From a virus: DNA of 37,200 nucleotides. The notes under the pieces were generated by a model. The model was not told where the DNA came from. It ran no database searches and was given only the letters and a program-made list of their open reading frames with translations. The stretch is taken from positions 1 through 37,200 of the IMG/VR virus record IMGVR_UViG_3300020450_000049; one strand, 5' to 3'. The position numbers and the translations under genes were made by a program. Position 1 is the first letter of the stretch. Each line of letters starts with the position of its first letter. Below are positions 1-37,200 of this stretch, in pieces.

Positions 1-1907
1 TTACGGCACTTAACCAATGCACCTGATGCATATGCACTAGGCCATACAGAGTAACGAGACTTGACTTTATGATAGCAAGCATCTTTTGTGCCACTACCCT
101 TACCTTTCTTATCTGATGCTTCAGAAATACCTGCTTTTCTTAAAGTTTTTGCTTGCTTAGTGTGCAACGCAACCGCTTTATCTAATTGACCAGGAACTGC
201 ATTTGCTGCTTTCCCTGCGTCTTTCTTGACCTCCTCAGAGTCTCTCAATCTTTTTGCTTGACTCTTATGCATGTTTACTGCCTTATCGAGTTCACCAGGA
301 ATTTTATTTACTGAGGATCCATAATGTCTTTCTTCTAGTTCTACCTCCTCCTTTCTGGTTGCTTTTTTCTTTACGCAGTTTGGATATCTCTTTCCAAACA
401 TAGTTTTCATACCTTTCTTTTCATAACCTGGCCAACACTTCTCATCTAATTGATTTTCTTCTTTCATTTTCTTTTTCAGCTGAGTCTGTTTAGGTTTAAC
501 ATCCTTTTGCTTTTTGTTATTTCTAGAAGCAGCATAATTTAATGCACCACCAGCAACTGCACCTGCACCTGATAAAGCACCACCAATGATAGCACCTTTT
601 GCTGCTTGACTTGCACCATATGCTTTTGCAATATTACCAACTGCATTAAGTCCAGCAGTTACTGCCATAGTTGTACCCAATCCTTCATCAACTTGAACTT
701 CTTCTTTCATTTTCTTTTTCCGAGGACTATCGGTACTAACATATGTAGGCTTGGCAGCACCTGTCTTAGATTGTTGACCAGGATCTGCTTTCTTTTTACG
801 ACGTGCAGCAGAGAGTCTTTCTGCTTTGGTCATGCTTGCTCTCTTAGAAGATGATACACACTTGGGTGTACCTTCACCAGGTTTATCACTAGCACAAGTT
901 CCACCTGTGACTACGTTGACCCAACCACCTTTACCGTCCTTGGATTTAGAACCCTTAAACCACTTATGAAGTGAACCCTCTGCCACTTGAATCATTGGTT
1001 CACTGGGATCATAATCTTCAATATCATAACTGATTAATCTAGAACCTGGATATACTTTTTGTATTTGATCAATTACATCAGTTCTATTAGGTTTCTTTAA
1101 TTGAGGGAAGAACATTTGTAACATAAAGTTTTGTCCTTTCCATCTTAAAAAGACTCTTACAATATTTCCAACTTTAGATTGAATACGTTGTGCTTCTGTT
1201 AAAGTAGGATCTTCCCATTGAACAGTTGGTTCAGGAACCACCATTGGTTCTGGTTTAATAATGTCAATAACTGTTGCATATAAATTACCTTTTGCATCGT
1301 GTATGTCTACATCTTCATTTAAAGGGACTATTATTTTATCTCCTATATTTACATTGTTCTCAGCAAACCAACCTCTATTTACTTCTAATGCAGACAATAC
1401 ATCTCCATCAGAATATACAGGAAGAAGAGTAAATGGTTTTAATTCTTTTATACTTTCGATAGTTCCATCTTCTTTAATGAAAGCAATATCAAGAGGAATT
1501 CTAGTATCTTTCATATGAAAAGACTTTTGACCATTCTCCTCAAAAACAAATAACATTCCGCTATCATAATCTAAACTTTCCCTAAACATCAATCCTAAAT
1601 TAAATTCTGTTTGATTTGCAGGAATTTCTATATTGAGAGGAAGTCTTACGGATTCTCCCATTCCACCTCCACCATTTCCACCTCCTCCATTTCCCCCACC
1701 GTTTCCACCATTTGAACCGTTGCCGCCGTTACCGTTGCCATTACCGTTGCCATTAGAATGCCCATTAGAACCGTTTCCGTTCTTTCCATTTTTTTTACTT
1801 TCATCTTTTTCTAACATTCCACCTCTACCCACATGATATCCGCCAGGCATGGGTTTACACTTCTTTTCATCAAAACAATAATAATATCCACTTTTACATT
1901 TTTTCAT
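1..1907 (-). CDS. Mosaic virion-associated protein with DUF192 domain and Cys/Lys-rich modules (C-terminus cut by window edge)
   Basis: The frame stays open from an ATG at 1907 to the left edge, giving 635 residues with no stop, so the C-terminus lies outside. Residues 1-30 are a Cys/Tyr-rich head (MKKCKSGYYYC). Residues 39-84 are an almost pure Gly/Asn linker. Residues about 88-215 read as a DUF192 domain (motifs GLMFRESL, FHMKDTRIPLDIAFI, ALEVNRGW). Residues about 313-365 hold a Cys-containing basic module (HKWFKGSKSKDGKGGW). A Gly/Ala-rich hydrophobic stretch follows, then CWPGYEKKGMKTMFGKRYPN near 490-515, two PG(E/Q)LDKAV repeats near 535-590, and a Cys motif with SVWPSAYASGALVKC at the edge. 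Such modules recur in uncharacterised marine phage proteins, as I recall. It follows gp16, where gp17 would be expected in T4, and has its own late promoter. Function is unknown; an internal head or tail-associated role is inference. Confidence 0.85.
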   Translation of the reverse strand, partial: MKKCKSGYYYCFDEKKCKPMPGGYHVGRGGMLEKDESKKNGKNGNGSNGHSNGNGNGNGNGGNGSNGGNGGGNGGGGNGGGGMGESVRLPLNIEIPANQTEFNLGLMFRESLDYDSGMLFVFEENGQKSFHMKDTRIPLDIAFIKEDGTIESIKELKPFTLLPVYSDGDVLSALEVNRGWFAENNVNIGDKIIVPLNEDVDIHDAKGNLYATVIDIIKPEPMVVPEPTVQWEDPTLTEAQRIQSKVGNIVRVFLRWKGQNFMLQMFFPQLKKPNRTDVIDQIQKVYPGSRLISYDIEDYDPSEPMIQVAEGSLHKWFKGSKSKDGKGGWVNVVTGGTCASDKPGEGTPKCVSSSKRASMTKAERLSAARRKKKADPGQQSKTGAAKPTYVSTDSPRKKKMKEEVQVDEGLGTTMAVTAGLNAVGNIAKAYGASQAAKGAIIGGALSGAGAVAGGALNYAASRNNKKQKDVKPKQTQLKKKMKEENQLDEKCWPGYEKKGMKTMFGKRYPNCVKKKATRKEEVELEERHYGSSVNKIPGELDKAVNMHKSQAKRLRDSEEVKKDAGKAANAVPGQLDKAVALHTKQAKTLRKAGISEASDKKGKGSGTKDACYHKVKSRYSVWPSAYASGALVKCR

Positions 1908-1930
1908 GTAACTATTGGTATCCTATTTTT

Positions 1931-1938
1931 TATTTATA
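1931..1938 (-). promoter_or_regulatory. T4-type late promoter TATAAATA
   Basis: The minus strand reads TATAAATA, the T4 late promoter consensus, 23 nt before the ATG at 1907. It contains the TAA stop (1934-1936) of the 740-aa gene, so the promoter and the upstream stop codon are fused. Confidence 0.75.
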
Positions 1939-4156
1939 GGTTAGAGATAGTGAGGTTATTAACAGCACCAACACCTACCCAAGTGGTTCCATTATAAATT
2001 TCTAATTGAGTGCTTGTAGTATTAAAAATGAGAGCACCTGCACTTACAGTTAACGCATCTCTCTCAGTTGTCGTTATAACTGGTGGATAGAACTGATGAT
2101 ATGCGGTAACAATACCAGAAAAACATGCATTACCACTTGCTTTCATCGTGATGCCAACACCTGTGCCATCTTCATAATTATATCCAACATCGACTCCCGT
2201 TCTAGCAGTAACTAAACCAATGGAGTCTACATTTTTTACATTCTCTTTAAATATAGTTCCTGCAACAGAAATATCTCCATCAAACTTTGCGACAATTGTT
2301 GTATTAGCTAATCCTGTGGGACCAACATATAATGGGAACTCTTCTTGTGCAGTGGTGGTATTAATTCCAACATATTTGGTAGTGCTAATACCAACTGAAT
2401 TAGATGCCCATGTTCCACCTGCACCAGCAGTACCTCCAGCAGAAGGAGTGAATAATTGAAGATCTTTATCCCATGCTAAAACAAACCCATCAGTTTGAAT
2501 ACCAGCTCCAACATCAACATCCTCCATTCTAGCAAGGAAGACTTCACCACCTCCTCCTAAAACAGATAGTTGTTGCTGTATTCTATTAATGAATAATCGA
2601 TAATGTTCTGCTAACTTTTCATGAGTTACATAAGTTTGATCCAAAGGAGTTAATGGGTCAGAATTATCTACATTTGGAGGAATATTTAAAAGACCTTCTG
2701 TAAGAGTCTTCTCATCAAATTTTTCTAAAATTTCTTCTAACTTATCAACTTTTTTTGAAAGAGATTGACTTCTTTCTTCTAAATTATCAGTTACTCTTAT
2801 CTTTTCTACAAGATCTTTAAATTCTTTCTTTAAACTATCAATATGTTTTTCATTAACAGTAAAATCTATTTTCATTTCTTTCATTTGAGATGAAAGATTT
2901 TTTTCAAAATTAACTACGGCAGGAACCACCGCATTCTTCATTTCAGTGTAGTACTTAGAAGTACTAGTATCTAAATTCTCCTGCAACTCACAAATATTAT
3001 CTGTGAGACTCTCTTCCATTGTATTAATCTTCTCTCCAAAGTTAGAAAGAGCATTTTCATATTGAACTTCCTTTGCTTTGAAATCCTTAGAAAGATCATC
3101 ATAGGTTCTAGAAAGTTCCTTAGATTTACTAATTAGTTTTTCAATTGTATTAGTCTTTTCTAAAAGAACTTCATCAATTTCAATATCTTTATTATTAACT
3201 CTGTGTTGTAAATTAACAACATTCTTATTAATTTTAGAAACTTGTTCATCTAAATTTTTTGATATATCTTTAACTTCTTCTTCTGTCTTCAATTTAGAAT
3301 CTATGAGAAGTTTTTTATACTTCGGAATTTCTACATTAATAAATCCATCAAAATCTTCAGTAATTCCTTTAATTTTAGACTCATATTTTTCTTCTATTTC
3401 TTTTGCAGTTTCTTTAACTAATTTTTCATTTGCAGAAATCTTTGCTTCTGTTCTTACTTCTGTCTCTGCAAAAAACTTTTTATATTGTGGTAATATTTTT
3501 TCAAGAAGAGAATCTACCCTTCCTCCAATACCCTTAACTTCTTTTTTTACCTCAGAAAGATTTTCTTCATTAAGAGATTCAATATTCTCTGTAATAGAAT
3601 CTAGATTTAAATTAATTTGTTGTTGTATTCCTTCAACATGAGATGTTAAATCTTCTTTAAAATTTATAAAACGGTTATCAACTCTTGTTTCAGAATCTAC
3701 AATTAATTTTTTATATGATGGTACTTCTTCGTCTATAAAATCTGCAACGGTTTCTGATAAAGAAGAAAATTCTTCCTTTATATCTAAAATACTTTTAGAA
3801 TTTAAAGTTTTTACTTTATCTTGGATATTTCTAATAGACTCCTCAACGAAAAACAATTGAGCAGTCATGGCATCATCAAGATCTTCTTTACTAATAAGAT
3901 CCTCAATACCTTCTCTTATTTCTTCTACACTTTCAGTAAGAGTATCTACTTTTTGTACATTATTTTTAAAAGTATCAAAAGTTTGAGTAAATTCGTTAAG
4001 ATTTTGAATATGATCAAAATTTGTTTTAAAAGAATTAAATGCCTCTGAAATTGACTCTATTTTTTTAGGAGAAGCGACAGACAACTCTTCCCTAATTTCA
4101 TCCATAGATGAATTAGGATTCTTATCGTAAAATTCTGACGGTTTTTTAAGTGGCAC
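1934..4156 (-). CDS. Long coiled-coil, tail-fibre-like virion protein (740 aa)
   Basis: The start is a GTG. Residues 1 to about 500 are rich in Glu, Lys, Ile and Leu in heptad-like order and read as segmented coiled coil. A motif of the type P-x-YKKL-x-x-(D/E)-(S/T) recurs near residues 145, 222 and 277. After HEKLAEHYRLFINRIQQQLS (about 511-530) comes a Gly-rich hinge and a fibre-type segment (MEDVDVGAGIQTDGFVLAW). The C-terminal 50 residues contain ITTTERDAL and IYNGTTWVGVG, a common short module at the ends of phage fibre proteins. It sits just after gp16 with its own late promoter. A trimeric fibre or whisker on the neck or collar is plausible because T4 fibritin is also a long coiled coil, but I see no sequence similarity to fibritin. 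The exact structural role is unknown. Confidence 0.85.
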   Translation of the reverse strand: MPLKKPSEFYDKNPNSSMDEIREELSVASPKKIESISEAFNSFKTNFDHIQNLNEFTQTFDTFKNNVQKVDTLTESVEEIREGIEDLISKEDLDDAMTAQLFFVEESIRNIQDKVKTLNSKSILDIKEEFSSLSETVADFIDEEVPSYKKLIVDSETRVDNRFINFKEDLTSHVEGIQQQINLNLDSITENIESLNEENLSEVKKEVKGIGGRVDSLLEKILPQYKKFFAETEVRTEAKISANEKLVKETAKEIEEKYESKIKGITEDFDGFINVEIPKYKKLLIDSKLKTEEEVKDISKNLDEQVSKINKNVVNLQHRVNNKDIEIDEVLLEKTNTIEKLISKSKELSRTYDDLSKDFKAKEVQYENALSNFGEKINTMEESLTDNICELQENLDTSTSKYYTEMKNAVVPAVVNFEKNLSSQMKEMKIDFTVNEKHIDSLKKEFKDLVEKIRVTDNLEERSQSLSKKVDKLEEILEKFDEKTLTEGLLNIPPNVDNSDPLTPLDQTYVTHEKLAEHYRLFINRIQQQLSVLGGGGEVFLARMEDVDVGAGIQTDGFVLAWDKDLQLFTPSAGGTAGAGGTWASNSVGISTTKYVGINTTTAQEEFPLYVGPTGLANTTIVAKFDGDISVAGTIFKENVKNVDSIGLVTARTGVDVGYNYEDGTGVGITMKASGNACFSGIVTAYHQFYPPVITTTERDALTVSAGALIFNTTSTQLEIYNGTTWVGVGAVNNLTISNL

Positions 4157-4180
4157 TTATTTTGACCCCATCTATAATTA

Positions 4181-4188
4181 TATTTATT
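4181..4188 (-). promoter_or_regulatory. T4-type late promoter AATAAATA
   Basis: The minus strand reads AATAAATA in the junction between the gp16 stop (4189) and the GTG of the 740-aa gene (4156), 24 nt upstream of that start. Confidence 0.6.
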
Positions 4189-4644
4189 TCAACTCTTTTT
4201 GGGAGTTTCATTTTTAATCAGTTTAGCAAGATCCGCAGTAGATCCAACAAATAAAGCATTAGTTACATTAGTTGGTCCTTTACTTACTTGCTCTTCATTA
4301 ACATCTTTAAGTTTTTTCTGCAAATCTATTAATTTGTCAGTAGCATCAGAGACACTTTTTATAAGTTGTCCAGCAACTTCATATGCTCTCGGCATTTCAC
4401 TTTCTTGAGCAATTTCAAGAATACCATCAATTGCTTCTTGACCTTTTTCTATAATGCTATAAAGATTTCCTCTTGTATATTCATAGTCTCTGGTAATATC
4501 ATCCTTAGTTAATCTATCAGGTTTTTTTAAACCACCAGGCGTAACATCCGTAAGTTGATCTTTTTTAGGAGCACATCCGTTTTCAGGAGTGGTTGATACA
4601 TCATCAGGAGTGATATTAAAAGTTTTGTCTAATCTATTTGTCAT
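4189..4644 (-). CDS. gp16: Terminase small subunit gp16
   Basis: This 151-aa protein matches T4 gp16 (164 aa) in pattern along its length. A DYEYTRGNLY segment corresponds to T4 DYGVVRRNMH. A helical central region follows (EIAQESEMPRAYEVAGQLI, then KLIDLQKKLKDVNEEQV). The C-terminus has NVTNALFVGSTADLAKLI, resembling T4 NIQNATVFMGSPTELM. In T4 the small terminase forms rings and works with the large subunit gp17 to start DNA packaging. The ATG overlaps the gp15 stop by 4 nt (ATGA), so translation is probably coupled. gp17, which follows directly in T4, is not in this window; two structural genes come next instead. Confidence 0.9.
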   Translation of the reverse strand: MTNRLDKTFNITPDDVSTTPENGCAPKKDQLTDVTPGGLKKPDRLTKDDITRDYEYTRGNLYSIIEKGQEAIDGILEIAQESEMPRAYEVAGQLIKSVSDATDKLIDLQKKLKDVNEEQVSKGPTNVTNALFVGSTADLAKLIKNETPKKS

Positions 4645-5678
4645 GAAATAGTACCATCAAATCCAAAGTCATCACCATCCTCGATAAGAGCATTATCATC
4701 ATAAGTGACAGTTGTATCAGTAGCAGAAGTTATAGGATTGATTACTCTAACAGCAGATCCTTTAACATGAGAGGCAGCAAGGGTGTTGTCCTGTGCTCTT
4801 TCAACAATAATTGAATTTTCATTCACCATTGTTATCTTCATTTCCTCTTCATCAATATAACAGTAAGTTGCTTTTGCTGGTTCTGATGGATCTAAGAATA
4901 TATTGGATGTAGAAACAACTTTAATTTCGACCTCTGTAAGATCTACGTCTTCGTCTAGGGTGGTAGTTATAGGACCACCGTAACTCTTAGTTGCTCTTGG
5001 TGTAACTCTATATGTAAGATCTCTTTCTGTTCTTGTAGTGTCTGTACCCGCAAGATAACTAACTCTAACACTCTTAACAAGATCTCCAGTAGCAGTAGCA
5101 GAAGGACCGAAGAGATAAGTTTTTGCAGTAAATCTTAAAGTATAAAGAAGAACTCTTCTGGTTTCAAAATCTCCTTCATAATCATCTTGCATTGTAATAT
5201 TTTCTAATACAATGGGAATATCTCTTTTCTCTTTAATATTTTCTACTAATGTAACAGTAACATTATACGCTGGTTGAAAAAATGGTAATATTTGTTCTGT
5301 AATTTGAAGAGCATCATCATTCAACTTACACATAATAGCAAGTTCAAATTGCATATTATAAGGAACTGGCATATATGATTTCTTAGTTTCAGTTCCAGTG
5401 TCTGGATCTTTCACCGTAAACTGTTGAGTAGTAGTTACTTTTCTGGAAGGATCATATGTCAAACCTGTAAATTCAAAAGACATTCTAGGCAAAGTAATTG
5501 CCGTTGCTTTATTTAAATCTGGTGTTTGATTTAATCGTGCCAAAAATTTCTGAGTAGGACCATATCCCAAAGGAACTCTTACAACAGAACCATCTTGTTT
5601 GACAGTGATTCCGTTAAAAAGAGTACCAAAAGAAATAATGGTTCTTCTCAGAATTTCGTTATAAAAATACTCAAACAT
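4641..5678 (-). CDS. gp15: Tail completion / sheath stabiliser gp15 with C-terminal extension
   Basis: The N-terminus MFEYFYNEILRRTI resembles T4 gp15 (MFGYFYNSSFRRY). Other matching blocks are VRVPLGYGPTQKF, ITEQILPFFQPAYNVT, KRDIPIVLENI and the C-terminal core RRVLLYTLRFTAKTYLFGP. In T4, gp15 caps the tail end and joins tail to head. This protein has 345 residues against 272 in T4. The surplus is after about residue 200 and includes a small module (YCYIDEEEMKI, then IIVERAQDNTLAASH) that also occurs in the giant gp7-like and 2,515-aa proteins. It is preceded by a perfect TATAAATA late promoter and overlaps gp16 by 4 nt. Confidence 0.93.
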   Translation of the reverse strand: MFEYFYNEILRRTIISFGTLFNGITVKQDGSVVRVPLGYGPTQKFLARLNQTPDLNKATAITLPRMSFEFTGLTYDPSRKVTTTQQFTVKDPDTGTETKKSYMPVPYNMQFELAIMCKLNDDALQITEQILPFFQPAYNVTVTLVENIKEKRDIPIVLENITMQDDYEGDFETRRVLLYTLRFTAKTYLFGPSATATGDLVKSVRVSYLAGTDTTRTERDLTYRVTPRATKSYGGPITTTLDEDVDLTEVEIKVVSTSNIFLDPSEPAKATYCYIDEEEMKITMVNENSIIVERAQDNTLAASHVKGSAVRVINPITSATDTTVTYDDNALIEDGDDFGFDGTIS

Positions 5679-5699
5679 TTTTACACTACTATTATATTG

Positions 5700-5707
5700 T
5701 ATTTATA
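5700..5707 (-). promoter_or_regulatory. T4-type late promoter TATAAATA
   Basis: Perfect TATAAATA on the minus strand, 21 nt before the gp15 ATG. It contains the TAA stop of the Ycf35-like gene at 5703-5705. Confidence 0.8.
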
Positions 5708-6092
5708 CCCAACGAGTTACCGTTAATTCGATGGTATTATCTTCCATCTCCCATTCCTCTTCAACTTGGAATCCTTGGTTCTTAACAGTATTATGAATAG
5801 TCATTCTTGCATACTGTTGATTTACCTTATCCATAAATCTTTCTACTGGAAAAGGTTGATTCCATGTTTCAAGATCTGCTACTAATTCATACTCTCCAGT
5901 CATCGGATTCAATCTAAATCCAATATCATTAGCGATTGCGAGATCAGCAGTTACAGTTTCATGATTAATACCATGAGAACCAGTTACTCTTAGTTCTTGA
6001 TCTTCTACTACATTATATTGTAGAAGTTCTAATGCTTCTTGTAATTCAGGTTTATTCCTGATTTTCGTTTTTATTGTGCTGAAGTGAGACAT
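5703..6092 (-). CDS. ycf35: Ycf35 / DUF1257 family protein
   Basis: The 129-aa protein begins MSHFSTIKTKI, the family hallmark start, at an ATG at 6092. The same frame runs upstream to 6167, but that extension lies inside the preceding gene and is not Ycf35-like. Further family blocks are DIGFRLN with EYELVADLETW near 55-75, PFPVERFMDKVNQQYARMTI near 80-99, and GFQVEEEW followed by TVTRWV at the C-terminus. Ycf35 is conserved in cyanobacteria and some plastids and its function is not established to my knowledge. It overlaps the DUF2997 gene upstream by 41 nt, and the two families are neighbours in cyanobacteria as I recall. Here the pair is inserted between gp14 and gp15 under a late promoter, which suggests host origin and expression late in infection. 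It is full-length, with no sign of decay. Confidence 0.88.
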   Translation of the reverse strand: MSHFSTIKTKIRNKPELQEALELLQYNVVEDQELRVTGSHGINHETVTADLAIANDIGFRLNPMTGEYELVADLETWNQPFPVERFMDKVNQQYARMTIHNTVKNQGFQVEEEWEMEDNTIELTVTRWV

Positions 6093-6273
6093 GTTCGTTA
6101 ACGATAGCAGGTTGATAAAATTCAGGTTTAAAGGATCTTGTTTGTAACACCCCAAGTTTGTTTTCAATAGATTCTGTTAAATTCAGACACTGTTGAGATG
6201 CAGCACCAATAACCTCTTCAATTACTGTGCCATCTTGTTTAATACTAAATTTAATTGTTTGTTGTTCTGGCAT
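6052..6273 (-). CDS. DUF2997 family protein
   Basis: From the ATG at 6273 the protein has 73 residues. It starts MPEQQTIKFSIKQDGTV, followed by IEEVIGAASQQC and LTESIENKLG. This matches my memory of DUF2997: a short beta-beta-helix protein with F-x-I-x-x-D-G-x-V-x-E and a conserved Cys before a helix. A TTG at 6288 would add five residues, but the ATG fits the family better. It overlaps the Ycf35-like gene by 41 nt in another frame, which suggests coupled translation. In cyanobacteria this small family is associated with Ycf35; the molecular role is unknown. A late promoter lies 35 nt upstream. Confidence 0.82.
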   Translation of the reverse strand: MPEQQTIKFSIKQDGTVIEEVIGAASQQCLNLTESIENKLGVLQTRSFKPEFYQPAIVNEHVSLQHNKNENQE

Positions 6274-6308
6274 TATCACAAAATACAATAATTATATTAT
6301 AGCACAAA

Positions 6309-6316
6309 TATTTATG
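6309..6316 (-). promoter_or_regulatory. T4-type late promoter CATAAATA
   Basis: The minus strand reads CATAAATA, containing the gp14 TAA stop (6312-6314) and lying 35 nt before the DUF2997 ATG. It would let the host-type gene pair be transcribed as a late unit. Confidence 0.65.
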
Positions 6317-7781
6317 GAGTACCAAATGGGTTCTGTTCAGTAAAGTCTAAAATAGCATCTGCTTGATTTTCTATTTCTAAATTATCAGCGAATCCATCAT
6401 CAGTAGGTTCTAGATCAATTATTCTAATAGTATGACTTGCTCCTGATGTTTGACCTACCAATTTCTCTCCTCTTGTCCAGTCTCCACTTACGGATGCTAA
6501 TTCTATTACATTTGTAGTGCCATTCCATACTCTCACTCTTGCAGTTGTTCCACTGGTTTCTCCAGTAACAACTTCATTAAATTTGTAATTTCCACTGTTA
6601 TCGAGAGAAGGATCAGCGATAGTTAGAGTTGGAGCAGTGCTATATCCAAGACCAGCATTGGTTATATTAATAGCAGTGATAGTTCCAGCAGAACTTACCA
6701 CAGCAGTTGCAGCAGCAGAAACGGTAGTAACACCTGTCTTAAATATTTCATTACTAAATGTGATTGTTGGGTTAGTAGTATATCCAACACCACCAACATA
6801 TCCGTTAGAACTTGTAAGAGTTACTATACCAATAACATTATCACCGATGACTGATGTAGCAGCAGCACCACTTCCACCACCACCAATAAAGGCGATCTTA
6901 GGAGCAACTGTATATCCAGAGCCAACATTCTCTAAATCTACGTGCTGAACAGATCTAGTAGCAGGGTTAACATTATCAGTACATGCCACAATTCCTCCTA
7001 TCAACCTTACAGTAGCAATACCCGTTACACCACCAGAAGGAGCAGATGATATTGCAACAGTTGGTTGTCCAAGATATCCACCACCACGATTAGTGATATC
7101 AATAAATCTAATACCACCAGAGGTTACAATACCTGTTATGGCAGTAGCAGTAACTCCCGTTCCGACAAGTGTAAGTGTTTGAGTAGGACCAATGAGAGTA
7201 GAGATGCTACCATCTTCACCAGTTACACCATCATAATCTTCTCCTATTAGAGAATCGTCAATCTCTTCAATACCAGTATCAATAACTTCATCCTCATAAC
7301 GAAATAGTTCGCATTTAAGAGTATAGACATAAGTTTTTAATAATTGATAAAAAGGTTTTTCATGCTCTACAAATTTTATTTCAAATAACCTATCACCTAG
7401 TGGAAAATATATCAGATCTCCTTCCTTAGGTCTTGTTGCTAATTTGATATTATCTTCATTTTTCATCAAAGGTTCAATATAAGTCTCCCATCTCTCCTTA
7501 GAAATTGTAAGAGTTATTTCATTAGTTTGTTCTATACCAAACTTAGATAATAAAACTGGATTATCTCCGTACCCATCAAAAGTATCAAGATATGCCTCTA
7601 ATGGATAAGCATCATCAAACTTGGATGCCACAACCTCTTTAATGACCGTTTTTTCACTTAAATATTTTCTAGGCATATAATGCACTTCAACACCATACAT
7701 TCTCAACTGCTCGTTGATTAAATCTTGAACTAAATTCTGCTCAGATCTAGCACCTTGTTGAAAAAATGGATTAAGTGCCAT
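6312..7781 (-). CDS. gp14: Neck protein gp14 with a large insertion of repeat modules
   Basis: The N-terminal 180 residues (MALNPFFQQG, NLVQDLINEQLRMYGVEV, GDLIYFPLGDRLFEIKFVE, KPFYQLLKTYVYTLKCELF) fit the T4-like gp14 head-completion/neck protein, and the position directly after gp13 agrees. The protein has 489 residues against 256 for T4 gp14. The extra part, about residues 195-450, contains four copies of a G-x-GY-x-x-x-P repeat (GGGYLGQPTV, GSGYTVAPKI, GVGYTTNPTI, GLGYSTAPTL) and then a duplicated GE-x-x-x-G-x-TSG unit (VVTGETSGTTARV, KLVGQTSGASHTI). The C-terminus DDGFADNLEIENQADAILDF returns to neck-protein character. gp14 closes the head portal together with gp13 in T4. The insertion presumably makes a decoration that projects from the neck (inference). 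Confidence 0.88.
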   Translation of the reverse strand: MALNPFFQQGARSEQNLVQDLINEQLRMYGVEVHYMPRKYLSEKTVIKEVVASKFDDAYPLEAYLDTFDGYGDNPVLLSKFGIEQTNEITLTISKERWETYIEPLMKNEDNIKLATRPKEGDLIYFPLGDRLFEIKFVEHEKPFYQLLKTYVYTLKCELFRYEDEVIDTGIEEIDDSLIGEDYDGVTGEDGSISTLIGPTQTLTLVGTGVTATAITGIVTSGGIRFIDITNRGGGYLGQPTVAISSAPSGGVTGIATVRLIGGIVACTDNVNPATRSVQHVDLENVGSGYTVAPKIAFIGGGGSGAAATSVIGDNVIGIVTLTSSNGYVGGVGYTTNPTITFSNEIFKTGVTTVSAAATAVVSSAGTITAINITNAGLGYSTAPTLTIADPSLDNSGNYKFNEVVTGETSGTTARVRVWNGTTNVIELASVSGDWTRGEKLVGQTSGASHTIRIIDLEPTDDGFADNLEIENQADAILDFTEQNPFGTP

Positions 7782-7785
7782 GATC

Positions 7786-8631
7786 TTAACCTATCATATC
7801 TAGAGGAGGTAATTCATAAGTGTTGGACATTATTTCTCTAATTCTAGTTAATTCTTTTTCGGCATCATCATAAATTTGTCTTCCATTTAATTCAGTTCCA
7901 CCAGGAAGTTTTACTCCCGCAAACTTAATTAAATTTTGCCCCCATTGCCTTTTAATTAATGCGACAGTATATGGTTTTAAAAAAGAATCATTCCATACTC
8001 TGGTAAAATCATCAGGATTCATAGCTCTAAAACAATCAATAATTAAATAATCACCTTTAGTCATAGAATCCCACTCAATATCAATATATAACCTATCTTG
8101 TCTTTGATTAAATCTTATCTGTTTTTCTGTTGTTAAAAGGAAATTAATATCTTCAAGATATGTCTTTGTCATCGCATAGGTTAACAGTTCAGTTGCTCCC
8201 CAATAATAAATGTCATTTAGAAATAACTGATATTTAACACTAAACATATTATTAGTAATAGTATTAGATCCATCAAAATGGAATATCTTTGTTATTCCAA
8301 TAATATCACTAGGAATTGCTAGATAGTTACTGTTTTCTTCATAATCAAATTGGACAGAAGTCCCTGCAATATCAGCAGTAGCACTGGTTGTTGTTAATCC
8401 AACCACTCCCTCTTCTCCTGGTCCTTTTCCTCTATCAATATCTTCTTGCGTTACTTTATACTTCATGTATGTTTGAGCAACACCATCAAAATGTCTCTCT
8501 TGGAAATACTGAATAGCGTCATCTACAATATCTTCTATTTGCTCGTCAGCAACATTAATCTCCAATACAGGAGCACCTAATTGCCTTTTGCAATAATCGA
8601 TAAATTCAGTTCTACTAGATGGTCTTCCCAT
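7786..8631 (-). CDS. gp13: Neck protein gp13
   Basis: The 281-residue protein begins MGRPSSRTEFIDYCKRQLG and continues with EINVADEQIEDIVDDAIQYF, the typical gp13 neck-protein opening in T4-like phages. T4 gp13 has 309 residues. Later conserved-looking blocks include NDIYYWGATELLTYAMTKTY, RQDRLYIDIEWD, and KRQWGQNLIKFAGVKLPGG near the C-terminus. In T4, gp13 and gp14 complete the head after DNA packaging and form the tail attachment site. The stop is 4 nt before the gp14 ATG. An AAAGGAT ribosome binding site lies upstream of the start, and a CATAAATA late promoter is 20 nt upstream. No insertion is visible here, unlike in gp14 and gp15. Confidence 0.92.
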   Translation of the reverse strand: MGRPSSRTEFIDYCKRQLGAPVLEINVADEQIEDIVDDAIQYFQERHFDGVAQTYMKYKVTQEDIDRGKGPGEEGVVGLTTTSATADIAGTSVQFDYEENSNYLAIPSDIIGITKIFHFDGSNTITNNMFSVKYQLFLNDIYYWGATELLTYAMTKTYLEDINFLLTTEKQIRFNQRQDRLYIDIEWDSMTKGDYLIIDCFRAMNPDDFTRVWNDSFLKPYTVALIKRQWGQNLIKFAGVKLPGGTELNGRQIYDDAEKELTRIREIMSNTYELPPLDMIG

Positions 8632-8651
8632 TATACAATTATCCTTTTAGG

Positions 8652-8659
8652 TATTTATG
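8652..8659 (-). promoter_or_regulatory. T4-type late promoter CATAAATA
   Basis: The minus strand reads CATAAATA and includes the TAA stop (8655-8657) of the 215-aa gene. It is 20 nt before the gp13 ATG. Confidence 0.65.
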
Positions 8660-9302
8660 ATGGTGCAGATGCAATGCCAGCAAATACGAGTATATTGCCG
8701 TTGACCATATTATAAATGGTAGTCCCTTGTCCTACCCTTGTAATGGTAACTCCTGTTCCTGGTAATATTTCTAATGGTGATGTATGTGCTGCTCCAATTT
8801 GAATTTTATTTGCCACAGTGGTTGCTATTCCTACAATCGCAACAGTGGTAATCGCAGATCCAACAGAAACCGTATCACCAATTGCTACACCATCAAGTTT
8901 ATTAATTGTAAACTCAGTAGTGCCAATACCAGCAGTAGCACCAACAGCAATCGAAGTATTTAAAATTGTTGTTGTTTCCAATGATGGAGTTAGTAATACG
9001 TTATATTCATACCTTCCAGCAGCAAGACTTCTTGTTTGCGTTGATCCTAATGAAATAAAGAATTGCCCATCATAAGCACTACTAAATCCCACCGTAAATG
9101 TAGCAGCAGGAATATCCGTAGCACCTATACCTGCACTTTTTTGCATTTGTGCTGAACCACTCCAACCTGTCAAATCATAATTTTCATTTGAGGTGTCATC
9201 TACATTAAAAGTATTTTTAAAATTAGCTCCACCATAAATCACCAAATCCGCAGCGTTTGGTACTCCTGATTCGGGATCGAATGTAAAATTCTTAGTGGAC
9301 AT
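8655..9302 (-). CDS. Beta-rich virion structural protein (215 aa)
   Basis: This protein is rich in Thr, Gly, Ala and Ile and has no coiled coil or membrane segment. The first 105 residues (NFTFDPESGVPNAADLVIYG, FKNTF, NYDLTGWSGSAQMQKS, GQFFISLGSTQTRSL, GRYEYNVLL) resemble the small beta-sandwich found in several phage tail proteins, in which an N-terminal FTF-x-x-G is followed by DLTG-x-x-x-x-x-x-QM. Residues 110-205 are a low-complexity module (GIGTTEFTINKLDGVAIGD, VSVGSAITTVAIVG, AHTSPLEILPGTGVTITRVG) of a type common in marine T4-like structural proteins. It starts 11 nt inside the 75-aa gene and precedes gp13. A baseplate-periphery or neck-ornament role is likely but unproven. Confidence 0.75.
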   Translation of the reverse strand: MSTKNFTFDPESGVPNAADLVIYGGANFKNTFNVDDTSNENYDLTGWSGSAQMQKSAGIGATDIPAATFTVGFSSAYDGQFFISLGSTQTRSLAAGRYEYNVLLTPSLETTTILNTSIAVGATAGIGTTEFTINKLDGVAIGDTVSVGSAITTVAIVGIATTVANKIQIGAAHTSPLEILPGTGVTITRVGQGTTIYNMVNGNILVFAGIASAPS

Positions 9303-9519
9303 TTGAAACTAACTCCTTGAGTAAAGATTTGATCTCATTCATTTCACTTTTTAAATTAGCAAGATCTTGTTCAATATTGTTTGTTTTTTCAGATTCTCTT
9401 TTTTTAGCATCACGTCGTGCGATGTATTTTTGATAATCTGAATGATTAACATTCACTATTGATTTGGATTTAGCGTCTCTTAATAGATCCGCATGACCAG
9501 TGACTCCATGATATTCCAT
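9292..9519 (-). CDS. Small coiled-coil protein (75 aa)
   Basis: The N-terminus MEYHGVTGHADLLRDAKSKS is followed by HSDYQKYIARRDAKKR and a C-terminal heptad stretch (IEQDLANLKSEMNEIKSLLK) that should form a short coiled coil. I recall similar small proteins at this place in other cyanophages, without a known function. Its ATG overlaps the stop codon of the 2,515-aa gene by 1 nt (TAATG), and its end overlaps the next gene by 11 nt, so all three are probably translated in series. It may be a chaperone or adaptor for the neighbouring large structural protein; that is only inference from the tight linkage. Confidence 0.75.
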   Translation of the reverse strand: MEYHGVTGHADLLRDAKSKSIVNVNHSDYQKYIARRDAKKRESEKTNNIEQDLANLKSEMNEIKSLLKELVSNVH

Positions 9520-12500
9520 TATGCTAATGCCATCACTCTCAAGTCTCTAACTCTAGGAACAAAAACTTGATTCGTAGATGTTAAAAGCAATTTAATTCTA
9601 TAAGTTTTGAATGCAGGTAGTTCATCCACACTGAAGGTGTATTCTCTGTAATCTAATTCATCACTTTCAAATCCAGAGATATTAGACTTAGTAATTAATT
9701 TATCAGGCAACCCACTATTATCTGCTTGTGAAATAACTTCACCTTTAGCATTTAGATTAGTATATCCTGGAAATGGAGTAAAGATTGGATCAAATCCTTT
9801 TTTATTATTGATAGAATATAAAGCACGTATATCAGCGTCAATATCAATATGAGCAGATAATAAAATCTTTAAAGATGTTGCTGAATTTTCCAATACCATT
9901 TCTCTCGAAATGTACTGACAAGCAGTAGGATCTTCTTCTACGGTATTAATTCTACTATCAGTTGCATAATTTGTAATAGGTTTATTAACTCTATTAGAAG
10001 TCAAGATAACATTTTTTCTTTGACTATCAATTACAGGACTAACCAATGAGTTTGTTGTATTTAAAAGCACTGTCATATTTAATGATTTATTACCTTCAAT
10101 ATTAGTCAAGAAAGTGTCTTCATTAATCTTAGAAGCAATGATTCTAGGACTACTCAAATAATTGGTGGTGTTTAATGTAATATCCTCTACGTCTGTCTGA
10201 ATGTAAGGAATTTCATTTCCATCAATACTCTTAGACGTAATAGTGGTTACATTAGCAGTCAATGAGGTAGTAGGAACTGTCACATTTTGAATCATTGGAG
10301 TAATAGCTTCAAATGGCATATTTTGTGTTGCTCTTACTCTATTTCCACCAGCAGATTTAGTAGAATTAATATACAACGCAGGATTTCCTACATCTGTATT
10401 TCTACTAGTACCACCCTTAGACATATCTAATTTAACAGTATAAGAATCATATGTTATTGAATCTGATACATTTAGGTTTGTAGCATTTGGATGTGCTGAT
10501 GTAGAAGTGGATAAACCATGAGTTGTATTAACACGTAGTAAGTTAATTCCTCCTAATTCATACTTACTGACAGGAGTTCCCACTGCATAATTTTTAGATT
10601 TATTAGAAGTATTATCAATACCTCTACTACTTACACCAATCAAATTACCATTAACAGAAGTGTAAGATATAATCTCCTCCCCAATTTTTAAGTACCCATA
10701 ATTAGTTGTTCCAACTCCAACATTCTCAAATGTGGAGAAATTAGATGCATCCTGAAGTGAGATTGATCCTGTATCTCCTGTATTATATGCAGCAGTTAAT
10801 TGTGTTGGTTTAACATCAGATTGTACTTCACTAATTTTTACATTATTTTTAGTAAAATACATTCCATGATTTTTATGATTTACTTTAAAATGCAAACCAT
10901 CATTTATCACATTAATGGATCCAACCTGAACATCTCCACCAACTCCTGAATTCAATTCAGAAGATATACCTGAACTATTGTTATAGAATATCGTATTTGC
11001 AGATCCAACTACAAAATTACCTTGAACATTTTCTAATATAAGTTCAGTGGTTTGTCCAATTGATACCACTGAGAATCGAGCGTTTCTTCCAATTGAGTTA
11101 AGTCCAACAGTTGTAATTCCTAAAACATCACCCACTTGATATCCTGTTCCCACTCCACTAATGGTTGCCGCTATTGCAACTCCATCAGATATTGATATAT
11201 CAGCAGTCGCTCCACGACCATTACCAGTAATAGTGTCTAATACCACACCACCAAAAGTAAATCCACCAGATATAGGAGTATATCCAATACCAGCATTAAT
11301 AATATTAAGAGCACCAGTTGCAGTTCCAGCAGATCCAACTAAACTACCTGTGGCATTAGTTCCTGTTTGGAAGAATGTGTTTCCTACAACATATCCAGTA
11401 TCACTCAATGTAGTTCCTAATCCTACTCTTATACTTCTAGAAGTAAGTGAAAGTGGATTAGATTGTAAAACTGGAATTTGGTTGTTTGTTTCCGACAACT
11501 CTGGATTGTAAAGACTTAATGAACCAGAGTCAACAAAATCTGCTCTATAAAGAGTGTATTTAAGATCTTCCCACTGACTTGGTTCCCATGTAGAGGCATT
11601 TTGAGATTTAAATAAACTTCCTAATGTTGGTTGGTTAGCAATATAAGTATTGTCTATTAAATCATTTTCACCAACTCTTGAAATAAAAACACTATACTTA
11701 GCAGAATTAGAAAGCATTACTAATGAATATTCTAAACCTCCCTCTAAGTAAATAGGTGCTTTAAATTCAAAAGTAGTAGCAATAGAACCATCAGCAGATG
11801 TGCTAACTTCTGATGGATCGAGTGCAACTTCACTTAATGGAAGAATTATTTCCGTGGGGACTCCATTAGTCATCGTTCTGAGACTTAATATAACAGGAAG
11901 ATCAGAGTCATCTTTGGTTGCAAAGAAAACATCTACCTTAGTTACAAAAACACCCTCTTCATCTTCAACTCTGAAAGATTGTGCTAATGGATCACCATTA
12001 TTTCTCCATCTCCAACGTGTAGTTGATCTAACATTTCCTGTGTTTTGCCACTCAGTACCAACAACTCTACCAGATGAAGATGACTGACTAATATTCTGTG
12101 TTATGACTCTTGCATTTCTTACTGCAACAATTGTTTCTTGAACCGTATTAAGGAATCCTTGTGAGGTAAAATTATCAACAGCAGTAGATGTTGCTTCTTG
12201 ATTAATATCATTTTGAGGATCACTAGTCAATTTAAATTGTTTTGTACCAGCAGTAAATCGAGGCAATCCTGAACTATTTGGATTAGGAATGTTGAAATTA
12301 CCACCAATAAATCCTGTTACATCTGAAATAAGTCTTACTTGAGTAATAGTAGCCTGAGCACCACTAGATTCTCCCGTAAGAATCATATCTGCCTTAGCAC
12401 ACCCACGATAAAGAGATGATGTGACATTTGCTAATGAGGCAGTATCAATATTCAATACAGTAGAAGTAGATGAATAAGTTACAGGGACAACCTGAGATAT

Positions 12501-15500
12501 GTTATATGGATTTGATCCATATATTTTTGTTGGAGCATTATATGGACCTTCTTTATGATTAGATTGTGCTACCCTAAAAGCAATCTGTTGATCTCTTCCA
12601 GTTGGTCCTAATCCTGCCTGAGATAATCTACCACTAACCCTCTCTCCTATTTGGAAAGTGCCTGAGGTCATGGTTATTTCTAATAATTTTGGAGTGCAAT
12701 AAGTAGTTACATCCTGACCATCAAAGAAAGCATATAAACGAGTATTAGGTTTATTTTGTTTTGATATGAACTGAACATCACGAGATCTCATAAATGGTAT
12801 TAGATCTCTACTTATTGTCCTATCTCCTTGGGATTCTCTCTGACTGAAATCCTCAATTATTCGTCTTTGAGTACCAGACCTACTACTTATAACAGTCTCT
12901 TCAACTCTTACTTCTCTCTGCTCAACATGTTCTCGTACTCTAAAATCACCCTCAGTTCTAGTACGATGTACATGTCTACGAGCACCAGTTACAGCACCAG
13001 TTAGCGTTCTTCTTCCTGTCCAGAAGTCAGACCAAGATCCCCATATCTGTGGTCCTAATCCAGTTTGAGCATCAAAACCCTCACTAGCAGCAAGATCTGC
13101 TACCGTGGATGCAAAATCACCTTCTCTATTAACAACACGAGCATCGATTCTAACAGTATCAACCCATGTATCAGATTCGGGAGTTAAATCAAGAACTCCG
13201 TTCCAATAAGCAACAATAAACGGAGTTACAGATTCTGTTCTTGATCCAAATGGTTGCTTAGAATATTCTTGTTCTGAATAATCCAGAGTAATAATATCAT
13301 TATTTTTTCTAATGTTGATACCAGTAATAGTGCTGAAATCTACATCAGCAGTATCATCAACATTAACTACAGGACCAAATTGTAAATCTACTGAGTTAGT
13401 ATAATGTTTTGGTCTTAATTCATTATTTAAAGGATCGATGCTATTTTTAATTTTAAATTTAGTTTCCTGAGCGTTAAAAGTTTCAAAATTATCAACAAAG
13501 AATCCAGACTTAAATCGATTTAATCCATCATTATCAGGAACAAAGAAATTAGCAGTATTAGTTTCCAATAAAGAAAGACTGGTATAAAATTCTAAATTTC
13601 TAATTCTCGTTTCAAGTTTATTAATATCAGTCATTCTATATCTCTTATAATCTAAGAAATTAATAGAAGCTTGCGAAACATCATATAAGTATGCTGGTAA
13701 ATTAATAATAGCAACTTCTAATGCCTCATCTATTTCATTTGGTAATTGAGGATCTTCTGTTGGTGTTCCATATACAACTTGGAATTTTCCATCTTTTGTT
13801 AAAAATACTCTATCAATTCTCCCAAGATAGAAAGAAAAATCAATAACAATAGACTCATCTGATGCTAGTATATTAGATGCAGTTTGTCCTGCTTGATTGA
13901 AGGTTCTTCCAGCAAATGTTAAAGGAGAACTAGCACCTTCACTTACAGTATAATCAGATACTCGTGGTCGAATATCAATCATGTCTGAATTAGCAAGTCC
14001 GTTAACTTCTTGTATTTCAGTGGAATAATCAAAAGTATTATAAGAATTTACAGTAGTAATATCTCCATCATCCGTAGAATCATAAAAAGCACTTTCAAAA
14101 TATATCTTTATCTGTTTAGCAGGGGCATCAACATCAGGTTTTCTAGTTATAGATCCATAGTTGTAGAAAGTATTTTCTTGACCATTATTAAAAGTAAATT
14201 CATCAGAAATATTAAAACTGGTATCGTTTAACGCACCAACAATACCTTGAATCGATGATTCTTGGAATACTACAGTTTCTCCCTCACTAAAAGTAAAGTC
14301 ATTTTGATAAATGAAGGTAATTGTATCTGCATCATTTTTTTCAGCAACAATAGCAATTGCATTGCTACTTTGCCCTATTAACTGCTCTCCTATGATTAAC
14401 TCAGTAGTTGTTGTGGAGGAACTGTTCAATGAAACTAAATCCATTGATGGTGCGGAAGCAGTTCCTGCGACAGTAGAAGATTCAAAGATTCCATGCATAT
14501 CAATTATATCAGGAACATTTAAGGAGATTACTTCATCTTCCACTCTTGTTCCAAAAGGATAATTACCAAATGTTAAACCATTATTAAGAGTAGTGGTTCC
14601 GATACCTGATCCTTCAAATTTAGATTTATCTACAATAATTGAATTAACTCTTTTCTTAATCTTATTTTTTGCTGTTGGTTTAATTTTCTTTAAAGTGGTT
14701 ACAACAGACACATTTCCGCTATCTGTTGCTGTGCTTAGATTAAGAATATCAAGAGTGGTCATTCCACTATTAAACACTAGTCTATCTGCTGTTAATTCTT
14801 CTGTGGTTCCATCTGATCTGAATACTGCATACCTCTCAGGATCAAAAGGAAGGAATGTTTCATTCTCACCAGCACTTAAAGTATTCGCTATTCTGCTATT
14901 GGCAATAGTTTGACTATCATAAACTTTTCTTATAGAAATAGAGGCATCAGTTAAATCTACATTTGAAACATCATGCTTAGGTAGTTCTGTATAAAGAGTA
15001 ACTTCATCTGATGATTCAAAATCAGTAGATACAATTTTTAAATCAGATACTTCAAGAACACTTGTAGGTAATGTCCCATTTACTACTCCGCTTACACTAG
15101 AAACTTCAGTGACAGTAATCGTATCAGTACCAACACTAGTGACTCTTGCCATGATAGGATCCCTATCAGAAGAAGCAATATCACTAAACTCAACCAAATC
15201 ATTAATTCTGACTAATTCACCAGTTCCTGGAAATAGTGGATTAGTGCTTCTAATTGTACTAATCGTACCAGCACCAGAGGCAGGTGATATAGTTGCTACG
15301 CCCACATTAAACTTAGTGGTTTGAATTACATCAGCACAGAAAGTATTAATACCAACTACACCATTATTAGTTCCCCATAATGATTTTACGTTAGATATAC
15401 CAAACTCTGTAACTGCTACTGCAACTCTTCCATTAGAAATACCATTAAATATAAGTGCTTCATTTTTAATAAAATTACCTGAGGTTTCAGTAACTGTCAA

Positions 15501-17066
15501 AGCAAGACCTGAGGACACCGCATATCTTAAAAATCCAGTCGCACCACTATTGTTACCTTTAACAAAAGTTCCAGCCTCAAAAGTGCCATTATTACCATCT
15601 TTACTTGTAGGAGGTTGATTTATATGAATTTCAGTAAAAGTTTGAATATCATATAAAGATATATCCCATTCATTTAAATTAGCATTAGATGTGCTATATG
15701 ATCCAGTTTCTAACGCAAAATCATATACTCTTGCTTGACCTATTTCTTTTCCTGGTAAATTAGCAGCACCAGGTTGAGTAGTATTTGTTCTTTGATCTCT
15801 TAAACTTATTACAAAAGTATTTCCAATACCAATTGTAGGTGATCCATATACTCTATTAAGTTTTAAAGCAGGACCAGTTTTATATTCTATTGCTTGATCT
15901 TCTAATGTTGCCGTGGTTCTTGGTTTTGGTACATCCAAAAATGTAGGTGATGTAGTTTCTATTTCATAACCACGAACATATGCTTTTCCTCTGGAAAGAC
16001 GATATAATGCTAAATTATCAGATACAGTATCTCCACCATAAGTTAATTGACCTTCTTGAAATATTCCATTATTACCAATATTATTGTTTAAAGAATTTAC
16101 AACCGAAACATCAAATGGTGTTACATAATAATCTCCTGATTCTTCAAAAGTTCTACGAGCAAGTTCATCTGCAAAAGTAGCATATTCTGTGGTTTGCTTT
16201 TTGGATCTTAAAACACCATCTTCAATTCTGGCAAGTTCTACAAATGTATCATCTAAAGAATCATCTAATGATTTTTTAAATAGATTGAGAGATATTTTTA
16301 ATCTATCAGCACCAGGTGCAGAATAATTATTAAACCCTTGCGAGTTATCATTTAAAGTTTCGTCAAGATCTGCTGTAATTACTTCTTCTAAAATATTAAA
16401 TCCAATCTTATAACTTGGAGTAGTTCCATACTGATCTAAAATAAGTGTTTCAGCATCAACATTAAGGAATTGACCTCTAACAAAATAGACTCCATTTTCT
16501 ACATGAAAAGCAGAACCTGTTGCAGCTGCCCCGTTTGCCACAGTAGATGCAAATGGACTACCAACAGATATAGTCTCATTTCCAAGAAGTCCTGAAGTAA
16601 TAATAACACTACATGTTAGTTCTTCAGCGTCAGAGAATGTTGATGTGGAATTATTAGAAGTATTAGATCCAAGATAATTTACATATAAGGTAAGATTACC
16701 ATTCTCAGAATCTCCTGAGGATAAGATTTTATTAACGTTTGCAGTTACCCCAGAAGTTTGTCCTGTAATTGTAGTTCCAAGTAATTGATCTGCATAAGCC
16801 GCAACAGGAACACCTTGGAATTCATTATTTAATTGAATACACGTATACTGTGAAGTATAACTTGTATTTCCAGGTATTACCTTAGTTCCTTCTTTAAAAA
16901 AATGTTGACCAAATTTTTCAACTTGGTTCTGCAACATTGATTGCAGTCCAGTTAATTCTCGTGCTTGTACTGGATATCCAGGTTTAAATAATACCCGATA
17001 ATAATCATTAGCAGGATCATAATCATCAAAATATGGTGATACGTTTAAATTAGTTAGCTGCGGCAT
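9519..17066 (-). CDS. Giant baseplate/tail-fibre structural protein, DUF4815 type (2,515 aa)
   Basis: The N-terminus (LNVSPYFDDYDPANDYYRVL, FKPGYPVQARELTGLQSMLQ, NQVEKFGQHFFKEGT) fits DUF4815. Residues about 495-560 and 882-940 hold GE-x-x-x-G-x-SG repeats. DUF4815-like core blocks follow near 1179-1302 (GFFVDNFETF, AYWNGVLDL, PESDTWVDT). A strongly charged, Arg-rich stretch lies at about 1351-1432. A beta-domain near 1700-1806 has FVTKVDVFFATKDDSDLPV and PIYLEGGLEYSLVML. GY repeats are near 1919-2009 and a LKIGEEIISYT module near 2108-2166. The C-terminus has YISREMVLENSATSLKILLS and ends FVPRVRDLRVMALA. It occupies the place where T4 has gp9 to gp12, directly after gp8 (6-nt gap). A role in attaching fibres at the baseplate rim is likely by position and family, but not proven. 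Confidence 0.85.
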   Translation of the reverse strand: MPQLTNLNVSPYFDDYDPANDYYRVLFKPGYPVQARELTGLQSMLQNQVEKFGQHFFKEGTKVIPGNTSYTSQYTCIQLNNEFQGVPVAAYADQLLGTTITGQTSGVTANVNKILSSGDSENGNLTLYVNYLGSNTSNNSTSTFSDAEELTCSVIITSGLLGNETISVGSPFASTVANGAAATGSAFHVENGVYFVRGQFLNVDAETLILDQYGTTPSYKIGFNILEEVITADLDETLNDNSQGFNNYSAPGADRLKISLNLFKKSLDDSLDDTFVELARIEDGVLRSKKQTTEYATFADELARRTFEESGDYYVTPFDVSVVNSLNNNIGNNGIFQEGQLTYGGDTVSDNLALYRLSRGKAYVRGYEIETTSPTFLDVPKPRTTATLEDQAIEYKTGPALKLNRVYGSPTIGIGNTFVISLRDQRTNTTQPGAANLPGKEIGQARVYDFALETGSYSTSNANLNEWDISLYDIQTFTEIHINQPPTSKDGNNGTFEAGTFVKGNNSGATGFLRYAVSSGLALTVTETSGNFIKNEALIFNGISNGRVAVAVTEFGISNVKSLWGTNNGVVGINTFCADVIQTTKFNVGVATISPASGAGTISTIRSTNPLFPGTGELVRINDLVEFSDIASSDRDPIMARVTSVGTDTITVTEVSSVSGVVNGTLPTSVLEVSDLKIVSTDFESSDEVTLYTELPKHDVSNVDLTDASISIRKVYDSQTIANSRIANTLSAGENETFLPFDPERYAVFRSDGTTEELTADRLVFNSGMTTLDILNLSTATDSGNVSVVTTLKKIKPTAKNKIKKRVNSIIVDKSKFEGSGIGTTTLNNGLTFGNYPFGTRVEDEVISLNVPDIIDMHGIFESSTVAGTASAPSMDLVSLNSSSTTTTELIIGEQLIGQSSNAIAIVAEKNDADTITFIYQNDFTFSEGETVVFQESSIQGIVGALNDTSFNISDEFTFNNGQENTFYNYGSITRKPDVDAPAKQIKIYFESAFYDSTDDGDITTVNSYNTFDYSTEIQEVNGLANSDMIDIRPRVSDYTVSEGASSPLTFAGRTFNQAGQTASNILASDESIVIDFSFYLGRIDRVFLTKDGKFQVVYGTPTEDPQLPNEIDEALEVAIINLPAYLYDVSQASINFLDYKRYRMTDINKLETRIRNLEFYTSLSLLETNTANFFVPDNDGLNRFKSGFFVDNFETFNAQETKFKIKNSIDPLNNELRPKHYTNSVDLQFGPVVNVDDTADVDFSTITGINIRKNNDIITLDYSEQEYSKQPFGSRTESVTPFIVAYWNGVLDLTPESDTWVDTVRIDARVVNREGDFASTVADLAASEGFDAQTGLGPQIWGSWSDFWTGRRTLTGAVTGARRHVHRTRTEGDFRVREHVEQREVRVEETVISSRSGTQRRIIEDFSQRESQGDRTISRDLIPFMRSRDVQFISKQNKPNTRLYAFFDGQDVTTYCTPKLLEITMTSGTFQIGERVSGRLSQAGLGPTGRDQQIAFRVAQSNHKEGPYNAPTKIYGSNPYNISQVVPVTYSSTSTVLNIDTASLANVTSSLYRGCAKADMILTGESSGAQATITQVRLISDVTGFIGGNFNIPNPNSSGLPRFTAGTKQFKLTSDPQNDINQEATSTAVDNFTSQGFLNTVQETIVAVRNARVITQNISQSSSSGRVVGTEWQNTGNVRSTTRWRWRNNGDPLAQSFRVEDEEGVFVTKVDVFFATKDDSDLPVILSLRTMTNGVPTEIILPLSEVALDPSEVSTSADGSIATTFEFKAPIYLEGGLEYSLVMLSNSAKYSVFISRVGENDLIDNTYIANQPTLGSLFKSQNASTWEPSQWEDLKYTLYRADFVDSGSLSLYNPELSETNNQIPVLQSNPLSLTSRSIRVGLGTTLSDTGYVVGNTFFQTGTNATGSLVGSAGTATGALNIINAGIGYTPISGGFTFGGVVLDTITGNGRGATADISISDGVAIAATISGVGTGYQVGDVLGITTVGLNSIGRNARFSVVSIGQTTELILENVQGNFVVGSANTIFYNNSSGISSELNSGVGGDVQVGSINVINDGLHFKVNHKNHGMYFTKNNVKISEVQSDVKPTQLTAAYNTGDTGSISLQDASNFSTFENVGVGTTNYGYLKIGEEIISYTSVNGNLIGVSSRGIDNTSNKSKNYAVGTPVSKYELGGINLLRVNTTHGLSTSTSAHPNATNLNVSDSITYDSYTVKLDMSKGGTSRNTDVGNPALYINSTKSAGGNRVRATQNMPFEAITPMIQNVTVPTTSLTANVTTITSKSIDGNEIPYIQTDVEDITLNTTNYLSSPRIIASKINEDTFLTNIEGNKSLNMTVLLNTTNSLVSPVIDSQRKNVILTSNRVNKPITNYATDSRINTVEEDPTACQYISREMVLENSATSLKILLSAHIDIDADIRALYSINNKKGFDPIFTPFPGYTNLNAKGEVISQADNSGLPDKLITKSNISGFESDELDYREYTFSVDELPAFKTYRIKLLLTSTNQVFVPRVRDLRVMALA

Positions 17067-17072
17067 GATTTC

Positions 17073-18626
17073 TTAGAACTGCAAGATTATTTTAATATCT
17101 TCCTTCTGAGTGGAGGATCTTGTGATAGATGGTCGATTGTCAACATAAATTATATTTCCTGAATACTTTTTGGCTTCAGGATTACCAATTCCATTAGTAA
17201 ATTCTTGACCCAAGTAATAGGTTCTACTATTTATTACGGTAGAGACACCTGTAAATGAAGTATCAATCGCTAAATTAGATCCAGTAGAAGGCACAATAGT
17301 TAGAGAACCACCTGTTTCGGGTGTGGATGTAAATGCATTTAATTTAAATCCATAAGTAGGTTCGGTAACAGCCGCTCCCACTGTGTTAAATCCTGCAAGA
17401 GATTTATCTTGCCAATACTTTAAAACACCAGTAGTTTGATCATAATTAATAACTCTTCCAGCAGCAGTTGTTCCTGTTGCAATAGTTTGTGTGAAATAAG
17501 CATCAGCAGTAAAAGTAGCACTACTGTAACCTGCTCCTGCCAATCTTAATGCTCCTGCAGCAGTTGCTTTATCAACTGATAAAAGAGCAGTGCTATCAAA
17601 TGCTTGTGGATTTTCTACTAATCCTACTCTTGCTATTTGATTACCTGTTACAAAATCAGGATTTTCGTTATCATTTTCAATTCTAGAATATAACAAAACA
17701 TTATATGCACCTAGTTCTCTATAAATGTCTTTACCATGTCCTCCTGATGGTGGGATAATAACATCTAAAACTGGTCTAGTAGTTCCAGTTGGCACACCTC
17801 CTGCAACTAAATCTACACTACCATAAGTGTATCCTGATCCCTGAGAAGATACAGTAACGTCAGAAACCTGTGATGAAGAGTTAATTGTAACTGTGCATTC
17901 AGCACCAGATCCATTTCCTTTAATAGGAACTTTGGTATAAACTGCGTCAGCAGTTCCAATACCCACACCTGCATTACTAATAGTTACTATTTTGATGGAA
18001 CCATCAACTGCATTATCTCTAACAGCAGCATCATCAGAATTTGTTTCCCAATCAGCAGGAACTGGAATAAAATCAGTTGATTCAAATTTTATAATGTCAC
18101 TTGGTTTAATTGTATACAGATATTTCCAAATATAACCATCTCCACTAGTTCCAGCACTTCGAGGTTCTAAGTCAGTAAAAGTTGGTTCATCTAATGATGG
18201 TCTACCGTTAGGGTTATCTGGGTCAGTTCCGTTTTGTAAGCACTCATATACTCTAAAATCACTATTTAAAACAAAATATGTCGCCGCATATAAATTAGTT
18301 GCACCAGAAACAGCAGCAGTATTAGTTCTACTGTAATCATTTCGGTACATATCATATGTGGTTCCAGAAGACCATTTTCTTCTAGGTACTACTTGCCTCA
18401 CGTCAGAAGCACTAATTTTTTTCAGTGCTACCATAGTGTCCCAATAACTATCTTCTTCTTCAAAATTATCCTTTGGAGAAGGAGGATCAGTATCCCAATC
18501 AGATTGCACCTCAGTAGGATTAGGTAATCCAATGAAAGAATAATAAGCGTTAGCAGTAGAAGTTACACCAGCAACAAAATTCTGTGCGTTTAATATTCTA
18601 ATCTGATCAGTTATAATGGCGGCCAT
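17073..18626 (-). CDS. gp8: Baseplate wedge subunit gp8 with inserted repeats
   Basis: Matches to T4 gp8 are the block VVPRRKW (T4 VIPRRDW), GDGYIWKYLYTIKPSD (T4 GDGYVWEYLFEIPPDV), FIPVPADWE (T4 YIVVPWPEEL), and the C-terminus GNIIYVDNRPSITRSSTQKE ending IKIILQF (T4 EMIYMENRPPII, then INILFTF). The protein has 517 residues against 334 in T4. The extra sequence includes GY-type repeats near residues 210-290 (ISNAGVGIG, GNGSGAECTVTI, SSQGSGYTYGSV) and a Thr/Gly-rich part near 345-480. In T4, gp8 is a dimer in the wedge bound by gp10, gp7 and gp6. It lies between the gp7-like giant and the DUF4815 protein, as gp8 lies after gp7 in T4. Confidence 0.92.
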   Translation of the reverse strand: MAAIITDQIRILNAQNFVAGVTSTANAYYSFIGLPNPTEVQSDWDTDPPSPKDNFEEEDSYWDTMVALKKISASDVRQVVPRRKWSSGTTYDMYRNDYSRTNTAAVSGATNLYAATYFVLNSDFRVYECLQNGTDPDNPNGRPSLDEPTFTDLEPRSAGTSGDGYIWKYLYTIKPSDIIKFESTDFIPVPADWETNSDDAAVRDNAVDGSIKIVTISNAGVGIGTADAVYTKVPIKGNGSGAECTVTINSSSQVSDVTVSSQGSGYTYGSVDLVAGGVPTGTTRPVLDVIIPPSGGHGKDIYRELGAYNVLLYSRIENDNENPDFVTGNQIARVGLVENPQAFDSTALLSVDKATAAGALRLAGAGYSSATFTADAYFTQTIATGTTAAGRVINYDQTTGVLKYWQDKSLAGFNTVGAAVTEPTYGFKLNAFTSTPETGGSLTIVPSTGSNLAIDTSFTGVSTVINSRTYYLGQEFTNGIGNPEAKKYSGNIIYVDNRPSITRSSTQKEDIKIILQF

Positions 18627-18646
18627 TTTGATAGTATTTTTTTAGT

Positions 18647-18654
18647 TATTTATT
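18647..18654 (-). promoter_or_regulatory. T4-type late promoter AATAAATA
   Basis: The minus strand reads AATAAATA in the 41-nt gap between the giant gene (stop 18668) and gp8, 20 nt before the gp8 ATG. Confidence 0.6.
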
Positions 18655-18667
18655 AAGGATGTAGATA

Positions 18668-21600
18668 CTAAATTCGTTTATAGTTCTTAAATTTAAGAGG
18701 AGCACTTCTTTCTATGATAGTAGAAGTAGTAATTCCAACAACACCACCTTCAGTGAATGCTGTATAAGAATTTAATCCCGATCTCGATGATAGGTCAATT
18801 CTTCCCCAACTATAAGTTCCATAAGAGTTAGATGTCTCAATTCCAGTTCCACCCCATGAGAAATCACTTGTTATTGTTGCAAATACTCTCGCACAATGAG
18901 TAGTTCCTATTCCTACTCCTTCACTGTTAATACCAGAAGTAGTATTAACAATTTCAAAACTAGCAACTGAGTATACATTATCTATAAATGATTTTCCTAC
19001 TCCAATGGTATTTCCACCAGAATCCACTGATGTAATTGAAGTAGTGGCATCTCCTACATGAGAACCAGTAACAACAAATATATCATTGGTTCCAATTCCA
19101 CTCATTGTAATAGCAGTGCCTGTTAAACCAGATAATCTTAGGAAAGAATCCTCTGGAATAAACAGATCAAATATCATTTGATCCTTAGAAGCGATTGTTG
19201 TAGTACCAAATCCAACAATGATTCCTTGATCTCCATTATATGTGCTAACTGTATTTTCCTCTTCAACATGAGTAGGAGGACTAATAAGAACAGAGGGAAC
19301 ATTAGTATGCGTATATCCTACACCAGCACTTGTAATGGCAACACCTGTTACAGTTCCAGCCGCACCGATTATTACAGATCCAAATGCCTGTGTAGTAGTA
19401 CCAATACCTGTGGTAGATCCAAAACTAACTGTGGCAGTGGTATAACCAACTCCACCATCAGTAATATCAACAGAAGAAATAGTTCCTGCTATTGATACTA
19501 TCGCAGTTCCAGCAGCACCAGTTTTTACTGCTTGATTATGGAATTTAATTTTCTTCTGGAATCCAAGATCAGTGCTATCCTCTCTTTCATTAAAAGTATT
19601 GAATAGAGGTCTTAATGAATCAACGTAAATTGCTGTTGATCCAATTCCAACAGATTTAGTGATATATGTATATGGAGCAATTTGAGGTTCATACAATTCT
19701 CTATCTTTACCGATTGGTTTTTCATTTATAATCTTATCCTCAGTTTGTCTGCACCATACAACAGGTCTTTGAAGATTTTCATCAGTAGTATTGCCAGGAC
19801 CATAATATGGATTAGTGCTTACTATATCAGTAGAATTAACACTAAGAACAATTCTTTCATTTTCTTGTAGATAAGACTCCTGAGGAGAATTACTCTCAAT
19901 AGTTAAATCATCACCTTTCTTAACTGTCTCAATAATCTCTCTGTTAATAACATCAGAATCACCACTTCCTTTATAGAAAATTACTCTAGATTTATCACCT
20001 ACTTTTGGTGCTTCTGTAAAGGTAACTACACTACCACCATCAAATGTATAACCCTTACCAGGAACTTGTAATATGTCATTAATGAATATTAAAAGAATAT
20101 CTTGAACATTAATCTCAGATCCTTTACCAGCTCTAATGGAAATTAAATCTCCATTATCTGTTAATTGGAATGCTTTTGTTGAACCATTAAAATCAGAATC
20201 AAAATTATCAAGAGATTGAAGAATACCTAATGACCATCCTGTAAACTCATCACTAAATGTTTCCTCAACATTAATCAGGAATTCTTTATATCCTGTTGAT
20301 GTTGGAATACCAGTTGTTCCTCCAATAGCAACTGTTAATGATTGACCATTCCCATATCCATAACCAGTATCTTGAACTGTAAAGTTAACAACACTAGATC
20401 CTTGACCAACAACAATATCAATTGTTGCACCAGTTCCAACTCCAACATTTCCAGAAGCATATTGTAGTGGTAAGTTTGAATATGAAAGTGGATCATCAAA
20501 AACAACATCAAATGGTTTATGTACTGTTCCACCTCTAGCATAGAAATGAGCAAGAGTTGAAATCCCAGTGTTTACAAGGAAAGTATCATTATCAATTATT
20601 TGCAATACAGTGCTCTTACTTGCTGCAGCAGGATCAATTTTGGTAGGAGAATTATTGACTCTTCTAGGAGCAACAATAGCACCCTGAACTGTTCCCAATC
20701 CAACATAGAATGTTGGAACTGTAGATGTTCCAACTTGTGCTTCAAACTCAGTGGTGCTATTAACTGATATAACTGATGCACCACCAAAGAATGGATCACC
20801 TCTGGACGCATCAGTTGCAGACACTGATCTAGGATAAGTATGAATAGTTGCACCATTATCAATTTGACATGTAAACGCTAATCCTGTAAAGATAACAACA
20901 CTTGTTTTTCCGCTAGTATTATACCCATGAGGTGTATTTGTTGTAACTGTGAGAATACCAGTTACGTTGTTATAAGCAGCAGTGTTTATTCCTAATGGAG
21001 GTGCATAATCACATGTAAATGCTATTCCTGATAAACTTACTTCATCACCAACGGATAATCCATGAGCAGTTGATACTGATACAATTGTAACTCCAGTTGT
21101 TGAAGTATAACCAACATCAGAAATTGATTTTGGTTTGTAAAATACTTGTGTGTTTGTAACAGCAGTTCCCGTTACATGTCCATTTTCAATGGTTGCTATT
21201 CCAACTGGTGTTAAAGTAACTCCATTAAGATTTTCCTCTTTAATGGATATATTAACAGTTGTTTGAATTCCAGATCTATAACCTGATCCTGTGTTGCCAA
21301 CACTAATTGCTGAGACTATTCCAGTATTACCTATTATCGCAGTTCCTCCTGCGGCAACAAGTGGTTGATATCCAAATCCCTCACTAGATCCCACGGAAAC
21401 AATTATTCCACCAAGAGGAAGATTTGAACCATTTGGATCAGATGTTACTGAGGTAGCAGTCCCTGTGAAATTAATTGAAGAAATTCCAGAAGTTTCGGAA
21501 ATTGTATATTGTTCTACACTTCCATTTCCTTGGAAAATATCATTAACTAAGATAACAGTATCTGTTTGTATTCCTGTAACATTTACCCCATCAGATTTTA

Positions 21601-24600
21601 ATCTAAATGTTCTTTCAATTCCATCAAATTGTTCAGATATACTGTCAAAAACATAATTTTCTGAATATGTTTCATTTACGCCATCAGTTTCTCCTGAACG
21701 CATAAATGTTCTTCCTTGGAAATGAGATCCTGTTGAAATACCTGTCCAATCTCTTTCATCAGGTGGATTTGTGGTGCTACCTATTGGAACATTTCCATAA
21801 GGTGCTTCTGAGAATGTAAGAAGATTATTTACAATATTATAATTACCAATAACCTTAGTAACCTTATCTCCTGTACCATGACCTGCTAATACAGTTCCTA
21901 ACCATTCTCTACGCACTCTTATGAAGTTGGTGCTACCAATACCCACACCTTCTATTTTCATAATCTCATTATTGATCTTAATCAGATCTGCACCAAAGAA
22001 TGAGTTTATACCACTAAACTCAATAACATTATCAGTTTCACGAATCATATTAGATAATGTAGTTGTAACAGCAGTTGATACAACAGGTGATTGAATAATA
22101 TTATCCAATGCTATCAACGCCTTGGCATTTTGATTTGTTGCAACGAATCTATGAGAAGTGCCTATACCAACACTAGTAATATTCAAAGGTTCTGGAACTA
22201 CCTTCAAAGCATCTTCTGCACTTCTTGCTAATTTAATAGCATCAGAACTTATCTTAACAACGAATACATCAGAAGGAACTTTATCTGTGGTTCCTATACC
22301 AGCAAAAGAGGTAGAAGCGATTCCTATTGCCATAGTAGAACCACTACCAGAATGACTATAAGAAATCTGTTCACCAGTTACAAAGAAATGATTAGGAATT
22401 GTAATTGTGTCAGCAGAGACACTTACAATATTTGCATCATTACAAAGAACATATCTTTCAAAAATATTATTGGTATCATGTGTTAGATTAAATGCTCTCT
22501 TAATATCTCTTTCAGTTCCAAAATATTCACCAAATCCACTATTGATTGTTGCATTAGTAAAGTCAATAGAATCCTTAGCAGCAATAACATGTTTTAGTGC
22601 ATTACTGAAAACAGCAACATCAACAGCAATACTTGCTAATGGAGTAAAGGTTAATGATACAATACCGTTACTATCAACTATACTACCAATGGTTCCTAAT
22701 CCTGCCCCCACAGACTCTATAACGCCGTATTCAGTGTCAAAGGTAGAAATAGGTGCAGCAGGGTCTGATACGTGATTATCAATAACTAAAACTTCAGAAA
22801 CTTGATATCTATCATTAGTGGTATCTGTTACTTGAACAAAGAAATATCCCGCATCAAAATCATTATTATATTGAGCAATAGTTGTGAATCCAGGAGTTCC
22901 TGATGCAGAAATACTTGTTGCTCTCGCATCAAGTTTTGCATGATTCATAAAGATTGTTCCAATGCCTGATGATGTTGAGGCAAGTGCTACTTGAATAGTA
23001 TTAACAACACATGTTGTACCTATACTTGAATTAGGAATAAAATCAACTTTTAAATCTGTTCCAGAAATATATGGATGGAAAGTTCCAAATCCAGGATCTG
23101 AATAAGATCCTTGAGATGTGATTAACTCACCATACTCTAATAAATCTACGTTTGTTCCATCATGTAACACAGTAAATTCATTATATTCAAATTCACTCAA
23201 ATCATCAAGATCAGGAGTTATTTCAACTAAAACTCTTAAAGATCTATAAGTGCTTGCTATTCCAACAACATTAGTAGTAGTTCCACTAGGAACATTAGTG
23301 CTAGAAGTATTAATTATAGCAACATCACTCAATGATGTGCTTCCTATTCCTAAAAGAGTATCATCTAAATTGTAAGAAATAGTAGTTACATCATAATCAT
23401 TTACAGTGGCTTTGGTTGGGAAGAATAATAATTGACCGTCAGTTCCACTTGCTGAGAAATCAAATGATCCTTGATCATAAGATGTTTCAACTCTTCCATA
23501 TTGATTAATATAACCTTGTGATCCATCATGTAAAAGACTTACTAACATCAACTGACGTTCCTGAGTAAATCTCTTATCATTAATAAGAGTGATAAATTTA
23601 AGTGCTCTACTATCATTCAAGACAAAAGTATTTACAACACTGAATTTTGTCGCTCTTGGATTACTATTGAATGACCCACTCATATCATCAATAGATAGAA
23701 CTCTATTACCTACTGACTCTGTAAAATCTGTAAGTATTCTACTAGAAAATATTATTTCATCAGAGAAGAATGTAGACCCTGTATTGCGAGAATTTTCTGT
23801 AACTAAATCAAAATCATATACACAATTTAAATCTCCAACACCAACTAAATCACTAACTATATCAACCGAAGTTTGATTCGTAGATACCCCAACTGCCATT
23901 GATGGTGAAGTGGACTCTAATTGATAATCAGAGAATTTTTTAAATCCTAAAGTATGATTTAAAGTGCTTACAACATCATTCCAAGTATCTTCTACAACTC
24001 TGGATCTTATAGCATAAGAGAAGTTTTGATAATATAAACTATCTTGTAATCTCTGTATATTAGAGTTAATAAATCCTGAATCATCTTGCCATCCTTTTAA
24101 TACTTTTGAAGTTGCTTCTAATTCTAAATCAGAATCAAATGTTTTTATAGAAGATGCTATTCCTTGTGTATCAGAAGTAGATCCTTTAATAATATCACCA
24201 ACTTTAAAGTTATTATTAGCAGATACTTTTAGTAATCCAATATCAGAGTTCCAAGATTCTACAGTACCAGAAGCAGATGATGAAGATACAGTTTCACCCT
24301 CTAAGTAATCATTAGTTCCTAATTTTATATCAAACTGAGGGAAATATTTTTCAGGTATAATTCTTCCTGCAGAATTATTTGGATCAAAAGCACCAGGAAA
24401 AGTTCCGTTGTCTGGAAACTCAGCAGCCATGCTATATGTGATTGTTGCACCAATTCCACCTAAATTAGCATCAACTGCATTAACAGTAAAGAATTTAAAA
24501 TCATGATCAGCAGAATTAAATCCTTTACCAGTAGAACCAATTCCTATACTTACATTTTCAATCATAACAGTATCACCAACCACAAAGGGGAAGGAGTCTG

Positions 24601-27600
24601 CTGTGCTAAATCCTACTGATAATTTTACGAAAGCATCCTTAGTTATAGTATTAAAACCAACGGTACTAATTCCAACTCCATTACTGTTTTCAAATGGTAT
24701 TAGAGTAGGAGCATATGATTTAGTCATCCCTGTAGGATTCTTTAATATGGTTACATTTGTATCACCCAAAGAATATCTTAAATCTGCATCAGTAATAATT
24801 TTTTTAGTTTTACCATCACGAATAAGAAGTTTAGGTGCAACTCCATATCCACGACCACCTGAGGTTATTCCAATATTAGTAAAACTTGCAAGAGATTCAA
24901 TATCAATAATTTGAGGTAGTAATGCACTTGGTTTTAATGTAGGATCAGATGGGAAAGTATATCCGATATCTTCAATCTTTGTAGTTTTAATTTTTCCTAT
25001 TGAAGAACTTGATGGTTCAGCAACAGCTCCACTACCAACAGTTGAGGTAATTGTAGTAATACCAGGAAGAGAATAATAATTTACACCACTATTTTTTATT
25101 TCAAATCTAGAAATAGATCCATAAGCATTAGTAGATGTTGTTGTATAATCAATATCAGAAGTGGTTCCTGCATAAGATACTTGTTCGGGGGTATCTGCTA
25201 TCGTGTAGGTGAATGCAGTTGTAGAAGCAGTAGTAATAGTTTGTTTTCCGTTATAAACAGAAGCGTTGGATATCACCTCGTTATTAGAAACAGTTTCTTC
25301 ATCAACTACAACTTCTTTCTTAACATCAGGTATATTTGATTCAAATACTGGATCAAGACGATAATATAAAATTTCTGGGATAGTCTTAGTTACTTCAAGA
25401 GTTATTTTTGCATCTGCTGTTATACCTACACTCCCTGTTCTGGTTACATTAAATCCTGTTGACTCAGAATCATTTTCCCATTTATTGGTATAATTTCTAT
25501 CAGTGTAGAAATTAAGTTCAAAGGCAGGATATTGAGTTCCTTGAACTGTATATGATAGCGAAGAATCTGAAAGATCAAAAGAAACAGTAGAATCTTTGTA
25601 AACATCAACTGATGGATTAATAGGATTAATTACTCCTGCTGATGCACTAGTAATGCCAATAATAATTGGTTTAGATAATGTAGAGTTGTAATGACTATCT
25701 GATAATTTAAAGTTGTTATCATCAATTTTTACCACATAATAAATTCCATCATCTACTAAACCTTCAATTGGGCTATCTGATGTATAAATTATTTTTTGAC
25801 CAGTTACAAAATCATGATCATTTAAAGTAAAGGTATTGGTAGATGTATTAACTCCTGATGAAATAAATGATTTTGGAGTTACAATAACTCTTCTATTAAA
25901 ATCATTATACTTAACAATAAATGATGTAGAAATAGATGGGTTAACATCAACAGTTACTTCATCATTATTAATTAATCCATGAGAACTAGCAGCAGATACT
26001 GTTACTAAATTTCTATTAATTTTTGCTGTAATAGGAGAGTAATTTGTTTTGAAACTATGAAAAACTCCTGTACCAATACCTGCACCAACTGGATCACTAG
26101 CAAAGAATAAAGTTGAAGAACTTTGGTGAGTGCTTGCTATTCCAACAAAAGTACCAGTTGTACCTAATCCAACCCTAACTGTTGATAATCCAATTAAACT
26201 GTCAGATATTTTTGCAACAAATAATGTATCTCCGTTTGTTAAAGTAGATATTCCGCTAGGATAGGATGCACCTTCTTCCAATACAACAATACCAGATCCA
26301 CCATTAGGTGAATATGTTAATTCATCACCAGTGCTCAAGTCATGTCCTGGAATAAAAAGTGCCTTTGTTTGTATAAAGATTTCACTAATTCCAGCACCTG
26401 GATTTGAGAAATATAATGTAGATCCAATACCAACACCAGCAGTCGTACCCAATCCTACTGTTTCAGAGGGATTGAAATAAATCTCTCTATTTCTATTTGA
26501 AGAAAGAGTGGTGTTAAATCCTGCATTAATAGTTAATCTACGTTGATCTTGGAAGAAAAATGAAGTAACAGTATGAGCAGCAGCAACTGTTCCATCAACT
26601 GCTCTTAGCACTCTAATTCTTGAACGATTTTTTTCTACATTTAATACTTTTACTCTCTCTGTACCAATACCCAAAATATCATTAGAATCGATATTAGGGT
26701 ATGTTAAGTTACCAAGAACATTAATATGAGTAACTAGTCCAGTAACTCCATCGGTTCCTATGCCTGTTGAATCAGTTCCTACACCAGTCACCACAAAACG
26801 ACTAGTTGTTATTCCACTAGTATAACTACCTTCTATTTGAGATGAAGTGGTAGATAATCCACTTACAGTAATAATATCTTTATTTTTGAAATTATGGGGA
26901 TTGTCTGAAACTAAAAGATAATCACCTTGAATAGTATCAGCATAAATTTCAACTCCTGTAATTGAACTCGTAGCAAAACTTATGCTATCAACTGTTTTAC
27001 CATCAATAACTGATACTTTGGCAACTGCACCAGTTCCTGAGGTGTTAGAATTATCAAAAATTGCAGAGTCTCCAATTTGATATAATATTCCTCCTGTTTC
27101 TATACCTATGTTCTCAACAGATCCTGGAGTTACTGATTTTATATCAATGATTTGAGAAAGTTTATTTGGTATGTAAACGTAATCATATTCAGTATCTCCC
27201 TCAATTAAATTATATGGTTCAGTATTTCTTTGCCATTCAAAATTTTGTAAATCATAAGCATCTTGATTTGAATCATTTTTAAAATTAAATTCATTAGGTA
27301 TTGATCTATAATTTTCACCAATTAAATATGGGAACACTGGTTTTTTATAACCCTGAAAAGGACCAGAACTTTCAGTTGCACCAGAATCAATAGTGGTAAA
27401 ATATGCATAAGTTCCATCAGGAAATTCTGGTGTTACGCAGAATCTTCCATTATTTTCATCAAGAATAGTTTCATCAGCAACGTTTTTATGAGTAAAGTCT
27501 TCTACAAAGAATCCCTCTGGGAATAATAAAGTAGAAGGTCTATTTTCGGCAAGAGTTAAGGAGTAACCAGATTTCATCTGAGTTATAACTCCACCTGATT

Positions 27601-30600
27601 GTGTTACATATCCATAAGGACCATAAATGGGATGACCATCATAAGCATATCCTAATATTGGAGAATGCTGATTAGATGGTACTTCAAGTCCATTAACTAT
27701 TTGTAAATCTTTATCTCCATATAAGGTATTTCCCTCTTGACTATTAGCGAATACAGATTCTCTTAAAACTCTGGGTGCATATAAATGAGAATATTGAAGA
27801 CCATATCCAGGTCTAAACTCATGTGCAATATATCCATCATCACCACTAACGTTTGCTAAATTTCTTTCAAATAAATTAACTCTCCAATGTTGAAGAATTG
27901 GTTTTACATTAACTCCTGCACCAGGAAAATCAACTGAAATACTAGTTGATGCTGATGTATATCCATTACCTCCATGAATGACTTTAACTTCGGTAATTTC
28001 ATTATTTTCAAATACTGGTGTAATAACTGCTCCAATACCATCACCATTAATTGTTAATGTGGGAGCCGCATTATATTTCTGCCCTTTACTCATTACAACT
28101 ATTTCAGTAATAGATCCATTTACAATAACAGGTTTTAATTGTGCTTCCGTTCCCCCAATTAATGTAACTTGAGGTTCTCTTAGGAAATTAATAATTTCAG
28201 AGGATCCATATCCAACACCTTGATTAGAAAGATGTATAGAGGTAACTTCTCCTCTGAATATTGGTTGAACTTTACATTCAAAAGTCTCTGTCCCTGTAGA
28301 TGCTATTCCGACAGTTCCAACCACACTTACAGTTATATCAGGATAGTTAAAAGTTTGCGTTCCTACACCAGCAGAGGTAAAATCAATATATTGCTTGGTA
28401 TTGTAATAAAAATCTTTTGCAGTGCTGCCAATTCCAACTTCTGATAGTTTAAATTCATCAGCATTAATCGCAGTAACGTAATATTCTCTATCAGCAGATA
28501 AACCACCAATAACAGTGCTAGAAGTCTCTACATAATTGATTATATCACCAGATTGATAATCATGGTCATTAATTTTAATTTGATTTAATGCAGTATTAAT
28601 TCCAGTAGAACTTAAGACAGTTCTTTTCTTATTTTGATATCCAGATCCACTATCAATAACATTAATTGAATCTACAATTGTTTTTCTGTTAGCTGAATTT
28701 ATAAATTGTTTTCCGATACCAAATGAGGTTAATTCAACAGTATTAATTCCAGAAATAGCATCATTTTGAGTTTGGAAAAGTTTAACGGTGGTTAAACCAA
28801 CTTTGGAAACAAAATATGAAGAATCTGTGCTTAATCCACCAACATTTTTTTGTCCAGCGTTTTTATAAATGACTTCTTCAAAATCAGTAAACTTATGAAA
28901 TGTTCCAAAACCTATTTCATACGAATTGAAGGCAGTCGTTCCTAAACCAACATCAGATTGAGAATTAAAAGAAACTGAATGAACTGCTTTCTTCATGTTA
29001 GCAGTAGCAACAGCACCTTTTCCATTTCCTCCGTTTATAGAAATAATAGGAGTATCTTGGTAGTCAAATCCAGAATCTAAAAGTCTAATTTCTTTAAGAT
29101 TTCCAGAAACTGCTACAAATCCAGTAGCACCCGTTCCTACGTTATCATTAATGCTTAAAAGAGGTGGATTTATTACATCATAATTTGATCCTCTTGCATT
29201 TACATCAATTTGATTGATTTTTCCATAGTAAACAAATTCTTTTGATTTATAATTACATATTTCAACACCATTTATCAACATTCCTGTAAATCCTGGTTCA
29301 GTAGGAGTTACTTTACCATCATCATCTACTTCTGATATTTCTCTTACTATTTTCTGAGACTCTAAAGTTTTAAATCTAAAATCATAAGGTTTAAACTCAC
29401 AATTAGATGCATTAATAGAATTATCAATAGAAATAAAAATTGAATTAAAAATATTAGTTCTACTTTTGGATAATTTTATTATATTCGCATCAACTCTTGT
29501 TACAAAGTATAATCCTTCATTTGGAGGAATTCTATCCTCTACTGTTTGACCATCAGCCAATCCTGTGACAATAAATCCTACGTCTCCACTGAATAAAGAT
29601 GAATTTACCTTTACACCAACTTTTTTATTTCCTAATGAATCAAAAAATTCGTAATTTTCCTTTTCTGGTTTATAATAAACAGCATCACCAGTGTAGAATC
29701 CATGATCTCCTACTGGTTTTATATTAAATTCTGATCCTACGAATGAACCACTAAATTTAACTGTTTGACTGTAAACATTAAGTGGTTGAGAGTTGTAGGT
29801 TGGAAGAGAAGATGAAGAAACTAATAATTTATTTACGCCAGGAAGAGTAGTAAGAGTGGCATGGGGTTTACTAGTATGAGCTGCCCCAACCATTTTCTTT
29901 CCTGTATTTGGATGGAAATGAGATGGACCATTATATGGTTTTCCATTAAGAATATCTACTGGTTTGGAGTAAACATTTTGTACGTTGGTAACATAGAGGT
30001 TTGTTTTAGGAAAAGTATTCGATTGTGCAGTTAAAATATCACGTTTGATTGTATAAGAGTCTGTAAGATCTATATTTCCTTGACCTCGTACAACTATCGA
30101 CTTATCAGATTCAATATTAATGATATTTGTATTTTTTTGAGATTTATCACTAGCAATTATAACAGCAGAATCACCAAATCTAAAAGAATGATCTACACCT
30201 AAGGTTAATTTGTATGTTTTGTCAGAAGCATCTATTAATTCAATACTTTTTATATTATAAGTTGGGGAAATATTGTAAAACCAACTTTTTGCCTTAAATC
30301 CAGTCTCTGATACACCTAATGTTTTTAATTTAATAGTATCTCCTTCTGAATAATAGAAAGTTTTGTCTGAAAAATTAAATTTATTTAATACTGAGTTAAT
30401 TCTTACCGTTACTGTTTCATCTTGATCAAGATTAGATTGTCCATAAGCAAAAGTGTTAATTCCAATGGTTGTTCCATCATTAATGTCAACCAACACTCCA
30501 GTATTTCCTAAACCAACACCAAAAAACTGAGTCAATGATTTAGAACGATAAGAAACTATACCTGTGGTTCCATCAGCATAAGGAATATATAAATCTCCAC

Positions 30601-31636
30601 CTGTAGCGGCAAATCCTACCGTTGAATCAACATTTAAAACAGTGGTTCCAGCAGATACAGCACCTATTACCCTAGTAGTGGGTTGTACTTCAAAAGATCC
30701 ATAAATTGCACCATCAACTCTAATATCTCTATTATACCCTGCGTCTATACTTAACTTATAAAAGGTCTGTCCAAACCCCACCTGAAGGGGTTCTACGGCG
30801 GTTATAGGAGCATATGCTTTATTGATACTATCAGCGTAAGATTGTTGAAATAAAGTGGAATTTTCTAAATTTTCAGGATTTCCGCTAATTGGTTCTACTA
30901 CAAGATCATTAGTAACTCTCCACTGTGCATTAGAAGGAGTAAATAAAAAATCTTTTGGTCTTACAATTTTTACATCTTCATTATATAAAGCTTTAAACAA
31001 TATTTCAAAGGATTTATCGCTACCTTTACTTAAATAAAAATCTTTTGCATGTTTTATAAAAACATTTTGATCTAAATCAGAATCAAAAGTTCTATCATCT
31101 AATCCAGGAATTAATTGGCGTTTTACTTTTAATAAAAACTCTTTTAAAAATAAATCACTTAAATTAGTAATTGTAGATCCTGAAACATGAGTTGCAATTT
31201 TAGTTGTTTCAAAAACTAATGTATCAGAGGTTGCTTCAGCAGTATATGAGGTTACTCCACTAAAACCTCTTACACATCCTGTGAAAGATGAATCTGTTTT
31301 TCCCGTATATGTAATAATTTCATCGTCAATTTTTAATAAACCATAAGATTCTGGAAACCCTTTGGTTCCATTTGGTGATTCTATTAAATCAACATTAACA
31401 GTATCGCCTCCAAGATCTAATGCAGTGCCTAATATGATAGAATCAGTAGTATTGGTTAATTCACTAACCTTAATGTACTGATCAATATTTTCGATAAGAT
31501 CAATAGGACCACTCTGGTACTCTTGACCCTCATAATATGATTTTAAAAATTCCGCAACTAATGGAAACTCGTCCTGCACATAAGCAGGAAGTTGGTTTTG
31601 AACAATGTTGCTAAACTTAACTCTATTTTGTGGCAT
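18668..31636 (-). CDS. gp7: Giant gp7-like baseplate wedge protein with YHYH domain (4,322 aa)
   Basis: It lies between gp6 and gp8, the place of T4 gp7 (1,032 aa). Residues about 188-228 contain DFYLSKGSDKSFEILFK and ALYNEDVKI, closely resembling T4 gp7 DFYSTKGIEASYKFLFK and VLYNEEVEI. The rest is a string of modules: HDF-x-TGD...YYV...FKL units near 640-725, 912-960, 1022-1070, 1760-1820, 1935-1982 and 3079-3142; GY repeats near 802-882, 1129-1249, 2176-2320, 3436-3492 and 4046-4126; IDDE...RG units near 75-115 and about 3195-3240; and fibre-type FDG...ND-I-x-Q units near 3332-3415 and 3809-3889. Residues about 1247-1490 form a YHYH-type domain (GYAYDGHPIYGPYGY, RFCVTPEFPDGTYAYF). The start is 1 nt after the gp6 stop. 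It is over four times the length of T4 gp7, so it probably forms an extended baseplate periphery (inference). Confidence 0.9.
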   Translation of the reverse strand: MPQNRVKFSNIVQNQLPAYVQDEFPLVAEFLKSYYEGQEYQSGPIDLIENIDQYIKVSELTNTTDSIILGTALDLGGDTVNVDLIESPNGTKGFPESYGLLKIDDEIITYTGKTDSSFTGCVRGFSGVTSYTAEATSDTLVFETTKIATHVSGSTITNLSDLFLKEFLLKVKRQLIPGLDDRTFDSDLDQNVFIKHAKDFYLSKGSDKSFEILFKALYNEDVKIVRPKDFLFTPSNAQWRVTNDLVVEPISGNPENLENSTLFQQSYADSINKAYAPITAVEPLQVGFGQTFYKLSIDAGYNRDIRVDGAIYGSFEVQPTTRVIGAVSAGTTVLNVDSTVGFAATGGDLYIPYADGTTGIVSYRSKSLTQFFGVGLGNTGVLVDINDGTTIGINTFAYGQSNLDQDETVTVRINSVLNKFNFSDKTFYYSEGDTIKLKTLGVSETGFKAKSWFYNISPTYNIKSIELIDASDKTYKLTLGVDHSFRFGDSAVIIASDKSQKNTNIINIESDKSIVVRGQGNIDLTDSYTIKRDILTAQSNTFPKTNLYVTNVQNVYSKPVDILNGKPYNGPSHFHPNTGKKMVGAAHTSKPHATLTTLPGVNKLLVSSSSLPTYNSQPLNVYSQTVKFSGSFVGSEFNIKPVGDHGFYTGDAVYYKPEKENYEFFDSLGNKKVGVKVNSSLFSGDVGFIVTGLADGQTVEDRIPPNEGLYFVTRVDANIIKLSKSRTNIFNSIFISIDNSINASNCEFKPYDFRFKTLESQKIVREISEVDDDGKVTPTEPGFTGMLINGVEICNYKSKEFVYYGKINQIDVNARGSNYDVINPPLLSINDNVGTGATGFVAVSGNLKEIRLLDSGFDYQDTPIISINGGNGKGAVATANMKKAVHSVSFNSQSDVGLGTTAFNSYEIGFGTFHKFTDFEEVIYKNAGQKNVGGLSTDSSYFVSKVGLTTVKLFQTQNDAISGINTVELTSFGIGKQFINSANRKTIVDSINVIDSGSGYQNKKRTVLSSTGINTALNQIKINDHDYQSGDIINYVETSSTVIGGLSADREYYVTAINADEFKLSEVGIGSTAKDFYYNTKQYIDFTSAGVGTQTFNYPDITVSVVGTVGIASTGTETFECKVQPIFRGEVTSIHLSNQGVGYGSSEIINFLREPQVTLIGGTEAQLKPVIVNGSITEIVVMSKGQKYNAAPTLTINGDGIGAVITPVFENNEITEVKVIHGGNGYTSASTSISVDFPGAGVNVKPILQHWRVNLFERNLANVSGDDGYIAHEFRPGYGLQYSHLYAPRVLRESVFANSQEGNTLYGDKDLQIVNGLEVPSNQHSPILGYAYDGHPIYGPYGYVTQSGGVITQMKSGYSLTLAENRPSTLLFPEGFFVEDFTHKNVADETILDENNGRFCVTPEFPDGTYAYFTTIDSGATESSGPFQGYKKPVFPYLIGENYRSIPNEFNFKNDSNQDAYDLQNFEWQRNTEPYNLIEGDTEYDYVYIPNKLSQIIDIKSVTPGSVENIGIETGGILYQIGDSAIFDNSNTSGTGAVAKVSVIDGKTVDSISFATSSITGVEIYADTIQGDYLLVSDNPHNFKNKDIITVSGLSTTSSQIEGSYTSGITTSRFVVTGVGTDSTGIGTDGVTGLVTHINVLGNLTYPNIDSNDILGIGTERVKVLNVEKNRSRIRVLRAVDGTVAAAHTVTSFFFQDQRRLTINAGFNTTLSSNRNREIYFNPSETVGLGTTAGVGIGSTLYFSNPGAGISEIFIQTKALFIPGHDLSTGDELTYSPNGGSGIVVLEEGASYPSGISTLTNGDTLFVAKISDSLIGLSTVRVGLGTTGTFVGIASTHQSSSTLFFASDPVGAGIGTGVFHSFKTNYSPITAKINRNLVTVSAASSHGLINNDEVTVDVNPSISTSFIVKYNDFNRRVIVTPKSFISSGVNTSTNTFTLNDHDFVTGQKIIYTSDSPIEGLVDDGIYYVVKIDDNNFKLSDSHYNSTLSKPIIIGITSASAGVINPINPSVDVYKDSTVSFDLSDSSLSYTVQGTQYPAFELNFYTDRNYTNKWENDSESTGFNVTRTGSVGITADAKITLEVTKTIPEILYYRLDPVFESNIPDVKKEVVVDEETVSNNEVISNASVYNGKQTITTASTTAFTYTIADTPEQVSYAGTTSDIDYTTTSTNAYGSISRFEIKNSGVNYYSLPGITTITSTVGSGAVAEPSSSSIGKIKTTKIEDIGYTFPSDPTLKPSALLPQIIDIESLASFTNIGITSGGRGYGVAPKLLIRDGKTKKIITDADLRYSLGDTNVTILKNPTGMTKSYAPTLIPFENSNGVGISTVGFNTITKDAFVKLSVGFSTADSFPFVVGDTVMIENVSIGIGSTGKGFNSADHDFKFFTVNAVDANLGGIGATITYSMAAEFPDNGTFPGAFDPNNSAGRIIPEKYFPQFDIKLGTNDYLEGETVSSSSASGTVESWNSDIGLLKVSANNNFKVGDIIKGSTSDTQGIASSIKTFDSDLELEATSKVLKGWQDDSGFINSNIQRLQDSLYYQNFSYAIRSRVVEDTWNDVVSTLNHTLGFKKFSDYQLESTSPSMAVGVSTNQTSVDIVSDLVGVGDLNCVYDFDLVTENSRNTGSTFFSDEIIFSSRILTDFTESVGNRVLSIDDMSGSFNSNPRATKFSVVNTFVLNDSRALKFITLINDKRFTQERQLMLVSLLHDGSQGYINQYGRVETSYDQGSFDFSASGTDGQLLFFPTKATVNDYDVTTISYNLDDTLLGIGSTSLSDVAIINTSSTNVPSGTTTNVVGIASTYRSLRVLVEITPDLDDLSEFEYNEFTVLHDGTNVDLLEYGELITSQGSYSDPGFGTFHPYISGTDLKVDFIPNSSIGTTCVVNTIQVALASTSSGIGTIFMNHAKLDARATSISASGTPGFTTIAQYNNDFDAGYFFVQVTDTTNDRYQVSEVLVIDNHVSDPAAPISTFDTEYGVIESVGAGLGTIGSIVDSNGIVSLTFTPLASIAVDVAVFSNALKHVIAAKDSIDFTNATINSGFGEYFGTERDIKRAFNLTHDTNNIFERYVLCNDANIVSVSADTITIPNHFFVTGEQISYSHSGSGSTMAIGIASTSFAGIGTTDKVPSDVFVVKISSDAIKLARSAEDALKVVPEPLNITSVGIGTSHRFVATNQNAKALIALDNIIQSPVVSTAVTTTLSNMIRETDNVIEFSGINSFFGADLIKINNEIMKIEGVGIGSTNFIRVRREWLGTVLAGHGTGDKVTKVIGNYNIVNNLLTFSEAPYGNVPIGSTTNPPDERDWTGISTGSHFQGRTFMRSGETDGVNETYSENYVFDSISEQFDGIERTFRLKSDGVNVTGIQTDTVILVNDIFQGNGSVEQYTISETSGISSINFTGTATSVTSDPNGSNLPLGGIIVSVGSSEGFGYQPLVAAGGTAIIGNTGIVSAISVGNTGSGYRSGIQTTVNISIKEENLNGVTLTPVGIATIENGHVTGTAVTNTQVFYKPKSISDVGYTSTTGVTIVSVSTAHGLSVGDEVSLSGIAFTCDYAPPLGINTAAYNNVTGILTVTTNTPHGYNTSGKTSVVIFTGLAFTCQIDNGATIHTYPRSVSATDASRGDPFFGGASVISVNSTTEFEAQVGTSTVPTFYVGLGTVQGAIVAPRRVNNSPTKIDPAAASKSTVLQIIDNDTFLVNTGISTLAHFYARGGTVHKPFDVVFDDPLSYSNLPLQYASGNVGVGTGATIDIVVGQGSSVVNFTVQDTGYGYGNGQSLTVAIGGTTGIPTSTGYKEFLINVEETFSDEFTGWSLGILQSLDNFDSDFNGSTKAFQLTDNGDLISIRAGKGSEINVQDILLIFINDILQVPGKGYTFDGGSVVTFTEAPKVGDKSRVIFYKGSGDSDVINREIIETVKKGDDLTIESNSPQESYLQENERIVLSVNSTDIVSTNPYYGPGNTTDENLQRPVVWCRQTEDKIINEKPIGKDRELYEPQIAPYTYITKSVGIGSTAIYVDSLRPLFNTFNEREDSTDLGFQKKIKFHNQAVKTGAAGTAIVSIAGTISSVDITDGGVGYTTATVSFGSTTGIGTTTQAFGSVIIGAAGTVTGVAITSAGVGYTHTNVPSVLISPPTHVEEENTVSTYNGDQGIIVGFGTTTIASKDQMIFDLFIPEDSFLRLSGLTGTAITMSGIGTNDIFVVTGSHVGDATTSITSVDSGGNTIGVGKSFIDNVYSVASFEIVNTTSGINSEGVGIGTTHCARVFATITSDFSWGGTGIETSNSYGTYSWGRIDLSSRSGLNSYTAFTEGGVVGITTSTIIERSAPLKFKNYKRI

Positions 31637-31637
31637 C

Positions 31638-33578
31638 TTATGATCTTACTAAGTTCCCGTTATGATAACTTGAAGTTACTGTGTAATTTGAAGCGGCTGG
31701 ATCTAATCCAGAGGAGATGTTGTCTACTACCATTTCAAAATTACTGTTACTAATATCTAGTTGTAAATAAAGATCCTGTAATCCAATTACGTCATTGGAT
31801 TTAGGACATGCTGATAACTCAATGATAGTTTGACCATCTTTTAATTTACCAGCTATAATATTGACAGGATTTAAAGTAACGATTCCACTCTTATAGTTAA
31901 CTGATCCAACATTTCTTCTAACAATAGAGGGTGATGTTGAATTAGGAGAGGGAAGAGTAAAAAAGAAAATGGATCCTGTTTCTCTATTAGAATTTGGAAT
32001 GTCAGAAATGTAAATATCCTGAGATATTCCACTTATTCTAAATGCAGTGGATTTGATGTTATATCCACTCATACTCTTGATATAAAATTCATTACCAAAT
32101 CCAATTTGGTACTCCGCAAAACTATTTAATACTGCTCTAATGTCCCGTCTTATCTGTAAAGTCGTAATATTAGATGTGATAGAGGCATCACTCTCATCAA
32201 TTACTTTTAGGAACTTACTGTACTTAAATCTAGCACCATATCTATTTAATTCAGTTGATTCTGCGTAACTTTCAGTATTTTGTTGAACTAAAGTAGAAAC
32301 AAATTCACCAGAGGGTGCTAAATTGGAATTATAATATATTTTTGAGTCAACTTCGATGTAAAGATACTTCAAATCAAGTATTTCTGGCACAATTCCAGCA
32401 ACTGCAAACTTTTTAAGTTTAGTTTTAATATTTTCTTTGATCAAATTAGGTAAAAAGTCACCAGTTCTTGGTTTAATGCTAATAAAGACCTTTCCATATT
32501 GAGGAGGAACTAATTCTTCACCTCCAAACACAGAAATTGACTCTGTTTCGGGATAAATTTTTGCTGGAATGAGTGTTTCGTAATCATTTGCACTCACTGC
32601 TCTATTTTGAGATGCATAAATGCGAGGAGCAAACTTTTTAATTGAATCAACAGTCTCAATACTCTCTCCACCACTTGATTTAAGGTCTGTACTGAGTAAA
32701 GAAATCCCTGTTGTTACTGAATATGACTGAGCATTCCTAATATATGACAATCTACCAGCAAAAGTAAAATTACTAATGCCATTTGCAGCATCACCACTCG
32801 AAACTACGTATTCAACAGTGACAAAATTGCCTTCTTCTAGTTTTTTACCAAAAATATCGTCACCAAAAAAGATTTCATATCGCTCATCTTCTATTTCTTG
32901 AAGAAAATATACTTTTGAAGACGAATCAATGTCAAAAATACTATTTTGAGAACTATATTTAGCACCTGTGGTCTCAGATGCGTTATTTTTAACAGTCACC
33001 GTCATCAAAGAAGTGTCAATTCCTGTATTTGGAAGAATAAATTTCTGATCTGGATTGACTGAGGTGTTAGTAAAGGCATTTGTTATCAAAGTTCCCTCAG
33101 AAATCTTAACTTGATCAAAAGTAGCAGTTGCAATTCCATTAGAATCGGTGAAAACTGGAACTGTGATGTCTTCTAAGATACAAAAGACATATGAATTTAC
33201 TCCTGTTTGCCCCGCAGAAGACGCTACAGGACCTTTGTTTAGTGTTATAGTAGCAGGAGCAGGGGTAACACCAGTTACGTCCACAAAGAAACTTACAGTG
33301 GCAGTAGCAGCAGTCCTAGAACGAGGTAAATATCCAATATTTCTTGCTAACGAAACTACATTTTCTCTTAAAGTGGCACTATCAATGAATACTTCATTGG
33401 TTACCATGTTGGCATTATAAGAAGTAATGTAGGTATTATATGCTAGTACGTCTAAAATAGATGATAAGTTAGATCCTTCAAAGTCATAATCTGTAAAATT
33501 AGAGTTTGACCTAAGGTAATCTTTAAGTGAAGTCTTAACCTGATCAAAATCAAGGTTAGAAAAATTTACTAACGGCAT
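31638..33578 (-). CDS. gp6: Baseplate wedge subunit gp6
   Basis: The 646-aa protein is close to T4 gp6 in size (660). Its N-terminal region (NLDFDQVKTSLKDYLRSN, FTDYDFEGSNLSSILDVLAY, NTYITSYNANMVTNEVFIDS, NVVSLARNIGYLPRS) is the well-known gp6/baseplate-J-like opening. Middle blocks include RYEIFFGDDIFGKKLEEGN and the J-like segment NRAVSANDYETLIPAKIYPE, followed by GKVFISIKPRTGDFLP. In T4, gp6 forms the dimer ring that joins the wedges into the baseplate and changes shape on contraction. The ATG is 1 nt after the gp25 stop, and its own stop is 1 nt before the giant gp7-like gene, so the three are translationally linked. Confidence 0.95.
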   Translation of the reverse strand: MPLVNFSNLDFDQVKTSLKDYLRSNSNFTDYDFEGSNLSSILDVLAYNTYITSYNANMVTNEVFIDSATLRENVVSLARNIGYLPRSRTAATATVSFFVDVTGVTPAPATITLNKGPVASSAGQTGVNSYVFCILEDITVPVFTDSNGIATATFDQVKISEGTLITNAFTNTSVNPDQKFILPNTGIDTSLMTVTVKNNASETTGAKYSSQNSIFDIDSSSKVYFLQEIEDERYEIFFGDDIFGKKLEEGNFVTVEYVVSSGDAANGISNFTFAGRLSYIRNAQSYSVTTGISLLSTDLKSSGGESIETVDSIKKFAPRIYASQNRAVSANDYETLIPAKIYPETESISVFGGEELVPPQYGKVFISIKPRTGDFLPNLIKENIKTKLKKFAVAGIVPEILDLKYLYIEVDSKIYYNSNLAPSGEFVSTLVQQNTESYAESTELNRYGARFKYSKFLKVIDESDASITSNITTLQIRRDIRAVLNSFAEYQIGFGNEFYIKSMSGYNIKSTAFRISGISQDIYISDIPNSNRETGSIFFFTLPSPNSTSPSIVRRNVGSVNYKSGIVTLNPVNIIAGKLKDGQTIIELSACPKSNDVIGLQDLYLQLDISNSNFEMVVDNISSGLDPAASNYTVTSSYHNGNLVRS

Positions 33579-33579
33579 C

Positions 33580-33981
33580 TTATCTTGTTGATTGTAAGGC
33601 GAATTGTAATTCCTGAGGAGCTACGTCTGCTCCTATAATTTCATATACAATAACAGCATCAAAAGAGGCATCATCATTATTTGGATTTACAGATATATCC
33701 AATATTTTCACTCTAGGTTCAAAATTAACAATTGAATATTCAATTTCTTCTCGAATTTGTGATGCAGTTATGTCATCTACATTTTCAAAAAGTAATTTTG
33801 ATACCCTAGATCCAAAATCTGGTTGAAAAAACTTTTCACCAGGCACTGTCATGACAATGTTCCTTACAGAACGAGCAATTGCATTCTCATTTTTAAGCCC
33901 AATGAGGTCATCATTCAGAGGATTACTCTGAAAAGTCATGCTAAGGTCTTTAAAACCCCTACTTACCCGTTCTAAAGGCAT
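33580..33981 (-). CDS. gp25: Baseplate wedge subunit gp25
   Basis: The 133-aa protein is the same size as T4 gp25 (132 aa) and belongs to the gpW/gp25 lysozyme-like fold family. Visible motifs are DLSMTFQSNPLNDDL, ARSVRNIVMTVPGEKFF, PDFGSRVSKLLFE and IREEIEYSIVNFEPRVKIL. In T4, gp25 sits in the wedge core with gp6 and gp53 next to the sheath. Here it opens the baseplate operon immediately upstream of gp6; in T4 it lies in a different cluster. A late promoter lies 29 nt upstream. No strong ribosome binding site is visible before the ATG. Confidence 0.95.
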   Translation of the reverse strand: MPLERVSRGFKDLSMTFQSNPLNDDLIGLKNENAIARSVRNIVMTVPGEKFFQPDFGSRVSKLLFENVDDITASQIREEIEYSIVNFEPRVKILDISVNPNNDDASFDAVIVYEIIGADVAPQELQFALQSTR

Positions 33982-34010
33982 AGGATTGTCTAATATTTAG
34001 AATTATATTT

Positions 34011-34018
34011 TATTTATT
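34011..34018 (-). promoter_or_regulatory. T4-type late promoter AATAAATA
   Basis: The minus strand reads AATAAATA in the gap before gp25 and marks the change from the non-structural genes to the baseplate operon. A second, closer element (CTAAATAT at 33993-34000) lies only about 11 nt before the ATG and is less likely to be the working one. Confidence 0.6.
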
Positions 34019-34025
34019 AAAGATA

Positions 34026-34178
34026 TTAAAGAACATCTGCATCATAATCGAGTCCTTCCCAGAACTCATCATCATTTATTTTCTCCCAAAGGTCATTTTG
34101 TACCTTAGAATCACGTTTTTTCGGTGTCTGTGGGTCGTTTGCTATCTCCCTCAACATCTTTTTGTTTTTCTGTGTCAT
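34026..34178 (-). CDS. Small charged protein of unknown function (50 aa)
   Basis: From the ATG at 34178 the product is rich in Lys, Asp and Glu (MTQKNKKMLREIANDPQTPK, ending FWEGLDYDADVL). The first 68 nt overlap the end of the 239-aa gene in another frame, a common arrangement for coupled phage genes. A purine-rich AAAGAGAA lies just upstream. A longer version with a GTG start at 34223 (65 aa) is possible. The distinct acidic C-terminus beyond the overlap argues that the frame is used, but I do not recognise the family. Confidence 0.5.
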   Translation of the reverse strand: MTQKNKKMLREIANDPQTPKKRDSKVQNDLWEKINDDEFWEGLDYDADVL

Positions 34179-34830
34179 CGATTTCTCTTTCTTTGGTGGT
34201 TTTCCAGAAATAATTTTCATCACTACCTAATCCATCACGATCATGACCATTCTCAACCTGATAAAAGACCGTAGAAACCTTAAAATCAGGAGTTTTAGGT
34301 GGTTCAGGTGTTAAACTATTGTCATAGATACGTATTCTATTGTTAGGATAGAGTGCAAATTGCCCATTGTCTAACTCAATTAGGTTATGAGACTTATGTT
34401 CAGGTGGATTTTCACTTGTAGAGTAGTCAACAGCATCAACATCTTGATGATAGTTGTCTAATGTACAAATATATGTACCTGTTTGTGTTCCATAATCTCT
34501 TGTATATAGTTCATAGTGCATTGATCCTACAAACTGCTTCTGAACAGCAACCAAACCATAGTCCATACAGTTCCAAAACTGAAGGTTATGGAGTGTCATA
34601 TCAGGGTCAGGTATCTCTGGTTCGCTTAGAAATGCTGATATAGGCAATTTATCAAACATTGCGGCATAATCAGGTAGATATGTTTCAAAGTAAAAAGCAC
34701 GTCCAGGTATCGATTTTGCCGATACCCAAACGCCTTTTACAAATTCACCGTGTCCACCTTTATGATCAAGAAGATATTCTTTTCTTACCCATACTTCATA
34801 AGCAGGTAAGTTACATATAAGTGCTGGCAT
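34111..34830 (-). CDS. Conserved cyanophage-type protein of unknown function (239 aa)
   Basis: The protein begins MPALICNLPAYEVWVRKEYL and is rich in aromatic residues. Recognisable blocks are DHKGGHGEFVKGVWVSAKSI, PGRAFYFETYLPDYAAMFDK, LPISAFLS, NLQFWNCMDYGL, LDNGQFALYPNNRIRIYD and PDFKVSTVFYQVENG. I recall very similar proteins in other marine T4-like cyanophages, annotated only as hypothetical. No membrane segment or known catalytic motif is visible. The last 30 residues are highly charged and overlap the next small gene. It starts 3 nt after the 47-aa gene, as part of the operon that begins with the glycosyltransferase-like gene. Confidence 0.82.
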   Translation of the reverse strand: MPALICNLPAYEVWVRKEYLLDHKGGHGEFVKGVWVSAKSIPGRAFYFETYLPDYAAMFDKLPISAFLSEPEIPDPDMTLHNLQFWNCMDYGLVAVQKQFVGSMHYELYTRDYGTQTGTYICTLDNYHQDVDAVDYSTSENPPEHKSHNLIELDNGQFALYPNNRIRIYDNSLTPEPPKTPDFKVSTVFYQVENGHDRDGLGSDENYFWKTTKEREIDDTEKQKDVEGDSKRPTDTEKT

Positions 34831-34833
34831 AGT

Positions 34834-34977
34834 TTAGTTCCCTTGTCCTCTTGTACGTTTTTTTGCTGTATTACGAGAGGAAGCGGCATATTTAGTATGT
34901 TTGCCTCTTCCTTGACGAGTTTTTTTCGGTCTTGATTCAACCGTTACATCACCTGATGCACTGTACATCCTTGGCAT
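34834..34977 (-). CDS. Small basic protein (47 aa)
   Basis: The ATG at 34977 lies directly after the stop of the 55-aa gene and has a good ribosome binding site (GGAGGG, then 7 nt). The product begins MPRMYSASGDVTVESRPKKT and ends KKRTRGQGN. It has about a dozen Lys and Arg residues and very few acidic ones, so it could bind nucleic acid or the acidic surface of another protein; no function is known. I recall close relatives in other cyanophages. It is too short for many gene finders, but the tight packing between two genes and the ribosome binding site support it. Confidence 0.78.
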   Translation of the reverse strand: MPRMYSASGDVTVESRPKKTRQGRGKHTKYAASSRNTAKKRTRGQGN

Positions 34978-35145
34978 TTAACATCCCTCCGAATCGTGTG
35001 TTAGTTCAGTTATATCTTCTGTGACTTTATATTTAATCGAGTCACGCCCCGATAGTTCCGTTAGAATTTCATCAGACAGATACCATAGATCTTCTGATGT
35101 CTTTCCTTTCATGTGGTGTTCTACCCACTCTTTGAGTGCATCCAT
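34978..35145 (-). CDS. Small acidic protein of unknown function (55 aa)
   Basis: The start chosen is the ATG at 35145, 5 nt after the stop of the glycosyltransferase-like gene. The frame extends further upstream, but that part is an Arg/Cys-rich shadow of the upstream gene. The product begins MDALKEWVEHHMKGKTSEDL and continues WYLSDEILTELSGRDSIKYK, predicted mostly helical and acidic. No family is recognised. Its stop is immediately followed by the start of the 47-aa gene. Confidence 0.7.
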   Translation of the reverse strand: MDALKEWVEHHMKGKTSEDLWYLSDEILTELSGRDSIKYKVTEDITELTHDSEGC

Positions 35146-35150
35146 AATAC

Positions 35151-35957
35151 TTAGAGAACACGAGTTTTTTCGTGGCCTACACGAATACGAGGATCGCACC
35201 AGATGTCCCATCCTTCTTCGATGGCATCTAAGCAGAATGATACGTCTTCGCCGCACATGTCTTGTACTGCACCAGATTCAAACTGTTGCATCTTAGGAGC
35301 AAACCAAGGATACTCAAGTTTCTCAAATACACCGTTCTTAATCATTACCCAACCGAAACCAGTGTAGTCTACTGTGAAAGGTCTCTTTCTTTTCGAGATA
35401 CTTTCGACGGTTTCGTGATTCATAACTCCACCATTCTTGCGGAAGTCATCTTCTTCTAACCAGTGAGCGACAGATGTAGTGCTGCCATCTTCTGTGGCAT
35501 ACCAACCAGCAGTAATAGAACGCTCATTTAATAAATCATCATCTATACTTCCATCTTCTTTAACAGACTCAGCAGGAACTGCAAGGTCACATAGTTGCCA
35601 GAACTTGTTTGAGTCAAAGACTATATCCGAGTCAATCCATAATTGATAATCATACTTTAACTTTCCATCCCAAGGTATCTGATCAGGACCTCTGAGAACA
35701 TTTGCTCCAAGACACTTACATCTTGCAAAGTTCACCATAGAAGAGTAGTCCTGTGAGATCTGGATGGACATACCATTCTGAACCATATCAAAGCATAACT
35801 GCACAAAGTTTTTCAGAAATACGTATGAACATCCACGACCTGGAAGACAGAATACAATTGTCTTTCCTTTCATCCTTGTCTTAATAGCATCTATATCCCA
35901 ATCTTCTTTCTTCTTTGGTTTGGGAGCGTTTGCCTTGACAGTAAATCCTTTTGCCAT
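35151..35957 (-). CDS. GT-A-like glycosyltransferase (268 aa)
   Basis: After a basic N-terminal tail, KGKTIVFCLPGRGCSYVFLK starts a Rossmann-like nucleotide-sugar region. Residues about 104-115 contain LWIDSDIVFD, a D-x-D type metal/nucleotide-sugar motif. Residues about 233-263 contain GEDVSFCLDAIEEG and DPRIRVGHEK, the pattern seen at the end of many GT-A glycosyltransferases (G-E-D...F-C, then D-P-x-x-x-x-G-H). No signal peptide or membrane segment is seen. It may modify a virion or host component, but the substrate cannot be read from sequence. It leads an operon under a perfect-consensus sigma70 promoter that begins straight after a terminator. Its frame is intact. Confidence 0.72.
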   Translation of the reverse strand: MAKGFTVKANAPKPKKKEDWDIDAIKTRMKGKTIVFCLPGRGCSYVFLKNFVQLCFDMVQNGMSIQISQDYSSMVNFARCKCLGANVLRGPDQIPWDGKLKYDYQLWIDSDIVFDSNKFWQLCDLAVPAESVKEDGSIDDDLLNERSITAGWYATEDGSTTSVAHWLEEDDFRKNGGVMNHETVESISKRKRPFTVDYTGFGWVMIKNGVFEKLEYPWFAPKMQQFESGAVQDMCGEDVSFCLDAIEEGWDIWCDPRIRVGHEKTRVL

Positions 35958-35979
35958 AGTGTTTTGTAATTACCCTTTA

Positions 35980-36008
35980 ATTATAGAGTAATTATATGTA
36001 TATGTCAA
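35980..36008 (-). promoter_or_regulatory. Consensus sigma70-type promoter (TTGACA-17-TATAAT)
   Basis: The minus strand has TTGACA (36003-36008), a 17-nt spacer and TATAAT (35980-35985), a perfect consensus. It is 22 nt before the glycosyltransferase ATG and directly downstream of the terminator. The host RNA polymerase should use it early in infection. Confidence 0.85.
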
Positions 36009-36013
36009 TTCAT

Positions 36014-36041
36014 AAAAAAAGAGGGTAGTAATAACCCTCTT
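36014..36041 (-). terminator. Rho-independent terminator
   Basis: On the minus strand an 8-bp perfect stem (AAGAGGGT / ACCCTCTT) with a 7-nt loop is followed by a run of T. The stem begins within the TAA stop of the 83-aa gene, so it ends that transcript. Confidence 0.88.
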
Positions 36042-36291
36042 AATAACTATCACCACCCTCTGGTTCTTTCCAAGATACCTTACCGCCCCCTTGACCAATA
36101 CCTGCAGGGCATTTTTCATATGATAAATCTTCTTCCTTATATGCAGTGGTCATTAAACCAACCATACCTTTCAAGGATGCCCATGTCTGTTTAAACTGCG
36201 ATTCATTCAAACTGTGATAAACACACTCTCCTCTAATGTAGATGTGATATATCTCTTGGTCTCCTGTAATGTTCGCAGTGAATCCTGACAA
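36040..36291 (-). CDS. Conserved hypothetical protein (83 aa), TTG start
   Basis: The reading frame starts with TTG at 36291, preceded by GGAGG and 7 nt of spacer, a strong ribosome binding site that fixes this start. No in-frame ATG gives the conserved N-terminus. The product is MSGFTANITGDQEIYHIYIR, then GECVYHSLNESQFKQTWASL, KGMVGLMTTAYKEEDLSYEK and a Gly-rich tail. I recall similar small proteins in other cyanophages, with no assigned function. It is alone between a sigma70-type promoter (about 210 nt upstream) and a terminator overlapping its stop codon, so it forms a single-gene early unit. Confidence 0.78.
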   Translation of the reverse strand: MSGFTANITGDQEIYHIYIRGECVYHSLNESQFKQTWASLKGMVGLMTTAYKEEDLSYEKCPAGIGQGGGKVSWKEPEGGDSY

Positions 36292-36317
36292 CCTTTTTCC
36301 TCCAATTTTTTACTGGG

Positions 36318-36378
36318 CGATTTTTTTATATATGAATCCTAAGAAGGTCAAAAAAAATTTTCCCGATTTTTTTATATA
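36318..36378. repeat. 15-bp direct repeat pair
   Basis: The string CGATTTTTTTATATA occurs at 36318-36332 and 36364-36378, identical and 46 nt apart start to start. Both copies lie in the leader of the 83-aa gene. Confidence 0.8.
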
Positions 36379-36498
36379 CATCTCGCACGTACCCACTTTT
36401 GTAGGTTAGGGTAGTTTGCTTTTTTTAAAACGGGGCAACGCAAAACGCAACGCTATAACATAAGGGCGAATATAACTGGCTAATAACTGTCAAATAAG

Positions 36499-36527
36499 AT
36501 CATAACATACACTGCGTTAAGTGTCAA
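36499..36527 (-). promoter_or_regulatory. Extended sigma70-type promoter (TTGACA-17-TATGAT)
   Basis: The minus strand has TTGACA (36522-36527), a 17-nt spacer and TATGAT (36499-36504) with an upstream TG (extended -10). It would produce a leader of roughly 200 nt before the 83-aa gene. Confidence 0.75.
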
Positions 36528-36570
36528 GAACTGTGTAAACCTTAAGTAACACTAACTGCCTTACACATTA

Positions 36571-36600
36571 TGGGGGCAAAGTATAAACAACTTGCCCCTA
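36571..36600. other. GC-rich stem-loop
   Basis: GGGGCAA (36573-36579) pairs with TTGCCCC (36592-36598) across a 12-nt loop, with one wobble and one A-T pair outside. It lies just after the 42-aa gene. No T-run follows on either strand, so a classical terminator is unlikely; it may protect the 3' end of the small transcript. Confidence 0.55.
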
Positions 36601-36623
36601 ATCTGTGCTTTAATTTGTGTTAC

Positions 36624-36752
36624 TTATAGGAAGGTATCTGCACCCTCTACAATATCATCGAGGACTGATAAGATTTCATTACCATTGTTTGCATTTTCTA
36701 GCAGAAAGTTTGCAAAGGTTTCTGATACAAACTGTGTTGCACTGTTTGACAT
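36624..36752 (-). CDS. Small acidic protein (42 aa)
   Basis: The ATG at 36752 opens a frame reading MSNSATQFVSETFANFLLEN, then ANNGNEILSVLDDIVEGADT and FL. It is acidic and probably one or two helices. An AGG-containing ribosome binding site lies upstream. It follows the 57-aa gene by 66 nt and is followed by a GC-rich stem-loop. I recall similar short proteins in cyanophages; the function is unknown. Confidence 0.65.
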   Translation of the reverse strand: MSNSATQFVSETFANFLLENANNGNEILSVLDDIVEGADTFL

Positions 36753-36818
36753 AATTTAAGACCTAATTTAAATGAGGTTGTATACTATAAGGACACTTTA
36801 ATCAAGACCCCCTTAGTA

Positions 36819-36992
36819 TTACCAACTGACGGGATTTGACATGTCTTCGATATAACTTTCCACACACTCATTGTCCTGTAAATCTAATACTTTACCCCAG
36901 TTAATATGCTGTGGATTAAAGTCATCGAGTACGTCTAATTCTAGTGTTATTCTATACTTACTCTTTGCTCCGTAATAGTTAGAAACTGACAT
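36819..36992 (-). CDS. Small conserved cyanophage-type protein (57 aa)
   Basis: The ATG at 36992 gives MSVSNYYGAKSKYRITLELD, then VLDDFNPQHINWGKVLDLQD, NECVESYIEDMSNPVSW. The sequence is acidic with alternating beta and helix propensity. I recall near-identical starts in other T4-like cyanophages, always without a function. A strong sigma70-type promoter (TTGACA-17-TAGAAT) lies 30 nt upstream, so it is probably an early gene, with the 42-aa gene downstream in the same transcript. Confidence 0.78.
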   Translation of the reverse strand: MSVSNYYGAKSKYRITLELDVLDDFNPQHINWGKVLDLQDNECVESYIEDMSNPVSW

Positions 36993-37022
36993 GAGATTAG
37001 ACCCCTAAGAGTGTTACTTTGT

Positions 37023-37051
37023 ATTCTACAATATTATGGAATTGTTGTCAA
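37023..37051 (-). promoter_or_regulatory. Sigma70-type promoter (TTGACA-17-TAGAAT)
   Basis: The minus strand has TTGACA (37046-37051), 17 nt, then TAGAAT (37023-37028), 30 nt before the 57-aa gene. A CATAAATA late-type element (37063-37070) sits just upstream. Confidence 0.78.
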
Positions 37052-37162
37052 TCTGTGTCAGTTATTTATGTGGAAAAAGTAATACAAACGAACTTAAACT
37101 ATACGGTTTTAGTTTATACTGAACTGGTTTGGTATTAGTGCTACAAAATATTACCGAAGGTC

Positions 37163-37191
37163 TTGTAATTTGCGAGCGTTTGTGTTATACT
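37163..37191 (+). promoter_or_regulatory. Plus-strand sigma70-type promoter candidate
   Basis: TTGTAA (37163-37168), 17 nt, then TATACT (37186-37191) reads toward the right edge. Inverted arms GCGAGC (37172-37177) and GCTCGC (37194-37199) flank the -10 and could be an operator. The gene it would serve is outside the window. Confidence 0.45.
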
Positions 37192-37200
37192 GTGCTCGCT

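Follow-up and report, generated by a model that had tools for sequence, protein, structure and literature searches.

Among the closest described counterparts of the gene pair reported here is the cyanobacterial cluster DUF2997-ycf35-fed7 (PMC4284462), an operon type of cyanobacteria and plastids represented in Synechocystis by ssl1263-ycf35-sll0662, in which Ycf35 is the DUF1257 protein. The ferredoxin Fed7 contributes to tolerance of oxidative stress, metals and iron limitation and has a DnaJ-like protein as a binding partner; fed7 is induced by iron starvation and is required for tolerance (PMC4284462). Ycf35 is up in iron and copper deductions (PMC8141849), and ycf35, ssl1263 and fed7 are SigD-dependent under standard conditions, as is ycf35 in high light (PMC8875361). 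In red algal plastids, the loss of ycf35 and that of ycf46 both track freshwater habitat (PMC5940233). Our literature search found no experimental function for Ycf35 or DUF2997, and no paper joining ycf35 and cyanophage.

Two features of T4-type phages provide the second point of comparison. The PeSL cassette of these phages reportedly consists of an early promoter plus a stem-loop terminator. Mobile promoter cassettes have been described in the group (Arbiol 2010 and Comeau 2014, as cited in PMC4503421), and the cyanomyovirus g15–g18 hyperplastic region carries host-derived genes within the structural block (Millard et al. 2009, as relayed in PMC2984593).

A DUF2997–DUF1257 pair between neck genes

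The window, i.e. the whole stretch of 37,200 nucleotides that was analysed (IMG/VR record IMGVR_UViG_3300020450_000049), has T4-type homologues in the order gp13-gp14-gp15-gp16, which identifies it as a T4-like cyanomyovirus. The pair sits between gp14 and gp15, with all four genes on the same strand:

6312..7781, (-) strand: gp14, neck / head closure Hc2, flanking (PHROG 460, E 8.5e-124; Pfam T4_neck-protein, E 1.4e-28)
6052..6273, (-) strand: DUF2997 gene, 73 aa (PHROG 23133; Pfam PF11211, full profile)
5703..6092, (-) strand: DUF1257/Ycf35 gene, 129 aa (PHROG 20456; Pfam PF06868, full profile)
4641..5678, (-) strand: gp15, tail sheath stabiliser, flanking (Pfam PF16724, E 1.5e-84; PHROG 227)

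The first-pass annotation had read the inserted genes as full-length, overlapping members of these two families, and Pfam scores far above the cut-offs bear this out: the 5703–6092 product matches PF06868 with 86.8 bits (cut-off 22.2; E 1.3e-24; profile 1–103/103), and the 6052–6273 product matches PF11211 with 52.4 bits (cut-off 24.1; E 4.9e-14; profile 1–47/47). They share 41 nt (6052–6092). The corresponding PHROGs, 20456 (E 1.1e-40) and 23133 (E 9.5e-22), are both listed as of unknown function. The pair is also present in cyanobacteria, where host operons hold both families in the same gene order, and the proposed relation to the cyanobacterial and plastid pair is therefore upheld.

Across 67 phage and host sequences, the invariant residues of DUF1257 are Met1, Ser2, His3 and Phe4 (the N-terminal MSHF, also found in the window protein), Gly58, Tyr94 and Gly107; in DUF2997, they are Cys29, Asp14 and Gly15 (55 phage and host sequences). 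The AlphaFold2 model of DUF1257 has a pLDDT of 87 and a pTM of 0.79, and that of DUF2997 is weak (pLDDT 72). Neither model had a Foldseek match in the PDB at E ≤ 0.001, searching PDB sequences with the two family profiles gave nothing significant, and BFVD yielded one good match, to an entry without a name (A0A7S5REL3, E 3.7e-7).

Elsewhere in the window, gp14 itself has a long C-terminal extension, in which residues 254–431 match virion, fibre and baseplate PHROGs (e.g. 701, 19630 and 708), and there are two very long open reading frames, at 18668–31636 (4322 aa) and 9519–17066 (2515 aa).

Distribution and genome slots

DUF1257 was found in 15 of 50,697 phage records, and DUF2997 in the same 15, all of them Prochlorococcus phages or marine single-cell virus records; one scan of IMG/VR found relatives encoded in 435 stretches. 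We compared 93 viral loci, comprising the window, 12 phage-record loci and the best 80 of the 435 IMG/VR stretches. Some are near-duplicates (e.g. L001 and L002), such that the counts below are of loci rather than of independent events. DUF2997 lies directly before DUF1257 in 93/93 loci, with an overlap of 14–80 nt in all but L044, and the two genes were never seen apart in phage loci.

The position of the pair, by contrast, varies: 39 copies lie before gp43 (DNA polymerase), 15 in talC/sugar-nucleotide metabolic regions, 14 after gp41/mazG, 6 between gp16 and gp17 (L025–L027, L030, L031 and L048) and 1 beside hli/psbA, and 5 carry no slot label; the 13 between gp14 and gp15 overestimate the share of that slot, as the sample consists of the loci most similar to the window. 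The slot labels, assigned coarsely and by hand, need 12 changes on the tree. P-SSM2 and P-SSM7 have the same pair (T4-GC 174-175; cluster names as in the records), from the same clade as that of the window, but before gp43 or beside hli/psbA rather than at gp14|gp15, and annotated only as hypothetical; in P-SSM7, it adjoins hli, psbA and a ferredoxin gene. The six gp16|gp17 copies fall inside the g15–g18 hyperplastic region (in L026, the order is gp15, gp16, pair, gp17, then one more large gene), whereas the window insertion lies one gene outside it.

Two small genes recur in the neighbourhood. A 78-aa gene of PHROG 29737 (unknown function) lies near the pair in L006 (2030–2266), L011, L027 and L084; from reading its sequence, we take it to be NifU C-terminal-like. 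In several phages (L004 4542–4835 and relatives), the gene immediately preceding the pair encodes 97 aa starting MPKEVKYVPVVEPK; a Pfam and PHROG search with it gave no match.

Origin and selection

The DUF1257 tree (78 proteins) has few columns and several long phage branches; in it, the phage copies form one group (support 100/99), and so do, each separately, the picocyanobacteria, the remaining cyanobacteria and a second paralogue found in hosts. A split with support 98/86 separates phage and picocyanobacteria from the other cyanobacteria and the second paralogue; rooting on the latter therefore places the phage copies beside picocyanobacteria. The gene overlap points the same way: among hosts, only picocyanobacterial operons have it. 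To judge from the tree and the overlap, a single capture from a picocyanobacterial operon most likely gave rise to the phage pair, which has since been inherited among phages. Host copies were reached through psbA loci, and a contig scan with phage-derived patterns matched no host copy.

The label 'host-type' in the first-pass annotation thus holds for family membership but not for the lineage itself, which is a separate, old phage clade, 38–50% identical to most host copies. The RG[YF] motif (RGY) occurs in 72/74 host DUF1257 proteins and 0/93 from phage; where the host has RGY, there is His-x(1-4)-His[EPV] in 92/93 phage and 0/74 host proteins. Because this motif is absent and the phage clade separate, the window DUF1257 is treated, on its sequence, as a family member and not as an orthologue of host Ycf35. 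Purifying selection acts on the pair in the lineage of the window, with strong constraint on the DUF1257 protein (dN/dS 0.04–0.14, and about 0.13–0.29 for DUF2997). Host-derived by phylogeny, variable in presence and site, and selected, the pair is a candidate auxiliary metabolic gene of cyanophages.

Two further records concern the families more widely. In RCC307 (L327 4015–4371), a divergent 113-aa DUF1257 copy lies inside a longer ORF region with no DUF2997 nearby. For an open frame of 557 aa around one DUF2997 match (G047), the idea of a fusion was discarded, as the contig is of high GC and no supporting domain was seen.

The gp14–gp15 junction and its promoters

Three promoter-like elements border the pair; the published late-promoter consensus, for reference, is NATAAATA (PMC2984593):

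6309..6316, (-) strand: late-promoter octamer CATAAATA, which shares bases with the stop codon of gp14; ancestrally the promoter of gp15, it now precedes the pair
5700..5707, (-) strand: octamer TATAAATA, the second late promoter, which shares bases with the stop codon of ycf35 and precedes gp15
6296..6325, (-) strand: sigma70-like promoter TTGGTA-18-TATAAT with TG before the -10 (extended -10), 10/12 matches, upstream of DUF2997

A survey of 80 gp15-anchored contigs found 72 without an insert, 2 with the pair and 6 without gp14. The spacing between gp14 and gp15 is 22–53 nt in all 72 pair-free junctions, confirming that the two genes are otherwise adjacent. At the stop codon of gp14, each of the 72 also has a late-promoter motif, nearly always C[A/C]TAAATA (L251 reads CATAAACATAAATA), from which it follows that CATAAATA at 6309–6316 is the ancestral promoter of gp15. 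The pair had been credited with its own late promoter: the motif upstream is real, but it belongs to the junction and overlaps the end of gp14. At the other border, a late octamer lies on the ycf35 stop codon in 13/13 gp14|gp15, 6/6 gp16|gp17 and 13/14 gp41/mazG copies, in 6/15 metabolic-region copies and in 0/39 pre-gp43 copies.

Both borders of the window pair thus bear promoter motifs, in which respect it resembles the gene shuffling by mobile PeSL promoter cassettes of T4; it differs in that the promoters are late rather than early and in that it has no minus-strand stem-loop terminator (no terminator-like site was found on that strand within 4100–9600). A sister lineage (L062, L063 and L072) also has the pair at gp14|gp15, but its gp14 stop no longer carries the late motif. 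Placing the two gp14|gp15 lineages in one clade was not rejected (p-AU 0.305), which fits one or two insertions. The single-cell virus AG-345-O18, with gp14 86% and gp15 89% identical to those of the window over the parts compared, has an empty junction (L331), and its pair is found among metabolic genes on a different contig (L006), though several viruses may have been present in the cell. Both AG-345-E15 and P-SSM2 have the pair before gp43 and none before gp15.

Sigma70-like sites occur across the region at chance level (25 found, 26.2 expected); a single site proves nothing, and the weight of the promoter evidence therefore lies on position and recurrence. The best upstream site reaches at least 10/12 in 22/92 loci, many of them near relatives and hence fewer independent cases, compared with 2.9% of mononucleotide-shuffled sequences and 2/71 empty junctions. 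Seven loci have a perfect TTGACA-17-TATAAT, the lineage that lost the late motif keeps TTGGCA-17-TATAAT, and promoters as good as or better than that of the window precede the pair in other lineages and slots. Purely late expression, as first annotated, is not supported. Since a sigma70-like promoter and the gp14-embedded late promoter both precede the pair, we infer early or middle expression from the former, with late transcription from the latter also possible in the window.

Host operon, Fed7 and AAA+ neighbours

The main host operon that we recovered encodes a HEAT-repeat protein, DUF2997, DUF1257, a [4Fe-4S] ferredoxin (Fer4) and an aldo-keto reductase, in agreement with the published cluster (PMC4284462). 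Its marine picocyanobacterial form shares with the phage pair the overlap as well as the gene order, but the phage pair has none of the neighbours Fed7, HEAT and aldo-keto reductase, and the phage loci examined showed no adjacent Fed7 gene.

The second host paralogue has different company, adjoining an AAA+ ATPase in 14/17 loci; in L313, it is accompanied by DUF2997, an Hsp70-like protein and, as a sub-threshold match, a GrpE-like protein. Pseudomonas phage SM1 encodes the same type of AAA+ protein as the cyanobacteria (41% identity over 284 aa), together with DUF1257 (just over the cut-off) and DUF2997, all within 4 kb (L336 1–3653). We take this AAA+ type to be Ycf46. No ferredoxin was seen beside the second paralogue or the SM1 pair. 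These clusters, like the window, bring both families together, but the window has no AAA+ gene adjoining its pair and its DUF1257 is of a different clade. A search of P-SSM2 with the Ycf46-type ATPase query gave no match, whereas all eight picocyanobacterial genomes searched encode a full-length relative; the pair could therefore only work through a host AAA+ protein. Weak DUF1257 matches were also seen in related Pseudomonas phage records, and Microcoleus phage My-WqHQDG (L337 3001–3354) encodes a DUF1257-like protein at 21.6 bits (cut-off 22.2).

Discussion

The tree and the gene contexts show one phage clade of DUF2997–DUF1257 pairs occupying several genome slots, and these comparisons give good support to its description as a module that is mobile, selected and related to picocyanobacteria. 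We put at roughly 0.55 the probability that the pair is a mobile auxiliary module of marine T4-like cyanophages that modulates the host via Ycf46 and/or the Fed7 redox branch. The pair would have been captured from a picocyanobacterial operon, kept among phages and moved to several slots, perhaps by recombination at late promoters, a route suggested by the two border motifs in the window. The two proteins would form a complex acting in the host cell rather than in the virion. Because related pairs adjoin Ycf46-type AAA+ genes and the host copy shares an operon with Fed7, the phage pair is probably an adaptor or regulator on one or both of these, and photosynthetic electron and iron/redox metabolism would be held in a state favourable to phage replication. 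We infer host physiology to be the best reading of the target. The AAA+ link is drawn from a different paralogue, the main pair of Prochlorococcus being located away from ycf46, and the phage pair, in which the RGY motif of the host is missing, may have acquired a different partner. A bolder version, which we regard as speculative, is that the pair is a dedicated adaptor capturing host Ycf46 and redirecting it by means of the phage-specific His-x(1-4)-His loop; DUF1257, DUF2997 and a Ycf46-type AAA+ protein would then be the three parts of one machine common to cyanobacteria, plastids and phages unrelated to each other.

The pair could instead be a redox/iron auxiliary gene only, serving the Fed7 ferredoxin-thioredoxin-glutaredoxin branch in tolerance of oxidative stress and iron limitation, with no AAA+ partner. 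The host operon with its iron-responsive fed7, the response of Ycf35 to iron and copper, the shared SigD dependence, the P-SSM7 neighbourhood and the NifU_C-like gene that several phages have close to the pair are all consistent with this; the lack of Fed7 beside the phage pairs, and the AAA+ rather than ferredoxin neighbours of the second paralogue and the SM1 pair, make it a tentative reading that we consider possible but do not favour.

Adaptation to virion assembly, also raised in the first-pass annotation, would make the pair a neck/tail chaperone produced late with gp14 and gp15. Its position, the late octamer upstream, the gp16|gp17 copies and those after gp41/mazG before a possible late gene would suit such a role, yet only 13/93 copies lie at gp14|gp15, the 39 before gp43 have no late motif at the ycf35 stop, the 72 pair-free junctions mean that neck assembly does not require the pair at this site and the L062 lineage has lost the upstream late motif, all of which render it very unlikely. 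Nor is it probable that the pair is selected mainly as a promoter carrier for gene shuffling, its product being dispensable: the late motif on the ycf35 stop and the precedent of mobile promoter cassettes speak for such a passenger, but the strong constraint on the DUF1257 protein, the constant association of the two genes and the pre-gp43 copies without the motif speak against it.

The observation is sound, and the mechanism of host modulation is a testable proposal. Ycf35, encoded by plastids and cyanobacteria, now also belongs to a two-gene module that is mobile and under selection and occurs in hundreds of contigs from marine viruses, and insertion of such a cassette into a structural block essential to a lytic phage can leave a late promoter before the gene behind it. 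The AAA+ neighbour of related pairs provides a concrete lead on the role of the pair: with DUF1257 and DUF2997 linked to a Ycf46-type ATPase in hosts and in an unrelated phage, the role of Ycf35 becomes testable.
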